From Veillonellaceae bacterium (GTDB lineage: Bacteria > Bacillota_C > Negativicutes > UBA1444): a stretch of 64,000 nucleotides of DNA. A model generated the notes under the pieces. It saw nothing but the letters and a program-made list of their open reading frames with translations. It did no database searches and was not told where the DNA came from. Made by a program: the position numbers and the translations under genes. Position 1 is the first letter of the stretch, and each line of letters begins with the position of its first letter. Shown here in pieces: positions 1 through 64,000 of this stretch. The stretch spans positions 1 through 64,000 of the forward strand of contig JAAZNU010000027.1 in assembly GCA_012798135.1 (NCBI GenBank), in the 5' to 3' direction.

Positions 1-32
1 ATGACACATAATGGTCATGGAAAGGAAGCGCC

Positions 33-1946
33 GTGGAGAAAACGCAGCAGTTAATTGCCGAGTCCTGGCAGCGTTGCCGCAAAGTCGGCCTAAAACAGTC
101 GGAGGGTTACCCGTCGGTTGTGGTGACCGGCAAAGACCTGGAACGGTTGCTTGAAGACAACGTGGAACTGATTGATGCTGCTCGGCCGCTGATGCAGAGC
201 CTGTACGAGCTGGTATCCAGCTCGGGTTTTGTGGTGGTTTTGCTCAATGCGGCAGGCTATATTATCGAAGTCATCGGCGGGATGAATGACGCCCAGTCGA
301 CCTGGACGCGCTATTACGCCTGCGGAGTAAAGTGGACGGAGGATTTGGTCGGCACTTCCGCGTTGAGCCTTGCGTTAATGGGCCACGGGCCGATTCAGGT
401 CGCCGGCAAAGAACACTATTGCCAGGCTTATGAAGGCTGGACCTGCTCCGCGGCGCCCCTGACCGACGATCAGGGCAACCTCATGGGAGTCCTCAGCGTC
501 ACCGGCAGCTGTGAAGATGTCCATTCGCACACCCTGGGCATGGTGGTGTCGGCGGCGGCGGCGATCAGCAACACGGTCAAGGTCCGGCGGGCGCAGAAAC
601 AGCTGGAAGATACCGCAAATCTGCATGCGACGGTTCTGAATTCGGTGTCGGACGGCTTGCTGATGATTAATGGGCAGGGAATTGTCACCTTCATCAATCC
701 GACCGGCGCCAAGATCCTGAACGTGAAGGTGACCGAAGCGATCGGCAGGCACATTCAGGAACTGGTCGACTTCAAGCCGGTGGTGCTGCGGGTTCTGGAA
801 ACCGGTCAGGGTTATACGGATAAAGAGTTTTTCATTGAAACAAAGCGCGGGGTGTTGCACTTCATCAAAACGGCGATTCCGCTGCGCGACAAGGATGGCC
901 GGCTGGAAGGCGTCGTCGATATTTTCCGGGAAATCAAGCAGGTCCGCAAACTGGTCAACCGTATGGTCGGGGCGACGGCGATGTTCACTTTCGACGACAT
1001 TGTCGGCGAAAGCGCCTGCATGGTGGAAATCAAACGACTGGCCAAGATTGCCGCCAACAGCATGGCCACGGTGCTGATCCAGGGGGAAAGCGGCACCGGC
1101 AAGGAAATGGTGGCTCAGGCCATCCACAAGGCCAGCGCCCGTTCCGAAGGCCCGTTTGTCGCCATAAATTGCGGTGCATTGCCACGGGACCTGGTGGAGA
1201 GCGAATTATTCGGCTATGAGGACGGCGCGTTCACCGGGGCCCGCCAGGGCGGCCGGCCGGGTAAATTCGAACTGGCGCATGGCGGAACCATTTTTTTGGA
1301 CGAAATTGGCGAAATGTCGCTGGACGTCCAGGTAAAAATCTTGCGGGTCCTGCAGGACAAGCGGATTTTGCGGGTTGGCGGAACCCGCTACATGGATGTC
1401 GATGTCCGGGTCATCGCCGCGACCAATCGCGATCTGCTGCACGCGGTCGGCGAAGGCAGCTTCCGCCAGGATCTGTATTATCGACTGAACGTGCTGCCGA
1501 TTTTGGTGCCGCCGCTACGGGAACGCCGGGACGATGTCGAGCGGCTGGCGGTATATTTCATGGAAAAAACCTGTGAACAACTAGGGGTTCCGGTAAAAAG
1601 ACTTTCGCCGGGAGCGTTGGCGGTCCTGCGCCGGCAGGATTGGCCGGGGAACGCCCGGGAGCTGGAAAATATCATCGAGCGCGCGGCGCATCTGTGCGAG
1701 GGACAGGAAATCACCGAGCAGCATCTGCCGATGAACCTGGCGGTCTATCCAGGCTCACTGCGTCAGGAAAATCGCTCCCTGCGCGATATCGAGCGGGTGG
1801 CGATCGAAGAAACCTTGCTCAAGACGCAATGGAACGTGTCCCGCTCGGCCCGCTTGCTGGGGGTGGGGCGGAATACCCTATACGGAAAAATCCGGGAATA
1901 CCAGATCGAAGTCAAAAAAGAACTGCGTTCGGTTTTTGAGCAGTAG
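33..1946 (+). CDS. acoR: Sigma-54-dependent activator of the acetoin operon (AcoR type)
   Basis: A 637-residue enhancer-binding protein. Order of domains: GAF-like sensory region (about 60-190), PAS region (about 200-310), AAA+ sigma-54 interaction domain (about 325-560) and a C-terminal Fis-type helix-turn-helix (about 600-630). The Walker A motif GESGTGKE lies near 351-358, the sigma-54-contacting GAFTGA loop is intact at 398-403, and the Walker B Asp-Glu pair is at 423-424. The GTG start follows an AAGGAAG ribosome site. It lies directly upstream of, and on the same strand as, the aco genes, which have a good -24/-12 promoter, so it very probably activates them in response to acetoin or a related ligand. 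The ligand is inferred from the AcoR family and was not read from the sequence. Confidence 0.9.
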   Translation: MEKTQQLIAESWQRCRKVGLKQSEGYPSVVVTGKDLERLLEDNVELIDAARPLMQSLYELVSSSGFVVVLLNAAGYIIEVIGGMNDAQSTWTRYYACGVKWTEDLVGTSALSLALMGHGPIQVAGKEHYCQAYEGWTCSAAPLTDDQGNLMGVLSVTGSCEDVHSHTLGMVVSAAAAISNTVKVRRAQKQLEDTANLHATVLNSVSDGLLMINGQGIVTFINPTGAKILNVKVTEAIGRHIQELVDFKPVVLRVLETGQGYTDKEFFIETKRGVLHFIKTAIPLRDKDGRLEGVVDIFREIKQVRKLVNRMVGATAMFTFDDIVGESACMVEIKRLAKIAANSMATVLIQGESGTGKEMVAQAIHKASARSEGPFVAINCGALPRDLVESELFGYEDGAFTGARQGGRPGKFELAHGGTIFLDEIGEMSLDVQVKILRVLQDKRILRVGGTRYMDVDVRVIAATNRDLLHAVGEGSFRQDLYYRLNVLPILVPPLRERRDDVERLAVYFMEKTCEQLGVPVKRLSPGALAVLRRQDWPGNARELENIIERAAHLCEGQEITEQHLPMNLAVYPGSLRQENRSLRDIERVAIEETLLKTQWNVSRSARLLGVGRNTLYGKIREYQIEVKKELRSVFEQ

Positions 1947-1980
1947 TGTTCTGTTTTGGTACAATTACCGTGAATTCCGA

Positions 1981-2011
1981 CAATGCAAAATTTTTGACAA
2001 GCAATGCAAAA
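1981..2011 (+). promoter_or_regulatory. Direct repeat, candidate activator binding site
   Basis: The 10-mer CAATGCAAAA occurs at 1981-1990 and again at 2002-2011. The copies are 21 bp apart, close to two helical turns, and lie about 50-80 bp upstream of the sigma-54 promoter. That is the usual place for an enhancer-binding protein such as AcoR. The assignment is inference from position. Confidence 0.45.
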
Positions 2012-2061
2012 GGCTTATGAATGCCTGATATATCAAGGTTCGTAAGAAACCGCCCATTGTT

Positions 2062-2078
2062 TGGCATGCTTTATGCAT
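2062..2078 (+). promoter_or_regulatory. Sigma-54 (-24/-12) promoter of the aco operon
   Basis: TGGCATGCTTTATGCAT contains the invariant GG (2063-2064) and GC (2075-2076) separated by exactly 10 bp. It resembles the consensus TGGCACG-N4-TTGCA. Transcription should start near 2088, about 40 bases before the acoA start codon. The activator gene immediately upstream supports the call. Confidence 0.85.
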
Positions 2079-2129
2079 ATAAACAAGGGTTGCGAGAAAA
2101 CAGCGCAAATTCATAAGGGGGGATATCTG

Positions 2130-3107
2130 TTGGCGTACAAGAAGGAGACTCTGCAAAAGTTTTATCGAACCATGGTACGAATCCGACTGTTTGAAGAGAA
2201 AGTTCAAGAGTGCTTTCTCGGCGGCGAACTGCCGGGATTCGTGCATCTTTACATCGGTGAGGAAGCGATTGCGGCAGGATTTTTGACCGAACTGAACCAG
2301 GATGACTACATCACCAGCACGCATCGCGGCCACGGCCACTGCATCGGCAAGGGCGCGGAAATTAAACCGATGATGGCGGAGATTTTCGGCAAATCTACCG
2401 GCTACTGCAAAGGCAAGGGCGGTTCGATGCACATCGCCGACTTTTCGGTGGGGATGTTGGGCGCCAATGGCGTTGTCGGCGGCGGGATCAACCTGGCGGT
2501 CGGCGCCGGCCTGGCAGCCAAACTGAAAAAGAGCGGCCAGCTCGCCGCGACCTTCTTCGGCGACGGCGGCGCGAACCGCGGCACCGTGCATGAAGGAATG
2601 AACATGGCAGCGATCTGGAAGCTGCCGGTCATTTTTGTTTGTGAGTACAACCAATACGCTTCGACGACGCCGGCCAGCTACGGCACGTCGGTCGCCAATG
2701 TTTCGAGCCGGGCGCAGGGCTACGATATGCCGTCGGCGATTGTGAACGGCAACGATGTGTTCGCGGTCAACGAAGCGGCGAAAAAAGCGATTGAATATGT
2801 CCGTTCGGGCAAAGGCCCTTATATGCTGGAGTTCAAAACCTACCGCGTCAAAGGCCATTTCGTCGGCGACCCGGAAATGTACCGGAGCAAACAGGAAGTT
2901 CAGGATCACTTCGAAAACGACGATCCGATCAAAAACTTCACCAAGGTCGTTTTGGCGAAAAAATGGCTGACCCAGAAAGAACTGGATGCGATCCATGCCG
3001 AAGTCGAACAGGAAGTTGCCACCGCGGTTGAGGATGCCAGAAAAGATCCCTACCCGGCCGAAAGCGAATTGTTCAATGACTACTATGTGGAAGGCGGGGT
3101 GAAATAA
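2130..3107 (+). CDS. acoA: Acetoin dehydrogenase E1 component, alpha subunit
   Basis: A 325-residue thiamine-diphosphate enzyme subunit of the pyruvate dehydrogenase E1-alpha family. With AcoB it decarboxylates or cleaves acetoin and passes the acetyl group to the lipoyl arm of AcoC. The TPP/Mg motif is visible as GDG at 144-146 followed by Asn174. I chose the TTG at 2130 because a strong AAGGGGGGA site precedes it. An upstream in-frame TTG at 2061 overlaps the sigma-54 promoter and cannot be on the transcript. acoB follows after one base. The length is normal for AcoA. The acetoin assignment rests on the AcoR-type regulator and the operon context; closely related 2-oxoacid E1 subunits cannot be fully excluded. 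Confidence 0.9.
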   Translation: MAYKKETLQKFYRTMVRIRLFEEKVQECFLGGELPGFVHLYIGEEAIAAGFLTELNQDDYITSTHRGHGHCIGKGAEIKPMMAEIFGKSTGYCKGKGGSMHIADFSVGMLGANGVVGGGINLAVGAGLAAKLKKSGQLAATFFGDGGANRGTVHEGMNMAAIWKLPVIFVCEYNQYASTTPASYGTSVANVSSRAQGYDMPSAIVNGNDVFAVNEAAKKAIEYVRSGKGPYMLEFKTYRVKGHFVGDPEMYRSKQEVQDHFENDDPIKNFTKVVLAKKWLTQKELDAIHAEVEQEVATAVEDARKDPYPAESELFNDYYVEGGVK

Positions 3108-3108
3108 G

Positions 3109-4083
3109 ATGCGTCAGATCAGCTTTTCAGAAGCGACACTGGAAGCCATGAGCGAGGAAATGGAGCGCGATGAGCGCGTCTTTGTCATGGGGGAAGATAT
3201 TGCCCGCCAAGGCGGCATTTTCGGTCAATTCAAAGGGCTGCCCCAAAAGTTCGGCATTGACCGGGTTCGCGACACGCCGATTTCGGAAACGGCGATCGTC
3301 GGCGCGGCGGTCGGCGCGGCGCTGGCCGGGATGCGGCCGGTGGCGGACATGCACTTTGCCGATTTCATCGGCGTCTGCATGGACGAAGTGTTCAATCAGA
3401 TGGCGAAAGTTCGCTATATGTTCGGCGCCCAGTGCAAAGTGCCCTTAGTGCTCCGGGCTCCGGACGGCATGATACGCTCGGCGGCCGCCCAGCATTCGCA
3501 ATGCGTCGAATCCTGGTTCCTGCACATTCCGGGCATCAAGGTCGTTATTCCCTCGAATCCGGCCGACGCCAAGGGACTGCTGAAAGCCGCGATCCGTTCC
3601 GACGACCCGGTGTTGTATTTTGAGCACAAGGCGTTGTTCCCGCTGAAAGGGCCGGTACCCGAAGGCGAGCACATCGTGCCGATCGGCAAAGCCAATGTTG
3701 CCCGGACCGGCAAGGATGTCACGATTGTATCCTACTCCATGATGATGAACCGGGTGCTGGAAGCCCACGACAAACTGGCGGCGGAAGGCATTCAGGCGGA
3801 ATGCGTCGACCTGCGGACGATCAGCCCGCTCGACAAAGAGACCGTGTTTGAGTCCGTCCGCAAAACGAAACGCCTCGTCATCGTTCATGAAGCGGTGAAA
3901 CAGGGTGGCGTCGGCGCCGAACTGGCCGCCTGCGTGGCCGAGGAAATGATCGACTGGCTGGATGCACCGATCAAGCGACTGGGCGCGCCGTTCGTGCCGA
4001 TTCCGTTCAGCCCCGCGCTGGAAGGTCTTTGCCGGATTTCCACCGATGACATCGTCAAGACCGCCAAGGAGATCTGCCGGTAA
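3109..4083 (+). CDS. acoB: Acetoin dehydrogenase E1 component, beta subunit
   Basis: A 324-residue transketolase-like beta subunit that completes the E1 heterotetramer with AcoA. The N-terminal pyrimidine-binding half includes VMGEDIARQGG near the start and a conserved ISE segment around residue 60, which supplies the TPP-activating Glu. The C-terminal transketolase domain contains VDLRTISPLD. The gene starts one base after acoA, so translation is probably coupled. The full length matches the family. It is followed by the TRAP transporter genes rather than acoC, which is unusual for aco operons. Confidence 0.92.
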   Translation: MRQISFSEATLEAMSEEMERDERVFVMGEDIARQGGIFGQFKGLPQKFGIDRVRDTPISETAIVGAAVGAALAGMRPVADMHFADFIGVCMDEVFNQMAKVRYMFGAQCKVPLVLRAPDGMIRSAAAQHSQCVESWFLHIPGIKVVIPSNPADAKGLLKAAIRSDDPVLYFEHKALFPLKGPVPEGEHIVPIGKANVARTGKDVTIVSYSMMMNRVLEAHDKLAAEGIQAECVDLRTISPLDKETVFESVRKTKRLVIVHEAVKQGGVGAELAACVAEEMIDWLDAPIKRLGAPFVPIPFSPALEGLCRISTDDIVKTAKEICR

Positions 4084-4121
4084 GCACCGGCTTAAGGTTT
4101 CAAAAAACAGGAGGAGGGGAC

Positions 4122-5159
4122 TTGTCAGTGAAGAAAAGCCTAGTATTTGTTCTGTGTCTCGTGGTTGCATTTTCTCTGGTGGCTGCCGGCTGCGGCGGCA
4201 AAAAGGAAGAACCTAAAAAGGCGGAAGGCAAGAAAATCAGTATTAAAATGAGCGTAACGACGCCTTCGGATTCGTCGCCGTGGAACATCGCCGCCAAAAA
4301 ATGGGCCGAACTCGTCAAAGAACGGACCAAAGGCCGCGTTGAAATCACCACGTTCCCCAATGAACAGCTCTCCAGCGGCAACCAGCAGAAAGGCATCGAG
4401 CAGGTTGCTTCCGGCGTGACCGGCGCCTCCATCCACTCTACGATCATCTATTCGGTCATCGAGCCGAAACTGGCCGTCGTGAGTATGCCCTGGATTCTGC
4501 CGAACAACGCGGCAGTGGATAAAGCCATGAAGGGCGCTCCCGGCGAAGAAATCAAAAAACTGGTCCGCGCCAAAGGCATCGAGCCGCTGGCATTCGGCGA
4601 AAACGGTTTCCGTCATTGGACCAACAGCAAAAAACCGCTGACCTCGCCGGAAGACATGAAGGGCCTGAAAATGCGCGTTCCCGGCATGAAGATGTACATC
4701 TCCCTGTTCAAGGCGATTGGGGCCGACCCGACCGCGATGAGCTTCTCGGAAGTCTTCACCGCGTTGCAGCAGGGTACCATCGACGGACAGGAAAACCCGA
4801 TTTCCGTTATTTACACCAGCAAACTGCAGGAAGTCCAGAAATACCTGACCATCTGCAACTATTCCTATGATCCGTTGATCCTCGGCGTCAACAAGAAACT
4901 GTGGGATTCCCTGGACAAGGAAACCCAGGACATCATGAAAAAATCCGCCGAAGAGGCCATGGCCCTCAACATCAAGTTGACCCGGGAAGACGAAACCAAA
5001 CAACTCGAAGAAATGAAGAAGAAAAACGGCCTCCAGGTCAACGTGCTGACCCCGGAACAGATCAAGGTGTTCCAGGCGGCCACCGCCAGCGTGTACAAAG
5101 AGCAGGAGCCGATTATCGGCAAACAGCTGCTGGATATGTTCATCGCCGCCGGCAAATAA
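4122..5159 (+). CDS. dctP: TRAP transporter solute-binding lipoprotein (DctP family)
   Basis: A 345-residue periplasmic-type binding protein. It has a lipoprotein signal with the lipobox LVAAGC (Cys24), so it should be anchored outside the membrane. The central KMRVPG segment carries the Arg that in DctP proteins usually binds a substrate carboxylate, and the downstream ALQQGTIDGQENP segment is characteristic of the family. The TTG at 4122 is 7 bases after AGGAGG; an in-frame GTG at 4128 is a possible alternative. It lies inside the aco operon between acoB and acoC, so its substrate is probably linked to the acetoin/2-oxoacid pathway. The exact ligand is unknown. Confidence 0.9.
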   Translation: MSVKKSLVFVLCLVVAFSLVAAGCGGKKEEPKKAEGKKISIKMSVTTPSDSSPWNIAAKKWAELVKERTKGRVEITTFPNEQLSSGNQQKGIEQVASGVTGASIHSTIIYSVIEPKLAVVSMPWILPNNAAVDKAMKGAPGEEIKKLVRAKGIEPLAFGENGFRHWTNSKKPLTSPEDMKGLKMRVPGMKMYISLFKAIGADPTAMSFSEVFTALQQGTIDGQENPISVIYTSKLQEVQKYLTICNYSYDPLILGVNKKLWDSLDKETQDIMKKSAEEAMALNIKLTREDETKQLEEMKKKNGLQVNVLTPEQIKVFQAATASVYKEQEPIIGKQLLDMFIAAGK

Positions 5160-5185
5160 ACCCGTCTTCGGCTGGATAAGCCGCA

Positions 5186-5219
5186 GGGGGCCCGTTTCTT
5201 ATTGGCCGGGCCCCCTTTT
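5186..5219 (+). terminator. Intrinsic terminator or attenuator after dctP
   Basis: A 9-bp perfect stem, GGGGGCCCG (5186-5194) with CGGGCCCCC (5207-5215), is followed by TTTT. It lies inside the operon. It probably lowers expression of the membrane subunits relative to the abundant binding protein, although an independent downstream promoter is also possible. Confidence 0.8.
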
Positions 5220-5302
5220 CTTCTACATGGGCATGACTTTGGCAATCATTATTATTTATTATAGAAGCATCTGCGGCTCTAGTATATTTTGGGGGTGACG
5301 CT

Positions 5303-5776
5303 TTGTTCTGGAAAGTTTTCGATTCCCTGGAGGACTGGTTCCTGGTTATTACGCTCGGACTCATGCTGATTCTGAATTTTGCCAACGTGGTGTCCCGGTA
5401 CTGCCTGAGCACATCGATTGCGTTCACCGAGGAATTGACCACCAATCTGTTTGTCTGGAGCAGTTTCATCGGGGCGGCGGGGGCCGCCAAACGGGGCGCG
5501 CACCTCGGGTTCGACCTGCTGGTCAATTTCCTGCCGGCGCCGGTGCGGCGAGTGGTATCCGCCCTGGTTACCCTGCTGACGTTGGGCATGTTTGCGCTTC
5601 TGTTTTATTATGGCATTGAAATGATTCAGACACAGATCATGTTGAAGCAGGAAACGCCGGCGCTGGGTTGGCCGGAATGGATTGTCAGCCTGGCCCTGCC
5701 GGTCAGCTCCGTGTTCTGCTTCGTCCGCTTCGCCCAGGCGGGCTGGATCGCCTGGAAGAAAGGGGGAGCCAAATAA
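5303..5776 (+). CDS. dctQ: TRAP transporter small permease subunit (DctQ family)
   Basis: A 157-residue protein with four predicted membrane helices, typical of the small TRAP subunit, which partners the large permease in sodium-coupled uptake of the solute delivered by DctP. It starts with TTG after a GGGGGTG site. Its stop codon TAA overlaps the ATG of dctM (TAATG), indicating translational coupling. The FWKVFDSLEDW start and the NVVSRYCL segment after helix 1 are family-like. Confidence 0.87.
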   Translation: MFWKVFDSLEDWFLVITLGLMLILNFANVVSRYCLSTSIAFTEELTTNLFVWSSFIGAAGAAKRGAHLGFDLLVNFLPAPVRRVVSALVTLLTLGMFALLFYYGIEMIQTQIMLKQETPALGWPEWIVSLALPVSSVFCFVRFAQAGWIAWKKGGAK

Positions 5777-7077
5777 TGGACCTGATGTTGGGAATGGAAC
5801 CCAGTGTATTTGTATTCGTGGCATTTGGCTTTCTTCTGCTGTGGAATACGCCGATTGCCGTCAGTCTGGGCATGGCGAGCTTATTGACGATTTACGCGTC
5901 GGATGGGCCGATGGCGGTTTTCCCGACGACGATGTACGCGGCGACGGCCAAGTTCGCCCTGCTGGCGATTCCCTTTTTCGTTTTGGCCGGCGTGGTGATG
6001 GAACAGGCCGGCGTGTCGAGCCGCCTGATCAAATTCGCCAATGTCTGCGTGGGCCATATCAACGGCGGTCTGGCCATTGTCGGCGTCGTCACCTGCTGCT
6101 TCTTCGCGGCGATTTCCGGCTCCGGACCGGCGACGGTGGCGGCGTTGGGCTCGATCATGATTCCGGCAATGGTGCAGGAAGGCTATGACAAGGGCTTTTC
6201 CTCCGCATTGATGGCCAATGCCGGTGCGATCGGCATCATCATTCCCCCGAGCATCGCTTTCGTGGTGTACGGTGTTATCGCCGAGGTGTCCATCGGCAAG
6301 ATCTTCGTAGCCGGCATCGTACCAGGGCTGCTGGTTGGGTTGGCCCTGTCGGTGGTCAGCTACGTTTACGCCAAGAAATACGGCTGGGGCGGCAATAAAA
6401 AACCGGCCACCGCTGGTGAAAAATGGGCGGCGTTCAAGGACGCGGCCTGGGGCCTGATGACGCCGGTCATTATTCTCGGCGGCATCTACGGCGGGATCTT
6501 CACCCCGACCGAGGCGGCGGGCGTAGCCGCCGTGTATGGCCTGTTCGTCGGCTTCTTTGTCTACAAGGAACTGAACATGACCAAGCTGAAAAAGATCCTG
6601 ATCGATTCGTCGGTAGGTTCGGCCGTCGTCATGCTGATCGTGTCTTGCGCCTCGCTGTTCGCCTGGCTGGTCACGACGGAAGGCGCTGCTCAGGCGGCCT
6701 CGGCGGCGATGATGGAATTTTCGAAGAATCCGGTGGTCATCCTGCTGATCATCAACATCATCGTACTGATTGCCGGCTGCTTCCTCGACGCGATTTCGAT
6801 CTTCTACATTTTGTTGCCGATCTTCCTGCCGATCATGAAGATGATCAACTGCGATCCTATTTTGTTCGGCGTCATTCTCACCGTAAACGTGGCCATCGGC
6901 CAAATTACGCCGCCGGTGGGAGTTAACCTCTATGTGGCCTGTAATATTTCCGGGCTGAGCCTGACCGAAATTTCCAAATCAATCATGCCGTTCCTGATCG
7001 CATCGATTGTCGCGTTAGCGCTGATTACCTACATCCCGGCGATATCCCTGTGGTTACCGGGCGTGCTGGGAATGTAA
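5776..7077 (+). CDS. dctM: TRAP transporter large permease subunit (DctM family)
   Basis: A 433-residue, highly hydrophobic protein with about a dozen membrane spans; it forms the transport channel of the tripartite system. Family hallmarks include the IPFFVLAG segment near residue 65, SGSGPATVAALGSIMIPAM (about 115-135), the PPSIAFVVYG loop and GQITPPVGVNL near the C-terminus. The start is the ATG overlapping the dctQ stop; a longer upstream reading would lie inside dctQ. It is followed after 19 bases by acoC, so the transporter sits inside the dehydrogenase operon. Confidence 0.92.
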   Translation: MDLMLGMEPSVFVFVAFGFLLLWNTPIAVSLGMASLLTIYASDGPMAVFPTTMYAATAKFALLAIPFFVLAGVVMEQAGVSSRLIKFANVCVGHINGGLAIVGVVTCCFFAAISGSGPATVAALGSIMIPAMVQEGYDKGFSSALMANAGAIGIIIPPSIAFVVYGVIAEVSIGKIFVAGIVPGLLVGLALSVVSYVYAKKYGWGGNKKPATAGEKWAAFKDAAWGLMTPVIILGGIYGGIFTPTEAAGVAAVYGLFVGFFVYKELNMTKLKKILIDSSVGSAVVMLIVSCASLFAWLVTTEGAAQAASAAMMEFSKNPVVILLIINIIVLIAGCFLDAISIFYILLPIFLPIMKMINCDPILFGVILTVNVAIGQITPPVGVNLYVACNISGLSLTEISKSIMPFLIASIVALALITYIPAISLWLPGVLGM

Positions 7078-7096
7078 CAAAGGGGGTCCCTGAACC

Positions 7097-8935
7097 ATGG
7101 CTTCAGAAATCAAAATGCCGCAACTCGGCCTGACGATGACCGAAGGAACCGTAACCCGCTGGTTCAAACAGGCGGGGGATGCGGTGGCCGAAGGCGAAGT
7201 CCTGTTCGAGGTGGCGACGGACAAAATCACCAATCAGATCGAATCCACGGCGGCCGGCACGTTGCTGCAAATCCTGGTGGAAGAAGGACAGACCGTACCG
7301 GTTCAGGCCGTCGTCGGCATTGTCGGCGCGCCTGGCGAAGTGGTGGCTCCGGCGGCGTCCGTTGCAACTCCGGCGCCCACCCCGGCTCCCCTGGCGGCGG
7401 CTCCTGCCGATCCGGCTGCTACGGCTTCAGCTGCGCCGGCAGCCCCGGCAACAGTTGCCGGACCGGCAGCCGAGGAAATCAAGATGCCGCAGCTCGGACT
7501 GACGATGACCGAGGGCACCGTAACCCGCTGGTTTAAAAATGCAGGAGAAACGGTGGCCCACGGCGAAATCCTGTTCGAAGTGGCGACGGACAAGATCACC
7601 AATCAGATCGAATCCACGGCGGCGGGCACACTGCTGCAGATTCTGGTGGAAGAAGGCCAGGTCGCACCGGTGCAGGCTGTCTTGGCCTACATCGGCGAAC
7701 CCGGAGCGGCAACGGGAGCGGCGGCCGCCGCTCCGGCGGCTGCCCCGACAACCGCCCCGGCAACCGCTCCGGCCACGGCGGCTCCGGCGGCAACGGCCGG
7801 CGTGCCGGCGCAAACAGACGGCGACGGCTGGGTGAAAGCCTCGCCGGCGGCTCGCAAACTGGCGAAGGAAATGAACGTAGACCTAGCGAAAGTCACGGCG
7901 ACCGGTCCCGACGGCCGAGTCGTCGAAGCTGACGTGCTGGGCTTCGGCTGGGTGAAAGCCTCGCCGGCGGCCCGCAAGGCGGCCAAAGACCGCGGCATTG
8001 ACCTGGCCTCCGTCAACCCGACCGGCCCCTACGGCCGGGTCGTGGAACGCGATGTGCTGGCCTATGCCGAGAACAAACCTGCGGCGGTCAAAGTCAGCCC
8101 GCTGGCCGCTAAGATGGCGCCGGACCTGGGCGTGGACCTGGCCGGCATCGACAAGGAAGGCCGGATCATGAAGGCGGATGTCCTGGCGGCGGCCAAACCG
8201 GCGGCAGCGCCTGTCACCGCCCCGGCAGCCGTAGCGGCGGCCCCGGCCAAGGCGGCGCTCAAGACCAGGCCGCTGGTCGGCATGCGCAAGGTGATCGCCG
8301 ACCGGATGCAGCAGTCCTGGAACGCGGCGCCGCATGTCCACCTGACGGTGGAAGTCGACATGACCAACGCGCTGGCCCTCAAGGATCAACTGGCCAAAGC
8401 GTCGGGACAGAAAGCCTCGGTCACGGAAATCATTATCAAATGCGCGGCGCAGGTGCTGATGGAAATGCCGGTCGTCAATGCCAGCGTCGTCGGCAACCAG
8501 ATCGTCTATCACGAGTCCGCCGCTGTGGGCGTGGCGGTATCGCTGGACGACGGACTGATCGTGCCGGTGCTCCGGGAAGCGGAGAAGAAGTCGATCCGGG
8601 AAATCCGATCGGCGGTCGTGGATCTGGGCGCCCGGGCCCGCGCCGGCAAACTGCTGCCGGACGAAATTTCCGGCGGCACCTTTACGGTGACCAATCTCGG
8701 TATGTTCGGCACCGACCACTTCACGCCGGTCATCAATCCGCCGGAAAGTGCGATTCTGGCCGTATGCCGGACGGTTGACAAACCCGTCGTCGTAGGCGGA
8801 CAGATCGTGATCCGGCCGATGTGCAACTGCGTGCTGGCGTTCGATCACCGCTTGGTCGACGGCGCCGTCGGCGCCAAATACATGGCCCGGTTCCGGGAAC
8901 TTATGGAAAACCCCTTGCTGCTTCTGATCGGCTGA
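7097..8935 (+). CDS. acoC: Dihydrolipoyl acetyltransferase E2 with two lipoyl and three E3-binding domains
   Basis: A 612-residue core subunit of the acetoin dehydrogenase complex. Domains in order: lipoyl domain 1 (1-80, modified Lys43), an Ala/Pro linker, lipoyl domain 2 (124-205, Lys166), a second Ala/Pro linker, and three consecutive peripheral-subunit-binding domains at about 246-282, 286-322 and 331-366. A third linker and the CoA acyltransferase domain (about 390-612) follow, the latter with the DHRLVDG active-site motif. The usual number of subunit-binding domains is one. The first two copies begin with the same ten-residue segment VKASPAARK and are nearly identical at the DNA level with a 120-base period, which indicates recent tandem duplication. 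It probably scaffolds E1 and Lpd. Confidence 0.93.
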   Translation: MASEIKMPQLGLTMTEGTVTRWFKQAGDAVAEGEVLFEVATDKITNQIESTAAGTLLQILVEEGQTVPVQAVVGIVGAPGEVVAPAASVATPAPTPAPLAAAPADPAATASAAPAAPATVAGPAAEEIKMPQLGLTMTEGTVTRWFKNAGETVAHGEILFEVATDKITNQIESTAAGTLLQILVEEGQVAPVQAVLAYIGEPGAATGAAAAAPAAAPTTAPATAPATAAPAATAGVPAQTDGDGWVKASPAARKLAKEMNVDLAKVTATGPDGRVVEADVLGFGWVKASPAARKAAKDRGIDLASVNPTGPYGRVVERDVLAYAENKPAAVKVSPLAAKMAPDLGVDLAGIDKEGRIMKADVLAAAKPAAAPVTAPAAVAAAPAKAALKTRPLVGMRKVIADRMQQSWNAAPHVHLTVEVDMTNALALKDQLAKASGQKASVTEIIIKCAAQVLMEMPVVNASVVGNQIVYHESAAVGVAVSLDDGLIVPVLREAEKKSIREIRSAVVDLGARARAGKLLPDEISGGTFTVTNLGMFGTDHFTPVINPPESAILAVCRTVDKPVVVGGQIVIRPMCNCVLAFDHRLVDGAVGAKYMARFRELMENPLLLLIG

Positions 8936-8957
8936 TTTCATAACTCGTAATATGACC

Positions 8958-8980
8958 GGGGCATCCGTTGCGGATGCCCC
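8958..8980 (+). repeat. Perfect hairpin between acoC and lpd
   Basis: GGGGCATCCG (8958-8967) and CGGATGCCCC (8971-8980) form a 10-bp perfect stem with a 3-base loop. It ends 8 bases before the AGGAGG site of lpd. There is no T tract, so it is unlikely to be a terminator; it may set mRNA processing, stability or lpd translation. Confidence 0.7.
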
Positions 8981-9000
8981 GCTTCAACAGGAGGATTATC

Positions 9001-10401
9001 ATGGCAAAAAAAGTAATCGTAATCGGCGGCGGCCCTGGCGGCTATGTGGCGGCGATTCGGGCGGCCCAGCTCGGTGCGGAGACGCACCTGATCGAAAAGG
9101 AAAACCTGGGCGGAACCTGCCTGAACGTAGGCTGCATCCCGACCAAGGCCCTGCTGCACACTTCGGAATTGTACCGCATGGTGAAACACGGCGAGCGGAT
9201 CGGTCTGAAGGGAGACTCCGTCACGCTGGACTGGCCGGCGCTGCTGAATCGCAAGCAGAGCGTCGTCCGGCGTCTCGTCGGCGGTGTGGGCGGCCTGCTC
9301 AAGGCCAACGGCGTGGCCGTGCACAAGGGGGTCGGTGAAGTCGCCGGCGTCGGCACGGTCAAAGTACACGGCGACAAAGAAGAAGTTCTGACCGCCGATG
9401 TTATCATCGTGGCCAGCGGTTCCGTGCCGGTCAAACTGAACTTCCCCGGTGCCGACTTGCCGGGCGTGATCGACAGCACCGGTGCGCTTTCTCTGCCGAA
9501 GCCCCCCGCTTCGATGGTCATTGTCGGCGGCGGCGTCATCGGGATTGAGATTGGCGCCCTGTATGCAGCGCTGGATTGCAAAGTCACGGTCGTGGAACTG
9601 CTGCCGGAAATTCTGCCCGGCATTGATTCGGAAATCGCCGCGACCCTGAAACAGACCCTGGCCAAAGAAGGCGTGGTTTTCATGAACGGCGCCAAGCTGG
9701 ACTCCATCACTCAGGCGGCCGGCGGACTGGCGGCCAAAGTGCTGGTCGGCCCCGAAACCAAGGAAATCACCGCCGAAACCGTGCTGGTCGCGGTGGGCCG
9801 GCGCGCCTACACCGACGGCGCCGGGCTGGAAGCGGCCGGTGTCAAGCTGGAACGCGGCAAAGTCGTCGTCGACGCCAACTATCGGACGAATGTGCCGGGG
9901 ATTTATGCCATCGGTGATTGCAACGGAATCACCATGCTGGCCCATGCCGCCTCCCATCAGGGAATCGCTGCCGTGGAGCACGCCCTGGGCCATGGCGCGG
10001 CCGGGCATGGACAGCCGATCGTGCCGGCCTGTATCTATACCAGTCCGGAAGCGGCGGCGGTCGGCATCACCGAAGACAAGGCGAAGGAACAGGGGATCGC
10101 CTACAAGAAGGGCGTATTCCCGCTTGCCGGCAATGGCAAGTCGATGATTGACGAAGGCGAAGCCGGCTTCATCAAGATTCTGGCCGGCGCCAAGTATGGC
10201 GAAATTCTCGGCGTCCACATGGTCGGCCCGCGCGTGACCGAAATGATCGGCGAGGCGACGCTGGCCATGCGCCTGGAAGCGACCGTGGACGAACTGGTCA
10301 CGACCATTCACGCCCATCCGACGGTGGCCGAGGCGATCGGTGAAGCGGCGCTGGCCGTCGACAGCTTGGCGATTCACTGGCCGCCGGCTGCGAAAAAATA
10401 G
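9001..10401 (+). CDS. lpdA: Dihydrolipoamide dehydrogenase (E3)
   Basis: A 466-residue FAD disulfide oxidoreductase that reoxidises the lipoyl arms of AcoC and reduces NAD. The N-terminal FAD motif GGGPGG is at 9-14, the redox-active pair is Cys40/Cys45 in GGTCLNVGC, a second dinucleotide fold begins at VIVGGGVIG (about 173), and the C-terminal catalytic His439 and Glu444 pair lies in HPTVAE. ATG 9001 has an ideal AGGAGG site. The last base of the stop codon is the first base of the lipB start codon, so the two are tightly coupled. The product may also serve other 2-oxoacid complexes. Confidence 0.93.
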   Translation: MAKKVIVIGGGPGGYVAAIRAAQLGAETHLIEKENLGGTCLNVGCIPTKALLHTSELYRMVKHGERIGLKGDSVTLDWPALLNRKQSVVRRLVGGVGGLLKANGVAVHKGVGEVAGVGTVKVHGDKEEVLTADVIIVASGSVPVKLNFPGADLPGVIDSTGALSLPKPPASMVIVGGGVIGIEIGALYAALDCKVTVVELLPEILPGIDSEIAATLKQTLAKEGVVFMNGAKLDSITQAAGGLAAKVLVGPETKEITAETVLVAVGRRAYTDGAGLEAAGVKLERGKVVVDANYRTNVPGIYAIGDCNGITMLAHAASHQGIAAVEHALGHGAAGHGQPIVPACIYTSPEAAAVGITEDKAKEQGIAYKKGVFPLAGNGKSMIDEGEAGFIKILAGAKYGEILGVHMVGPRVTEMIGEATLAMRLEATVDELVTTIHAHPTVAEAIGEAALAVDSLAIHWPPAAKK

Positions 10402-11078
10402 TGAACCCCTCGTTGCTCTGTTTACCGGCGGGCCTGGTTTCGTATACGGAGGGGCTGTCCCTCCAGAAACAGGCCCGCGCCCTGGTGGAAGCCGGCAAGT
10501 ACGACGGCGTGCTGCTGTTGCTGGAGCACCGGCCTGTGATCACGGCGGGGCGCGGCGGCGGCCGGGAAAATCTCGTCGCCTCCCCGGCGGAACTGGCCGA
10601 AGCCGGCATCGAGTTCGTGGAAAGCGACCGGGGCGGCAACGTGACCTGCCACAATCCAGGACAGTTGGTCGGTTATCCGATTTTGAATCTGGCCTGTTGG
10701 CGGCAGGATGTGCATTGGTATGTCGACCGGTTGGAGGAAGTGCTGATCCGGACCCTGGTGGAATACGGCGTCCACGCCGGCCGCAAGGCCCGCTATACCG
10801 GGGTGTGGGTCGGCAACAGCAAGATCACGGCGATCGGCGTGAGCGTCCGGCACTGGATCACGGGGCACGGATTTGCGCTGAACGTCCGCAACGATCTGAC
10901 CCTGTTCCGTTCCATCGTTCCCTGTGGAATCGAGGAGTTCGGCGTCACCAGCCTGCAGCGGCTGGGCGTGGCGGTCGGCCTGCAGGAAATAGAGGGTTGT
11001 TTGTCCAATAAGTTCTGTGAAGTGTTCGACGCCAGGGTTGCGACAGAACCGAGGGAGGGACGACGTGGAGAAGCATAA
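10401..11078 (+). CDS. lipB: Octanoyl-ACP:protein octanoyltransferase
   Basis: A 225-residue cytoplasmic enzyme that moves octanoate from acyl carrier protein to lipoyl domains, the first step of lipoylation. The substrate-pocket segment RGGNVTCHNPGQLVGYP is a slight variant of the usual RGG-VT-HGPGQLVGYP. The catalytic pair is visible as Lys141 (in SKITAIGV) and Cys175 (in PCGIEEFG). GTG 10401 overlaps the lpd stop by one base. It sits next to acoC and upstream of lipA, so the operon supplies its own lipoylation enzymes. Confidence 0.9.
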   Translation: MNPSLLCLPAGLVSYTEGLSLQKQARALVEAGKYDGVLLLLEHRPVITAGRGGGRENLVASPAELAEAGIEFVESDRGGNVTCHNPGQLVGYPILNLACWRQDVHWYVDRLEEVLIRTLVEYGVHAGRKARYTGVWVGNSKITAIGVSVRHWITGHGFALNVRNDLTLFRSIVPCGIEEFGVTSLQRLGVAVGLQEIEGCLSNKFCEVFDARVATEPREGRRGEA

Positions 11079-11547
11079 GGGGTTTGTTTCGGTGGAGGCG
11101 CACAAGGGGCGCACCATCGCCGCCCGGCTGTTGCCGGGAACGGACCTGGTGACTGGTATCGAGGAAGTCTGCAGGGTTCATCACGTCCAATACGGCTATT
11201 TCGGCAGCGTCATGGGCAGCCTGCGGCAGGCGACCTATGTGATTGCGGTGCCGGAGCCGGCGGCACCGATGGGCTTCAAGTATTGCGAGCCGATTGTGGA
11301 GCAGGGGCCAATCGAATTCATCTGCGGTCAGGGCGTGATCTGCCAGTCGGAAAAAGGTGAGCTGCTGACGCACCTGCATGCGCATGGCGTGACCCCGGAC
11401 GGCAAGAATTTCGCCGGCCATTTTTCACCCGGCGGCAATCCGGTGCTGGCGACGATCGATCTTGTGATCGTGGAAGTGGACGGCGCCAAACTGATGCGGC
11501 GCTTCGATCCGGCGGTCGGCCTGGTCATGTTCAGCCCGGAGCTGTGA
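11065..11547 (+). CDS. PPC/DUF296-domain protein
   Basis: A 160-residue protein of the PPC (plants and prokaryotes conserved, DUF296) fold. A His-rich motif, HLHAHGVT followed by GHF (about 113-130), resembles the metal-binding histidines of bacterial members; an early GSVMGSLRQA segment is also typical. GTG 11065 follows GAGGGAGGGA and overlaps the end of lipB by 14 bases, so it is co-translated. Plant relatives bind DNA, but the bacterial function is not established. Its position between lipB and lipA is conserved-looking and suggests a role linked to lipoylation or to control of the operon. That link is inference. Confidence 0.8.
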   Translation: MEKHKGFVSVEAHKGRTIAARLLPGTDLVTGIEEVCRVHHVQYGYFGSVMGSLRQATYVIAVPEPAAPMGFKYCEPIVEQGPIEFICGQGVICQSEKGELLTHLHAHGVTPDGKNFAGHFSPGGNPVLATIDLVIVEVDGAKLMRRFDPAVGLVMFSPEL

Positions 11548-11594
11548 GCGGCGGAACCGGGGATATTTTTTCGGAAGAAAAGGTGTGAGGCAAT

Positions 11595-12488
11595 ATGAAA
11601 TCGGATATGGCGGAGCGGGCGCCCTGGTTGATCCGGAGGATTCCGGCGGGCGGCAACACGGAAAAAGTGCAGGGACTGCTGGAGGGATTGCGGCTTCACA
11701 CAGTGTGCCAAAGCGCGTCTTGCCCGAACCAGGGCGAGTGTTTTCATTCGGGAACCGCGACTTTTTTGATCCTGGGCGGGATTTGCACGCGCGGCTGCCG
11801 ATTTTGCGGGGTTCCCAAGGGCCAGGCGCCGTTGCCGCCGGATCCGTCGGAACCGGCGAATGTGGCGGATGCGGTCAAGACCCTGGGCCTGAAACATGCC
11901 GTCGTCACTTCGGTGACCCGGGATGATTTGCCGGATGGCGGCGCGGGACAGTTCGTCGCCTGCATCCGGGAGATTCGCCAGGCAAAACCGGATACAACCG
12001 TGGAAGTGCTGACGCCGGATTTCGCCGGCAACGCCTGGGCGTTGCAGAGCGTACTCGCGGAAAAACCGGAAGTCTTCAATCACAATGTGGAGACCGTGCC
12101 CCGCCTGTATGCGACGGTCCGGCCCCAGGCGAACTACATGCGGTCGCTGGCCGTGCTGCAGCAGGCGTCATCGGCCGGGATCGACCGGGTCAAGAGCGGC
12201 CTGATGCTGGGCCTGGGCGAAACTGAGGACGAAGTGGCGGAGGTTCTGGAAGACTTGCTGGCGGTCGGGGTCAACTGCCTGACGCTCGGGCAATATCTGC
12301 GGCCATCCAAGGAGCATCTGCCGGTAGTCGAGTATGTCCATCCCGACCAGTTCAAGAAGCTGGCCGACCTCGCGTATCAACAGGGCTATCTTCATGTCGC
12401 TGCCGGGCCGTTGGTGCGGAGTTCCTATCACGCCGGCGCTGTTTTTGACGGACCCGTTGACAGGGGCGGAAGGCAAGGTTTAGAATAG
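11595..12488 (+). CDS. lipA: Lipoyl synthase (radical SAM)
   Basis: A 297-residue radical SAM enzyme that inserts two sulfurs into octanoyl-lysine. Both iron-sulfur sites are present: the auxiliary-cluster cysteines 38, 43 and 49 (C-X4-C-X5-C) and the radical-SAM cysteines 64, 68 and 71 in CTRGCRFC. The C-terminal RSSYHAG motif supplies the Ser ligand of the auxiliary cluster. It is the last gene of the aco operon. The promoter of the next operon lies inside its final codons. Confidence 0.95.
   Translation: MKSDMAERAPWLIRRIPAGGNTEKVQGLLEGLRLHTVCQSASCPNQGECFHSGTATFLILGGICTRGCRFCGVPKGQAPLPPDPSEPANVADAVKTLGLKHAVVTSVTRDDLPDGGAGQFVACIREIRQAKPDTTVEVLTPDFAGNAWALQSVLAEKPEVFNHNVETVPRLYATVRPQANYMRSLAVLQQASSAGIDRVKSGLMLGLGETEDEVAEVLEDLLAVGVNCLTLGQYLRPSKEHLPVVEYVHPDQFKKLADLAYQQGYLHVAAGPLVRSSYHAGAVFDGPVDRGGRQGLE
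12457..12486 (+). promoter_or_regulatory. Promoter of the lysine-riboswitch operon
   Basis: TTGACA (12457-12462), an 18-bp spacer and TAGAAT (12481-12486) overlap the 3' end of lipA. The start of transcription should be near 12493, just before the riboswitch aptamer. Confidence 0.6.
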
Positions 12489-12518
12489 ACCTGAAGTTTC
12501 ATATTCGCAGGGAGATCC

Positions 12519-12683
12519 TGAGAATAGAGGAGCGGACAACAAGAGTAACGCCGGCGAGACAGGAATCGACGACCCGGCGCGAAAGGGTTGCTCGCCGAAG
12601 AATGGCGGATCGCCGGATTGCCATTCTGGGCGCGCATCGAACAGATGCGTGACTGTCACCAGTTTTGGTGAAGCGCTATCTCA
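12519..12683 (+). ncRNA. Lysine riboswitch (L box) aptamer
   Basis: All the conserved L-box blocks are present in order: ATAGAGGAGC (12524-12533), AAGAGTAA (12541-12548), GAAAGGG with GCCGAAG (12581-12600), CTGGG (12626-12630), CTGTCACCAG with its hairpin partner TTGGTGA, and the closing GCGCTATCTC (12673-12682). The P1 helix pairs GAGAATAG (12520-12527) with CTATCTC (12676-12682). The spacing matches the Bacillus lysC leader. High lysine should stabilise P1, release the downstream terminator and switch the operon off. It controls an amino acid ABC transporter and an oxidoreductase rather than lysine biosynthesis. Confidence 0.93.
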
Positions 12684-12725
12684 TCCAGCGGCCGAAAACG
12701 CTATCCGTGTTTTTCCAAAGGCCGC

Positions 12726-12760
12726 GCACCGGGAGATAGACTCGCCGGTGCTTTCTTTTT
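12726..12760 (+). terminator. Terminator of the lysine riboswitch
   Basis: Stem GCACCGG (12726-12732) with CCGGTGC (12745-12751), then TTTCTTTTT. The start and loop of this hairpin contain GAGATAG (12733-12739), the exact complement of the P1 strand CTATCTC (12676-12682). Pairing of these two blocks would form the antiterminator when lysine is low. Confidence 0.88.
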
Positions 12761-12792
12761 CCCCAGCCTAAGAATATGAAGGAGGAGTTTTC

Positions 12793-13938
12793 GTGTCCAA
12801 GAACTTGCGTGTACTGTCCCTGATCCTTGCCGTGGTCTTCCTCGTGGTTGCCGCCGGTTGCGGCGGTGGCGCTCCCGCGGCCGACAAAAAAGGCAAACTG
12901 ACGGTCGCGATGGTCAATCCCCTGACCGGTGACGCCGCGACGTACGGCGTGAGCCATAAAAACGGCCTGGAACTGGCTCTGTCCGAAATCAACAAGGCGG
13001 GCGGCGTGAAAGGCCAACAAATTGAACTGGTGACCCACGACGACGCCGGCGATCCCAAACAGGCGGCGGCCGGCGCCCAGAAATTCGCCGACATGAAGAG
13101 TGTGCTGGCGATCGTCGGCTCCTGCCTCAGCTCCAATACGCTGGCGATGGTGCCGATCACCGACAAAGCCAAGGTTCCGCACTCCGCCATTTCGTCGAGT
13201 TCGCCCAAACTGTCCGGCATGAGCAAATATTTCTTCCGGATGGCGGTGCAGGACGATAAGGTCGGCGGATTGATGGTCGATCTGGCCCAGAACAAATTCA
13301 AACCCAAAAAAGTGGCCCTGATGTACCTGAACAACGATTACGGCAAAGGCCTGCTGGCGTCGATCGATCCCCAGATTAAAAAATACGGGATCACCCTGAC
13401 CTCCGCCCAGACCTATCTGGCCAACGACAAGGACTACTCGGCCCTGCTGACGAAAGTGAAGGCGGAAGCGCCGGATGTCCTGCTCATCGGCAGCACGTAC
13501 ACCGACGGCGGACTGATTGTGAAGCAGGCCCGGGAAATGGGTCTGACCATGCCGATCGTCGGACCGACCGGCCTGTATAGCCCCAAATACATGGAGATCG
13601 CCGGCAAGGCGGTGGAAAACACCTATTTCCTCGGCGTGTTCGTGCCGACCAATCCGGACCCGAAAGTTCAGGAATTCGTGAAAAAATACAAAGAAAAATA
13701 CGGTATGGAACCGGATACCTTTGCGGCGTTGGCGTATGACCAGGGCTATGTTCTGAAGGATGCCATGGAAAAAGCAGCCGCCAAAGGCAATGTCACCCGG
13801 GAAAGCCTGCGCGAAGCAATGGCCGGCAGTTCCTACAAGGGAATCACCGGTACGGTCACGTTTGACGCCAAAGGCGACTGGGTCCGCCCGTATCTGTATG
13901 TAACCGTGAAAGACGGCAAATTCGTCGTCGCCCAATAA
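12793..13938 (+). CDS. livJ: Branched-chain-type amino acid ABC transporter, binding lipoprotein
   Basis: A 381-residue type I periplasmic-binding protein of the LivJ/Leu-Ile-Val family. A lipoprotein signal ends in VVAAGC with Cys23. The GDAATYGVSHKNG segment (about 45-57) and the repeated ASSSPKLSG-type ligand-loop region fit the family. GTG 12793 follows GGAGGAG. As the first gene behind a lysine riboswitch, it probably binds lysine or a lysine-derived compound; the family also includes aromatic, urea and amide binders, so the substrate cannot be read from sequence alone. Confidence 0.9.
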   Translation: MSKNLRVLSLILAVVFLVVAAGCGGGAPAADKKGKLTVAMVNPLTGDAATYGVSHKNGLELALSEINKAGGVKGQQIELVTHDDAGDPKQAAAGAQKFADMKSVLAIVGSCLSSNTLAMVPITDKAKVPHSAISSSSPKLSGMSKYFFRMAVQDDKVGGLMVDLAQNKFKPKKVALMYLNNDYGKGLLASIDPQIKKYGITLTSAQTYLANDKDYSALLTKVKAEAPDVLLIGSTYTDGGLIVKQAREMGLTMPIVGPTGLYSPKYMEIAGKAVENTYFLGVFVPTNPDPKVQEFVKKYKEKYGMEPDTFAALAYDQGYVLKDAMEKAAAKGNVTRESLREAMAGSSYKGITGTVTFDAKGDWVRPYLYVTVKDGKFVVAQ

Positions 13939-13966
13939 TCGGCCGGAAAACGAATTCAACAAGAAG

Positions 13967-13996
13967 GCGCGGGAGCGGAACATCCGTTTCCCGCGC
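13967..13996 (+). terminator. Hairpin between livJ and livH, weak terminator or mRNA stabiliser
   Basis: An 8-bp stem GCGCGGGA (13967-13974) with TCCCGCGC (13989-13996) is followed only by ATTTTCT. The weak T tract suggests partial termination or protection of the livJ message, giving more binding protein than permease. Confidence 0.55.
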
Positions 13997-14019
13997 ATTT
14001 TCTCAGCGGAGGTGTCGAC

Positions 14020-14904
14020 TTGGTCCTCATTCAGCAAATTATCAACGGGATGGCGCTGGGAGGAATCTATTCCCTGATTGCGATCGGCTGGACGGTGGTG
14101 TTTGGCATTGTCGGCCTGATCAACTGGACGCATGGCGAAGTATTCATGATTGGCGCCTTTGTGGGCTTTTTTTTGGTGTCCGTATATAAGGTGAACCTGA
14201 TAGCGGCCCTGATCATCGCGATGCTGGTTAGCGGCTTCGTGGCCCTGATGATCGACCGGCTGGCCTACCGGCCGCTGCGGACCAGTCCCAAACTGGCCTC
14301 GTTCATCACCGCGCTGGGGGCGTCCACATTTCTGCGGTATCTGGCGGCATTGGTCTGGGAACCGCATGCCCGGGCGTATCCACCGACCTTTGACTTCAAG
14401 GTGATGCAGATCCCCTTCGGGGAAAGCACACTGACCATAAACAGCCTGCAATTGTTCATTTTCGCCGTGACGCTCGTCATCATGGCACTGCTGCAATGGT
14501 TCATCACGCGGACCATGATGGGAAAAGCGATGCTGGCGGCATCCCAGGACTTTGAAATGGTTGGGCTCATGGGCGTGGAAGTGGAGCGCCTGGTGATGCT
14601 GACCTTCGGCGTCAGCGGCATGCTGGGCGGTGCGGCCGGCGTGCTGGTCGGCGTGCTGTATGCGATCGATCCGATGATGGGTTCGATGGCCGGCTTGAAA
14701 GGCTGGGCCGTGGCGGTGCTGGGCGGTGTCGGCAGTATTTCCGGCGCCATGATCGCGGGCATCCTGCTCGGGGTGGCGGAAAACGTGTCTTCCGCCTATG
14801 TGTCCTCGGGCTATCGGGATGCGATCGCCTTCGTGGCGATGATCCTGACGCTCGTCATCAAGCCGACCGGCTTGATGGGTTTCAAGTTCGAAGAGAAAGT
14901 TTAG
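14020..14904 (+). CDS. livH: Branched-chain-type amino acid ABC transporter permease (LivH)
   Basis: A 294-residue membrane protein with about eight hydrophobic spans. The N-terminal INGMALGGIYSLIAIGWT segment and the cytoplasmic coupling loop with MLAASQDFEMVGLMGV (about 175-190) are LivH hallmarks. The TTG start follows CGGAGGTG. It pairs with LivM to form the translocation pore. livM starts 12 bases downstream. Confidence 0.92.
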   Translation: MVLIQQIINGMALGGIYSLIAIGWTVVFGIVGLINWTHGEVFMIGAFVGFFLVSVYKVNLIAALIIAMLVSGFVALMIDRLAYRPLRTSPKLASFITALGASTFLRYLAALVWEPHARAYPPTFDFKVMQIPFGESTLTINSLQLFIFAVTLVIMALLQWFITRTMMGKAMLAASQDFEMVGLMGVEVERLVMLTFGVSGMLGGAAGVLVGVLYAIDPMMGSMAGLKGWAVAVLGGVGSISGAMIAGILLGVAENVSSAYVSSGYRDAIAFVAMILTLVIKPTGLMGFKFEEKV

Positions 14905-14916
14905 GAGGGCAAGCGC

Positions 14917-15912
14917 ATGTCTTGGAAGCAATGGCTGTCGGGCTGGCGTGGCGCTGTCCTGTTTTCAGCCGTTATTATCGGCGTCAGTTTTATCGACTCG
15001 GTCGTCGAGCGGCCGGAGTACCTGTTTCCACCCTATTTCAAGCATATTCTGCTGGTTTGCCTGATCTACAGCATCGCGGCGCTCAGCCTGAATTTCGTGG
15101 CCGGCTATATCGGTCAGACTTCCCTCGGCCATGCCGCCTTTTTCGGCTTGGGGGCCTATACGTCGGCGCTGTTGACCCAGGTGTTGCACTGGCCGTTCTG
15201 GCCGGCCTTTTTGGCTGCCGGCGCCGTGGCCGCCTTGGTCGGGGTTCCGCTCGGCGCGCCGGCGTTGCGGGTGCGCGGACCGTTCCTGGTGGTTGTGACT
15301 TATGGCTGCGGCGAAGTGTTCAAATATGTGGCGCTGAATCTCGACATCACCGGCGGGCCGGCGGGATTGCCCGGGCTGATTTCTCCGGCGCTCGGCATCA
15401 GTTTCAACGATATCGGCGCAACCGGCAAGGAGGCCTTTATTGTGCTGGCCCTGGCGCTGGCCTTGTTCCTGGCTTTCTTTTCGCAACGCCTCGCCAATTC
15501 CCGCGTCGGCCAGGCGTTTGCGGCGATCCGGGAAGACGAGATCGCGGCGTCGGCCATGGGAATCAATGTTGCCTATCATAAACTGCTGGCCTTCGTCCTG
15601 TCGGCTTTTTTTGCCGGCCTGGCCGGCAGCCTGCTCGCTCATTACCTGTCGTTTGTCAGCCCGGACATGCTGAGCTCCGGCGAATCGATCATGATGTTCA
15701 CGATGGTCATCGTCGGTGGCGCCCGCAGCATATACGGCTGTTTCCTGGGAGCGTTCCTGCTGACGATTCTGCCGGAAGTTCTGCGGATGCTGAAGGACAT
15801 GATCGGCTTGCCGTTTGATCCCTGGCTGGTGTTGTTCGGCCTGGTTCTGATCTTGATGATGCGGGTTCGGCCGCAGGGAATCCTCGGCGCCGACACCGTG
15901 TTCCGCCGATAA
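14917..15912 (+). CDS. livM: Branched-chain-type amino acid ABC transporter permease (LivM)
   Basis: A 331-residue membrane protein, second half of the LivHM pore, with an N-terminal extension typical of LivM. The YIGQTSLGHAAFFGLGAYT segment (about 65-83), RVRGPFLVVVTYG and the coupling loop RIGQAF-like NSRVGQAFAAIREDE are characteristic. livG follows after a short gap with its own GGAGG ribosome site. Confidence 0.92.
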   Translation: MSWKQWLSGWRGAVLFSAVIIGVSFIDSVVERPEYLFPPYFKHILLVCLIYSIAALSLNFVAGYIGQTSLGHAAFFGLGAYTSALLTQVLHWPFWPAFLAAGAVAALVGVPLGAPALRVRGPFLVVVTYGCGEVFKYVALNLDITGGPAGLPGLISPALGISFNDIGATGKEAFIVLALALALFLAFFSQRLANSRVGQAFAAIREDEIAASAMGINVAYHKLLAFVLSAFFAGLAGSLLAHYLSFVSPDMLSSGESIMMFTMVIVGGARSIYGCFLGAFLLTILPEVLRMLKDMIGLPFDPWLVLFGLVLILMMRVRPQGILGADTVFRR

Positions 15913-15924
15913 GGAGGACTGGCG

Positions 15925-16710
15925 TTGCTGCTACGAACAGAGAAACTCAAAAAAGTTTTCGGCGGGTTGACCGCGGTCAACGAGATCGATTTTTCGGTGG
16001 ACGCCGGCAAAATCGCCGCCATTATCGGCCCCAACGGCTCCGGAAAAACCACGTTTTTTAATGTGATCAGCGGGATTCTGCCGGCCTCCGGCGGCAAAAT
16101 CCTGTTCAACGACCAGGATGTCACGGCCCAAAAAGCCCACGAAATGACCGCCCTGGGCATGGCGCGGACCTTTCAGAACATCCGGCTGTTCCCCAATCTC
16201 ACCGCTCGCGACAATATTATCCTGGGCCGCTACAGCCGGACCTTCTCCGGACTGTGGGACGGGTTGTTCAATACGCCCCGCCTGCGTCGGGAAAAGCAGG
16301 AAAATGAAACTAAAGCGGCGGAACTGCTGGAATTTGTCGGTTTGCCCAAGGTGGCCGACCATATGGCGAAAAATCTGCCCTACGGTGCGCAGCGACGGCT
16401 GGAAATCGCCCGGGCGTTGGCCAGCGAGCCCCGCCTGCTGCTGCTGGACGAGCCGGCGGCCGGCATGAATCCGAAAGAGTGCGATGAATTGCTGTCGTTG
16501 ATCCTGCGGCTGAAGGAATGCGGAATTACCATTCTGCTGATCGAGCATCAGATGCGGCTGGTGATGAATATTGCCGAACAGGTGACGGTGTTCGACCATG
16601 GCGTGAAGCTCGCCGAAGGCTTGCCGGCGGATGTCCGCAACGATCCCGCCGTGGTGGAGGCATATATCGGAAGCGAGGTGCAGCGCTTTGTTAGACGTAA
16701 AAGACATTAA
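15925..16710 (+). CDS. livG: Branched-chain-type amino acid ABC transporter ATPase (LivG)
   Basis: A 261-residue ABC ATPase. Walker A is GPNGSGKT (about 36-43), the signature region is YGAQRRLEIARAL, and Walker B is LLLLDEPAAGMN, the last being the LivG-type form. The start is TTG after AAGGAGG. The end of the gene overlaps the livF start, so the two ATPases are translated together. It energises transport with LivF at the inner face of the membrane. Confidence 0.93.
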   Translation: MLLRTEKLKKVFGGLTAVNEIDFSVDAGKIAAIIGPNGSGKTTFFNVISGILPASGGKILFNDQDVTAQKAHEMTALGMARTFQNIRLFPNLTARDNIILGRYSRTFSGLWDGLFNTPRLRREKQENETKAAELLEFVGLPKVADHMAKNLPYGAQRRLEIARALASEPRLLLLDEPAAGMNPKECDELLSLILRLKECGITILLIEHQMRLVMNIAEQVTVFDHGVKLAEGLPADVRNDPAVVEAYIGSEVQRFVRRKRH

Positions 16711-17389
16711 TGTATATTATGGCGCGATCCACGCGGTCCGGAACGTCAGCCTGGAAGTGAATGCCGGCGAGATCGTGTCGATTATCGGCGCCAACGGCGC
16801 CGGCAAGTCGACCATCCTGAAAACGCTGGTCGGCCTGTTGCGCAGCAAAACCGGCGAAATTTCCTTCGAAGGCCAAAATATCAGCCAGTTGTCGCCGGCG
16901 GCGATCGTCCGGCAGGGAATTGCCCTGGTGCCGGAAGGTCGCCGGGTGTTTCCGCGGCTGTCGGTGGAAGACAATTTGCTGCTCGGCGGTTATGCCCGCA
17001 AAGACGGAGAAATCGCCAAGGACATTCAACGGATCTACGAGATGTTCCCGCGGCTGGCCGAGCGCCGCAAACAGAATGCCGGCACGCTGTCCGGCGGCGA
17101 GCAACAGATGCTGGCCACCGGCAGGGGGATGATGAGCCGGCCCAAACTGTTACTGCTGGATGAACCGTCGATGGGCCTGGCGCCGGTGCTGGTGCATCAA
17201 ATTTTTGAGACCATCCTGGATATCAACGAACAGGGGACGACGATCCTGCTGGTGGAACAGAATGCCCACATGGCCCTGTCCATCGCCGATCGCGGTTATG
17301 TGCTGGAGACCGGTTCCGTGGTATTGTCCGGCGATGCGGCGGAACTGATCGATAATGATGAGGTGCGTTGCGCCTACTTGGGGGAATAA
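16688..17389 (+). CDS. livF: Branched-chain-type amino acid ABC transporter ATPase (LivF)
   Basis: A 233-residue ABC ATPase. Walker A is GANGAGKST, the signature is LSGGEQQM, Walker B is LLLLDEPSMGLAP, and the LVEQN switch motif is present. I chose TTG 16688, 7 bases after GAGGTG, because it starts the protein at the usual LDVKDINVYYG. A longer upstream reading would lie within livG in another frame. The gene overlaps livG by 23 bases and ends 6 bases before the oxidase genes. Confidence 0.92.
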   Translation: MLDVKDINVYYGAIHAVRNVSLEVNAGEIVSIIGANGAGKSTILKTLVGLLRSKTGEISFEGQNISQLSPAAIVRQGIALVPEGRRVFPRLSVEDNLLLGGYARKDGEIAKDIQRIYEMFPRLAERRKQNAGTLSGGEQQMLATGRGMMSRPKLLLLDEPSMGLAPVLVHQIFETILDINEQGTTILLVEQNAHMALSIADRGYVLETGSVVLSGDAAELIDNDEVRCAYLGE

Positions 17390-17395
17390 GCGAAA

Positions 17396-17704
17396 ATGAG
17401 AGTGGAAAAACATCCGGTGCTTGGCGACCGGGAGGTCGGCAGGCTTGTTTCCATTTCCGTCGACGGAATGGAAATCCAGGCGGTGGAGGGAGAACCGATC
17501 GCGGCGGCGCTGTTGGCGCAAGGGCTGCGGGTATTCCGGCGAACGCCGCGGCTGCATGAGCCGCGGGGTATTTTTTGCGGAATCGGCCGTTGCACGGACT
17601 GCATCATGACGGTGGACGGCGTGCCGAATGTCCGCACCTGCGTGACGCCCGTGCGTTCCGGCATGGTCATCACTTCCAACCTGAATAAGGGGGGGGGAGA
17701 ATGA
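17396..17704 (+). CDS. Small 2Fe-2S subunit of an opine-oxidase/HcnA-like dehydrogenase
   Basis: A 102-residue ferredoxin-like protein with plant-type cluster ligands Cys61, Cys66, Cys69 and Cys82 (CGIGRCTDC then C). The fold matches HcnA of hydrogen cyanide synthase, the small subunit of opine oxidases and the N-terminal domain of sarcosine oxidase alpha. It probably carries electrons between the flavoprotein subunits encoded next. The reading ends in a run of nine G bases (17689-17697) that also serves as the ribosome site for the next gene. A one-base backward slip there would join this protein in frame to its neighbour. Confidence 0.87.
   Translation: MRVEKHPVLGDREVGRLVSISVDGMEIQAVEGEPIAAALLAQGLRVFRRTPRLHEPRGIFCGIGRCTDCIMTVDGVPNVRTCVTPVRSGMVITSNLNKGGGE
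17689..17697 (+). repeat. Nine-G tract at the junction of two oxidase genes
   Basis: Nine consecutive G bases lie in the last codons of the 2Fe-2S gene, immediately before ATGATG of the FAD subunit gene. The tract doubles as a ribosome binding site. Adding one G, or a -1 ribosomal slip, puts the upstream frame exactly in frame with the downstream gene. Confidence 0.85.
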
Positions 17705-18798
17705 TGGCGGACTCCAATACTTTTGACGTCGTGATCGTCGGCGCCGGGCCGGCCGGCCTGGCCGCCGCCATTGAAACCGCGCGCCGGGGCGCCCGGACCT
17801 TGGTCGTCGATGAAAATGGCAAACCCGGCGGACAATTATTCAAGCAGATTCATAAATTTTTCGGCTCGCATGAGCACCGGGCCGGCATCCGGGGCTTCGA
17901 GATCGGTCGCCAACTGCTGGCCGACGCGGCGGCGGCCGGGGTGACGGTCTGGCTGGACTCCGTCGTGCACGGGCTGTTTGAGAACAAGGTGGCGATCCTG
18001 CAGGACGGCCGCCAGGTCACGGTCGAAGCCGGCCGGATCATCCTGGCGACCGGGGCCACGGAAAACGCCGTCGCCTTCCCCGGCTCAACTCTTCCGGGAG
18101 TCATGGGCGCCGGGGCGATCCAGACGATGATCAACGTGCACCGGGTCTTGCCCGGAAAACGGTTCATCATGCTGGGGTCCGGCAATGTCGGACTCATTGT
18201 CAGTTATCAGTTGATGCAGGCAGGCGCCGAAGTGTTGGCCCTCGTTGAGGCCATGCCGTCCATCGGCGGCTATGGCGTGCATGCCGCCAAAATCCGGCGC
18301 GCCGGTGTGCCGATCCTGGTGGGGACCACCATCAGCCGGGCGTTTGGCGACGGCAAAGTCGAAGGCGTCGAGCTGGCGTCGGTGGGGCCGGACTTCAAAA
18401 CAATCCCGGGATCGCAGCGGACCTTGGCCGCCGATACCGTGGGTCTGGCGGTGGGTCTGTCGCCGCTGACGGAGCTGGCCTGGATGGCCGGCTGCGAATT
18501 TGTGTTCTCGCCCCGGTTGGGCGGGCATGTGCCGTTGCATGACGAGAACATGCGGACCACGCTGCCGACGCTGTACGTGGCCGGCGACATCACCGGCGTC
18601 GAGGAAGCGTCGACGGCGATGGAGGAAGGCCGTCTGGCGGGGATCGCCGCGGCCGAATCGCTGGGATTGGCCACGGAACAGGCTGCCGCCGACAAGGACG
18701 CCGTGCGGCGACGGATCGACGTTCTGCGGTCCGGGCCCTTCGGCGAAGGCCGGCGGACGGCGAAGGCCGAAATTCTCAAGCAACGGGCGATGCGGTAA
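17701..18798 (+). CDS. FAD/NAD(P)-dependent oxidoreductase, HcnB/OoxA-like subunit
   Basis: A 365-residue flavoprotein. The N-terminal GAGPAGLAAAIETARRG is the FAD-binding fold, a second dinucleotide motif GSGNVGLIVSYQ follows at about 158-170, and YVAGDITGVEEAS near 297-309 is the late FAD-contact motif. It resembles HcnB and opine oxidase subunit A, but lacks the C-terminal BFD-type cluster domain those proteins often carry; that domain is on the next gene instead. ATG 17701 and ATG 17704 are both possible starts. It overlaps the 2Fe-2S gene by 4 bases. Confidence 0.88.
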   Translation: MMADSNTFDVVIVGAGPAGLAAAIETARRGARTLVVDENGKPGGQLFKQIHKFFGSHEHRAGIRGFEIGRQLLADAAAAGVTVWLDSVVHGLFENKVAILQDGRQVTVEAGRIILATGATENAVAFPGSTLPGVMGAGAIQTMINVHRVLPGKRFIMLGSGNVGLIVSYQLMQAGAEVLALVEAMPSIGGYGVHAAKIRRAGVPILVGTTISRAFGDGKVEGVELASVGPDFKTIPGSQRTLAADTVGLAVGLSPLTELAWMAGCEFVFSPRLGGHVPLHDENMRTTLPTLYVAGDITGVEEASTAMEEGRLAGIAAAESLGLATEQAAADKDAVRRRIDVLRSGPFGEGRRTAKAEILKQRAMR

Positions 18799-18808
18799 GG
18801 AGGATCCA

Positions 18809-19573
18809 ATGGAAGGCGTGAAATTAACCGGCGCGCTCGGCGCCGAAGAACAGAAGCAAGTATTGCCGCCCGAGGCGCGGACGGCGCGGGGACCGGTGGC
18901 GGTCATCGAATGTGTGCAGCAGATTCCCTGCAATCCCTGTGAGAAGGCTTGTCCGTTCGGGGCGATCGAAATCGGTCCCGATATCACCCAACTGCCCCGC
19001 CTGGACCTGGAAAAATGCCGCGGCTGCGGCATCTGCCTGAGCAAATGTCCGGGGCTGGCCATTTTTTTGGTGGATGCTTCCCAAAGCGAAACGGAAGCGT
19101 TGGTGATGATGCCGTACGAGTACCTGCCGCTGCCGGCGGTCGGCGACAACGTCGACGGCGTGGACCGGACCGGGCGGTTCGTCACCAAGGCCCGGACCGT
19201 CAAGGTCGATACCGGCGCGCAGCGCCAGGGGACCGCGATCGTGACCCTGGCCGTGCCCAAAGAGTTCATGCATGAGGTGCGGAGTTTCCGGATTCCGGCC
19301 CCCGACGAAGTATTCCTGTGCCGCTGCTGTGAAGTCTCGGAAACGGAAGTTCGCCAGGCGGTGCGCGAAGGCGCCCGGACGGTGGCGGCCGTCAAAACCC
19401 GGACCCGGGCCGGTATGGGCCTGTGTCAGGGCCGAACCTGCCGGCGTCTCATCAGCCGGGTGATCGCCGAGGAAACCGGGCAGTCGCCGGCGGATATCCT
19501 GCCGCCGACGAGCCGGCCGCCGGTGAGGACGATTTCGCTGGCTGCCCTGGCGGGAGGTGAAGACGATGAGTAA
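18809..19573 (+). CDS. Iron-sulfur protein with two 4Fe-4S motifs and a BFD-like 2Fe-2S domain
   Basis: A 254-residue electron carrier. Cys41, 44 and 48 (with Cys35 as possible fourth ligand) and Cys70, 73, 76 and 80 form a ferredoxin domain. A C-terminal BFD-like domain has CRCC at 171-174 and Cys206/Cys211. HcnB-type enzymes often carry the BFD domain at their own C-terminus, so here it has been split off and fused to a dicluster ferredoxin. It probably links the oxidase to the cell's low-potential electron pool. ATG 18809 follows AAGGAGG. It overlaps the next gene by 8 bases. Confidence 0.85.
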   Translation: MEGVKLTGALGAEEQKQVLPPEARTARGPVAVIECVQQIPCNPCEKACPFGAIEIGPDITQLPRLDLEKCRGCGICLSKCPGLAIFLVDASQSETEALVMMPYEYLPLPAVGDNVDGVDRTGRFVTKARTVKVDTGAQRQGTAIVTLAVPKEFMHEVRSFRIPAPDEVFLCRCCEVSETEVRQAVREGARTVAAVKTRTRAGMGLCQGRTCRRLISRVIAEETGQSPADILPPTSRPPVRTISLAALAGGEDDE

Positions 19574-20678
19574 CGCGGCGGAAGTCATTGTTGTCGGCGG
19601 CGGCGTCATCGGTTCCTCTGTCGCCTACTATGCGACGAAAGCCGGCCGGAAAGTCATCCTGCTGGATCGCGGCGATATCGCGGCAGGCACATCCAGCGCC
19701 TGCGACGGGTTCATCATCCTGCAGTCGAAGAATCCGGGACCCCATCTGGACCTGGCCCTGGAAAGCGCAGCCATGTACCGGACACTGTCGGCGGAACTGG
19801 ACTATGATCTCGAATATATGCCCTGCGGCGGCATGGTCGTCGCGGAAACGGAAAAACAGGCGGCGCTGCTGCGGGGATTGATTCAGAAGCAGCAGGCGGC
19901 GGGCCTGTCCGTCGAACTGTTGCCAATCGCCGAGGCACGGCGCAGCGAACCACTCCTGGCGGAGGAATTGTGGGGTGCCGCGTACTGCCAGGAAGACGCC
20001 CAGGTCAATCCGATCCGGGTGGCGCAGGGCTTTGCCCAGGCCGCCCGCCGGCTGGGAGCGCAGATTCGCACCGGCGTCGAGGCGAAGGGCCTGCTGGTGG
20101 AGAACGGAAAAGTCTGCGGCGTGCAAACCGCCGAGGGGGCACTGCGGGCCGACTATGTCGTTAATGCCGCCGGCGTCTGGGCGCCGGAACTGGTTGCCGC
20201 CCACGGGCTGCAGATTCCCATCCAGCCGCGCCGGGGCCAGATCCTGGTGACGGAGCCGCTGCCGTCGATGCTGCGGCATGTCCTGCTCTGCGCCTGCTAT
20301 CTGATCGCCAAGCATCATCCGGAGGAGCTGGATCCGAACGAACGCCAGCATCGGCTGGGCGTCGGGCTGGCGGTGGAACAGACCGCCCATGGCGGCCTGC
20401 TGGTCGGCAGTACCCGTGAATTCGCCGGCTTCGATCGGCGGACCACCCTGGCCGGCATCGAGGCGGTGGCCCAACATGCCCGCCGGATTCTGCCGGCGCT
20501 GGCCAATGTCAATGTCATCCGGACTTTTTCCGGCCTGCGTCCCTATACGCCGACCGGGTTGCCGTTTCTTGGCCCGGTGGCGGAACTGCCCGGCCTGATT
20601 ATGGCAGCCGGCCACGAAGGGGACGGCATCGCCCTGGCGCCGGTAACCGGCAAAAAAGTGGCGGAGTTTCTGAAGTAA
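19566..20678 (+). CDS. FAD-dependent amino acid/opine oxidase, HcnC/DAO-like catalytic subunit
   Basis: A 370-residue D-amino-acid-oxidase-fold flavoprotein. The FAD motif GGGVIGSSVAYYATKAG begins at residue 10; TSSACDGFI near 40-50 and SGLRPYTPTGLPFLGP near 320-335 match the glycine oxidase/sarcosine oxidase/HcnC group. It is likely to oxidise the C-N bond of an amino acid or N-substituted amino acid delivered by the Liv transporter. ATG 19566 follows GGGAGGTG. It is the last gene of the riboswitch operon, ahead of a strong terminator. Confidence 0.88.
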   Translation: MSNAAEVIVVGGGVIGSSVAYYATKAGRKVILLDRGDIAAGTSSACDGFIILQSKNPGPHLDLALESAAMYRTLSAELDYDLEYMPCGGMVVAETEKQAALLRGLIQKQQAAGLSVELLPIAEARRSEPLLAEELWGAAYCQEDAQVNPIRVAQGFAQAARRLGAQIRTGVEAKGLLVENGKVCGVQTAEGALRADYVVNAAGVWAPELVAAHGLQIPIQPRRGQILVTEPLPSMLRHVLLCACYLIAKHHPEELDPNERQHRLGVGLAVEQTAHGGLLVGSTREFAGFDRRTTLAGIEAVAQHARRILPALANVNVIRTFSGLRPYTPTGLPFLGPVAELPGLIMAAGHEGDGIALAPVTGKKVAEFLK

Positions 20679-20699
20679 CCGACAGACCTACCAAAAACA

Positions 20700-20748
20700 A
20701 AACCGCTCGTCATTCCCGGCAAGGGATTGGCGAGCGGTTTTTTCTTTT
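20700..20748 (+). terminator. Bidirectional intrinsic terminator
   Basis: Stem AAACCGCTCG (20700-20709) with CGAGCGGTTT (20731-20740), flanked by A-rich sequence upstream and TTTTTCTTTTT downstream. It can end both the riboswitch operon and the convergent uxuA transcript. Confidence 0.88.
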
Positions 20749-20760
20749 TCAGGTCGTGGC

Positions 20761-21840
20761 TTATTTTTGGCGCGCGCCGGCGGCGATCGCGTCCCAGAGG
20801 CCCTGGAGATACATGATGCCCAGGCCGCGGTCATACAGACCGTAGCCGGGCCGGCCCTGTTCACCCCAGATCATGCGGCCGTGATCGGGCCGGATGGGAC
20901 CGGTGAAGCCGATATCCCAATAGGCCTTCATGATTTCGTAAATGTCCAGCGAGCCGTCGGCGGTGAGGTGGGAGGCTTCGTCGAACACGCCCGGCGCCTG
21001 GATCTTGATGTTGCGGACATGGCCGAAATGAACGCGTCCCTTCTTGCCAAAGTGGCGGATGATCGACGGAATGTCGTTGTCCGGGTTAGCCCCGAGCGAG
21101 CCGCTGCAGAGCGTCAGGCCATTGTTCGGACTGTCGGCCAGCGCCAGGATGCGTTCCAGATTTTCGCGGGAAGTGGTGATGCGGGGCAGGCCGAACACCG
21201 ACCAGGGCGGATCGTCCGGATGAATCGCCATCTTGATCCCGCACTCCTCCGCCGTAGGAATGATCGCCCGCAAAAAGTAGCCGAGGTGGTCGAACAGAAC
21301 TTCCTCGTCGACGTCGGCATATTGTCCGAACAGCGTTTGCAGGGCCTGCAGCCGCTCCGGTTCCCAGCCTACCAGCTTGAATCCCTGCGATCCGTCGGCG
21401 ATTCGCTTGACGATCTGATCCGGCGTCAGGTCCTTCAGGACGGCGGCGTCATAGGACATGGTCTGCGAACCGTCCGGCAGCGTCTTGGCCAGATCGGTCC
21501 GGGTCCAGTCGAACACCGGCATGAAATTGTAACAGACGACGGTAATGCCGATTTTGGCCAGATTGCGCAGAGTGAGGATGTAGTTTTCGATGTAGCGGTC
21601 CCGGGACGGCAGACCCAGCTTGATATCTTCATGAACATTGACGCTTTCGATCGTTTCCAGCTGCAGCCCGGCCGCCTCGACTTCCGCTTTCAGGGCCAGG
21701 ATTTTGTCCATCGGCCACACTTCGCCCACCGGCACGTCGAACAACGCACCGACGATTCCCCGGACCCCCGGGATTTGGCGGACATACTCCAGGGGAAAGG
21801 GTTCGTTGCTTTGTCCATACCAGCGAAAGGACAGTATCAT
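20761..21840 (-). CDS. uxuA: Mannonate dehydratase
   Basis: A 359-residue TIM-barrel enzyme that dehydrates D-mannonate to 2-keto-3-deoxygluconate in hexuronate catabolism. Family segments include MILSFRWYG at the start, [15 protein letters not shown] near 125-140, [10 protein letters not shown] near 208-217, [13 protein letters not shown] and [11 protein letters not shown], which supply the metal ligands. The ATG has a GGAGGCGTG site upstream. It is not next to the other hexuronate genes, although a KduD-type dehydrogenase lies at 62005. It may be co-transcribed with the downstream-oriented neighbour's operon, since the nitroreductase gene ends only 4 bases upstream of it. Confidence 0.93.
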
Positions 21841-21844
21841 CGTA

Positions 21845-22663
21845 TCACGCCTCCACAAAGGTGATGTCGAGCGGTTGGCGGTCTACCAGTCGCGGAAAGG
21901 AAAGGTTCGGGAAGCCGACCATCAGGGCGCCGGTCAGCACAGTTCCCGCCGGTAGGCGCAACAATTCCAGCAATGGCGCATAGCCGGCAAAGGCGGCCGC
22001 TTCCAACAGACCGGCCCAGCAGGTTCCCAGGCCGAGCGACGGCGCGTACAATTCGGCGTATTCCAGACAAAGCAGCGTGTTTTCCCGGCCGCGGGCAAAC
22101 CCGGCCGGGGCGGCGCCCAGGACGAGCACGGGCGCGTTGCGCAGGATCGAATCGCAGCCATCCAGACGGAAACTGTCGACGTAGCGGGAATAAACCGCTG
22201 CCGCCGGCTGATGGCCGGCGGCAGCCTCCCCCAGCCAGTCGATGGTCCTTTCGGTAAGCCGCCGCAAGGTTGCCGGCCTGTCCATCACATAGTAGGAAAT
22301 CCCCTGCGAGTTGCCGCCGGAAGGGGCAAACCGGGCGATATCCAGGAGCTGCCGGAGGAGGGCGCGCTCAACCGGCCGATTTTGGTAGCTGCGGATCGAA
22401 CGGCGGCTGCGCAGGAACTGCCGGACCGTCGCCGGCGGTAATGGGGACGAATTCGGCAGGCGGTCCTGCCGGGCCAGCGGCGCGCGGGAATGATCGAGGG
22501 CGGCCGGCGGGCAGACCGCGACACAGTGGCCGCAGGCGATGCACAGCTGCGGAAAGGTGAGCCGGGGCCAGTCTTCGTCCAAGCGGATCAGGCCGCGCGG
22601 GCACACCGAAACACACAGGCCACACTGAACGCAGCGCGACCTGTCGACAGTGAGCGAAGTCAT
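21845..22663 (-). CDS. Ferredoxin-nitroreductase fusion
   Basis: A 272-residue protein. Residues 1-60 are a dicluster 4Fe-4S ferredoxin with Cys11, 14, 17, 21 and Cys41, 44, 47, 51. Residues about 85-270 are a nitroreductase-type FMN domain ([23 protein letters not shown]). This architecture is common in anaerobes and probably reduces an organic substrate with ferredoxin electrons. The ATG at 22663 is 8 bases after a GGGGG site; a TTG two codons upstream is too close to that site. It lies directly upstream of uxuA. Confidence 0.9.
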
Positions 22664-22701
22664 GAACAAAGCCCCCTTATTTCAAGGCCGCAGGACGTGG
22701 G

Positions 22702-22998
22702 TCACAGCGCAGCCAATTCGCCCTGATAAACGGTGACCGCCGTTTTGCCGGCCGTCAGTTCCCGTGACTGTTTGCGCCATTCGGCGATATGGGCGGAGGC
22801 GGCGTGTTTCTTCAAAGCGGCGAGGTCCGCCCATTCCTCGACAAAGACGCATTGGCCGGGATCATAGGTGTTGTCGAGCAGCGTGTAACTGACGCAGCCT
22901 TCTTCGGCCCGGGTGGCGGCCATCACGCCCTGGGCGAGATCGAGCAGTTCTTTTTTGCACTCGGGTTTGACCGGAACTTTGGCAATGACGATGACCAT
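22702..22998 (-). CDS. Antibiotic biosynthesis monooxygenase (ABM) fold protein
   Basis: A 98-residue ferredoxin-like dimeric alpha-beta barrel protein. MVIVIAKVPVKPE at the start, the EEGCVSYTLLDN segment and VFVEEWADLAALKKHAAS are typical of the YgiN/ABM family, whose members act on quinones or other small cyclic substrates. The ATG follows AAGGAGG. It probably forms an operon with the ferredoxin-nitroreductase and uxuA (39 bases apart). A specific substrate cannot be given. Confidence 0.88.
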   Translation of the reverse strand: MVIVIAKVPVKPECKKELLDLAQGVMAATRAEEGCVSYTLLDNTYDPGQCVFVEEWADLAALKKHAASAHIAEWRKQSRELTAGKTAVTVYQGELAAL

Positions 22999-23120
22999 TG
23001 TACAGAACCTCCTTGCTGTTTCTGGGGAGTCTTTTCTTTGCTTCGCCATCCGGGGCGGGAGTTCCTGCCGAACCGCCGGTGGATGTCTTGCCGAAGCGGA
23101 TTATTGGAGCATTATCCACA

Positions 23121-23157
23121 AAAACTGTGGAAAACCGGTCTGGTTATCCACAGTTTT
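23121..23157 (-). terminator. Bidirectional terminator hairpin containing DnaA-box-like sequences
   Basis: Arms 23121-23136 and 23142-23157 pair over 16 positions with one mismatch and are flanked by A and T tracts on both strands. It ends the SsuABC-type operon on the minus strand. TTATCCACA occurs at 23112-23120 and again at 23144-23152, inside one arm. Confidence 0.8.
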
Positions 23158-23195
23158 TTGTCTCGGCAACGTTTGCGGGCAGCTTCCGCCGGCAG

Positions 23196-24185
23196 TTATA
23201 GAACGGGCGCGATGATTTTTTCGATTTCGATGGATTTTTTCAGCATGCCGTTTTGGATCAGGAAATCCTGGGTCCGTTTCAGCTCCGCGATGTCGGAGGG
23301 CTTGATGGTCGGATCGAAATCATACCAGGGCAGCATTTGGCGAACCGTTTCCGGCGGCAGGCCGGTTTCCGCCGCCGTCAGTTGCAGGGCCTCATCCGGG
23401 TTGGCCTTGATATGGGCGACCGCCGCCTGGTGCGTGCGCAGAAACCGCTGCACGAGATCGGGATGTTTTTTCAGAAAGTCGCCGCGCACCGCCGTGACGA
23501 TGGTGGCCTCGACCAGACCGTCGCCATTGGTCAGAATCCGGGCCCCCGCCTTTTCGGCGCGGATGGCGTCCGGACCGGCAGACAGGGCGGCGTCGACGCT
23601 GCCGTTCATCAGGGCAGCCGTCGAACTGGGCAGATCCATCGACACAAACTGGATGTCATCAGGACGCAGTCCCTGTTTCGCCAGCGCCGCCAGGATCAGC
23701 TGATGCAAGATCGTACCTTTGGGGCCGGCGACTTTTTTGCCCTTCAGGTCGGCCACGCTCCGGATGGCCGGTCCGTTGACCAACACCACGAAGGCTTTGG
23801 GGGCGCGGCTGTACATGCTGATGATCTTGAGGTCCACGCCGTTGGCGGCCGCCAGGATGGCCGAAGTTCCGCCCAGACAATGGGCGAAATCCAGCGAACC
23901 GGCCGCCAGGGCTTCCGTTTGTTTGGAACCGACGGTGATTTCCGGGTAAGAAACCTTGATGTTGTCCTTACCGAACTCTTTGTCAAAAGCAGCCAGCTTT
24001 TTTTCGAGGATGGACGGGACGTTAAGCGGGGCTTTGACGTAAGTGATACTGATACTGTCGGGCTTTGCCGCGGTGGGGGCGGCCGGCGTCGTCGACGGGG
24101 CGGCCGGTTTGCCGCAACCGGTCAGGAACAGGAAGGCGGCGAGCAGCAGCGTGCCGCACAGACGGGGAAACGAGTTTCGGTTCAT
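23196..24185 (-). CDS. ABC transporter binding lipoprotein, NMT1/SsuA type
   Basis: A 329-residue solute-binding protein of the sulfonate/nitrate/taurine/pyrimidine-precursor group. A lipoprotein signal ends in FLTGC with Cys24. The NVPSILEKKLAAFDKEF region and the SSTAALMNGSVDAAL segment match SsuA/TauA-like proteins. The ATG follows GGAGGG. Third gene of a three-gene operon transcribed from about 25875. The substrate may be an alkanesulfonate, but no FMN-dependent sulfonate monooxygenase is adjacent, so other small organic solutes are possible. Confidence 0.87.
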   Translation of the reverse strand: MNRNSFPRLCGTLLLAAFLFLTGCGKPAAPSTTPAAPTAAKPDSISITYVKAPLNVPSILEKKLAAFDKEFGKDNIKVSYPEITVGSKQTEALAAGSLDFAHCLGGTSAILAAANGVDLKIISMYSRAPKAFVVLVNGPAIRSVADLKGKKVAGPKGTILHQLILAALAKQGLRPDDIQFVSMDLPSSTAALMNGSVDAALSAGPDAIRAEKAGARILTNGDGLVEATIVTAVRGDFLKKHPDLVQRFLRTHQAAVAHIKANPDEALQLTAAETGLPPETVRQMLPWYDFDPTIKPSDIAELKRTQDFLIQNGMLKKSIEIEKIIAPVL

Positions 24186-24212
24186 GAATCAACCCTCCAA
24201 TTATAATACTTG

Positions 24213-24947
24213 TTACAATCCACCCAGCGCGTCGAGGATTTCCGCCTGGATTTGCAGAAATCCCGGCGAGGCGGGAGCGCGCGGATAAGGTAACGGCACG
24301 GGGATTTCCCGGATCAGAGATCCGGCATCCATCACCAGTACGGTTTGCGCCAGGAATATGGCCTCCGTCACGTCGTGGGTGACGAGGATCAGGGTCTTTC
24401 GCTGGGACAGGAACAACTCCATGATTTCCCGCTGCAGTTTTTTGCGGGTGAAATAGTCGAGGGCCCCGAACGGCTCGTCCATCAGGATAACCTCGGGTTG
24501 AAAGCACAAAGTGCGGCCGAGGGAAACCCGCTGGGCCATGCCGCCGCTCAAATGGGCCGGATAGGCGTCGCGAAACGACTCCAGGCCCAGCTGACGCAAG
24601 GTCGGCAGCACCAGGTTTTCCACGACAGCCGGCGGCAGCGAGCGATCGAGTGAAAAGGCCATGTTTTCGAATACCGTAAGCCAGGGCATCAGGCGGGGTT
24701 CCTGAAAGACGAAGCCGATTTTGGGCGGAACGGCGCCGGCAGCCGCGGCCCAGCGGATCCGGCCGGCAGTCGCCTGTTCCAGGCCGCCCAGCAGGCGCAG
24801 CAAAGTGGTTTTGCCGCAGCCGCTTTTGCCGACGATAACGGTGAAGCTGCCGTCGGCGATCGCGGCGCTGGCGTTGTTCACGGCCGTCACGATCTGGTCG
24901 CCGATGCGGAACTGTTTGCAGAGTTGGCTGATTTCAACCCCGGCCAT
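24213..24947 (-). CDS. ABC transporter ATPase, SsuB/TauB type
   Basis: A 244-residue ABC ATPase. Walker A is GKSGCGKT, the signature is LSGGMAQRVSLGRTL, and Walker B is VILMDEPFGALD. This form is characteristic of the nitrate/sulfonate/taurine importers. It overlaps the permease gene by 14 bases and precedes the binding protein by 27 bases, all on the minus strand. Confidence 0.92.
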   Translation of the reverse strand: MAGVEISQLCKQFRIGDQIVTAVNNASAAIADGSFTVIVGKSGCGKTTLLRLLGGLEQATAGRIRWAAAAGAVPPKIGFVFQEPRLMPWLTVFENMAFSLDRSLPPAVVENLVLPTLRQLGLESFRDAYPAHLSGGMAQRVSLGRTLCFQPEVILMDEPFGALDYFTRKKLQREIMELFLSQRKTLILVTHDVTEAIFLAQTVLVMDAGSLIREIPVPLPYPRAPASPGFLQIQAEILDALGGL

Positions 24948-25713
24948 AATCGGTTTCCTCCCCTTCCTTCCAGGGAACGAGCTTTCGGGCCAGACGGAAA
25001 AACGCCCAGTCGATCAGGGTCCCCATAAAGCCGATGGTCAAAATGCCAATGATCACCAGATCGGGTCGCGACAGTTGCTCGGCGTCGAGAATCATATAGC
25101 CGATGCCGGACGAGGCGGCGATCAGTTCCGCGCCGACGAGCGCCCGCCAGCTATAACCAAGACCGAGGCGCATGCCCACCAGCACCGACGGCAACGCGGC
25201 CGGCAAGACAACCTGCCGGAAAATGGCCCGCCGGTTCATGCCGAAAGACCTGGCGACTTCGATCAGTTTGTGGTCGCAGCTGGCGACGCCGTGCAAAGTG
25301 TTGAAGAAGATCGGAAAAAAAGTCGCCATAACGACGATCAGCAGTTTGGGCGTTTCGCCGATGCCGAACCAGAGAATCAGCATCGGGATGGTGGCCAGCG
25401 GCGGAATATGGCGGATGCATTCCAGCGAGACATGCACATAGGGGTTCCAGTGTTTGTTCATGCCCAGGGCGACCGCCAGGGGAAACGCCAACAGCAGCGC
25501 GGCGCCGAACCCGCTGAAAACGCGGGCGAAACTGACGATCAGATGTCTGGACAGGGAACCGTCGGTGACGACCTGCGTGAAGGCGGCGGCGACTTCCGAT
25601 GGCGGCGGGATGATATAGGCGTTCCATAACGAAAAATGGGACCCGGCGATCCAAAACAAGAACACCAGGGCCGGAAAATATAAGCCTTTGCGGATCATTG
25701 GATCAATTTTCAT
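24934..25713 (-). CDS. ABC transporter permease, SsuC/TauC type
   Basis: A 259-residue membrane protein with about six spans. The conserved cytoplasmic coupling loop is visible as KLIEVARSFGMNRRAIFRQVVLP (given here in two parts: KLIEVARSFGM and NRRAIFRQVVLP). ATG 25713 is preferred over longer upstream readings because those would run into the leader terminator. First gene of the operon; expression is expected to depend on read-through of the terminator at 25745-25778. Confidence 0.9.
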   Translation of the reverse strand: MKIDPMIRKGLYFPALVFLFWIAGSHFSLWNAYIIPPPSEVAAAFTQVVTDGSLSRHLIVSFARVFSGFGAALLLAFPLAVALGMNKHWNPYVHVSLECIRHIPPLATIPMLILWFGIGETPKLLIVVMATFFPIFFNTLHGVASCDHKLIEVARSFGMNRRAIFRQVVLPAALPSVLVGMRLGLGYSWRALVGAELIAASSGIGYMILDAEQLSRPDLVIIGILTIGFMGTLIDWAFFRLARKLVPWKEGEETDYGRG

Positions 25714-25744
25714 CGTGTATTGCCGCCTGATCGAATTTTCGTGG

Positions 25745-25778
25745 ACAAAAAAGCCGCCCTTGCAGCAGCGCAGGGCGG
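25745..25778 (-). terminator. Intrinsic terminator in the leader of the SsuABC-type operon
   Basis: On the minus strand CCGCCCT (25778-25772) pairs with AGGGCGG (25760-25754), followed by CTTTTTTG. It lies between the promoter and the first gene, so it acts as a regulatory attenuator. Confidence 0.82.
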
Positions 25779-25875
25779 TTGGATGACAGGCATGACACAA
25801 AAAAGCGGAACAATGCGTCATAGCGGCCATCCCTTGGCTTCAGGCCTGCGCCCTGGTCCTCAGGAGTCCGGGTCT
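25779..25875 (-). promoter_or_regulatory. Unidentified structured leader, candidate riboswitch or attenuator
   Basis: About 100 bases of GC-rich, self-complementary RNA precede the terminator. A block reading GCGCAGG on the minus strand (near 25845) is complementary to CCTGCGC in the terminator stem and loop, so a mutually exclusive antiterminator is possible. I compared it by eye with S-box, TPP, T-box, glycine, cobalamin, ZTP and M-box signatures and found no match. It could hold a known class I failed to recognise. Confidence 0.55.
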
Positions 25876-25881
25876 GTTACT

Positions 25882-25910
25882 ATTATACGACCACGGAGAA
25901 AAATTATCAA
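25882..25910 (-). promoter_or_regulatory. Sigma-70-type promoter of the SsuABC-type operon
   Basis: On the minus strand TTGATA (25910-25905), a 17-bp spacer and a perfect TATAAT (25887-25882). Predicted start near 25875, giving a leader of about 160 bases. Confidence 0.75.
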
Positions 25911-26033
25911 TATCGTTGTGGATTTGGCAAACCGACCGATATTCGGATTCCCAACAAACAGGACAGGCTGGCGGAACCGATCCGCCGCCTGTCCTGAACA
26001 GACTCGCCCTTGTTATCTTGCCGGCAAGGAGCG

Positions 26034-26480
26034 TTACCAGTAAAATCCGGGAACGTCGCTCTTTTCCTTGCCGGACGCCGCTGCGGTTTTTTCGCCGTTC
26101 ACGATGCGCTCCGCCCGTTCCAGATTGTCCACCTTGATGACCACCCGGGCTTCGTTGGTCGAGGTAGAGGCAAAGGCATACAGATATTCGACGTTGATGC
26201 CGGCGCCGCTCAGCTTTTCGACCTGCTGCAGCAGGCCGCCCGGAGTGTCCTCGACCGTCAGGGTGAGGACGTTCGTGGATTTCACGGCGTAGCCGGCGCC
26301 GCGCAGGATGCGCTCGACCTTTTCCGGGTCGTTGACGATGATCCGCAGGATTCCGAAGTCGGCGGTGTCGGCGACGGATAGAGCCCGCAGATTGATCTCA
26401 TGCTCTTTCAGGACCCGCAGCACTTCCACCAGAGTGCCCGGACGATTTTCGACGAATACCGAAATTTGCTGGATGATCAT
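26034..26480 (-). CDS. Tandem ACT-domain protein
   Basis: A 148-residue protein with two ACT modules: residues 1-65 (ISVFVENRPGTLVEVLRVL) and about 68-135 (LTLTVEDTPGGLLQQVEKL). ACT pairs bind amino acids and control enzymes. Homologous two-ACT proteins are often encoded next to phenylacetate-CoA ligase in anaerobic Firmicutes, and here the gene directly follows it (17 bases). It may sense an aromatic or branched-chain amino acid and modulate the ligase pathway. The ligand is not established. Confidence 0.88.
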   Translation of the reverse strand: MIIQQISVFVENRPGTLVEVLRVLKEHEINLRALSVADTADFGILRIIVNDPEKVERILRGAGYAVKSTNVLTLTVEDTPGGLLQQVEKLSGAGINVEYLYAFASTSTNEARVVIKVDNLERAERIVNGEKTAAASGKEKSDVPGFYW

Positions 26481-26497
26481 GCTTCTTCCTCCTCGTA

Positions 26498-27796
26498 TCA
26501 GATATTCCGCTTGTCGATGACGCGCTTGGCCTTGCCTTCGCTGCGCTCGATCGTCTTGGGGCCGACCAGGCGGACTTTGGCGCTGACGCTCAGGGCGCTG
26601 GCCAGCTCTGCTTCGATTTTGTGTTCGAGCACTTCCAGGCCGCGGATTTCGTCCGAGAACATGTTCTCGGTCATTTCGACCAGGACGGTGAGGTGGTCGA
26701 GGTTGTCGACGCGGTCCACGATCAGCTGGTAATGGGGCGAGGTTTCGCCCAGGCCCAGCAGCACGCTTTCGACCTGCGACGGGAACACGTTGACGCCGCG
26801 GATGATCAGCATGTCGTCGCTGCGGCCGAGGACTTTGCTCATCCGGACCAGGGTGCGGCCGCATTCGCAGGGCTCGGCTGTCAGGACGGACAGGTCGCGG
26901 GTCCGGTACCGGAGCATCGGCATGCCTTCCTTGGTCAGCGTGGTCAGGACCAGCTCGCCCTTTTCGCCGTAGGGAAGCGTTTTTCCGGTCGTGGGATCGA
27001 TGATTTCGGGATAGAAATGATCTTCACTGACGTGCAGGCCGTTCTGGCAGGAGCATTCGCAGGCGACGCCCGGGCCGATGATCTCGCTCAGGCCGTAAAT
27101 GTCATAGGCTTTGATTCCCAACGCTTTTTCGATTTCCAGCCGCATTCGCTGTGACCAGGGTTCGGCGCCGAATACGCCGGCTTTCAGGGCCATTTCTCCC
27201 GGCTGGATGCCCATTTCCTTCATCGTTTCGGCGATGAACAGGGCGTAGGAGGGCGTACAGGCCAGCATGGTCGTGCCGAAGTCTTTCATCAGCATAATTT
27301 GACGCTGGGTGTTGCCGCTGGACGCCGGAATGACCGAAGCGCCGATCGCTTCCGCGCCGTAGTGGACGCCGAGGCCGCCGGTGAACAGGCCGTAGCCGTA
27401 GGCGACCTGGATCAGGGACTGTTTGGTGGCGCCGGCGGCGGTCAGGGTACGGGCCATGACTTCCGACCAGATGCCGAGGTCGCGGTTGGTATAGCCGACG
27501 ACCGTGTGTTTGCCGGTCGTGCCGCTGGATGCGTGCAGGCGGACGATTTCCGCCAGCGGTACGGCGAACAGCCCGTACGGGTAGTTGTCGCGCATGTCCT
27601 GCTTGGTGATGAACGGCAGCTTGCCGAGGTCATCGATCGAGCGGATTTCTTCCGGCAGCAGGCCGGCTTTCTGCATTTGTTCCCGATAAAAGGGAACCTG
27701 CCGGTAAACGCGGCGAACCTGCTGCACCAGCCGGGCGGATTGCAGCTCAGCCATCTGAGCGCGGGGCATGGTTTCGATTGGTTTGTTCCAGTACAA
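26498..27796 (-). CDS. paaK: Phenylacetate-CoA ligase
   Basis: A 432-residue adenylate-forming enzyme that converts phenylacetate (or aryl acids from amino acid fermentation) to the CoA thioester with [18 protein letters not shown] (about 88-102) is the phosphate-binding loop, [10 protein letters not shown] lies near 237, the RYRTRDLS segment near 317 and the hinge region [16 protein letters not shown] near 345. I chose the TTG at 27796, 7 bases after GGGAGG, giving the usual YWNKPIETM start. It is led by a ykkC-family RNA with terminator and is followed by the ACT protein. Confidence 0.9.
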
Positions 27797-27842
27797 ATTC
27801 GTTCCTCCCATCCTACATTGCTGCTTGTTGCTGATAGCTGAT

Positions 27843-27888
27843 AAAAGAAAACCCCAGCACAAAGTTCGCATGGAACTTTCCGCTGGGG
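27843..27888 (-). terminator. Intrinsic terminator of the paaK leader
   Basis: On the minus strand CCCCAGC pairs with GCTGGGG and an inner AAAGTTC pairs with GAACTTT, followed by TTTTCTTTT. Its 5' arm CCCCAG (27888-27883) is also the 3' strand of the aptamer's closing helix, so the two structures exclude each other. Confidence 0.88.
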
Positions 27889-27960
27889 TTTTTTGTACCC
27901 ACGGTGTAGCCGGTCAGGCTCTGCGCCGCTCGGACCTGACGCATTCAGCCGGAACCCCAG
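27883..27960 (-). ncRNA. ykkC-family riboswitch aptamer (subclass unresolved)
   Basis: On the minus strand the blocks GGGGTTCCGG, CAGGTCCGAGCGGCGCAG, ACACCG and GGGTACAAAAAACCC occur in the order of the ykkC consensus. The closing helix pairs CTGGGG (27960-27955) with CCCCAG (27888-27883). Ligand binding should hold CCCCAG and prevent the terminator, making an ON switch. The family includes guanidine-I, ppGpp and PRPP sensors. The CCGAGCGGCGCAG block looks more like the ppGpp/PRPP subtypes than guanidine-I, but I recall these consensus sequences from memory. Confidence 0.72.
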
Positions 27961-28007
27961 GCGCACTTCCATTCATGAAAGAATGTTGTATACAATACTT
28001 GACACCC

Positions 28008-28036
28008 ATTATAGCAGCTGCCATAAAGCAGTGCAA
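28008..28036 (-). promoter_or_regulatory. Sigma-70-type promoter of paaK
   Basis: On the minus strand TTGCAC (28036-28031), a 17-bp spacer and TATAAT (28013-28008). Transcription should start near 28001, giving a leader of about 200 bases that carries the ykkC-type RNA. Confidence 0.78.
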
Positions 28037-28272
28037 GAACGTTGCAAAAGCGGCCTGCAAGCGCCAGAACAGGCCCGCTGCCCAGTGGTGTCGGTGGATT
28101 AAACGGCGAATCCGTGATAAAATTTAAAAAATGCGAAATGTGGCGATAAACGAAACCGGCGCGGAGTCGGACGATGCGGCGTCGGCGGCGTGACGTGAAA
28201 ATTCGGCGGCTGGCGGGAGCCTGCCCAGGTTTTTTGCAGGTGGCCGATCAGTGGAAGGAGCAAGAACTTACG

Positions 28273-31035
<2,763 letters not shown>

Positions 31036-31101
31036 CACCTGCCGTCACGAATCCTTTGCTGCGAAGTGTGCGCCGACACACAACGCCGACAATTCGGTTA
31101 C

Positions 31102-31145
31102 AACCGTTCCCTGCAGAAAGACGAAGCGGGGAACGGTTTTCTTTT
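31102..31145 (+). terminator. Intrinsic terminator after the P-type ATPase
   Basis: Stem AACCGTTCCC (31102-31111) with GGGAACGGTT (31129-31138), then TTCTTTTT. Confidence 0.9.
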
Positions 31146-31368
31146 TACGCACATATTTTACAGATGTAGCAGGAAAAACACGACATAGTGCGAATTGATA
31201 GTTATATGGAAAAATTCAAACAATAAAACGCATTTTCGCATAGGAAGTGCAGCGCTGGAGGTGCGATTTGGAAAGGATGCAGGTTGAAGGAAGGGAGGCG
31301 GACGAAAAAGAAGGAGATATGGTGACAGGTCGGCCCTAAACAAAAATAAATGATAGGAGGCAACGTAG
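31146..31368 (+). other. AT-rich leader region upstream of the fatty acid transporter
   Basis: No recognisable gene or RNA family. The second half is purine-rich. A very short open frame (31268-31339, TTG start, 23 codons) follows GGAGGTG, but nothing else supports it. The transporter's own AGGAGG ribosome site is at about 31356. Confidence 0.5.
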
Positions 31369-32721
31369 ATGTTTAGAAAACTCGGCCAAGTTATGGCTAG
31401 TTGGTCGTTTAAGTACTTGCCTGACCCCAGCATTTTTGCGGTTCTGCTGACCTTTATCGCCTTCGGGCTCGGTCTCGCGTTGACCAACACCACCCCCCTG
31501 CAGATGGTGGTCAACTGGTACAAAGGATTCTGGGAGCTGCTGACCTTCAGCATGCAGATGGCTTTGATGGTCATCACGGCCTCGGCGGTGGCTAACGCTC
31601 CGCTGGTCCGCGGCTGGATCGCCAAGATTGCGGCGACTCCTAAAAATAGTTCGCATGCCGTCTATATGATCGCTCTGATCAGTATTGCGATTTCCATTCT
31701 TCACTGGGGACTGGCGCTGGTGCTCGGCTCGTTGCTGGCCAAAGAAGTGGCGAAATCCCTGCGGAAGCGCAGCATTCCCTTTGAATACGGCTTAATGGGT
31801 GCAGCCGCCTACCTCGGCCAGATGACCTGGCATGGCGGCCCGTCGGCGTCGATCGGTTTGTTGATTGCTACGCCGGGACATTTTCTGGAAAAACAAATCG
31901 GCGTCATTCCCATTTCCGACTACATGTTCAATCCCGTTAATATTGCGGTGACGATTCTTTGCCTGGTCTTGCCGCCGTTCTTTGCCTGGATGATCCATCC
32001 GAAACCGGAGGAAATTAAACCGCTGGACGCGGACGTAGCGGCCTATCTCGATAAAGACGATGCGCCGGCCAAAGCCGTGGCGGCTGCGGAGCAGACGCTG
32101 GGCGACCGCTTGAATAACAGCTGGCTGATTGCATTTTTGCTGGGAACCCTGGGAACTGTCTATATCGTTTACCATTTCGTGACCAAAGGTTTTGCCTTGG
32201 ATCTTAATATCGTCAACGCGATCTTTTTCTTCGCCGGCATTTATCTGCACGGCACCATGGCCAATTACGTCAAGGCCGTGAAAGACGCCACCGGCGGTGT
32301 CAGCGGAATTATCTTCCAGTTTCCGCTGTATGCTGGTATCATGGGAATTGTACGATATTCCGGGTTGGTGGATGTCATGTCGAAAGCCATTGTTGGCTTC
32401 AGTTCCGAGTATATGTTCTACTTCTGGACATTTATCATGGCCAGCATCGTCAACCTGTTCGTTCCCAGCGGCGGCGGCCAGTGGGTTGTGCAGGGACCGA
32501 TTGCGATGAAGTCGGCGGAATTGATGCACGCCAGCTATATCAAAACCGCCTTGGCAGTCGCCTACGGCAATACCTGGACCAATATGCTGCAGCCGTTTTG
32601 GGCAATCGCCCTGCTCGGCATTACCGGCCTGAAGGCGCGGGATGTCATTGGTTATGCCACCGCGGTCATGATCCTGAGCTTTGTGGTATTCGCGCTGCCG
32701 TTGCTGTTTTTGCCGGCCTAA
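31369..32721 (+). CDS. atoE: Short-chain fatty acid transporter (AtoE family)
   Basis: A 450-residue membrane permease with about eleven spans. The WSFKYLPDPSIFAVLLT start, HGGPSASIGLLIATPGH near 160-176 and FVPSGGGQWVVQGP near 362-375 are hallmarks of the AtoE/TIGR00366 family, which imports acetoacetate, butyrate and similar acids. No atoAD-type CoA transferase is adjacent; instead an amidase follows 55 bases downstream, suggesting that the operon deals with an amide-derived short acid. Start ATG has a GGAGG site. Confidence 0.9.
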   Translation: MFRKLGQVMASWSFKYLPDPSIFAVLLTFIAFGLGLALTNTTPLQMVVNWYKGFWELLTFSMQMALMVITASAVANAPLVRGWIAKIAATPKNSSHAVYMIALISIAISILHWGLALVLGSLLAKEVAKSLRKRSIPFEYGLMGAAAYLGQMTWHGGPSASIGLLIATPGHFLEKQIGVIPISDYMFNPVNIAVTILCLVLPPFFAWMIHPKPEEIKPLDADVAAYLDKDDAPAKAVAAAEQTLGDRLNNSWLIAFLLGTLGTVYIVYHFVTKGFALDLNIVNAIFFFAGIYLHGTMANYVKAVKDATGGVSGIIFQFPLYAGIMGIVRYSGLVDVMSKAIVGFSSEYMFYFWTFIMASIVNLFVPSGGGQWVVQGPIAMKSAELMHASYIKTALAVAYGNTWTNMLQPFWAIALLGITGLKARDVIGYATAVMILSFVVFALPLLFLPA

Positions 32722-32776
32722 CCGCTGACGCCGGTTGGGCAGGCATAGTCTAAATGAAAAAGGAGAGTGGTTACAG

Positions 32777-34273
32777 ATGACGGTTCAAAGCGATCCGAAT
32801 GTTTTTGTGCTGGAGGAAGCGACCATCGCCGACATCCACCGGGCCATGCAGCAGGGGATATTGACCTGCCGCAGCCTGACGGAGAAGTATCTGAAGCGGA
32901 TCGAACAATTCGATCAAAAGGGACCGGCGCTGAATGCCGTGATTCTGGTCAATCCGCGGGCGCTGGAAATTGCCGATGAACTGGATGCGGCTTTCAAGGC
33001 GAAAGGTTTTGTCGGGCCGTTGCATGGAATTCCGTTACTGCTCAAGGACAATGTGGATACGGGTGACATGGATACTACCGCCGGCTCGCTGAGTCTGAAG
33101 GGATTCCGCCCGGACGACGATGCCTTTATTACCCGAAAATTGAAGGAAGCCGGCGCTTTGATCCTGGCTAAGGTCAATCTTCACGAATTCGCCGTTTGGG
33201 GCGAGTCGGTCAGTTCCATTTTGGGACAGACTCTGAATCCCTACGACCTGACCCGGACGCCGGGCGGGTCCAGCGGCGGCACGGGGGCCGGACTGGCGGC
33301 AAACTACGGCGTGGTGGGAATCGGCACGGATACGATCAATTCGATTCGCTCACCGGCATCGGCCTGCGGCTTGGTGGGTATACGGCCGACGATTGGCCTG
33401 GTGAGCCGCGATGGGATCGTTCCCTACTCTTTCACGCAGGATACAGCAGGTCCGCTGGCGCGGACCGTTGCCGACGCGGTTGCGGTTCTCGACGCGATTG
33501 CGGGATATGATCCGTCGGATGCGGCCACGGCCTGGTCGGTAGGGCAAATACCGGGATCCTATGCGGCGAATCTGAATCCGCAGGGACTCAAAGGGAAACG
33601 GATCGGCGTGTTGCGGAGCTTCTTCGGGACTGGCCCGGACCATCAGGAAGTCAATGCCGCCATGGAAAAATGCATCGCGGCGATGCGTGGCCAAGGGGCG
33701 GAAATAGTGGAAGTGACCGACCCGATTGACTCCAACTATCTGGTTTCCGAAGTGAGCTTGCATTTGCACGATCTCAAGGACCACCTGAACTCCTATCTTG
33801 CCGTGTTGGGCGACAAAGCGCAGGTTCACTCGCTGAGCGACATCATTGCTTCCGGCAAGTATCATCCGGGTATCGAGGACAATATCAAAAAAGCGGAGCA
33901 ACTCAGCACTTCCACTCCGGAGTACCGGGAACGTCTCGTGAAGCGCTCGGAACTGCAGACACAGACGATGAAGCTGCTGGCTGACTACCGCTTGGATGCC
34001 CTGGTGTACCCGCATCAAAAACGCCTGGCTGTACCGGTCGGGCAGACGCAGATCGAGCGCAATGGCGTGCTCGGTTCCGTAACCGGATTCCCTTCCATCG
34101 TCGTGCCAGGCGGTTTTTCCGCGCCTACGCCTTCGGCGCCGATCGGCGTGCCGATTGGGCTGGAAATTCTGGGGCGGCCATGGAGCGAGCCGGCATTGAT
34201 TCAGATTGCCTATGCGTTTGAACAGGCGACCAAATTCCGCCGGCCGCCGGAATCCACGCCGCCGCTTGGCTGA
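32777..34273 (+). CDS. Amidase-signature hydrolase
   Basis: A 498-residue amidase-signature enzyme. The Ser-cisSer-Lys catalytic triad is complete: Lys90 in LLLKDN, Ser165 in GGSSGGTGAG and Ser189 in INSIRSPAS, with normal spacing. It hydrolyses an amide to acid and ammonia; the exact substrate is unknown. ATG 32777 follows AAGGAG; an upstream in-frame start lacks a ribosome site. It is probably co-transcribed with the AtoE-family permease. The long palindromic terminator at 34314 ends the unit. Confidence 0.9.
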   Translation: MTVQSDPNVFVLEEATIADIHRAMQQGILTCRSLTEKYLKRIEQFDQKGPALNAVILVNPRALEIADELDAAFKAKGFVGPLHGIPLLLKDNVDTGDMDTTAGSLSLKGFRPDDDAFITRKLKEAGALILAKVNLHEFAVWGESVSSILGQTLNPYDLTRTPGGSSGGTGAGLAANYGVVGIGTDTINSIRSPASACGLVGIRPTIGLVSRDGIVPYSFTQDTAGPLARTVADAVAVLDAIAGYDPSDAATAWSVGQIPGSYAANLNPQGLKGKRIGVLRSFFGTGPDHQEVNAAMEKCIAAMRGQGAEIVEVTDPIDSNYLVSEVSLHLHDLKDHLNSYLAVLGDKAQVHSLSDIIASGKYHPGIEDNIKKAEQLSTSTPEYRERLVKRSELQTQTMKLLADYRLDALVYPHQKRLAVPVGQTQIERNGVLGSVTGFPSIVVPGGFSAPTPSAPIGVPIGLEILGRPWSEPALIQIAYAFEQATKFRRPPESTPPLG

Positions 34274-34313
34274 TTCGCAACGCGGCGAATACTGTCGGGG
34301 TTTTTCCTGAAAA

Positions 34314-34352
34314 GACAGCGTCATCCGCCGGCGGATGACGCTGTCTTTTTTT
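34314..34352 (+). terminator. Strong intrinsic terminator after the amidase gene
   Basis: A 32-base perfect palindrome: arm 34314-34329 (begins GACAGCGTCATCC) and arm 34330-34345, followed by seven T. The real loop is the central four to six bases. Confidence 0.92.
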
Positions 34353-34441
34353 GACGGTGGGGTAGCCGGGCAGATCGCCGGGCTACTTTTTTTGGCGCAG
34401 TTTTTGGTGTAGAATCAACGGGAAGGAGCGTGAGTGGGTTG

Positions 34442-35131
34442 ATGAAAATAACCGTAGTGGGCTCGGGACGCATGGGAAAAATTTTGGCGGGCGCGATGTC
34501 CGGTGAAAACGAAGTCGCCTTGTATGACGCCGACCGGGAAAATGCCGAGCGCGTGGCCGGTGCGCTCCACCTGAGGGCGCTGGCAACGATGACGGAAGCG
34601 GCGGCGGATGCCATCGTGCTGGCGGTACCGGACCAAGCCGTTGCCGCGTGTGTAGCGGAGTTTGTTAGGACCGGGCAAGCCTGGAACATTTTCAGCGTGG
34701 CGACGAACATTTCCCGGGAAATGTTGGCGGCTCTGGACAGCGGGGACGTGCGCTGCCTGAATGTGAAAATAATCGGCCATGCCGGCGAGATGAGCCGGGG
34801 CTCCCGCCCGGTTCTGGTTATTGACAGGGGCGCGGCGAGGCTGGTGGAGCTGGCGCAGCAGGTTTTTGCGGCAGTCGGGATCCTGACTGTCGGTGAGGCG
34901 GACCAGGTCCGACGGATCAATAATGTGGCTACGACGGAAGCTCTCCGGGCAGCAGTGGCGGTGGAACGCGCATTGCAGCAGGAAGGAATTACCGATCCGG
35001 CGGTGATCCGGGGCGCGTTGTCGCAGGTGGCGCCGGGTGTTGTGCGCGCCTATGCCGAAAACGATCTGGGGCCGTTCGCCCGGGAGATCGTCGCCAGGAT
35101 TCGGCGGAATGGTCAAGAAGACGCGACATGA
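34442..35131 (+). CDS. NAD(P)-binding reductase of the ProC/F420-reductase fold group
   Basis: A 229-residue protein with an N-terminal Rossmann fold (MKITVVGSGRMGKILAGAM) and an all-helical C-terminal half. The layout resembles pyrroline-5-carboxylate reductase and NADP-binding F420 oxidoreductases, but the canonical ProC C-terminal signature is not clear, so I do not call it proC. The start could be ATG 34442, TTG 34439 or GTG 34430; the AAGGAG site spacing favours the first two. It stands alone between two terminator regions. Function unknown. Confidence 0.7.
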   Translation: MKITVVGSGRMGKILAGAMSGENEVALYDADRENAERVAGALHLRALATMTEAAADAIVLAVPDQAVAACVAEFVRTGQAWNIFSVATNISREMLAALDSGDVRCLNVKIIGHAGEMSRGSRPVLVIDRGAARLVELAQQVFAAVGILTVGEADQVRRINNVATTEALRAAVAVERALQQEGITDPAVIRGALSQVAPGVVRAYAENDLGPFAREIVARIRRNGQEDAT

Positions 35132-35249
35132 TTACTGGGGGTCGGGCGGGGCGATTATAGCTTGTCTCAAACAGCGATAACAGGGGATTCCGGCGAAATC
35201 TAATGAAAAATTGCGGCATTGCCGGATTTTAGAGATTTTCGACAAATAT

Positions 35250-35278
35250 TTGACATTATCGTGAGAATTTTATAAAAT
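35250..35278 (+). promoter_or_regulatory. Promoter of the NhaD/ArsB-type transporter gene
   Basis: TTGACA (35250-35255), 17-bp spacer, TAAAAT (35273-35278). The start would be near 35285, giving a leader of about 220 bases. Confidence 0.72.
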
Positions 35279-35284
35279 TAAGTT

Positions 35285-35392
35285 AATTACAAAAGAAATT
35301 CACACCTCTCCACCCAGGGAGTTACCGAACGACTCGATGGTCACGCAGGGACTTTCCCCCGGTTCAGCAGGCGGCGAAATAGCTGCAGGAAA
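35285..35392 (+). promoter_or_regulatory. Structured leader, candidate cation-sensing riboswitch
   Basis: A roughly 110-base leader precedes a strong terminator. GAACG (35327-35331) plus GGTC (35339-35342) can pair with CGTTC and GACC in the terminator's 5' arm (35393-35402), so an antiterminator is available. The regulated gene is a NhaD/ArsB-type antiporter, which fits a sodium or lithium riboswitch (DUF1646 or nhaA motifs), but I could not verify those consensus sequences from memory. Confidence 0.5.
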
Positions 35393-35426
35393 GACCTCGT
35401 TCCAAAGGGACGGGTCATTTTTTTTT
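35393..35426 (+). terminator. Intrinsic terminator in the transporter leader
   Basis: Arm 35393-35403 pairs with arm 35407-35416 over ten positions with one bulged T, followed by A and nine T. It is 80 bases upstream of the gene, so it must be regulatory. Confidence 0.85.
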
Positions 35427-35505
35427 GGCGGGAAGATGTTGCTGCAAGCCGATTGCGGCAAATATTCATAGTAGACCCGAATAAAGTTGAAATGGGAGGA
35501 ATCAC

Positions 35506-36807
35506 ATGCTTTTATCCGGATCGATTTTTCTGATTACCTTTATCGCCCTGATTTTCGACAAAATTCCCCGCACGATTGTGGCCGTGGCAGGGGCCATTGC
35601 CATGATCGCCACCGGTGTTCTGAGCATCAGTGAGGCGATGGAGTTTGTCAGTTGGGAAACCATCGGCCTGCTGTTCGGGATGTTTTCTCTGGTCGCCATA
35701 TTGTCGGAAGCCGGCTTCTTTCAGTTTTTGGCGCTGTGGGTCGCCGAAAAGCTTCATTACAAAGCCGTGTCGATTTTTCTCGTATTTCCGCTGCTGTCCG
35801 CCTTTTTGGCGGCATTCATCGATAGCATTACGGTAATGTTGTTTTTGGTCAGTCTGACGTATGAGATCTGCCGCGTCGTTCGGATGGACCCGGTTCCCCT
35901 GGTCATCGCCGAAGTCTGCTCGGCCAATATCGGTGGCGCGGCTACGTTGGTCGGCGACCCGCCCAATGTCATTCTGGGCACGATGTTGGGCTTCACATTC
36001 AATGATTTTGCTACGAACACCGGACCCATCGCCATCCTCAGCACCCTGGTCTGCGTCGGGCTGTTTTACCTGAAGGAAAAAAACAATATTGCGGCCGCCC
36101 AGGCCGGCGCGGTGGCTTCGCAGGAAACGGCCGGACTGCGGCCGGCTGATAAAATCCAGGACCGGCAGTTGCTGAAGGTCGGGCTGATCGGCTTTATAGT
36201 CGCCATCATTTTGCTGACCACGCATACCTTCCTGGAGCATTCCTTGGGAATCAAGATCTCCGTCGCCGAAGCCGCCCTGATTCCGGCGATGGCCGCCATC
36301 CTGCTGGGCGGGCACAAAACCCATGACATCATCCACCGGATCGACATCGACGTGCTGCTGTTTTTCGTGGCCCTGTTTGTCATTGTCGGCGGCCTGGAAA
36401 AAACCCACGTCATCAAATTCCTGGCCGACAGCATGGTGGCGATATCCGGCGGCAGTCCCTACATTCTGCTGGCGTTCCTGGTATTCGGCGCCGGCTATAC
36501 CAGCGGCGTCGTCGACAATGTGCCGCTGGCGCTGACCATGGGCGTTATTTTGAAGGACATCTCCCAGACCAGCAACATGCTGGCATTGCCGATCATGGTC
36601 TGGGCGTTGGCGCTCGGCGTGGATATCGGCGGCAACATTACCCCGATCGGCGCCTCCGCCAATGTGGTGGCGTACAGCAGCATGGAGAAATTCGGCTCGA
36701 AAGTTGGCTGGGGTCGCTGGATCCGACATGCCTTCTGGCCGACCACGATCGTGTTGGTCCTTTGCTACGCGTTGATCCTGCTGAAACTCCATATCGGCTG
36801 GTATTGA
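35506..36807 (+). CDS. NhaD/ArsB-superfamily ion transporter
   Basis: A 433-residue membrane protein with about twelve spans. The VGDPPNVILG segment (about 149-158), the first repeat FDKIPRTIVAVAGA and the late NITPIGASANVVAYS segment are typical of the ArsB/NhaD/SLC13 ion transporter superfamily. Members include Na+/H+ antiporters and anion permeases. The leader RNA hints at control by an ion. ATG follows GGGAGGAA. Confidence 0.85.
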   Translation: MLLSGSIFLITFIALIFDKIPRTIVAVAGAIAMIATGVLSISEAMEFVSWETIGLLFGMFSLVAILSEAGFFQFLALWVAEKLHYKAVSIFLVFPLLSAFLAAFIDSITVMLFLVSLTYEICRVVRMDPVPLVIAEVCSANIGGAATLVGDPPNVILGTMLGFTFNDFATNTGPIAILSTLVCVGLFYLKEKNNIAAAQAGAVASQETAGLRPADKIQDRQLLKVGLIGFIVAIILLTTHTFLEHSLGIKISVAEAALIPAMAAILLGGHKTHDIIHRIDIDVLLFFVALFVIVGGLEKTHVIKFLADSMVAISGGSPYILLAFLVFGAGYTSGVVDNVPLALTMGVILKDISQTSNMLALPIMVWALALGVDIGGNITPIGASANVVAYSSMEKFGSKVGWGRWIRHAFWPTTIVLVLCYALILLKLHIGWY

Positions 36808-36888
36808 ACTTCCGCAACGAAGTAAATTTGTCAGGACGCCTGGCGGTTGCTCATCGACCCGGCGGAGGTGGCGGGAGGGCCCGGGCTG

Positions 36889-36897
36889 TGCTATAGT
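36889..36897 (+). promoter_or_regulatory. Extended -10 promoter of the hexokinase gene
   Basis: TGCTATAGT is an extended -10 element (TG-N-TATAGT). No clear -35 box is seen. Predicted start near 36904. Confidence 0.5.
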
Positions 36898-36976
36898 ATA
36901 ACTGAATACAGAGCATTTGGAGACGCCGCCGAATTCACAGCAGATCGGCGGCGTTTTTCCCGGCGGAGGCGAGAGC

Positions 36977-38320
36977 ATGGCGGAAACATGTAACATGGCG
37001 GATGCGTTAATCGAAGCCTGGCGGGAGTTTACCCTGTCGGCCGAACAGTTCGGGCGCATTACCGAAGAGTTTGCGGCGGCGATCGAAGATGGTCTGGCGC
37101 AACGGCCGTCGTCGTTGCAGATGCTGCCGACTTATGTCGGTCGGCCGGCCGGCGATGAAACCGGGGTTTACCTGGCGCTGGATTTTGGCGGGACCAATTT
37201 GCGGGTCGCCGAAGTCGAGTTGACCGGAAAGAATGAATCGTCGATCCGCAAATTGCATAAGGTATCGCTAAAGGATGCCGCCGCCGGCTACGACTACACC
37301 GGCGCCGATACGAACGTCCGGGAGTTGTTTGCCTTTATCGCCCGGCAGATTGGTCGGGTCGCCGACGGGCAGGAGCGCCTCCTCGGCCATTCTTTTTCCT
37401 ACGCGAGCCGGCAGACCGGCATCGGTCGGGCCACCTTTCTGGGCTGGGCCAAGGAAATAAAGGTGTCCGGCCTGGCGGAGCAGGATATTAACGGACTGCT
37501 GGCGGAAGAATTGCTTCGGCAACAGATCGCGACGGTTCGTCCTGTCGCCGTGCTCAACGATACGACGGCGACCCTGCTGGCGGCGGCCTACCGCTGTCCG
37601 GACGCCGACCTGGGGTCGGTCTGCGGCACCGGCCACAACACCGCCTATTATGAACCGCAGCCCCGGCACGGCCAGCCTGACCGGGTGATGGCCTACAACC
37701 CCGAGTCCGGCGGCTTCGACCGCCTGCGCCGCAGCCGCTTCGACGAAGAACTGGACCTAGACAGCGATTCTCCCGGGCGACAGCGGTTGGAGAAAATGGT
37801 TGCCGGCCGCTATCTGGGCGAGCTGGTCCGGCGGATTCTGCAGGCCGGTCGCGGCGACTGCGGGATGCAGTTCATCGAGGAGATTCCCTGCCTCAGCCAT
37901 CCGGACAGCTTGTCGAGCGTCGATGTTGCGTGCTTCGTCGGCGACCGGAGCAAAGAACTGGAACACATCGGCGCCTGGCTGACGGAAAAGTTGCCGGGTC
38001 GATCGGCGAGCCTGGCGGAGCGGCACTTCATCAAAGCAGTGGCGGAGTTGGTCGCGGAGCGGGCGGCGACGCTGATCGCGGCTTCCTACGCCGGCTTCCT
38101 GCGCCGCCTGGATCCGCTGCGCCAGCGGCGGCATGTCATTGGCGTCAATGGTTCCCTGTATGAAAAAATGCCGGGGTTTGCCGAAGGAATCCAGGCGGCG
38201 TTGACGCGATTCGGCGGCTGGCCGGCGGAACAGGTCGCTTTTTTGGTGGTCGAGGAAGCGCCGCTGGTGGGAGCGGCCATTGCGGCGGCGATCGCCGGCC
38301 GGGAAGGAGAGGACGGATGA
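36977..38320 (+). CDS. Eukaryote-type hexokinase
   Basis: A 447-residue sugar kinase of the two-domain eukaryotic hexokinase family, not the ROK or bacterial glucokinase type. LALDFGGTNLRV (about 66-77) is the phosphate 1 motif, the catalytic Asp195 sits in LNDTTATLL, GTGHNTAYY (about 217-225) is phosphate 2, and LEKMVAGRYLGELVRRIL matches the conserved EKMISGMYLGE region. It phosphorylates glucose or another hexose in the cytoplasm. ATG 36977 follows GGCGGAGGC. Its stop overlaps the start of tag by four bases (ATGA). Confidence 0.88.
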   Translation: MAETCNMADALIEAWREFTLSAEQFGRITEEFAAAIEDGLAQRPSSLQMLPTYVGRPAGDETGVYLALDFGGTNLRVAEVELTGKNESSIRKLHKVSLKDAAAGYDYTGADTNVRELFAFIARQIGRVADGQERLLGHSFSYASRQTGIGRATFLGWAKEIKVSGLAEQDINGLLAEELLRQQIATVRPVAVLNDTTATLLAAAYRCPDADLGSVCGTGHNTAYYEPQPRHGQPDRVMAYNPESGGFDRLRRSRFDEELDLDSDSPGRQRLEKMVAGRYLGELVRRILQAGRGDCGMQFIEEIPCLSHPDSLSSVDVACFVGDRSKELEHIGAWLTEKLPGRSASLAERHFIKAVAELVAERAATLIAASYAGFLRRLDPLRQRRHVIGVNGSLYEKMPGFAEGIQAALTRFGGWPAEQVAFLVVEEAPLVGAAIAAAIAGREGEDG

Positions 38321-38892
38321 CAGAACAGGAACGCTGTCCCTGGTGTCGGGGCGATGCCCTGTACCAGGAATATCACGATCGGGAATGGGGCGTGCCGGAG
38401 CACCGGGATCAGCGCCTATTCGAATTTTTGATTCTGGAGGGGGCGCAGGCCGGCCTGAGCTGGATCACGGTGCTACGGAAGCGCGAGAACTACCGGCGAC
38501 TTATGTGTCAGTTCGAACCGGAACCGATCGCCGTCTGGGGCGAGCCGGAACTGGCCGCCTTGATGCAGGAGACGGGCATCATCCGCAATCGGCGCAAGCT
38601 GGCGGCTACCGTGGAAAACGCCCGGGCCTTCTTGCGCGTGCAGGAAACCTTCGGCAGCTTTGACCAATACATCTGGCGGTTTGTGGACGGAATCCCGGTG
38701 CAGAACAACTGGACCGCGCTGGCGGAAATTCCGCCGCAGACGCCGACGGCCGTTCAGATGAGCAAGGACCTGAAACGGCGGGGATTCACCTTTGTCGGTC
38801 CCACCATCTGCTATGCCTTCATGCAGGCGGTCGGTATGGTGAACGATCACCTGATCGGCTGCTTCCGGCATGCCGAACTGAAAAACGCCTGA
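38317..38892 (+). CDS. tag: DNA-3-methyladenine glycosylase I
   Basis: A 191-residue base-excision repair enzyme that removes 3-methyladenine. The N-terminal CPWC with YHDREWGVP, the LEGAQAGLSWITVLRKRE segment and the C-terminal FVGPTICYAFMQAVGMVNDH are Tag hallmarks; Cys and His residues at both ends form the zinc site. The ATG overlaps the hexokinase stop by four bases, so both are translated from one mRNA. Confidence 0.95.
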   Translation: MTEQERCPWCRGDALYQEYHDREWGVPEHRDQRLFEFLILEGAQAGLSWITVLRKRENYRRLMCQFEPEPIAVWGEPELAALMQETGIIRNRRKLAATVENARAFLRVQETFGSFDQYIWRFVDGIPVQNNWTALAEIPPQTPTAVQMSKDLKRRGFTFVGPTICYAFMQAVGMVNDHLIGCFRHAELKNA

Positions 38893-38979
38893 ACTTCGCA
38901 CCGCCGGCAGGAATCGGCCGGGCAACGGCGAAGAAGGTAGGCGATGAAACAAAAACGATTTAGGAAAGGAGGTTTGACC

Positions 38980-39453
38980 ATGATTGCAGGACAACTGGCC
39001 AACTGGGACCAGGAAAAATATCTCTATGCCCCGGCGATCCAGCGGGCGGTCACTTGGCTGCAAAAAAACGATCTGGCGGCATTGCCGGCCGGCCGGCAGG
39101 AAATAGACGGCGACAAACTGTATGCCATGGTGAACGAGTACACGACCGAACCCAAAGAAAAACGGCGCGCTGAAGCGCACCGCAAATATGTCGATGTCCA
39201 GTGTCTCGTGCAGGGCGCGGAAATCATCGGTTACGCCCCGCTGCGGGAGGGCTTGGAAGTTTTGGAAGACAAACTGGCAGAGAAAGATGTGATCTTTTAC
39301 AACAATCCGCCGGCGGAGATCGATCTTGTCTTGAATCCCGGCATGTTCGCCATTTTGTTTCCCTGGGAAGTTCACCGCCCGAACTGCGCCGTTGGCGCGC
39401 CGTCGCCGGTGCGCAAAGTGATCCTGAAAATCAGCCTGGAAACCTTGCGCTGA
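38980..39453 (+). CDS. YhcH/YjgK/YiaL family sugar-metabolism protein
   Basis: A 157-residue DUF386 cupin-like protein. EAHRKYVDVQCLVQGAE (about 68-84), FYNNPPAEIDLVLNPGMFAILFP split across 105-130, and the closing VRKVILKI segment are typical. Relatives act near sialic acid and pentose pathways, possibly as anomerases or sugar-acid isomerases. ATG 38980 has an AAAGGAGG site; an upstream ATG at 38944 has a weaker one. It is 87 bases from tag and has a terminator behind it. Confidence 0.88.
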   Translation: MIAGQLANWDQEKYLYAPAIQRAVTWLQKNDLAALPAGRQEIDGDKLYAMVNEYTTEPKEKRRAEAHRKYVDVQCLVQGAEIIGYAPLREGLEVLEDKLAEKDVIFYNNPPAEIDLVLNPGMFAILFPWEVHRPNCAVGAPSPVRKVILKISLETLR

Positions 39454-39486
39454 GGGTCCGGCTGAAACAGCGAGGCGAACAATAGA

Positions 39487-39523
39487 AATGGCCCGGGCGA
39501 AAGCAATACTCGCCCGGGCCATT
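39487..39523 (+). terminator. Bidirectional terminator between convergent genes
   Basis: A 14-bp perfect stem, 39487-39500 (AATGGCCCGGGCGA) with 39510-39523, lies between yhcH and the acetate transporter gene. Confidence 0.8.
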
Positions 39524-39553
39524 ATTTCGAGGAGTGGCCGGAAAAACCGGCGG

Positions 39554-40168
39554 TTACTTGAAGATGCCGAAAGGCTTGCCCATCGGCAGGAACGGTTTGC
39601 CGAAGTGGGTGTTCAGCACGACGGCTGAAGCCGCGTAGAAGGAAATGAGGGCGGTAACCATTTCGGCCATGGCGCCGATCATGTGCGTGGTGTGCGCGGC
39701 GATCCCAAAGGCGTTCAGCGACAGGGCTGCCAGCAGGACGCAGATGACCACCATGTCGGCGAAAATGACTTTGTTGACTTCCATCGCCCCGATGGTCAAG
39801 AATACGGAGAAGATTAAATAGCCTAAAAAGGCGAAGCCCAATTGGTTGACGTCGGCGGCTGCGGCGAGCTCTTTGCCGAAGACGCCCATTTTCATCAGCC
39901 AACAGGTGCCCACGGCATACCAGAAGAAGGCATATGCACCGAAAGTCGTGGCGCCCCAGATGTTTTCGTGCAGGAAATCGAAGATCGAAGCGATCAGTTG
40001 GGCGGTGGCGCCCAGGAAAATTGCATAAACGATGACAAAAGAGAGCCCGGTGGTAATTCCCAATTTTTGCGATGACGCCACGAAAGTCACCATGGCGAGA
40101 CCGAACAGGCCGAGGGCGGTGGGATTGGCGACGGAAATTTTCATATGTTGCTTGTCGTTGGCGGACAT
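39554..40168 (-). CDS. satP: Acetate/succinate transporter (GPR1/FUN34/YaaH, SatP family)
   Basis: A 204-residue membrane protein with six spans. The N-terminal NPTALGLFGLAM is the family's NPAPLGL motif. It probably moves acetate with protons across the membrane, which suits an organism that produces or uses acetate. The ATG follows AAGGAGG. A 360-base AT-rich regulatory region lies upstream with a clear inverted repeat. Confidence 0.92.
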   Translation of the reverse strand: MSANDKQHMKISVANPTALGLFGLAMVTFVASSQKLGITTGLSFVIVYAIFLGATAQLIASIFDFLHENIWGATTFGAYAFFWYAVGTCWLMKMGVFGKELAAAADVNQLGFAFLGYLIFSVFLTIGAMEVNKVIFADMVVICVLLAALSLNAFGIAAHTTHMIGAMAEMVTALISFYAASAVVLNTHFGKPFLPMGKPFGIFK

Positions 40169-40284
40169 GAAAGAAGCCTCCTTATCTTAATAGTGAGTCA
40201 GCAGAGGGTATCGCGTGGAAAAAATCAGCGTGATATCGGTGCTGGATCGCTCGTATAGGCTCGGCCCCTTTCTAAACTCATAAT

Positions 40285-40307
40285 TTTTTGCATCCTGTAT
40301 GCAAAAA
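40285..40307 (-). promoter_or_regulatory. Inverted repeat downstream of the satP promoter, candidate operator
   Basis: TTTTTGCAT (40285-40293), five bases, ATGCAAAAA (40299-40307): a perfect 9-bp inverted repeat just after the predicted start of satP transcription. The half-site ATGCAAAA also occurs twice upstream of the aco promoter. Confidence 0.6.
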
Positions 40308-40322
40308 TTGATTGACTCCCCT

Positions 40323-40352
40323 AGTATACTCAATAATGGATAAAATGCGCAA
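40323..40352 (-). promoter_or_regulatory. Candidate satP promoter
   Basis: On the minus strand TTGCGC (40352-40347), 18-bp spacer, TATACT (40328-40323). The -35 match is moderate. Confidence 0.5.
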
Positions 40353-40370
40353 TATTTCGGGATAAAATGC
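40338..40370 (-). repeat. Direct repeat overlapping and upstream of the satP -35 region
   Basis: GGATAAAATGC occurs at 40338-40348 and 40360-40370 on the plus strand, 22 bp apart, about two helical turns. This looks like a double binding site for a regulator of satP. Confidence 0.5.
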
Positions 40371-40527
40371 TGAAAAAATTACTTATTGGCGATTATCATA
40401 AATAACCTGGCGAATTCATGAATAATTTACGAATGCTGCAAAGTTTCAGATGAACAGAAGGACTTTGGGCCGCAAACCGAGAATTTTTTGTAGCGGGTTT
40501 AGCAGTTAGGTCGGAAGGAGCGCGGGG

Positions 40528-41832
40528 ATGAGTTTGCCGACATATGGAATGGAAATCATAACGGTCGTGAGCGTGATTCTGCTCCTGCTGCTGTTGTTCC
40601 GCGGCAGCGGCCGTTCTGGCGGGGAGCGCTTGGAGCGGCTGATCCGCGAGGAAGGGGACCGGTCGCGACAACAGGCACAGGCGGGAGAACGGGCGCTGCG
40701 GGAGGAAATGACGGGACTGATCCACCAGTACAATGAGGCGATCCTGCGGCGAGTCAACGAAAACTCCGGGACCCAGCTTACCCAGCTCGATTTGTTTGCG
40801 AAGCAGCTGCGCCAGCTGACGCAGTCCAACGAGGAAAAGCTGGACCGCATGCGGGAAACGATGCAGAGCCAGATCGGCGCGCTACAGGAGGACAACAGCC
40901 GTAAACTCGAAGCCATGCGGGCCACGGTCGATGAAAAGCTGCACGCCACGCTGGAAAAAAGGCTCGGCGAGTCGTTCCAGCTGGTGAATGAGCGACTGGA
41001 GCAGGTGCATAAGGGGTTGGGCGAGATGCAGACGCTGGCCGCCGGCGTCGGCGATCTCAAAAAGGTGCTGACCAACGTGAAGACGCGCGGAACTTGGGGC
41101 GAAATCCAGCTGGGCGTCCTGTTGGAGCAGATTCTGGCGCCGGGACAGTTCGACGCCAACGTGGCGACCAAGCCGGGCAGCGCCGAGCGGGTGGAATACG
41201 CGATCATCCTGCCCGGGCGCGGCGAAGCGGGGCCGGTGTATTTGCCGGTGGACGCCAAGTTTCCCCAAGAGGACTATCAACGTCTGCTGGAAGCACAGGA
41301 CGCCGCTGACGCGGCTGCGGCCGAGGCTGCGGCCCGGGCGCTGGAAATCCGGATCAAGGCCGAGGCGAAGGATATTCGCGACAAATATCTGTCGCCGCCG
41401 CACACCACGGATTTCGGGATTCTATTCCTGCCGGTGGAGGGCCTTTACGCAGAAGTGCTGCGCCGAACCGGCCTGTATGAAACGCTGCTGCGGGATTACC
41501 ACGTGACCGTAGCCGGGCCGACGACCCTGGCGGCGATCCTCAACAGCCTGCAGATGGGATTCCGCACACTGGCGATCGAAAAGCGATCCTCGGAAGTCTG
41601 GCTGCTGCTGAGCGCCGTCAAGACGGAGTTCGGCAAATTCGGCGATATTCTGGACAAAACGAACAAAAAACTGCAGGAAGCCAGCAACGTCATGGACGAT
41701 GCGGCGCGCAAGAGCCGGACAATCGAACGCAAGCTGAAGGGCGTCCAGTCGCTGCCGGAGGAAAACGCCGCCAAACTGCTGGCGGAAGCGGCGGAAACAG
41801 ATGACGGGGTGGACATTCGACCTCTCGTATAA
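40528..41832 (+). CDS. rmuC: DNA recombination protein RmuC family
   Basis: A 434-residue protein with an N-terminal membrane anchor (about 8-25), a long coiled coil rich in Gln/Glu (about 30-180) and a C-terminal RmuC nuclease-like domain (about 185-400). RGTWGEIQLGVLLEQIL, LPVDAKFPQEDYQRLLEA and TDFGILFLPVEGLYAEVL are RmuC signatures. E. coli RmuC limits certain inversions. ATG 40528 follows GGAAGGAG. The gene's closing TATAAT-like sequence at 41828 may be the -10 box for the next gene. Confidence 0.92.
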   Translation: MSLPTYGMEIITVVSVILLLLLLFRGSGRSGGERLERLIREEGDRSRQQAQAGERALREEMTGLIHQYNEAILRRVNENSGTQLTQLDLFAKQLRQLTQSNEEKLDRMRETMQSQIGALQEDNSRKLEAMRATVDEKLHATLEKRLGESFQLVNERLEQVHKGLGEMQTLAAGVGDLKKVLTNVKTRGTWGEIQLGVLLEQILAPGQFDANVATKPGSAERVEYAIILPGRGEAGPVYLPVDAKFPQEDYQRLLEAQDAADAAAAEAAARALEIRIKAEAKDIRDKYLSPPHTTDFGILFLPVEGLYAEVLRRTGLYETLLRDYHVTVAGPTTLAAILNSLQMGFRTLAIEKRSSEVWLLLSAVKTEFGKFGDILDKTNKKLQEASNVMDDAARKSRTIERKLKGVQSLPEENAAKLLAEAAETDDGVDIRPLV

Positions 41833-41876
41833 TACAATATGGGACAATGAACCAGAAGATGGGTGAGGTGGACGAG

Positions 41877-42536
41877 ATGAAAAAAGGCGCAGCCTGGATG
41901 GCAATGCTGGCGGTGGCGATAGAACTGGGAACGGGCCTGCCAGTGGCTGCGGCAGCAAAAGTGCTGCCGGCCGGCGGCGGTCAGAAAGTGGCCTGTCTGG
42001 ATTACGGCATGGAAATGCGCAACGGCAAGGAAGTAAAATCCTGCCTGCTGGCGGCCCCGGGCGATTTTCCGGCGGCGGGTGGGCAGACGATTTCCTGCGC
42101 CGCCAAATATAGTATTGCCTTTCGGACAGATGGCAAGGTGGAATATTGCACGCTCGGCAAGGATATGGAGTTTCGCCGTACCGCACAGGAAAAGATCGGC
42201 TGCCAGGCCGGCGGGCGGGTGGCCTTCTATCCGGATGGAACGGTGGAGGTCGCCCGGTTGAAACAATCCATGCACCTCCCGTATGATAAAAACAAACAGG
42301 TAGCCTGCCAGGCGGGGGCGCCGGTAACATTCCGGGCCGACGGACAGGTGGCAACCTGCATGCTGGCGGAAGCGAGCCTGTTTCTGGAGGGATCGAAGAA
42401 AAAGCCGACCGCCAGCGCTTGCCAGGTCGGCGGCCTGATCGCCTTTGACGAATTCGGCGCCTTTAACGGCTGCTATCCGCCGCCAGCGCCAAAAACGACG
42501 GAGAAACCTGCAAAACAAGGAGGCCAGACGCAATGA
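41877..42536 (+). CDS. Secreted protein with five paired-cysteine repeats
   Basis: A 219-residue protein I do not recognise. Residues 1-27 look like a signal peptide (MKKGAAWMAML, ending AAAA). The rest contains four full repeats of about 35 residues and a fifth partial one, at roughly 35-70, 71-105, 106-140, 141-180 and 181-205. Each repeat has the pattern C-X5-8-(V/I)-X-F-X2-DG-X-V-X2-C, so two Cys bracket a small beta-hairpin. The third repeat lacks the second Cys. The spacing suggests exported beta-repeat units with internal disulfides. ATG 41877 follows GAGGTG. Its stop overlaps the start of the aminotransferase gene. Confidence 0.7.
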   Translation: MKKGAAWMAMLAVAIELGTGLPVAAAAKVLPAGGGQKVACLDYGMEMRNGKEVKSCLLAAPGDFPAAGGQTISCAAKYSIAFRTDGKVEYCTLGKDMEFRRTAQEKIGCQAGGRVAFYPDGTVEVARLKQSMHLPYDKNKQVACQAGAPVTFRADGQVATCMLAEASLFLEGSKKKPTASACQVGGLIAFDEFGAFNGCYPPPAPKTTEKPAKQGGQTQ

Positions 42537-43699
42537 GAGAGTTCATATCCTACAAAGCGGCGCAGTTTACCGAATCGGTGATCCGGGAAATGTCGCGGGT
42601 CGCCGCCAAACACAAGGCCGTGAATCTGGCCCAGGGCTTCCCTGATTTTCCGGCGCCGCCCGAAATCAAAGACGCTGCCTGCCGGGCGATCATGAACAAT
42701 CACAACCAGTACGCCATTACCTGGGGAACCAAGAACCTGCGGGACGCGATCGTGGCGAAGACGCAGCGGGATTATGGCGTGACCTTCGATCCGGAAACGA
42801 ACCTGACTGTCTGTTGCGGAGCGACGGAAGGAATGATCGCCTCGTTGATGGCGACCGTGAATCCGGGCGAGGAAGTCATCGTGTTTGAACCGTTCTATGA
42901 AAACTACGGGCCGGATGCTATCCTTTGCGGCGCCACCCCCCGATTTGTCAGCCTGCATCCGCCCGATTTCTCGTTCCGCCACGAAGAGTTGGCGGCGGCT
43001 TTTAACGAGAAAACCCGGGCGATCGTGATCAATTCGCCCAACAACCCGACCGGTCGGGTCTTTTCCCGGCAGGATCTCGAACTGATCGCCCGGTTGTGCC
43101 AAAAATACGACGTGCTGGCGATCACCGACGAGATCTATGAACATATCCTCTACGACGCCGCCGAACACATTCCGCTATGGACCTTGCCGGGCATGGCCGA
43201 GCGGACGATCGCCGTCAACAGCGTTTCCAAAACCTTCAGCGTGACCGGCTGGCGCATCGGCTTCATTCTGGCGTCCGCGGCATTGACCGCCAGCATCCGC
43301 AAGGTGCATGACTTTTTGACGGTCGGGGCGGCGGCGCCGCTGCAGGAGGCCTGCGCCGAGGCGTTCACGTTCCCGGAATCGTATTATAAGGAACTGGGCG
43401 ATTTTTACCGGCAGCGCCGGGACTATATGCTGAATGCGTTGGAAGATGTGGGCTTCCGCTGTGTGCGACCGGGAGGGGCATACTATATCATGGCGGAGAT
43501 CGCGCCCTTCGGCTGGGATGACGACGTGGCGTTCGCGTTCCATCTCGCTTCGGAAATCGGCGTGGCGGTGGTCCCCGGCTCTAGTTTCTACCGGCCCGGG
43601 CATCCGGACTCGCACAAATATGTCCGGTTCTGCTTCTGCAAGGAAATGTCCACATTGGAAGCCGCGGTGGCGAATCTGCAAAAACTCAAACGGAAATAA
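42533..43699 (+). CDS. PLP-dependent aminotransferase (class I/II)
   Basis: A 388-residue fold type I aminotransferase, closest in feel to the kynurenine/methionine/glutamine aminotransferase group. NLAQGFPDFPAP at the start, INSPNNPTGRVFS (about 165-177), the PLP Lys in NSVSKTFSVTGWRIG (about 231-245) and RFCFCKE near the end with the substrate-binding Arg. It could transaminate aromatic or sulfur amino acids; its position just upstream of DAHP synthase would fit aromatic metabolism. ATG 42533 follows AAGGAGG and overlaps the preceding stop by four bases. Confidence 0.9.
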   Translation: MREFISYKAAQFTESVIREMSRVAAKHKAVNLAQGFPDFPAPPEIKDAACRAIMNNHNQYAITWGTKNLRDAIVAKTQRDYGVTFDPETNLTVCCGATEGMIASLMATVNPGEEVIVFEPFYENYGPDAILCGATPRFVSLHPPDFSFRHEELAAAFNEKTRAIVINSPNNPTGRVFSRQDLELIARLCQKYDVLAITDEIYEHILYDAAEHIPLWTLPGMAERTIAVNSVSKTFSVTGWRIGFILASAALTASIRKVHDFLTVGAAAPLQEACAEAFTFPESYYKELGDFYRQRRDYMLNALEDVGFRCVRPGGAYYIMAEIAPFGWDDDVAFAFHLASEIGVAVVPGSSFYRPGHPDSHKYVRFCFCKEMSTLEAAVANLQKLKRK

Positions 43700-43761
43700 C
43701 CAGTGGCCGGTGATTAAAAAAGTTACACTTCACCAAGAAAAATCCGATTATTATAAAATGG

Positions 43762-43790
43762 TTGACACCGTTGCCGAAACTTGATACAAT
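43762..43790 (+). promoter_or_regulatory. Promoter of the aroF leader
   Basis: Perfect TTGACA (43762-43767), 17-bp spacer, TACAAT (43785-43790). Transcription should start near 43797, 36 bases before the leader peptide. Confidence 0.85.
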
Positions 43791-43832
43791 GACGACAATC
43801 ATTCTGATGGAAACCGAAAGGATGTTCCGACG

Positions 43833-43970
43833 ATGGCAAGCATGACGGCAATGACCCTGCATAACCAATATTTTACCTCCTTCGGCTGGCGCTGGTTTTT
43901 TAGCGTCGGCTTTTTTTATTGGGGTAAAGTGGATAGGGCCGTTGCGGGGGAGCACTTGCCGATGAGTTGA
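43833..43970 (+). CDS. Aromatic-rich leader peptide of DAHP synthase
   Basis: A 45-codon open frame starting with ATG behind GAAAGGATG. Residues 13-30 hold eleven Phe, Tyr or Trp codons out of eighteen (YF, F, W, WFF, FF, YW). It sits between a strong promoter and aroF and overlaps one terminator and precedes another. This is the layout of an attenuation leader: ribosome stalling at aromatic codons when aminoacyl-tRNA is scarce would change which RNA hairpin forms. Codons after the aromatic cluster look ordinary. No other function is likely for so short a frame. Confidence 0.75.
   Translation: MASMTAMTLHNQYFTSFGWRWFFSVGFFYWGKVDRAVAGEHLPMS
43884..43917 (+). terminator. First terminator of the aroF leader, inside the leader frame
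   Basis: GGCTGGCGCT (43884-43893) pairs with AGCGTCGGCT (43902-43911), with some G-T pairs, followed by seven T. The hairpin overlaps the Trp and Phe codons of the leader peptide, so a translating or stalled ribosome would block it. Confidence 0.75.
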
Positions 43971-44009
43971 TTGCCGGGATGAAAACGGCATGAATTTCAG
44001 GCGTTAAGG

Positions 44010-44036
44010 GAAGGCTCGTTCGGAGCCTTCTTTTTT
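44010..44036 (+). terminator. Second terminator of the aroF leader
   Basis: GAAGGCTC (44010-44017) pairs with GAGCCTTC (44023-44030) with loop GTTCG, followed by six T. It is 34 bases upstream of aroF, so it must be read through for expression. Confidence 0.88.
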
Positions 44037-44070
44037 ATTTCGATTTTTTTGCAAGCGGGAGGCGGAGAAA

Positions 44071-45084
44071 ATGGTTGTCATTCTGGATTCAACGGCGACG
44101 CGGGAACAAATCGCGGCGGTGCGGCGGGAGATCGAGCAGGCCGGCTGCGGCGCCTGCCCGGCGCAGGAAAACCGGCGCACCATTCTCGGCGTGATCGGCG
44201 ACACCCGGAAAATCGATCCGGAGCAGCTGCAGCGACAAAGCGGCGTAGAAAAAGTGCTGCGGGTGACGGAACCTTATAAAAAAGCGAATCGATTGTTTCA
44301 TCCGGAAAACACCGTGGTGCAGGTCGCGGATCGCTTGATCGGCGCGGACAAGCTGACGGTCATGGCGGGGCCCTGTTCGGTCGAAAGCGAGGCGCAGATC
44401 GTGGAAATCGCCCGGGAAGTCAAGGCGGCCGGCGCGGGATTCCTCCGGGGCGGCGCATTCAAACCCCGCAGCTCGCCCTACAGTTTCCAGGGCCTCAAAG
44501 AAGAAGGGCTGGAGCTGTTGAAGATCGCCCGGGCCGCCACCGGCTTGCCGATTGTCAGCGAAATCATGTCGGTGTCGATGCTGGATCGGTTCGTAGCGGA
44601 AGTGGATGTGATCCAGATCGGCGCCCGCAACATGCAGAACTTCGATTTGCTGAAGGCGGTGGGGCAGACCCGCAAGCCCGTGCTGCTGAAGCGCGGCATG
44701 AGCGCCACGATCGAGGAATTCCTTATGTCCGCCGAATACATCCTAGCCGAGGGGAATGAAAACGTCATTTTATGTGAGCGGGGAATTCGCACCTTTGAGA
44801 CCTATACCCGCAATACCCTCGACTTGAGCGCGGTGTTGGCCATCAAGCGCCTGAGCCATTTGCCGGTGCTGGTCGATCCCAGCCATGCGGCTGGCCTGGC
44901 CTGGATGGTGGAGTCGCTTTCAAAGGCGGCGGTGGCGGTGGGGGCCGACGGCCTGATCATCGAAGTCCATAACGATCCGGCCAATGCCCGCTGCGACGGG
45001 CCGCAGTCAATTACCCCCGAGCGTTTCGAAACCCTGATGCATTCCCTGCGCGCAATTGCCCGCTGCGAAAACCGGGTGGTGTGA
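44071..45084 (+). CDS. aroF: 3-deoxy-7-phosphoheptulonate (DAHP) synthase
   Basis: A 337-residue enzyme that condenses phosphoenolpyruvate and erythrose 4-phosphate, the first step of aromatic amino acid synthesis. Residues 1-70 form the ferredoxin-like regulatory domain of type I-beta enzymes; the catalytic barrel begins at MAGPCSVES (about 98) with RGGAFKPRSSPYSFQG and the metal-ligand DPSHAAG near 270. ATG 44071 follows GGGAGGCGG. Expression is gated by a leader peptide and two terminators. Confidence 0.95.
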   Translation: MVVILDSTATREQIAAVRREIEQAGCGACPAQENRRTILGVIGDTRKIDPEQLQRQSGVEKVLRVTEPYKKANRLFHPENTVVQVADRLIGADKLTVMAGPCSVESEAQIVEIAREVKAAGAGFLRGGAFKPRSSPYSFQGLKEEGLELLKIARAATGLPIVSEIMSVSMLDRFVAEVDVIQIGARNMQNFDLLKAVGQTRKPVLLKRGMSATIEEFLMSAEYILAEGNENVILCERGIRTFETYTRNTLDLSAVLAIKRLSHLPVLVDPSHAAGLAWMVESLSKAAVAVGADGLIIEVHNDPANARCDGPQSITPERFETLMHSLRAIARCENRVV

Positions 45085-45293
45085 CGGGTCGGTTAAAAGT
45101 AAACAATACGGCAGAACTTTCGTTCACAATACGCTCGCGGTGGGAACCCGGGAGAATCCCTCAATATTCTTCTCTTCCGATCATTTCGTTTATAATCATT
45201 AATTTAACAAATCATACTAATGATGGTATCATTGACTCAAAGAAGACGTACACCGGCTTCGGGAACAGGTAAGCGACTTGGGAGATGCCGTCA

Positions 45294-46232
45294 ATGGTTA
45301 TGCTTAATAATAAGGATGCTTCCGTTTACCTTTCGCTGGTCAGCGTGGTTTTTTTGTGGGGAACATCCTTTGCAATATCCAAAGTCGCGCTGCGCGAGCT
45401 TAGCCCGCTAAATTTAGCCGGGTTTCGCTTTTTAACCGTCGCCATAATCTTCAGTCTCATGCTCCGGCTGACAAAAGCGAAAATCGAGCGCAAGGACCTT
45501 CCGCAAATCATACTAATGGGTTTTATGTCCATAACATCCTATTTTTATATTCAATATACCGGGCTGCTTTATACCACTTCCATCAATGCCTCGTTGCTGC
45601 TGGCCACCAGCCCGATCTGGACAACAATAGCCAGCATCTGCGTTTACCGGGAAAAGGTAACCTGGAATATAACGCTGGGGATTTTCCTGGCGTTCATCGG
45701 TGTGAGCCTGGTTATAAGCAAGGGCAGTTTGTTTTCCCTATTTGCCGCGGAAACAATATTCGGCGATCTGCTCATGCTTTTAAACGCCATCGTTTGGGCT
45801 GGGTTCACCTTATTCGGGAAAAGAATCATGCTTAAGTATACGGCTTTTACCGCAACCGCCTACATCCATGTTTTTGGCGCCCTGATGCTTTTGCCGGTGA
45901 TTTTGATCCCCAACAAACTAAATCCAGTATCGGTAGTCGAACAGCTGCCCAACATTAGCCTGCCGACCGTTGGGGCGGTTCTGTACTTGGCGGTGCTTTG
46001 CTCCGTTTATGCCTACTCAACGTGGTACAAAAGCATTGCCAAAATTGGAACGATCCGCACGGCTTCTTTTCAATATATCAGTCCGCTGTTTGCCCTATTC
46101 GCCGGAGTACTGCTGTTAAACGAAACTATTTCGGCATTTATGCTGGCCGGGGGAGTTATGGTCGTCTTTGGCGTTTATTTGATCAATCGGCAAAGAAGTA
46201 AAGCCTGTCCGCAAGGCGGCGCTGTTCGCTAA
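45294..46232 (+). CDS. DMT-superfamily (EamA) permease
   Basis: A 312-residue membrane protein with ten spans in two EamA repeats (VVFLWGTSFAISK, LCSVYAYSTWYKS and the PLFALFAGVLLLNE segment). Such permeases export amino acids or metabolites. ATG 45294 is 9 bases after TGGGAG. The base composition is visibly poorer in GC than the flanking genes, with many ATA and TTA codons, and the 200-base region upstream is AT-rich, so the gene may have been acquired. Confidence 0.88.
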   Translation: MVMLNNKDASVYLSLVSVVFLWGTSFAISKVALRELSPLNLAGFRFLTVAIIFSLMLRLTKAKIERKDLPQIILMGFMSITSYFYIQYTGLLYTTSINASLLLATSPIWTTIASICVYREKVTWNITLGIFLAFIGVSLVISKGSLFSLFAAETIFGDLLMLLNAIVWAGFTLFGKRIMLKYTAFTATAYIHVFGALMLLPVILIPNKLNPVSVVEQLPNISLPTVGAVLYLAVLCSVYAYSTWYKSIAKIGTIRTASFQYISPLFALFAGVLLLNETISAFMLAGGVMVVFGVYLINRQRSKACPQGGAVR

Positions 46233-46347
46233 GTGCGCCCATGCGGCGCTTGCTGAGCGGTCGTCTTTCGTAATACAATAAAACATGAGAAACGAAACGG
46301 GTTGCCGTGACCGAATGCGGTGGCGGGAATGGGTGGAGGTCTGTCCG

Positions 46348-47103
46348 TTGGATCTTGCGACGATGACGTTCGTGTTCGGAGTGATTCTGGTCGCCGGCCT
46401 GGTGCAGACGGTGACGGGATTCGCCTATGCGTTGATTGCGGTGCCGCTGCTGGCGCTGGTGACCAGTCCGCGCGAGGCGATAGTTTTGGTGCTGTTTACC
46501 GGCATGTTGATGAAAGTCGTTATGGTGGTCAAGACTTGGCATGACGGCGATTTTTCCCGGATCTGGCTGATTTTTGCCGCCAGCGTGGCCGGCGGACTGC
46601 CGGGAGCCTTCGTGCTGCGTTGGATTGATGATGGCGCCCTGAAGATTTTCATCAGCATCGCCTTGCTGTTATGCACGGCGGGACTTTGTACCGAGTGCAA
46701 AGTGAAGATTCGCCGGCCTTGGCTGGCCAAATCCGTCGTCGGAGCGCTCAGCGGCTTTTTGGGAGCGACGACGGCGTTCAACGGCCCGCCGATCGTCCTG
46801 TACATGATGAATGAAAATGAGGATAAAGTGGTCATGCGGGCGAATCTGGTCCGTTACTTCATCCTGGGCAATATGGTCACGCTCGGGACGGCGGCTATGG
46901 TGGGGAGCTTGCCGCTGGGCGGGGACATCCTGATCTATGCGCTGATTGCCCTGCCGGCGGTGGCGATTGCCTGGTGGCTGGGCAACAAGGTGTTTCAGGG
47001 GATGAATCCGGTGGTGTTCCGGCGGCTGGCGATGACGATTATTGGCGGCAGCGCCGTCGTGACTCTCGGTTCGGGTCTGGCGCCGTTGTTCTTGGGACAA
47101 TAG
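46348..47103 (+). CDS. TSUP-family (TauE/SafE) membrane permease
   Basis: A 251-residue protein with about eight spans. The QTVTGFAYALIAVPLLAL segment near the start and GFLGATTAFNGPPIVLYM in the second half are the two repeat signatures of the TauE/SafE family, which exports sulfite, sulfoacetate or related organic anions. TTG 46348 follows GGAGGT at the proper distance; an upstream ATG at 46285 has no ribosome site. Confidence 0.87.
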   Translation: MDLATMTFVFGVILVAGLVQTVTGFAYALIAVPLLALVTSPREAIVLVLFTGMLMKVVMVVKTWHDGDFSRIWLIFAASVAGGLPGAFVLRWIDDGALKIFISIALLLCTAGLCTECKVKIRRPWLAKSVVGALSGFLGATTAFNGPPIVLYMMNENEDKVVMRANLVRYFILGNMVTLGTAAMVGSLPLGGDILIYALIALPAVAIAWWLGNKVFQGMNPVVFRRLAMTIIGGSAVVTLGSGLAPLFLGQ

Positions 47104-47222
47104 ACGGTAAGCAGGGAAACGCGCCGGTCGCGCCGAAGTGGTCTGTATAAACAGCGCCGGAACCGGTGCAAACCGGTTTTCCGCGAGACGCAGGAACAAC
47201 AGCGAAGGCGGAGGGGATAAAT

Positions 47223-47654
47223 ATGCGTTTGGTTTGTCTGGTTTTGCTGGTATTGTTACAACTCGGATCGGTGACGGCGCCGGTTGCCGCCGCATCCTTT
47301 GACTCCAAGACGATCAAGATTTCCGTCGACGAGACACTTTGGGAAAAGTACCATATGCTGAATCCGGCGACCGCCAGCGGCGACGTGGAAAAAATCTATA
47401 AGATCAAGTCGATAGAGGTCCGGCTGGTGGCCGGCGACCGGGAGTTCGGCTCCTACACGTTCACGCCGCAGGACAAAACGCCCCGGAAGTTTTCGTTGTT
47501 GTACGGCGTGGCTTCCACGCTGACGATCCGTCTGAAGGCCATGGCGACCGAAGAGGCGATCTGGATCAGTTCCTATCCCTATAAATACACCGGCGACGAT
47601 ATTGTAATCCGGGCGGTTCCGGCGGATGTCACCGTCAATTATCCGGGCATCTGA
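47223..47654 (+). CDS. Secreted protein of unknown function
   Basis: A 143-residue protein with a signal peptide (residues 1-24, MRLVCLVLLVLLQL, cleavage near PVAAA). The mature part of about 120 residues seems all beta (KIYKIKSIEVRLVAGD, STLTIRLKAMA, IVIRAVPADVTVNY). I recognise no family. ATG 47223 follows GGCGGAGGGG. A terminator follows directly. Confidence 0.7.
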   Translation: MRLVCLVLLVLLQLGSVTAPVAAASFDSKTIKISVDETLWEKYHMLNPATASGDVEKIYKIKSIEVRLVAGDREFGSYTFTPQDKTPRKFSLLYGVASTLTIRLKAMATEEAIWISSYPYKYTGDDIVIRAVPADVTVNYPGI

Positions 47655-47677
47655 GCTGCCATGATTTTTGTAAATGA

Positions 47678-47717
47678 AAACCGCCTGCGAAGAAAAAATC
47701 TTCTTCGCAGGCGGTTT
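47678..47717 (+). terminator. Bidirectional terminator between convergent genes
   Basis: A 17-bp perfect stem (47678-47694 with 47701-47717), flanked by A-rich and T-rich sequence. It serves the secreted-protein gene and glcF. Confidence 0.9.
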
Positions 47718-47731
47718 GTCTTTCGACGAAC

Positions 47732-48952
47732 CTACAGCACCTGACTGATGTGCATGACTTTGAACTTGCCGCCGCTTCGTTCCGCCGCCTTGTTCATTTG
47801 TACGAGGCAGGTCGGACATTCGGTGACGACGATGTCGGCGTGGGTATTCTCGATGTTGATGCGCTTTTTGTCCAGCAGCGAGGCCGAAATTTCCGGATAA
47901 TCGATATGGAAGGACCCGGCGCCGCCACAACAGGCATCGGCCCCTTTCATCTCCACATAATTGCCGGCTTCTTTCAGCAGTTCGCGCGGCTGCTTGCGCA
48001 CGCCCTGGCCCCGGCCGAGATGGCAGGGTTCGTGGAAAGTGATCGTCGCATTGGTTTTCTGGCGTGGCTTATAACCGACGCTCACCAGATACTCGGTCAG
48101 GTCCATGACTTTTTTGCTGAAGGCTTCCGCCCGGTCTTTCCATTCCGGGTCGTCGGCGAAATATTTGCCGAAATGCTTCAGGGTGCTGCTGCAGCTGGCG
48201 CAGTCCGTGACCACGATATCGGCATTTTCAAACAGGCGGATGTTTTCTTTGGCCATTTTATAGAAATCTTCCTGCATGCCGTGGGCGATGTGCAGGAGGC
48301 CGCAACAGACGTTGTCGGGGAATTGCGGCTTGGTGACGGAAGAAAGGATCTCCCGGGTTTTGTTGGCCGCATCCGGAAACATCATTTCCATGCCGCAGCC
48401 CCGGAAATACGCCACGCGTGAATCGGCGGCCACGACAGGGGCGGGACGGTCGACGGGAGCGCCAAGGGCCATCGGGCCGGCGAAAGCGGCCGTGTATTGA
48501 TCACGGGTGAATTCACAGGGAACCACGCCGTAGGGAATCAATTTGTTGGCGCCGACGGCGCGCAGGACGCCGAGGGCAGCGGAGGAAAGGCGGACTAACA
48601 GTCGGTTTTTCATCAGGGCGCCGAGCACCTTGTATTCGAGGCTGACGTTGCCGGAAGTTTGGGCCAGATACTGCCGGATCGCCATCATGGCTTCGTCGGT
48701 CTGGACTTTGGTCGGGCAGTTGTCGACGCAGGTGCGGCATAGCAGGCAGAAGTTCATCGCCTCCTGCACTTCCGGCGTCGGCTGGATCACGCCGAGCAGC
48801 AGGCCCAGGGCCAGGTTGTTTTTCCCCCGGGCGCTGGAGGACTCCACGTCTTTGGCCCCATAGAGCGGGCAGACTGTGAGGCAGGTGCCGCAGCGGTCGC
48901 ACTGGCTGACGATTTCCTGGACTTGTTGGAGAAGTTCCTGTTGGCTTTTCAT
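47732..48952 (-). CDS. glcF: Glycolate/lactate oxidase iron-sulfur subunit
   Basis: A 406-residue protein with an N-terminal dicluster ferredoxin domain (Cys18, 21, 24, 28 and Cys69, 72, 75, 79) and two C-terminal CCG cysteine-rich domains (CCGLLH and CCGGAGSF). It passes electrons from the FAD subunit GlcD to quinone or another acceptor. It lies 21 bases downstream of glcD. The substrate could be glycolate or D-lactate. Confidence 0.92.
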   Translation of the reverse strand: MKSQQELLQQVQEIVSQCDRCGTCLTVCPLYGAKDVESSSARGKNNLALGLLLGVIQPTPEVQEAMNFCLLCRTCVDNCPTKVQTDEAMMAIRQYLAQTSGNVSLEYKVLGALMKNRLLVRLSSAALGVLRAVGANKLIPYGVVPCEFTRDQYTAAFAGPMALGAPVDRPAPVVAADSRVAYFRGCGMEMMFPDAANKTREILSSVTKPQFPDNVCCGLLHIAHGMQEDFYKMAKENIRLFENADIVVTDCASCSSTLKHFGKYFADDPEWKDRAEAFSKKVMDLTEYLVSVGYKPRQKTNATITFHEPCHLGRGQGVRKQPRELLKEAGNYVEMKGADACCGGAGSFHIDYPEISASLLDKKRINIENTHADIVVTECPTCLVQMNKAAERSGGKFKVMHISQVL

Positions 48953-48973
48953 TTGTTTTGGCGGCTCCTTCCC

Positions 48974-50368
48974 TTAGTTTTCCCAGATCTTGCCGGGGTT
49001 CAGGATGCCTTGTGGGTCCAGGGAGTGCTTGATCGCCTTATGGGCGGCAACGCCGGCTTCGCCGAGCGCCTTGACGAGATAGGGCTTTTTGGTGATGCCG
49101 ATTCCGTGTTCACCGGACAGGGTGCCGCCGACCGCCAGCGCCTCGTCGAAAATTTCGGCGATGCAATGATGGACTTTTTCGGCGTGCTCGGGATTGGCCA
49201 GATCGCACAGGACCGAGGGATGCAGATTGCCGTCCCCGGCATGACCATAGACTGCGATCGTCAGGTTATATTTCTCGGAAATTTTGCGGATGCGGCGGAT
49301 CATGTCGGGGAAGGCGTCCCGGGGGACGGAAATGTCTTCACCAAAGCGATTGGGCGCCATGGCGCCGATCGCCGAGCTCAGACCGCGGCGGATCGCCCAG
49401 ATGTCCTCGGATTCCTGGAAGGAGCCGGCGATGCGGACTTCTTTCACGGCGTGCCGGCCGGCAATATCCTTGATTTTGTTGGCCTGTTCGTCCAGGGAGG
49501 CGGTGTCGGGGCCGTCGATTTCCACGACCACACAGGCGGCGATGGCGGGGTCGAGGTCGAGTTTGCGGTGGCGGGCCACCGCCTGGAAGCTTATTTTATC
49601 CATCAGTTCCGCCGCTGCGGGGATGACGCCCGATTGCAGCATGTCATGAATGGTATCGCAGGCGTCGTTCAGATCGATGAACATCAGCTGCAGCGTGTTG
49701 CGTACTTTGGGCATGGGAATGAGTCGCAGCAGAACCTTGGTGACCACGCCGAGCGTGCCTTCCGAACCGACGAACAGCTGGGTCAGATTATAGCCGGTGA
49801 CATTTTTGAGGGCCTTGCCGCCGGTGTGAATGATGTCGCCGTTGGCCAGCACGACTTCCAGGCCCATGACATAGTTGTTGGTGACGCCGTATTTGACGGC
49901 GCGCATGCCGCCGGCGTTTTCGGCGATGTTGCCGCCGAGCGTCGAATATTTCCAGCTGGCCGGATCGGGCGGATAAAACAGATTCTTGGTTGCGCAGTGG
50001 TTGTAGAGATCAATGGTGCGCACGCCCGCCTCCGCCCAGACCATCATGTTTTTTTCATCCAGTTCGAGGATTTTGTCAAACCGGGTCAACGAGAGGGCGA
50101 TGCCGCCCGCGAGGGGAATGCTGCCGCCGGTGCGACCGCTGGAGGTTCCCCGGGGGGTCACGGCGATGCCGTTGGCGTTGGCGATTTTCATGACTGCCGA
50201 GACTTCCGCGGTGGTTGCCGGGCGAACCACCACTTCCGGCTGATTCTTGTCGGCGATGGAGACGAATGAAGAATCGTAGGAATAGCCGAAGCGATCGATT
50301 TCCGAATCCAGGACATATTCCTTGCCGACGATGGCGCGCAGTTGATTTTTGATTTCCTCGGTGACCAT
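48974..50368 (-). CDS. glcD: Glycolate/D-lactate oxidase FAD-linked subunit
   Basis: A 464-residue enzyme of the FAD-binding (PCMH) and C-terminal FAD-oxidase families. VTPRGTSSGRTGGSIPL near 75-91 is the FAD phosphate loop, and GEHGIGITKKPYL near 410-422 is the GlcD/DLD C-terminal signature. The ATG at 50368 has an AGGAGGAAAGG site; a longer upstream reading starts inside the regulatory region. It is transcribed divergently from the chemoreceptor-like gene. Confidence 0.92.
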   Translation of the reverse strand: MVTEEIKNQLRAIVGKEYVLDSEIDRFGYSYDSSFVSIADKNQPEVVVRPATTAEVSAVMKIANANGIAVTPRGTSSGRTGGSIPLAGGIALSLTRFDKILELDEKNMMVWAEAGVRTIDLYNHCATKNLFYPPDPASWKYSTLGGNIAENAGGMRAVKYGVTNNYVMGLEVVLANGDIIHTGGKALKNVTGYNLTQLFVGSEGTLGVVTKVLLRLIPMPKVRNTLQLMFIDLNDACDTIHDMLQSGVIPAAAELMDKISFQAVARHRKLDLDPAIAACVVVEIDGPDTASLDEQANKIKDIAGRHAVKEVRIAGSFQESEDIWAIRRGLSSAIGAMAPNRFGEDISVPRDAFPDMIRRIRKISEKYNLTIAVYGHAGDGNLHPSVLCDLANPEHAEKVHHCIAEIFDEALAVGGTLSGEHGIGITKKPYLVKALGEAGVAAHKAIKHSLDPQGILNPGKIWEN

Positions 50369-50487
50369 CAAACCTTTCCTCCTTGCAATTATCGATGAAG
50401 GGATGGAGACAACACCAATAGTATACACTATCACTTCATAATGATGCCATATAAAGCAAAATAAATACAATATAATCTAATGATGTT

Positions 50488-50516
50488 ATCATAAATGGCG
50501 TTTATGTATATGTCAA
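50488..50516 (-). promoter_or_regulatory. Promoter of glcDF
   Basis: On the minus strand TTGACA (50516-50511), 17-bp spacer, TATGAT (50493-50488). About 50 bases downstream an imperfect palindrome, ATAGTATACACTAT (50418-50431), could be a GntR-type operator. Confidence 0.72.
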
Positions 50517-50665
50517 ATGGACGCGATCTGGCGGAAGGGAGTTCATAAACAATTTTCGATGGGGAGGTTTTTGCGGCAAAAAAGCGAAATAATTCATAAG
50601 AGTCCGATGATTGCGCCTGTTTCGGGTCGTGGTTTCTGCGGACGCAAAACGGGGAGGCTAAGCAA

Positions 50666-51859
50666 GTGGCGTTGAAATTGTTGGTCATTGGTGCAAACAC
50701 GGCAAATGCGGAGGAATTGAAGGCGGTAGTGCTGGCGACGGTTGGCGGGGCGGCGGAAATTGCCACGGCCACCCTGGACAATTGCAAACAGGTTCGCGAC
50801 GCGGACCTCAATGTATGTCTGGTGAATCGTCAAAGTGAAATGGAGAATGTCTTCGGTCCGGGGAAAGTGGTGGGGATTGAACTGGTGCCGCCCACGGATT
50901 ACTTCATAAAAATCAGCCAGATCCCGGCCGGGGAAACCGTGTTGCTGTTCAATAACAGCACGGCGGGCACCAAAGTCTTGCTGGGCTACCTGCAGCGATA
51001 TGGCCTGATGCATGTTCAGTATGATATCGTTCCGTATGATGAATGGTCCCCGCAGCAAGTCGCGGCGAAAATAGCCGGCGCCCGTTATATCACGGGCGGC
51101 GTTGCCTATGTCGGACCGGGCCGGCCCTTGCAGGAAAAATTCGGCGCGGCGCTCTCGCCGGAGACAACCATCATCGCCAGCCCGCCCCGGATCGCCACGT
51201 CGACGTCCATCAGCCAACTGGCGCATGTTTTTTCCACCCTCTATCATAAAAAGTCGCTGGATGAACTCGCCAAAGTGTCCGATTTCCTCAAGGCCAAGCT
51301 GACGGAGCTGTCGGCATTGTCCATGAAAGTGGCGAATTCCGCCTCCCAGTGCATCGGCAAAACCAGGAATCTGGTCGTAACCATTCAGGGAGAGTTGCAG
51401 GATCAATCCCGGCGGATGCAGGAAACGACCGGCGACTCCCGGACACTGGTCGGGGCGGTTCGCAATATCGACGTCGTATCGGATACGATTAAAAACATTG
51501 CATCCCAAACCAACCTGCTGGCCTTGAACGCGGCCATCGAAGCGGCCCGGGCCGGCGAAGCCGGTCGCGGATTCGCCGTGGTCGCGCAGGAAGTGCGGAA
51601 ACTGGCGGAACAAAGCAACAGTTCCATTGAAACCATCCGGAAATCTATCGGCGATGTTCAGGCGATTGCGGATCGCATTGCGCCGGCCATGGAGGGGAAT
51701 GTGCGGGTTTCTGACGGAATTCAGAAAAAAATGAACGAGATCATGGCGAGCGTGGAAGAGGAGTCGACGGCTGTGGATACGTTGGCAAAAGAATTGCAGC
51801 AGCTGTCGGGCATCAGTGATCAGTTGTCGATGGTCATTATGACGCAGGGTAAAGTTTAA
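50666..51859 (+). CDS. Soluble methyl-accepting chemotaxis-like protein with a novel sensory domain
   Basis: A 397-residue protein without membrane spans. Residues 1-180 are an alpha/beta domain I do not firmly recognise; the [19 protein letters not shown] and [18 protein letters not shown] segments resemble the sensory N-terminus of PrpR-type regulators. A linker leads to a coiled-coil MCP signalling domain (about 215-397) with the conserved hairpin tip [20 protein letters not shown]. It should signal to CheA/CheW from the cytoplasm. The next gene is a sigma-54 activator. The GTG start follows GGGGAGG. Confidence 0.87.
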
Positions 51860-51871
51860 TGAAGAAGTAAA

Positions 51872-51914
51872 CAATAGGCGATTTTGCGCACGATGTGTGC
51901 AAAATCGCCTATTG
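51872..51914 (+). repeat. Long inverted repeat after the chemoreceptor gene
   Basis: Arms 51872-51890 and 51896-51914 pair over 19 positions with a G-T pair and one weak position (CAATAGGCGATTTTGC is fully mirrored). No T tract follows. It may be a weak terminator or a protein-binding palindrome. Confidence 0.7.
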
Positions 51915-52159
51915 ACGAATCGGCTATAGCGGTAGCGATCACGCAATCGTTTCCGCGAGGAAAACATTCGCGGTCTGGTAATGCCAAGCGCTGCAAGTGC
52001 CGGCGCCATTATGCCTTGCCATACGCTGTCCGTTTGTTTGACAGGCCCGCGAATGAAGTGGGGATAGGTGGCTACCTTATCGTTATGCAAGATTCGGGCC
52101 AAAGCAGGCCGGAAAGACGAAATAATGCCGGGAAAGAACCGAGGGCGAGGTGAAAAACC
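51915..52159 (+). other. Intergenic region upstream of the second sigma-54 activator
   Basis: No recognised gene. One open frame crosses it, but it has no good ribosome site and no protein-like character. GAGGTG at the end is the ribosome site for the activator. Confidence 0.5.
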
Positions 52160-53545
52160 ATGGGTGGGGAGCCGCATGAAATAATGGCTGAGAATAACTT
52201 GTTGTGGCGATTGGTCGGCTCTTCCTATGATGGAATGTTTTTAACGGACTCGGTTGGTACGGTCGTCTATTGCAATGATTCGTATTTGCGGATTTCCGGC
52301 CTGCAGCGGGAACAGATCACCGGTCGCAACATTGCGGATTTGGTGAAGGAAGGGGAAATCCCGGACGCCTGCTCGCCGGATGTTATTGCCCATAAAAAGC
52401 CCATGACCAAAGTGATTAACTATTATCATGGCGTATCGGCGTTAGTGACCAGTACGCCGATTTTTGACGAGCAGGGAAATCTGGTGCGGGTTTTTTCGAA
52501 TGTCCGGGATATCACGCAATTGATCCAACTTAAGGAACAACTGGGCGAATATAGCCGCCGGCTGCGACAGGCAGAGCGTGCCTCCCGCGAAGATAACAAA
52601 CTGATTGCCGTCAGCAAGGAAATGGAAGCCGTCGTCCGAACTGCGACCCGCGTGGCCTGTTTCTCTTCGCCGGTGTTGATCCAGGGCGAGTCCGGCGTGG
52701 GCAAGGACATGTTGGCCCGTTACATCCATGATTGCAGTGATGTATCGGAAAGTCGCCCTTTTGTTCAGATCAACTGCAGCGCCATCCCCGAAACACTGTT
52801 GGAATCGGAGCTGTTCGGCTATGAAGCGGGGGCGTTTACCGGCGCCTCCAGCAAAGGAAAAATTGGCCTGCTGGAGCTGGCCGACAACGGGACCTTTTTT
52901 CTGGATGAAATCGGCGAGATGCCATTGGCGTTGCAAGTGAAGATGTTGCAGGTTTTGCAGACCAACACGATCTTCCACGTCGGCGGGACGAAGAAGATTG
53001 CCTTGAATACCCGGATCATTGCGGCCACCAACAGCGATCTGGAGAAATTGATGGCCGCCGGTCGTTTCCGGCAGGACCTATATTATCGGTTGAATGTGAT
53101 TCCGATCCGCATTCCGCCGCTACGGGAACGGAAGGCTGATTTACTGGCGCTGATGCTCTACTTCCTGGAAAAGAACAATCGTCGGTTCAATCTGAATCTC
53201 AAGCTGTCGCCGCGGGTGATCGAGGTGTTGTCCAGCTACAGCTGGCCGGGCAATGTCCGGGAATTGAACAACGTGATCGAAAACATGATGATCATGACCG
53301 AGAATACAACCACGATCGAAGAACGCAACATTCCACAATACATCACCCAGGCGGTGAAACAACCCCTGTTCATCGCCACCCCGGACTATTTTGAGTCCTA
53401 CGATCTCAACGAAATTATCCCGGCTGTCGAGCGTGAGGTGATCCGTAAAGCTATCGCGGAATTCGGGACCCTGCGGAATGTCGCCCGGCATTTGGGAATT
53501 GATTTGTCGACGCTGGTACGAAAAAAACGCCGGTATAATTTGTAA
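52160..53545 (+). CDS. Sigma-54-dependent transcriptional activator with PAS sensor
   Basis: A 461-residue enhancer-binding protein: PAS domain (about 12-125), short coiled linker, AAA+ domain (about 145-385) with Walker A GESGVGKD (176-183) and GAFTGA at 224-229, and a C-terminal helix-turn-helix (about 430-458, ARHLGIDLSTLVRKKR). The PAS sensor suggests a small-molecule or redox signal. A convincing sigma-54 promoter lies 215 bases downstream of the gene, so that orphan unit is a likely target. The start after GAGGTG is preferred; an internal ATG at 52184 is possible. Confidence 0.9.
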   Translation: MGGEPHEIMAENNLLWRLVGSSYDGMFLTDSVGTVVYCNDSYLRISGLQREQITGRNIADLVKEGEIPDACSPDVIAHKKPMTKVINYYHGVSALVTSTPIFDEQGNLVRVFSNVRDITQLIQLKEQLGEYSRRLRQAERASREDNKLIAVSKEMEAVVRTATRVACFSSPVLIQGESGVGKDMLARYIHDCSDVSESRPFVQINCSAIPETLLESELFGYEAGAFTGASSKGKIGLLELADNGTFFLDEIGEMPLALQVKMLQVLQTNTIFHVGGTKKIALNTRIIAATNSDLEKLMAAGRFRQDLYYRLNVIPIRIPPLRERKADLLALMLYFLEKNNRRFNLNLKLSPRVIEVLSSYSWPGNVRELNNVIENMMIMTENTTTIEERNIPQYITQAVKQPLFIATPDYFESYDLNEIIPAVEREVIRKAIAEFGTLRNVARHLGIDLSTLVRKKRRYNL

Positions 53546-53601
53546 AGAGCCAAGCTGGATAAAATATCCTGATCCACGTCAAAAAATGCTGTGTGCCGTG
53601 C

Positions 53602-53645
53602 ACTGCCGCGGATATGCAAAATTGCGCATGGCAGTATTTTTTTTG
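53602..53645 (+). terminator. Intrinsic terminator after the sigma-54 activator
   Basis: ACTGCC (53602-53607) pairs with GGCAGT (53630-53635), with an inner ATGC/GCAT helix, followed by A and eight T. Confidence 0.8.
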
Positions 53646-53759
53646 CTATTTTTCAGTGTTGCGTTTACTTATCTGAAAAAAATCTAAAATTATTTTGAAG
53701 GGAATTGGCGTTTCAATTGCCGGATTCGGGTTGGAAAATCCCCCCCGTTGTCCAATGAT

Positions 53760-53775
53760 TGGCACGAATTATGCA
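53760..53775 (+). promoter_or_regulatory. Sigma-54 (-24/-12) promoter of an orphan transcription unit
   Basis: TGGCACGAATTATGCA: the -24 part TGGCACG is a perfect consensus match, and GG (53761-53762) and GC (53773-53774) are exactly 10 bp apart. Predicted start is near 53786. The unit ends at the terminator 54145-54194. Confidence 0.85.
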
Positions 53776-53799
53776 TTATTTGTTTCGAGGGAGTAAACA

Positions 53800-53901
53800 A
53801 TGCCGTCGCAGCAAGGAGGTGAATCAATGTTCGACGTGCCCAGGACGAGTTCGGTATCTGAAATCGACGGGAATCGTCGAAGAAGGGAGGGGCGGCGATG
53901 A
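53800..53901 (+). CDS. Small open frame 1 of the sigma-54 unit
   Basis: A 33-codon frame beginning 14 bases after the predicted transcription start, behind GAGGGAG. An internal ATG at 53827 follows a perfect AAGGAGGTGA ribosome site and would give 24 codons. The product is basic at its end (RRRR) and unlike any family I know. Its stop overlaps the next frame's start as ATGA. The coding status is uncertain; another frame here (GTG at about 53819) also reads plausibly. Confidence 0.4.
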   Translation: MPSQQGGESMFDVPRTSSVSEIDGNRRRREGRR

Positions 53902-54089
53902 TTTTCTGTCTCGAAAAAAGTTTAAGGGCACAGCTGGCGATAGAACGCAAAACGCTGCGGCCAGACGACAAAAAAAGTCAACGAGATGCGCCAATGACGG
54001 ATAAGATGACGGAACTCTCGGTTGGGCCCATAAACCCTGAGATCATTCGGTACAGGTCGATCGCATCGACAACCTATTATTACCGGTAA
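53898..54089 (+). CDS. Small open frame 2 of the sigma-54 unit
   Basis: A 63-codon frame behind GGGAGG, coupled to frame 1 by ATGA. The product has no recognised domain; it is charged in the first half and ends in STTYYYR. Third-position GC is only about 55 percent, well below neighbouring genes, so it may be recent, degenerate or not coding. The sigma-54 promoter upstream and terminator downstream are the main support. Confidence 0.4.
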   Translation: MIFCLEKSLRAQLAIERKTLRPDDKKSQRDAPMTDKMTELSVGPINPEIIRYRSIASTTYYYR

Positions 54090-54144
54090 AAGCAGGCGGT
54101 TTGCCGCAATTCATTTAGATCGGCAAACGCGGCTAAGCAAGCAG

Positions 54145-54194
54145 GCCGTGCTGTGTCCAGTCATTTATGACGCACAGCCCGGCATATTTTTTTT
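54145..54194 (+). terminator. Intrinsic terminator of the sigma-54 unit
   Basis: GCCG-T-GCTGTG (54145-54154) pairs with CACAGC-C-CGGC (54173-54183), followed by ATATTTTTTTT. A second imperfect hairpin with arms near 54102 and 54123 precedes it. Confidence 0.82.
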
Positions 54195-54213
54195 CAGATG
54201 CTTTAAATAAAGG

Positions 54214-54219
54214 TATAAT
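54214..54219 (+). promoter_or_regulatory. -10 element upstream of the 2Fe-2S/flavoprotein genes
   Basis: Perfect TATAAT with a weak -35 (TTTTCA at 54191-54196, 17-bp spacing). The genes begin 43 bases downstream. Confidence 0.5.
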
Positions 54220-54261
54220 AAGCATATATGGCCAAGCGGGAGCGGGAAAGGGGAGCGTTTT

Positions 54262-54600
54262 GTGGCTGAAAGTTCCGTAATCTGGGTCCGGGCCTGGCGG
54301 CATGATCCGGAGCGGCCGGCGGCAAGTCGGTTTCAAACTTATGAGGTGGCGGCGGCGGAACCGCTGTCGGTGATGGCGCTTCTGGCGAAAATTCATGAGC
54401 TGGATGCTTCGTTCGCCTGCCGGATGTCGACCTGCTTCAAAGGGCAGTGCGGTTCCTGCCTCGTTCGCGTGAACGGACAGGACGCGTTGGGCTGCGTGAC
54501 TTTAGTCCGGCCGGGTGAAACCGTGACGGTGGAGCCGCATTCGGGGTATCAAACCGTGCGCGATGTGGTTGTGGATTTCTCGCAACCCCGGGAGGGTTGA
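54262..54600 (+). CDS. Short 2Fe-2S protein related to succinate dehydrogenase/fumarate reductase iron-sulfur subunit
   Basis: A 112-residue protein equal to the N-terminal plant-type ferredoxin domain of SdhB/FrdB. Cluster ligands appear as CRMSTCFKGQCGSC (about Cys53, 58, 63, 66) and Cys77. The C-terminal domain that would hold 4Fe-4S and 3Fe-4S clusters is absent, so it is a one-cluster partner. GTG start. It ends one base before the TTG-ATG region of the flavoprotein gene and is clearly co-translated with it. Confidence 0.87.
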   Translation: MAESSVIWVRAWRHDPERPAASRFQTYEVAAAEPLSVMALLAKIHELDASFACRMSTCFKGQCGSCLVRVNGQDALGCVTLVRPGETVTVEPHSGYQTVRDVVVDFSQPREG

Positions 54601-54602
54601 AC

Positions 54603-56300
54603 ATGACGATACGGGAGCAGAACACAGAGGTACTGGTGATCGGCGGCGGCGCCGCCGGTATGAGGGCGGCGTTGGCGGCCGCAGAAGCCGGGGCTGCCGT
54701 GACTTTGGTCAATAAAGGGCCGGTGGCCAGGTCGGGAATCACTCTGGCGGCGGCCGGGGGGATGCAGGCGCCGTTTCATCCCGACGACAGCGCGGAGCAA
54801 TATTGCCGGGATACTCTTCGTTGTGGCTATGAGCTGGGCGATCCGAACCTGGCGCGGCTGCTGGCGGCGGGCGCCTGCCGGGCGGTCACCGATCTGGAAC
54901 GGTTCGGCGCTCAGTTTGTCCGGCGGGGCGACGGGCAGTATTCCCTGGGCCAGTTTCCGGGTCAGTCCCATCCTCGCAACCTGTTTGTCAAGGGCGGCGG
55001 GGTCGGCATGGCGGCGGCCTTGGTGCGGGCGTGCCGGACTCGGGACAATATTCGGATTATTGATGATTTCTTTGTGACAGGGCTGGTTAACGGTCAATCG
55101 GCCGGAGGAAGGTCGGTGGCCGGCGCGATGGGGATTCAGCTGCGAACCGGGGAAATGATGCTGATCCGGGCGAACTCGGTTGTAATGGCGACCGGCGGTT
55201 GCCAATGGCTGTGGGAAGTCACCGACTGTCCGGCCGATGCGACCGGCGAAGGACTGATGTATGCCTTTCGGGCCGGCGCGACTTTGGTCGATATGGAAAT
55301 GATCCTGTTTTATCCGTCGGTGCTGGTCTGGCCGCCTTCCCTGAAAGGGGCGTTCGTGCATTATGAATTTCTGGCGGAATCGATCCTGGACGCGAATGTT
55401 TATGACCGGGACGGCCGTCCGGTGCTGACGAAGCCGCTGCCGGTGCGCGACCAGGCCATGCGCGAATTGGATCGGGCGATCCGGGCGGGACGGGGCGGTG
55501 AACATGGTGGACTGTTCTGGTATGTCGGCAACTCGCCGAAAGGCGGCGCGGTCGTCCGCAAAAAACTGGACATTGCGCAATACAACTATCTGAAGCAGCA
55601 TGGAGTGGATCCGGCGACGGCGCAAATCGAAGTGGCGCCCGGGGCGCACTATCTGCTGGGCGGCATCCATATCGACGAGCAGTGCCGCACCACTGTCGCC
55701 GGCTTGTTTGCCGCACCGGAGTGCGGGGGGAATTTTGACGGTGCCAACCGCCTTGCCGGTAGCGGGCTTACTGCGACCCAGGTGTTTGGAACGCGGGCCG
55801 GCGAGGCCGCGCAGAAATGGGCGGCCAGCAATGGACCGGTTGAGCCGGACTGCGGTTCGTTGGAGCGGGAAACCGCCCGAATTGTCAGCCGCATTCTGCC
55901 GCCCGGAGCCGGCCTGGCGCCCCGATTCAGCGTGAACGTTCAGTCGATGCGAACTCGCCTGCGCTCAGCCGCTCAAAGGTATGCGGGAGTCAGTCGCGAT
56001 CGGGAGGGGTTGATGCGATTGCGAGAGGAAGCGGGTGAAATACGAACGGAGCTGGCGAAGCTGGGGGCCCCGGCCGGCAACGTCTACAATCAGGCATTGA
56101 TCGATCTTTTGCAACTGGATGCGATGTGCAATGCGGCGGAATTGGTCGCCGGCAGCGCCCTGCTACGGACGGAATCGCGCGGACACCATTTCCGGACGGA
56201 TTTTCCGGCGCCCGATAATGAGCACTGGCGGCAACACACCTGCGTCAGGAACGAGGCGGAACGACCCCGGTTCGGGGTTCAGCCGATAGCCGGAGCCTAA
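54603..56300 (+). CDS. Fumarate-reductase/succinate-dehydrogenase-like flavoprotein
   Basis: A 565-residue FAD enzyme. GGGAAGMRAALAAAEAG (about 13-29) is the FAD fold; a His-Pro-Arg (SHPRNLFVKGGG, about 122-133), PGAHYLLGGIHID and GANRLAGSGLTATQVFG motifs match the FrdA/SdhA/AprA group. With only a one-cluster partner and no membrane anchor nearby, it may be a soluble reductase or oxidase for an alpha,beta-unsaturated or related acid rather than classic complex II. ATG 54603 follows GGGAGGG. Confidence 0.88.
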   Translation: MTIREQNTEVLVIGGGAAGMRAALAAAEAGAAVTLVNKGPVARSGITLAAAGGMQAPFHPDDSAEQYCRDTLRCGYELGDPNLARLLAAGACRAVTDLERFGAQFVRRGDGQYSLGQFPGQSHPRNLFVKGGGVGMAAALVRACRTRDNIRIIDDFFVTGLVNGQSAGGRSVAGAMGIQLRTGEMMLIRANSVVMATGGCQWLWEVTDCPADATGEGLMYAFRAGATLVDMEMILFYPSVLVWPPSLKGAFVHYEFLAESILDANVYDRDGRPVLTKPLPVRDQAMRELDRAIRAGRGGEHGGLFWYVGNSPKGGAVVRKKLDIAQYNYLKQHGVDPATAQIEVAPGAHYLLGGIHIDEQCRTTVAGLFAAPECGGNFDGANRLAGSGLTATQVFGTRAGEAAQKWAASNGPVEPDCGSLERETARIVSRILPPGAGLAPRFSVNVQSMRTRLRSAAQRYAGVSRDREGLMRLREEAGEIRTELAKLGAPAGNVYNQALIDLLQLDAMCNAAELVAGSALLRTESRGHHFRTDFPAPDNEHWRQHTCVRNEAERPRFGVQPIAGA

Positions 56301-56318
56301 CGGCGGACAAAAAACAAA

Positions 56319-56348
56319 GGAGACCGGGAACATCCCCGGTCTCCTTTT
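56319..56348 (+). terminator. Intrinsic terminator after the flavoprotein gene
   Basis: Stem GGAGACCGGG (56319-56328) with CCCGGTCTCC (56335-56344), then TTTT. It also lies at the end of the convergent tetR-type gene. Confidence 0.85.
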
Positions 56349-56374
56349 CATATTATAGCGATAGCGAAAAGTGA

Positions 56375-56986
56375 TTAAGCGTTCGGCGGCTGCGGTTCGG
56401 CAAACGCACCGCCATGGACAAACCGCATGATTTCGTGGATGACCTCATCCGGAACCGGCTGATTGTCGAAGATGACCCACTTCAGGCCGATAAAATTGGA
56501 GATGCCGATCAGGCAATAGGCGAGAATTTTAGGGTCAAGATCCCGAAATTCTCCGGTTTTTTGGGCGTCGCGAATTTTGACCATATATCGTGCGGCAAAG
56601 TTTTCGTAATACTCCTTGAACATTTCGTTATCGACGAATTGCGCTTCCCAGATAATTTTATACAGGCCGCTGTGCTTCTTAACGAAGTCGAAAAATGTTT
56701 TGAATCCCATATATTCCTTGTCATAGCGAGAGGTGCAATCTTTGGTGGCGATGCCGATCTCGGTCCGCAGCGTATGGCTCATGTCTTCCAGCAGATATCG
56801 GAAGACGCTTTTTTTGTCCGGAAAGTAAATGTAAAACGTGCCGGGAGCAACCGATGCTTCGGTGGTGATATCGGTGACCGAGGTATTATAGTAGCCTTTT
56901 TCGCTGAATAGCATTTCGGCGGCCTTGCGGATCCGTTCCAGGGTTTCCAGGCCTTTGGGCGTTTTCGGCAGATTGACCAGGGCCAA
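56375..56986 (-). CDS. TetR/AcrR-family regulator
   Basis: A 203-residue repressor. The N-terminal helix-turn-helix (about 18-62) has AAEMLFSEKGYYNTSVTDI and GTFYIYFPDKKSVF; the C-terminal ligand domain is typical of fatty-acid-CoA-sensing members (FadR/YsiA-like). TTG start behind GAGGTGAG. It is divergent from an acyl-CoA ligase gene with an inverted repeat at that promoter, so it probably represses the ligase operon in response to an acyl-CoA. The ligand is inferred. Confidence 0.9.
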   Translation of the reverse strand: MALVNLPKTPKGLETLERIRKAAEMLFSEKGYYNTSVTDITTEASVAPGTFYIYFPDKKSVFRYLLEDMSHTLRTEIGIATKDCTSRYDKEYMGFKTFFDFVKKHSGLYKIIWEAQFVDNEMFKEYYENFAARYMVKIRDAQKTGEFRDLDPKILAYCLIGISNFIGLKWVIFDNQPVPDEVIHEIMRFVHGGAFAEPQPPNA

Positions 56987-57123
56987 ATTCTCACCTCATT
57001 CTGCGCTATGGATTACAAATATAGTATATTATAACACAAGCCGGCGCGACGAGGCACCTTGGTCGCCGATTCCGCTGCATTGCAAAAATGTGAGAATTGT
57101 TTCATGTTTTGTTATTTTTCGTA

Positions 57124-57152
57124 TTGACAGTTATTTCGCGGCGTGTTACATT
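57124..57152 (+). promoter_or_regulatory. Promoter of the acyl-CoA ligase operon
   Basis: Perfect TTGACA (57124-57129), 17-bp spacer, TACATT (57147-57152). Start near 57159, within the operator. Confidence 0.78.
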
Positions 57153-57155
57153 TTA

Positions 57156-57173
57156 CATGAAAAGTGATTCATG
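57156..57173 (+). promoter_or_regulatory. Candidate TetR-type operator
   Basis: CATGAA (57156-57161), six bases, TTCATG (57168-57173): an 18-bp inverted repeat across the predicted transcription start. A related TTTCATG half-site lies near 57102, and TTTCAT recurs at 57174. Confidence 0.65.
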
Positions 57174-57268
57174 TTTCATAAAACTGAATATTTTAAATCA
57201 ATCGCGGATTTTGGTTGGAGTGTTCATTTTCGGCAAGGCAAGCCGTTAGCAAAGAGGGGGGTAATCAT

Positions 57269-58831
57269 ATGAAACAAATGGGCTGGATCGGCAATTATTC
57301 GTACTTTCGGGCCCGCACTTCACCGCGCAAGGAAGCGATCTATGATCTCGACAACGATGCACGCTACACGTTCAAAGATCTGGATGAGCGCGCCAACATC
57401 TTGGCGAACTATCTCGTCGATGCGCTGAAACTGGCGAAGGGCGACCGGATCGCGTTCTTGTCCCGCAACCGGCTTGAGCTGTTTGACGCCTGTTACGCCG
57501 CCGGCAAAACCGGCGGGGTGCTGGTTCCCTATAATGCCAGGTTGTCGGTCGATGAGCTGGCCCAACTGATCAACAGTGAACAGCCGGCTGTTCTGTTCTA
57601 TGAGGATATTTTCGCCGCAGCTGTCGCCGGTTTGAAACAAAAGACACAGATTAAAAAATATGTCGTGTTGTCCGGCGCCGGTGCGGAAATCACTGACCTG
57701 CATTATGAAGAGATCATGATTGGCGGCGATTCGTCGCCCCGTTGCTGCGCGGATCTGTCCTTCGACGATACCTATTTCATCATCCATACCGGCGGGACGA
57801 CAGGGTTGCCCAAAGGCGGGCTGATTTCCCACGGCGCCATGCTGTTTAATTCCATGAATGAAATCGCGACCTGGGGGATTTCCCATGTCGACTCGGCTCA
57901 TCTGTTGCTGCCGTTGTTCCATACCGGCGGCTGGAATCTGCTGACTTTGCCGCTGCTGCATGCCGGCGGTAGGCTGCTGATCAACAAGCAGTTCGATCCG
58001 AAGCAGGCGCTGCAGGTGATCAACGACGAGAAGCCGACGTTTGTGTTCGGCGCGGCCACCATTTTCCGGATGATGATCGACCTGCCGGAGTTCGCCGTCA
58101 CCGATTTTTCGTCCGTGAAGTGGATCATGGCCGGCGCGGCGCCGACGCCACTCAATATCATGGAAAAATTCTGGGCCAGGGGAATCCGGTTCGTACTTGG
58201 CTATGGCATGACCGAAGCCGGCCCGAACAATCTGTCGGTCCCGGCCGAATTCATCGATTTCGAGGAAATCCGGGCAAAGTACGCGTCAGTCGGCAAACCG
58301 ATGTATTTCACACTGGCGGCGATTGTCGACGATGCCGGCAACGAACTGGGCGACGAGGAAGTCGGCGAACTGGTCTGGAGCGGACCGCAAATTTTCAGCG
58401 GCTATTGGAACAATGAGGCAGAGACGAAGAAGACATTGCGGGACGGCTGGGTTTACACGGGCGACATGGCCCGGCGCGACAAGGACGGCTATTACTATAT
58501 CGTCGGCCGCAAGAAAAATATGTTCATCTCGGGCGGAGAAAACGTTTTTCCGCCCGAGATCGAAAAAATCCTGTACGAACTGCCCGAAGTCTATGAGGCC
58601 TGCGTGATCGGTGTTCCCGACGACAAATGGGGCGAGGTCGGTAAAGCGGTGATTTCGCTCCGGCCGGGGAAAGCGCTGACGAAAGAACAGATGCTGACGT
58701 TTTTGGCCGGGAAACTGGCGAAATACAAGATTCCCCGTTACATCCAGTTCGTGGATGACGTGCCCAAAAACAACGTCGGCAAGATCGAAAACGCCCGGGT
58801 CATTTCGTTGTACGGAAAGCCCCAAGATTAG
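57269..58831 (+). CDS. Acyl-CoA synthetase (AMP-forming ligase)
   Basis: A 520-residue adenylate-forming ligase. HTGGTTGLPKGGLISH (about 172-187) is the phosphate loop, YGMTEAGPN near 312, YTGDMARRD near 396 and the hinge GRKKNMFISGGENVFPPEI near 413; the catalytic Lys is in NNVGKIENA near the C-terminus. It activates a fatty, aryl or other organic acid. It is the first gene of a TetR-controlled operon with a ketosynthase and an MFS permease. ATG 57269 follows GAGGGGGG. Confidence 0.92.
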   Translation: MKQMGWIGNYSYFRARTSPRKEAIYDLDNDARYTFKDLDERANILANYLVDALKLAKGDRIAFLSRNRLELFDACYAAGKTGGVLVPYNARLSVDELAQLINSEQPAVLFYEDIFAAAVAGLKQKTQIKKYVVLSGAGAEITDLHYEEIMIGGDSSPRCCADLSFDDTYFIIHTGGTTGLPKGGLISHGAMLFNSMNEIATWGISHVDSAHLLLPLFHTGGWNLLTLPLLHAGGRLLINKQFDPKQALQVINDEKPTFVFGAATIFRMMIDLPEFAVTDFSSVKWIMAGAAPTPLNIMEKFWARGIRFVLGYGMTEAGPNNLSVPAEFIDFEEIRAKYASVGKPMYFTLAAIVDDAGNELGDEEVGELVWSGPQIFSGYWNNEAETKKTLRDGWVYTGDMARRDKDGYYYIVGRKKNMFISGGENVFPPEIEKILYELPEVYEACVIGVPDDKWGEVGKAVISLRPGKALTKEQMLTFLAGKLAKYKIPRYIQFVDDVPKNNVGKIENARVISLYGKPQD

Positions 58832-58840
58832 GAGGTTCCC

Positions 58841-59851
58841 ATGGCTGAAGCAAAAATGGTAGGAATCAAGAAAATCGCGATGTATGTGCCGCCCCAGATC
58901 CAGGACAGCGCCTACATTGCAGAAAAATCGGGAATTCCTCAAGACACGATCGAAGTAAAATTCGGCATCAAACAACGGCACAAAGCCGGTCCCGACGAGC
59001 AGGTGTCCGATATGGCAATCAAGGCCGCCCGGCAGATTCTGGAGGTCATCGACCCGCTCGAACTAGACTTGGTGGTGTATTGCGGCAGCGAGTACAAGGA
59101 TTACTATTTGTTCAATCTGGCGGCCAAGGTGCAGAGCGCCATCGGCGCCACCAACGCCAATGCCTTTGAGATCCATTCGCTGTGCTCGGCCGGCGTGTGG
59201 TCGCTGAATGTTCTGAAAAGCATGATGCTGTGCAACGATGATATTAAAAACGTGCTGCTGATTTCCTCCTCTAAGGAAACGGACATTGTCGGCTTCGACA
59301 ATCCGAGGGCCCGCTTCATGTATAACTTCGGCGACGGCGCGGCGGCGGCCTTGCTGGTGAAGGGATATGAGCACAATACGATCCTCGCGAGTCATATGAT
59401 CACCGACGGTCGGTTCGCCGAGGATGTCGCCTGCTATGGCGTCGGATCTTACAATTACAACAAAATTGCGACCCTGGAGTACCCGTTGCGGAATTTGGAC
59501 GTGAAAGACCCCAAATCCATGAAAGAAAAGCTGGATCCGATCAGCTTGCCCCATTTCGTGGAAGTCATCAGGAAAGCGGCGGAAAAAAGTGGTTACACCG
59601 CCAACGACGTCAACTTTATCGCGCCGATATTCATGAAAAAATCGATTTTGCAAGGGATTCTGTCCGAGTTCGGATTGACGGAAGAGAATTCCTTCATTCT
59701 CGAAAATTACGGCCATTGCCAGTCGGCGGACGCGTATATTTCACTTTTGGAGGCCGAAAAACTCGGTCGGATCAAAAAAGGCGATCTGGTGGTGATGTTA
59801 GGAGCGGGGACGGGCTACACCTGGGCGGCGACTGCGGTTCGGTGGGGTTGA
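58841..59851 (+). CDS. FabH-like ketoacyl synthase III with altered catalytic residues
   Basis: A 336-residue thiolase-fold protein of the KAS III family. The nucleophile Cys115 is present in HSLCSAGVW. In FabH a catalytic His and Asn follow; here the His region reads APIFMKKS (261-268), where the family usually has a His, and the Asn position reads NYGHCQSAD with His292. The triad therefore looks rearranged, which points to a different acyl transfer or to a condensation without decarboxylation. It lies between an acyl-CoA ligase and an MFS gene, so it probably condenses or transfers the activated acid. ATG follows TTAGGAGG. Confidence 0.87.
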   Translation: MAEAKMVGIKKIAMYVPPQIQDSAYIAEKSGIPQDTIEVKFGIKQRHKAGPDEQVSDMAIKAARQILEVIDPLELDLVVYCGSEYKDYYLFNLAAKVQSAIGATNANAFEIHSLCSAGVWSLNVLKSMMLCNDDIKNVLLISSSKETDIVGFDNPRARFMYNFGDGAAAALLVKGYEHNTILASHMITDGRFAEDVACYGVGSYNYNKIATLEYPLRNLDVKDPKSMKEKLDPISLPHFVEVIRKAAEKSGYTANDVNFIAPIFMKKSILQGILSEFGLTEENSFILENYGHCQSADAYISLLEAEKLGRIKKGDLVVMLGAGTGYTWAATAVRWG

Positions 59852-59908
59852 GAACGGCGATCGGCGACCAGTAAACGGGCAAAAATAAATAAGGGGGATC
59901 GTAACAGA

Positions 59909-61192
59909 ATGAAAACAAGCCACAAGGTTATCGTCGCGGTATTATTATGCTATCTGGTGGCGTGGCTGGATCGTATGGCAATCAGTATGGCGTTGCCCTA
60001 CATCGGCAAAGAGTTCAATCTTTCGGCGACGGCTCTCGGCGGCATTCTCAGCGCGTTTTTCGTTGGATATGCCGGGTTTCAGATTCCCGGCGGCTGGCTG
60101 GCTGACAAATTTGGCGCCCGGCGGGTCATTACCTGCTCGTTGACGGTTTGGTCGATTTTTACTATGCTGACCGGAGTTGTCACCAACATGACCCATATGC
60201 TGTTTGTGCGGTTTGTGTTCGGCGCTGGCGAAGGTGTATTTCCGGGACCGGTCTGGAAGATCGTCGGCGCCTGGTTCAGCAAAAAAGACCGAGGCACGGC
60301 GAATTCCTGCGTCTTGACTTCGACCACGCTGGGGCCGGCCCTGACCCCGTTGATGGTCGCGCCTTTGATTGCCCTGTACAGCTGGCGGAGCGTCTTCTAT
60401 ATCCTGGGCGTTCTGGGGTTGATTTGCGTGTTTGTCAGCTGGCGTTACATCGTGGACAAGCCCGAACAATTCCCCGGCATCACCGAGGAAGAAATTCAGC
60501 GGATCAAAGCGGACCGGGCGGCGGACGAAGCGGCCAGTGCCAATCTGGAGCAAAGCATTGCGCCCAAGTCCTCGTTCTGGGACCTGATGAAGGAACCGCG
60601 CATCTGGGTCATGTTCTTCGGCGTGTTCTTCCTGACGGTGCCAATCTGGGGCTATATGACCTGGCTGCCGACCTATCTGGTCAAAGTTCGCGGCATGAAT
60701 CTGACCCGGATGGCGGTGGCGGCTTCCATTCCGTTCTTTGTGGCGACGGTTGGCATGTTGCTGTCCGGCTGGATGTCGGATAAATTGTTCCGAGGGCGCC
60801 GGCGTTATCTGGTCGTATTCGCCGAGCTGGTCGGCGCCGTTTGCCTCTACCTGTTCTACACGACGCCGTCGCCGGAACAGGCTACCCTGTATCAAAGTCT
60901 GGCGGCGGGATTCCTGTTCATGGCTCTGGGTTCGATCTGGGCGCTGCCGGTGATTTACCTGCCGGAAAACCTGATGGGTTCGGGCAGCGGTTTCGTCAAC
61001 ACCGGCGGACAGTTGGGCGGCTTGGTGGCCCCGTTGGCGCTGGGGATGATTATCGACTGGACCGGGGGTAATTATGACGCGGCGTTTCAGCTGTTGGCCC
61101 TGTCGTGCCTGATTTCTTCGTCGATTATCTTCTTCGGGATCGGCGAAAAACGCAAGGCGCCGGTTGAGGTTGCCGCGGCAACGGCAAAATAA
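59909..61192 (+). CDS. MFS transporter, organic anion (ACS) family type
   Basis: A 427-residue permease with twelve spans. DRMAISMALPYIGKEF (about 21-36), GGWLADKFGARRV in loop 2-3 and FVRFVFGAGEGVFPG near 100-114 match the anion:cation symporter branch that imports hexuronates, phthalate and related acids. It probably imports the acid that the ligase activates. ATG follows AAGGGGG. Confidence 0.92.
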   Translation: MKTSHKVIVAVLLCYLVAWLDRMAISMALPYIGKEFNLSATALGGILSAFFVGYAGFQIPGGWLADKFGARRVITCSLTVWSIFTMLTGVVTNMTHMLFVRFVFGAGEGVFPGPVWKIVGAWFSKKDRGTANSCVLTSTTLGPALTPLMVAPLIALYSWRSVFYILGVLGLICVFVSWRYIVDKPEQFPGITEEEIQRIKADRAADEAASANLEQSIAPKSSFWDLMKEPRIWVMFFGVFFLTVPIWGYMTWLPTYLVKVRGMNLTRMAVAASIPFFVATVGMLLSGWMSDKLFRGRRRYLVVFAELVGAVCLYLFYTTPSPEQATLYQSLAAGFLFMALGSIWALPVIYLPENLMGSGSGFVNTGGQLGGLVAPLALGMIIDWTGGNYDAAFQLLALSCLISSSIIFFGIGEKRKAPVEVAAATAK

Positions 61193-61260
61193 AAGACTCG
61201 GACATGTCCGGCAGGAAAAGCGCTGTTGACATGTAATATTGCAATGGGGGTGAAGTTGGC

Positions 61261-61896
61261 ATGAAAGCCATCGCGATTTGCGGCTCGCCGCGGGAAGGCG
61301 GCAACACGGAATACTACCTGAAGACAGTTCTGGGGGAACTGGCGCAAAAAGGCGTCGAAACCGAATATATCCCGATGCTGGACAAGACCGTCAAGCCTTG
61401 CCGTGGTTGTTACGGCTGCCTGCAGGCCAAAAAATGCGTACAGGATGATGATTTCGAAGCCATCTTTGAAAAAATGGAACAGGCGGACATCATCATCCTG
61501 GGTTCGCCAGTGTATGTTGGCAAACCCACGTCGCTGCTGCAGGCACTGCTGGAACGCGTCACGTTTTCGGCGCGCGCTTCCGGCCGGATGCTGACGGGAA
61601 AAGTCGGCGCCCCGGTCACGGTGGCCCGGCGTGCCGGTCAGGTCTATGCGTTTGGCGAACTGTTGCTCTGGTACTTTATCAATGACATGATCATTCCGGG
61701 ATCGATGTACTGGAATGTCGCCGTCGCCGGCGCCAAGGGCGCCAAGGATGCCGACAAGGATCTGGAAGGCATCGAGATCATGAAGTATACGGCGGCCAAT
61801 TTGCTGAAAGTGGCGACCGCCCTGCAAAACAGCAAAGCGGAAGACTCCGCGGTCGCGCGGGATAAATTGTTCTTCACGCAGCCGCAGGAAAAATAG
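61261..61896 (+). CDS. Flavodoxin-like NAD(P)H:FMN oxidoreductase, iron-sulfur flavoprotein type
   Basis: A 211-residue flavodoxin-fold protein. CGSPREGGNTEYYL (about 7-20) is the FMN phosphate loop and GSPVYVGKPTSLLQ the isoalloxazine loop. The segment CRGCYGCLQAKKC (Cys47, 50, 53, 59) resembles the 4Fe-4S compact motif of iron-sulfur flavoproteins. It probably supplies electrons to the pathway of the operon. ATG follows GGGGGTG. A terminator follows. Confidence 0.88.
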   Translation: MKAIAICGSPREGGNTEYYLKTVLGELAQKGVETEYIPMLDKTVKPCRGCYGCLQAKKCVQDDDFEAIFEKMEQADIIILGSPVYVGKPTSLLQALLERVTFSARASGRMLTGKVGAPVTVARRAGQVYAFGELLLWYFINDMIIPGSMYWNVAVAGAKGAKDADKDLEGIEIMKYTAANLLKVATALQNSKAEDSAVARDKLFFTQPQEK

Positions 61897-61925
61897 AAAT
61901 TCTCCAAACCATCCTCCTGATCAAG

Positions 61926-61976
61926 AAAAGGCTGTCTCATTCCGGTTTTTGAAACCGAAGGTGAGACGGCCTTTTC
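61926..61976 (+). terminator. Bidirectional terminator between convergent genes
   Basis: A long imperfect stem (AAAAGGC-GTCTCA with TGAGAC-GCCTTTT and an inner CCGGTTT/AAACCG helix) ends in CTTTTC. It lies between the flavodoxin-like gene and kduD. Confidence 0.8.
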
Positions 61977-62004
61977 TCATGCAATAGCAGACAACCGCGA
62001 AATT

Positions 62005-62766
62005 TCAGCGGCCCAGCCAGCCGCCGTCGACGGCGATGACCTGCCCCTGCAGGTATTCGGCGGCATCGGAAGCCAGAAATACTGCAAGGCCTTTCATGTC
62101 TTCCGGGGTTCCCCAACGACCGGCCGGGATGCGGGCCAGGATGGCCGGAGCGCGTTCCACGCTTTTTTGCAGGGCTTCCGTCATTTCTGTCGCCATGTAG
62201 CCGGGGGCAATCGCATTGACATTGATGCCCAGAGGGGCCCATTCATTGGCCAGCGCTTTGGTGAGGCCGGCAACGGCCGATTTGGAGGCAGTGTAGGAAG
62301 GCACGATAATTCCGCCCTGAAAGGAGAGCAGGGAAGCGATGTTGATGATCTTACCTTTCTTTTGCTTGACCATTTCCCGGGCGGCTGCCTGGCACAGGAA
62401 GAAAGTCGCCTTTTGATTGATCTGGATGACCTCATCCCAATCCTTTTCCGAGAACTCGATGGCCGGCGCCCGGCGGATGATGCCGGCGCAATTGATGAGA
62501 ATATCGATCCGGCCGTATTCTTTCAACGTGGCGTCGATAATCTGCGGGATGACTTTGGTGTCGATCAGATCGGCCTGGATGCCAAGGCAACGCCGGCCCA
62601 GGGCCTTGATTTTTTCGACGGTTTCCTGTAGACGGGCGCTGCTGGCGACCACGACGAGGTCGGCGCCCGCTTCGGCGAGTCCGATGGCCATGCTCGCGCC
62701 CAAGCCGCGGCTGGCGCCGGTGACAATCGCCACTTTACCGGCAAGGTTGAATTGTTCGAGGATCAT
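62005..62766 (-). CDS. kduD: 2-dehydro-3-deoxy-D-gluconate 5-dehydrogenase-like SDR
   Basis: A 253-residue short-chain dehydrogenase. The cofactor motif TGASRGLG (about 16-23), NCAG, and the catalytic Tyr-X3-Lys in SYTASKSA (about 154-161) are present. GIIRRAPAIEFSEKDWD, IASLLSFQGGI and APGYMATEMTEAL are close to the KduD subgroup, which interconverts ketodeoxy sugar acids in pectin/hexuronate breakdown. uxuA at 20761 acts in a related route. ATG follows AAAGGAG. Confidence 0.85.
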   Translation of the reverse strand: MILEQFNLAGKVAIVTGASRGLGASMAIGLAEAGADLVVVASSARLQETVEKIKALGRRCLGIQADLIDTKVIPQIIDATLKEYGRIDILINCAGIIRRAPAIEFSEKDWDEVIQINQKATFFLCQAAAREMVKQKKGKIINIASLLSFQGGIIVPSYTASKSAVAGLTKALANEWAPLGINVNAIAPGYMATEMTEALQKSVERAPAILARIPAGRWGTPEDMKGLAVFLASDAAEYLQGQVIAVDGGWLGR

Positions 62767-63044
62767 GATGCAAAACTCCTTTCAAAAGTGAATAATAGAA
62801 CCATTATAAAACTATTTTAGAATATTATCGGGTTTTTTGCGCGATTCCGAACGGGTCTTGCATTTCCGGCGTATTGTCGATGTTTGGTTTCGGATCATTC
62901 CGTGGATTCGTAGCGAGAGAATCGGCAAGAAACGTTGCATTACCTTGGATGAAAAAATCTTGCCCTGAAGGATTGACAAACACACGAGATATAGTAAAAT
63001 TAAAATGCAAACGATAATTTATTTCAATAAACGGAGGAATAAAC

Positions 63045-63218
63045 ATGGAGACTGTCATTGTGGGATTGATTGGAGCGGCAGCTGCCGGATATTTGATTTG
63101 GCGCGGTTATAAATCGATTGGAGAAAGTTCTGCCTGCGCTTCCGGCAGTTGCGCAGGTTGCGGCGGCGGCTGCGGTTGCGGTTCGGCGGCAACCGGCCAT
63201 ACTGATAAAAGAAAATAA
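63045..63218 (+). CDS. Small FeoB-associated-type Cys-rich membrane protein
   Basis: A 57-residue protein missed by simple length cut-offs. One membrane helix (VIVGLIGAAAAGYLIWRGY) is followed by a Cys-rich tail with CASGSCAGCGGGCGCG (five Cys). The architecture matches the FeoB-associated Cys-rich/virus attachment p12-like small proteins of Firmicutes. No feoAB genes are in this window. ATG 63045 follows ACGGAGGAA, and a promoter TTGACA-N16-TAAAAT precedes it. A terminator follows. Confidence 0.8.
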   Translation: METVIVGLIGAAAAGYLIWRGYKSIGESSACASGSCAGCGGGCGCGSAATGHTDKRK

Positions 63219-63241
63219 ATTTCATTAAAATGGACTGTTGA

Positions 63242-63279
63242 AGTTCTGCCTCCCTTCGGGGATTTGGCAGGACTTTTTT
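63242..63279 (+). terminator. Intrinsic terminator after the small Cys-rich gene
   Basis: AGTTCTGCC (63242-63250) pairs with GGCAGGACT (63266-63274), with an inner TCCC-TTCG-GGGA hairpin, followed by T6. Confidence 0.88.
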
Positions 63280-63337
63280 GTATGGAAAGCAAATTATAGG
63301 AGAGTACTCTTCAGATGAATATGCGGGAGGAATTGCA

Positions 63338-64000
63338 ATGCCTTGGTATTTAGCGTATAACGGTCAGCAAATAGGTCCCCTGGATGATGCGCAGGCGCGG
63401 GCTCAGGCGCAGGCCAATCCCCATGGATTGGCCTGGCGTGACGGATTTACCCAATGGTTGCCCATCCAGCAGGTGCAGGAATTGGCGCCGGCGATGCCGC
63501 CGCCGGGAGGGATGCAACCACCGGCGGCGCCTTTTGGCGCCGCGCCGGGAAATGCCGGTTGGGGGGCGGCCTCGGGTACGGCTGCTTCCGATGAAGTGGA
63601 CTACAAAATTGTCGGTTCGGAGATGCAATTCGTGGAAGTGGAACTGGACCCCGGCGAGAGCGCCGTCGCCGAGGCCGGGGCGATGATGTACAAAGAACCT
63701 TGCGTGGAAATGGACACACTGTTTGGCGATGGCTCGAAGGCTTCCGCCCAGGGCGGATTCATGGACAAAATTCTGGGGGCGGGGAAACGGCTCCTGACAG
63801 GTGAAAGCTTGTTTATTACCGTGTTTACGCACCGCGGGCAGGGTAAGGCCCATGTCGCTTTTGGCGCACCGTATCCCGGCAACATTATTCCGGTGAAGCT
63901 GTCCGAGCTGGGCGGCACGTTGATCTGCCAGAAGGACAGTTTCCTGTGTGCGGCGAGGGGCGTTTCGATCGGCATCTATTTTCAGCGCAAGATCATGACC
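63338..64000 (+). CDS. GYF_2/AIM24 (TIGR00266-type) protein, 3' end cut by window
   Basis: An open frame of 221 codons that runs off the end of the window. Residues 1-45 form a GYF_2-like domain (MPWYLAYNGQQIGPLDD, WLPIQQV). A Pro/Gly/Ala-rich linker spans about 48-85. From about residue 88 an AIM24-family beta fold begins (QFVEVELDPGESAVAEAGAM, GFMDKILGAGKRLLTGESLF). Such proteins are of unknown function, possibly membrane-associated scaffolds. ATG 63338 follows GGGAGGAA. Confidence 0.87.
   Translation, partial: MPWYLAYNGQQIGPLDDAQARAQAQANPHGLAWRDGFTQWLPIQQVQELAPAMPPPGGMQPPAAPFGAAPGNAGWGAASGTAASDEVDYKIVGSEMQFVEVELDPGESAVAEAGAMMYKEPCVEMDTLFGDGSKASAQGGFMDKILGAGKRLLTGESLFITVFTHRGQGKAHVAFGAPYPGNIIPVKLSELGGTLICQKDSFLCAARGVSIGIYFQRKIMT

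Follow-up and report, generated by a model that had tools for sequence, protein, structure and literature searches.

A lysine-riboswitch operon for a Liv-type importer and a DAO-family dehydrogenase, with relatives near lysine-precursor genes

A lysine riboswitch and an intrinsic terminator precede an operon for a Liv-type importer and a four-subunit dehydrogenase in the 64-kb window, the whole stretch of DNA analysed here. The link between this riboswitch class (the L-box) and the dehydrogenase recurs in other genomes, and relatives of the complex are linked to diaminopimelate (DAP) pathway genes. The position of relatives of the DAO-family subunit among lysine-precursor genes suggests that cell-wall-type lysine precursors are recycled via an undescribed route; DAP is a component of most Gram-negative cell walls. 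From sequence we infer, tentatively and for substrate, product and direction alike, that the complex may convert an imported dicarboxylic amino or imino acid resembling DAP oxidatively into tetrahydrodipicolinate. More doubtful is the broader proposal of a widespread system, mostly of anaerobes, which would convert peptidoglycan-type DAP or a cyclic relative to tetrahydrodipicolinate, serving a reversed pathway (to ATP, pyruvate and aspartate) in some organisms and riboswitch-controlled precursor salvage in others.

In the proposed mechanism, scarcity of lysine would lead the L-box to let transcription proceed into the operon, and the Liv importer would bring in from outside a DAP-related acid with two carboxyl groups and an amino or imino function; candidate solutes are a form of DAP derived from peptidoglycan and cyclic compounds related to it, for instance piperidine-2,6-dicarboxylate. 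The flavo-iron-sulfur dehydrogenase would oxidise the C-N bond of this solute, yielding tetrahydrodipicolinate for lysine synthesis. With lysine plentiful, P1 would form, the terminator would fold and the operon would be off. Related complexes without an L-box would perform the same reaction in catabolism, with DapB, DapA, Asd and LysC running in reverse to give pyruvate, aspartate and ATP. If the complex oxidises a DAP-like solute, L-box versions would thus represent lysine-precursor salvage and dap-linked versions catabolism by the reversed lysine pathway.

The operon and its lysine riboswitch

Nine tightly packed genes lie on the forward strand downstream of the riboswitch, livJHMGF being followed by genes for the 2Fe-2S, FAD, 4Fe-4S/BFD and DAO subunits (Table 1). 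The original prediction had named this gene set behind a lysine riboswitch, and the RF00168 match and strong Pfam matches for all nine genes confirm it. Gaps of 81, 12 and 12 bases separate livJ from livH, livH from livM and livM from livG, and livG and livF overlap. The 2Fe-2S gene follows livF by 6 bases and overlaps the FAD gene by 4; the 4Fe-4S/BFD gene follows after 10 bases and overlaps the DAO gene by 17. The open frame of the 4Fe-4S/BFD subunit itself begins at 18500, its start being the ATG at 18809.

Table 1. Features of the leader and operon (window coordinates)
Feature	Position	Strand	Basis
Promoter-like TTGACA-18-TAGAAT	12457..12486	+	Consensus scan, 11/12 positions; pattern match alone, no proof of function
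Lysine riboswitch aptamer	12517..12686	+	RF00168, 110.6 bits, E=1.2e-28
P1 3' strand (CTATCTC), proposed antiterminator strand	12676..12682	+	Sequence
Intrinsic terminator: 10-bp hairpin 12726-12751 including GAGATAG 12733-12739, then TTTCTTTTT	12726..12760	+	Sequence and fold
livJ, substrate-binding protein (HAAT family)	12793..13938	+	PF13458 E=9e-68
livH permease	14020..14904	+	PF02653 E=9e-42
livM permease	14917..15912	+	PF02653 E=2e-46
livG ATPase	15925..16710	+	PF00005 and PF12399
livF ATPase	16631..17389	+	PF00005 E=2e-32; real start probably close to livG end
2Fe-2S subunit (gamma-like)	17396..17704	+	PF13510 E=3e-30; C-X4-C-X2-C-X12-C
FAD/NAD-type subunit (alpha-like, without BFD tail)	17701..18798	+	PF07992 E=2e-35; partial soxA TIGR01372 match
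4Fe-4S and BFD [2Fe-2S] subunit, 254 aa	18809..19573	+	PF04324, PF17806, PF00037
DAO-family catalytic subunit	19557..20678	+	Pfam

The aptamer scored far above the RF00168 gathering score of 30 and is the sole Rfam gathering match across the window. Our own L-box model, R1, gave it 133.3 bits, the window sequence being among the 18 used to build that model. The 3' strand of P1 is an exact 7-nt complement of 12733-12739 within the terminator, a structure absent from the output of the pattern scan that gave the promoter-like site.

Certain L-boxes, among them those before kal and kce, reportedly switch on genes of lysine catabolism (PMC5584792, section 13), so the sign of the switch must here be argued from the platform. 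Judged in this way the platform looks OFF, and the lysine-repressed logic of the original prediction is supported by the complementarity of the P1 strand and the terminator, though on energy alone the duplexes do not outperform shuffled sequences. The duplex of the P1 3' strand with 12732-12746 has a computed energy of -12.3 kcal/mol, yet 35 of 200 shuffles were as strong. Nor were anti-P1 duplexes significant in three other leaders, where 81 (L107), 39 (L108) and 13 (L111) of 200 shuffles reached the real energy; in further leaders the number was 54 (L141), 55 (G004 permease) and 39 (G008 lysA-like). An ON switch, by which lysine would induce its own catabolism through the complex, is very improbable: the reported kal and kce riboswitches offer a precedent, and the shuffle test does not prove OFF pairing, but the P1 3' strand is the complement of a part of the terminator stem-loop, much as in the G008 lysA-like leader, and Pfam and curated-model scans recognised neither kal nor kce in the operon. 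The platforms of the oxidase L-boxes also match that of a permease L-box of the same genome, the two having the same layout in G004.

The dehydrogenase subunits and the importer

The DAO subunit shares 25% identity with the Ti-plasmid octopine oxidase OoxB. Arg-X-Trp, the FMN motif of dehydrogenases acting on opines, D-hydroxyproline and L-proline (PMC4575208), is present in OoxB and missing from the window protein, while R287 and E354 of the latter are not found in OoxB. The BFD-type 2Fe-2S motif lies on the separate 254-aa protein and not on the alpha-like FAD subunit. An opine-oxidase identity was rejected on two testable features, the lack of Arg-X-Trp in the DAO subunit and of a BFD motif on the alpha subunit, together with the low identity to OoxB. 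Sarcosine oxidase was rejected as well; the soxB model gave 101.9 bits against a cut-off of 529, and soxA-like parts are spread over three separate proteins, with no fused soxA alpha subunit. Glycine oxidase ThiO was rejected on its TIGR02352 score, 222.5 bits against a cut-off of 250.8.

Within the DAO clade, K58, R287, E354 and D356 occur in 58, 58, 57 and 58 of 58 rows, and in 11, 12, 12 and 11 of 12 further divergent rows; each is found in at most three of 29 outgroup rows. This conservation would leave room for a second acidic group. Y248 and K252 were withdrawn as clade marks, two alignments placing them differently. Homologue listings covered 120 of 2842 entries in one case and 120 of 256 in another, and the tree was a rapid reconstruction whose branches carry SH-aLRT values alone. 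It omits, as do the residue counts, L035 (DAO frame in two pieces) and L051 (partial), both of which stay in the context tallies, as well as the second DAO of L033 (28% identical) and L107 and L108, which are the same places as L002 and L042; P rows, which come without DNA, lie outside the context tallies. A scan of viral contigs led nowhere.

The Liv/HAAT importer is complete by Pfam, with a binding protein, two permeases and two ATPases. Against NF011933, the model of the E. coli-type branched-chain LivJ, the window's LivJ scored 171.5 bits, under the cut-off of 477. Its T259 aligns with D or E of the solved relatives 4gnr, 3td9, 3ipc, 3ip5 and 4n0q; across 122 LivJ rows this position is T in 94, P in 26, N in one and a gap in one, and never D or E. 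In LIV-BP the acidic residue that contacts the alpha-ammonium group of the solute is Glu226. Lacking such an amino-group acid, LivJ would fit free DAP poorly, and a cyclic, aromatic or N-blocked solute would fit better. The window is the sole instance examined of a livJ-first arrangement with leader; L001, among the matches listed, ends at livM.

An N-substituted lysine (lysopine, carboxymethyl-lysine or a saccharopine-like compound) had been predicted as the imported solute, to be cleaved by the dehydrogenase to lysine and an oxo acid. This is unlikely and finds no support here: the DAO subunit is unlike opine dehydrogenases, LivJ has no amino-group acid, and the family is tied to DAP-pathway genes, its relatives clustering with dapA, dapB, asd, lysC and ddh, whose products do not act on lysine. 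The neighbours that were scanned included no recognisable partner gene for the release of lysine. The open-licence literature yielded no paper on carboxymethyllysine degradation genes.

Relatives beside L-boxes and DAP-pathway genes

The same four subunits, unaccompanied by liv genes, occur in a second Bacillota group: of 13 genomes searched of one class, six have the FAD subunit at E<=1e-85, and in four of the six an L-box immediately precedes the set. The association with L-boxes, which the original prediction had put forward for checking elsewhere, thus recurs in four other genomes for the dehydrogenase subunits. At L107, L108 and L111, the L-box loci with enough flanking DNA, the operon continues with a DctM-like permease and an Asp/Glu-racemase-family protein. 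The Syntrophobotulus-type locus L106 has an additional gamma-glutamyltranspeptidase, which would fit gamma-Glu-DAP fragments. An L-box association was rejected for L030, where the L-box is on the opposite strand and stands in front of a lysA-like gene. Four further L-boxes in G004 precede a lysA-like and three transporter-like genes, as read from translations. The L-box genomes G004, G145 and G029 carry dapA and dapB, and G004 also a lysA-like gene, so that imported meso-DAP could simply be decarboxylated, which counts against its oxidation.

A dapA (with catalytic motif), dapB, asd, lysC or ddh gene lies within 8 kb of the DAO gene in 10 of 52 clade loci and in none of 28 outgroup loci, with queries drawn from the clade's own loci. 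The gene order on one strand is asd-lysC-DAO-symporter-regulator-BFD-dapA-2Fe2S-FAD-4Fe4S/BFD-ddh in L035 and transporter-racemase-DAO-BFD-dapA-2Fe2S-FAD-4Fe4S/BFD-asd-lysC in L039; ddh scored 426 bits, the cut-off being 181. Besides the dapA of the cluster, G007 and G404 have another copy next to dapB elsewhere in the genome. In G405, which holds L039, the cluster dapA is the only one above cut-off, so a biosynthetic role is possible there, counting against the catabolic reading. The DAO proteins of the dap-linked loci L039, L031 and L004 are 37-48% identical to that of the window and, at this distance, might have a different substrate. DapA-like neighbours in L045, L047 and L048 were rejected as DapA, the YN-x-P-x-R motif being missing; the L045 protein still passes the permissive TIGR00674 cut-off.

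In 40 of 52 clade loci no L-box precedes the complex and no aspartate/DAP-pathway gene lies within 8 kb. These loci favour the view that the L-box senses starvation alone, that the Liv solute is an amino acid unrelated to lysine and that the dehydrogenase serves general amine or imino-acid catabolism of the proline or sarcosine type, as do the closest solved folds to the DAO subunit, namely glycine oxidase, L-proline dehydrogenase and sarcosine oxidase. Against this view, which we consider quite unlikely, stand the recurrence of the L-box link and the existence of the dap-gene clusters.

Racemase, dctM and taxi genes lie within 9 kb in 17, 16 and 7 of 52 clade loci and in none of 28 outgroup loci, and the racemase-family gene PRK07475 is common to L-box locus L107 and dap locus L039. 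The racemase-family protein had no PDB sequence match at E<=0.01, and its predicted fold is just the broad Asp/Glu-racemase/arylmalonate-decarboxylase fold. Such neighbours, with DctM-like and TAXI-like permeases near many clade relatives, would suit an aspartate-family compound (D-aspartate or an N-substituted aspartate), supplied or degraded by way of a dicarboxylate transporter, a racemase and the DAO complex to aspartate and on through lysC-asd-dapA. This is decidedly improbable, since it leaves the clustered dapB and ddh and the use of a lysine switch unexplained, and the window operon has no racemase gene.

Significance and comparison with known systems

If oxidation of a DAP-like solute is correct, an oxidative DAP route with reversed biosynthetic enzymes would let bacteria live on cell walls in a new manner, with aspartokinase making ATP; the L-box regulon would gain a redox complex as well as a Liv importer; and a large family named just 'sarcosine oxidase subunit beta' or 'glycine oxidase' among the listed homologues would acquire a testable substrate class. 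Titles and abstracts in the open-licence literature disclosed no tetrahydrodipicolinate oxidase under a riboswitch.

The window shares its aptamer family with the known L-box regulon, whose usual targets are transporters and lysine genes (PMC5584792). The main text of that article does not name a Liv-type importer with a DAO complex as a target, and the words oxidase, FAD, oxidoreductase, sarcosine and branched-chain do not occur in it. In LysA-dependent DAP utilisation, described in a marine study that leaves other DAP routes open in its available text, DAP is decarboxylated to lysine (PMC9602339); peptidoglycan-type DAP is recycled there too, but the route proposed here would be oxidative where that of LysA is decarboxylating. 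The OdhABC and OoxAB-NoxAB systems, as far as PMC4575208 describes them, resemble the window in having a DAO catalytic subunit, a separate FAD subunit, a small 2Fe-2S subunit and an adjoining importer; the window differs in that its BFD cluster shares a protein of its own with a 4Fe-4S site, and in its lysine riboswitch control. The archaeal L-proline dehydrogenase PDH1 (PDB 1y56) is 29% identical over the aligned part, and the window complex departs from it in its split subunits, its lysine-linked context and its lack of Arg-X-Trp, a motif reported for the PDH1 family in the same source.

The operon and its lysine riboswitch

The predicted gene set, a lysine riboswitch (L-box) followed by livJHMGF and four redox subunits, was borne out by Rfam, Pfam and NCBIfam. 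The riboswitch is the sole Rfam gathering match in the window, and the nine genes behind it lie on one strand, no gap between them exceeding 81 bases and several of them overlapping. They encode a complete Liv-type importer, a 2Fe-2S protein, a pyridine-nucleotide-disulphide-type FAD protein, a 4Fe-4S and BFD [2Fe-2S] protein, and a DAO-family flavoprotein, the catalytic subunit. A mannonate dehydratase gene lies 3′ of the operon on the opposite strand; the row just 5′ of the L-box looks like a 2-oxoacid or acetoin dehydrogenase-like cluster.

Coordinates of features in the window and in related loci
Sequence	Feature	Position
Window	Transketolase-type protein, DctP, lipoyl E2, dihydrolipoyl dehydrogenase, PCC-domain protein, lipoyl synthase, consecutive	3109-12488
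Window	Lysine riboswitch (RF00168)	12517-12686
Window	P1 3′ strand, CTATCTC	12676-12682
Window	Terminator hairpin	12726-12751
Window	GAGATAG element	12733-12739
Window	Nine-gene operon	12793-20678
L041	dapB with aspartate kinase-like C-terminal part	8650-9873
L106	gamma-Glutamyltranspeptidase	10134-11741
L106	ATC-hydrolase-family protein	6223-6741
L108	Tandem glycine riboswitch aptamers	18072-18277

Lysine was originally predicted to repress the operon. The P1 3′ strand is the exact complement of the GAGATAG element within the terminator hairpin, which is followed by a T-rich tract; judged from the sequence, an L-box that terminates upon lysine binding is laid out in this way, and a similar arrangement is found in a lysA-like leader of genome G008. 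This layout fits repression, but the duplex energies by themselves are not stronger than those of shuffled sequences, and positive L-boxes are reported in some cases in PMC5584792. An OFF switch is for these reasons considered likely, not proven.

Recurrence in relatives

Among the matches listed, the nearest genus-named homologues belong to Sporolituus (DAO 72%, LivJ 71%) and Thermosinus (LivJ 71%). Contig L001 carries livM-livG-livF-2Fe2S-FAD-BFD-DAO in the order of the window at 81–87% protein identity; it is labelled a Propionivibrio MAG despite this synteny, and is probably mis-binned. The order in L005 is BFD-DAO-livJ-livH-livM. Nine contig sizes, including one from Sporolituus, are common to 32 DAO and 47 LivJ rows hand-picked from two homologue listings, which points to linkage in those cases but leaves gene order unproven.

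In eight loci (L106–L113) taken around the DAO matches at E<=1e-120 in a 398-genome sample, Rfam places an L-box immediately 5′ of the 2Fe-2S gene in L107, L108 and L111, and none directly before it in L106, L109, L110, L112 and L113. The platform layout of these three leaders matches an L-box 5′ of a permease-like gene in G004, and the L141 leader resembles it. Of the 80 genome loci, three gave L-boxes with our own riboswitch model. Two of them, L002 and L042, coincide with L107 and L108; in the third, L030, the L-box is that of a lysA-like gene. Within the class of G004 (13 genomes), six have the FAD subunit at E<=1e-85, four of them with an L-box upstream (G004, G145, G029 and G175); G250 (L109) and G274 (L143) have the same oxidase subunits, with no L-box in the upstream DNA examined. 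No liv gene was found nearby in L107, L108 or L111; downstream of the oxidase these loci encode a DctM-like permease and an Asp/Glu-racemase-family protein. In a quick tree, the window group and the L-box group of this class form one clade (19 rows, SH-aLRT 98). Conservation beside L-boxes, proposed originally as a check, extends to the oxidase. With the gene set borne out and the L-box recurring before the oxidase, the pairing is more than chance neighbourhood.

Glycine riboswitch aptamers lie downstream of the L108 oxidase locus, and two genes of other families flank the oxidase in L106, from a Syntrophobotulus-type genome (see table). In G003, as read from translations only, a lysine riboswitch precedes a gene with a diaminopimelate (DAP) dehydrogenase-like start (L096), and further L-boxes precede dapA- and lysA-like genes.

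Lysine and DAP genes around the wider family

Neighbouring genes were searched by tblastn over the 80 genome loci and L106–L113. Of 52 loci of the DAO-tree clade, 10 have at least one of dapB, asd, lysC, ddh or motif-bearing dapA no further than 8 kb from DAO; of 28 outgroup loci, none does (one-sided Fisher p=0.0096, with queries taken from clade loci and kinship of loci ignored). The most complete sets belong to L035 (asd, lysC, dapA, ddh), L031 (Geosporobacter), and L039 and L041 (both Spirochaetales), the last with two dapB; L036, of the same genus as L031, has asd and lysC. One L041 gene is an apparent dapB-aspartokinase-regulatory fusion, its C-terminal part matching the C-terminal region of aspartate kinases.

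Scores exceed the cut-offs for DAP dehydrogenase (426 bits against 181) and dapB (211 and 193 against 122), as do those of Asd in L031 and L039 and dapA in L031, L035 and L039 at equivalog level. The L035 Asd, cut by the contig end, falls below. Aspartate kinases pass a subfamily-domain cut-off only, those of L031 and L035 matching the models over their catalytic portion but poorly in the C-terminal region. As TIGR00674 is permissive, dapA calls also demanded GTTGE and YN-x-P-x-R, which we take to be DapA catalytic motifs. True dapA occurs at two separate tree places (L004/L009/L015; the group of L030, L031, L039 and L041). In G007 and G404 another dapA adjoins dapB elsewhere, so the cluster dapA is an extra copy; in G405 (L039) it is the only copy above cut-off. 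A racemase-family gene is common to the L-box loci and L039, and both contexts are therefore read as one chemistry.

Candidate substrates

The original prediction held that the complex releases lysine from an imported lysine conjugate. This is possible but second-best: salvage of a DAP-type precursor under lysine repression would account for more of the findings, although dapA and dapB are present in the L-box genomes, and a lysA-like gene in G004 as well, which is awkward for such salvage.

The serine-rich carboxylate site is retained in LivJ, but at the position of an Asp or Glu in its solved relatives 4gnr, 3td9, 3ip5 and 4n0q it carries Thr or Pro, so that LivJ is unlikely to bind a free alpha-amino acid. 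Both LivJ and DAO would be suited to a cyclic or N-blocked dicarboxylic imino acid; DAP forms, gamma-Glu-DAP and piperidine-2,6-dicarboxylate may be proposed. The solved folds nearest to the DAO model are tied between L-proline dehydrogenase, glycine oxidase and sarcosine oxidase. K58, R287, E354 and D356 are near-invariant in the clade and rare elsewhere, and the additional basic residues would be compatible with a second carboxylate on the substrate. Octopine oxidase OoxB has K58 in common with the clade, but lacks R287 and E354.
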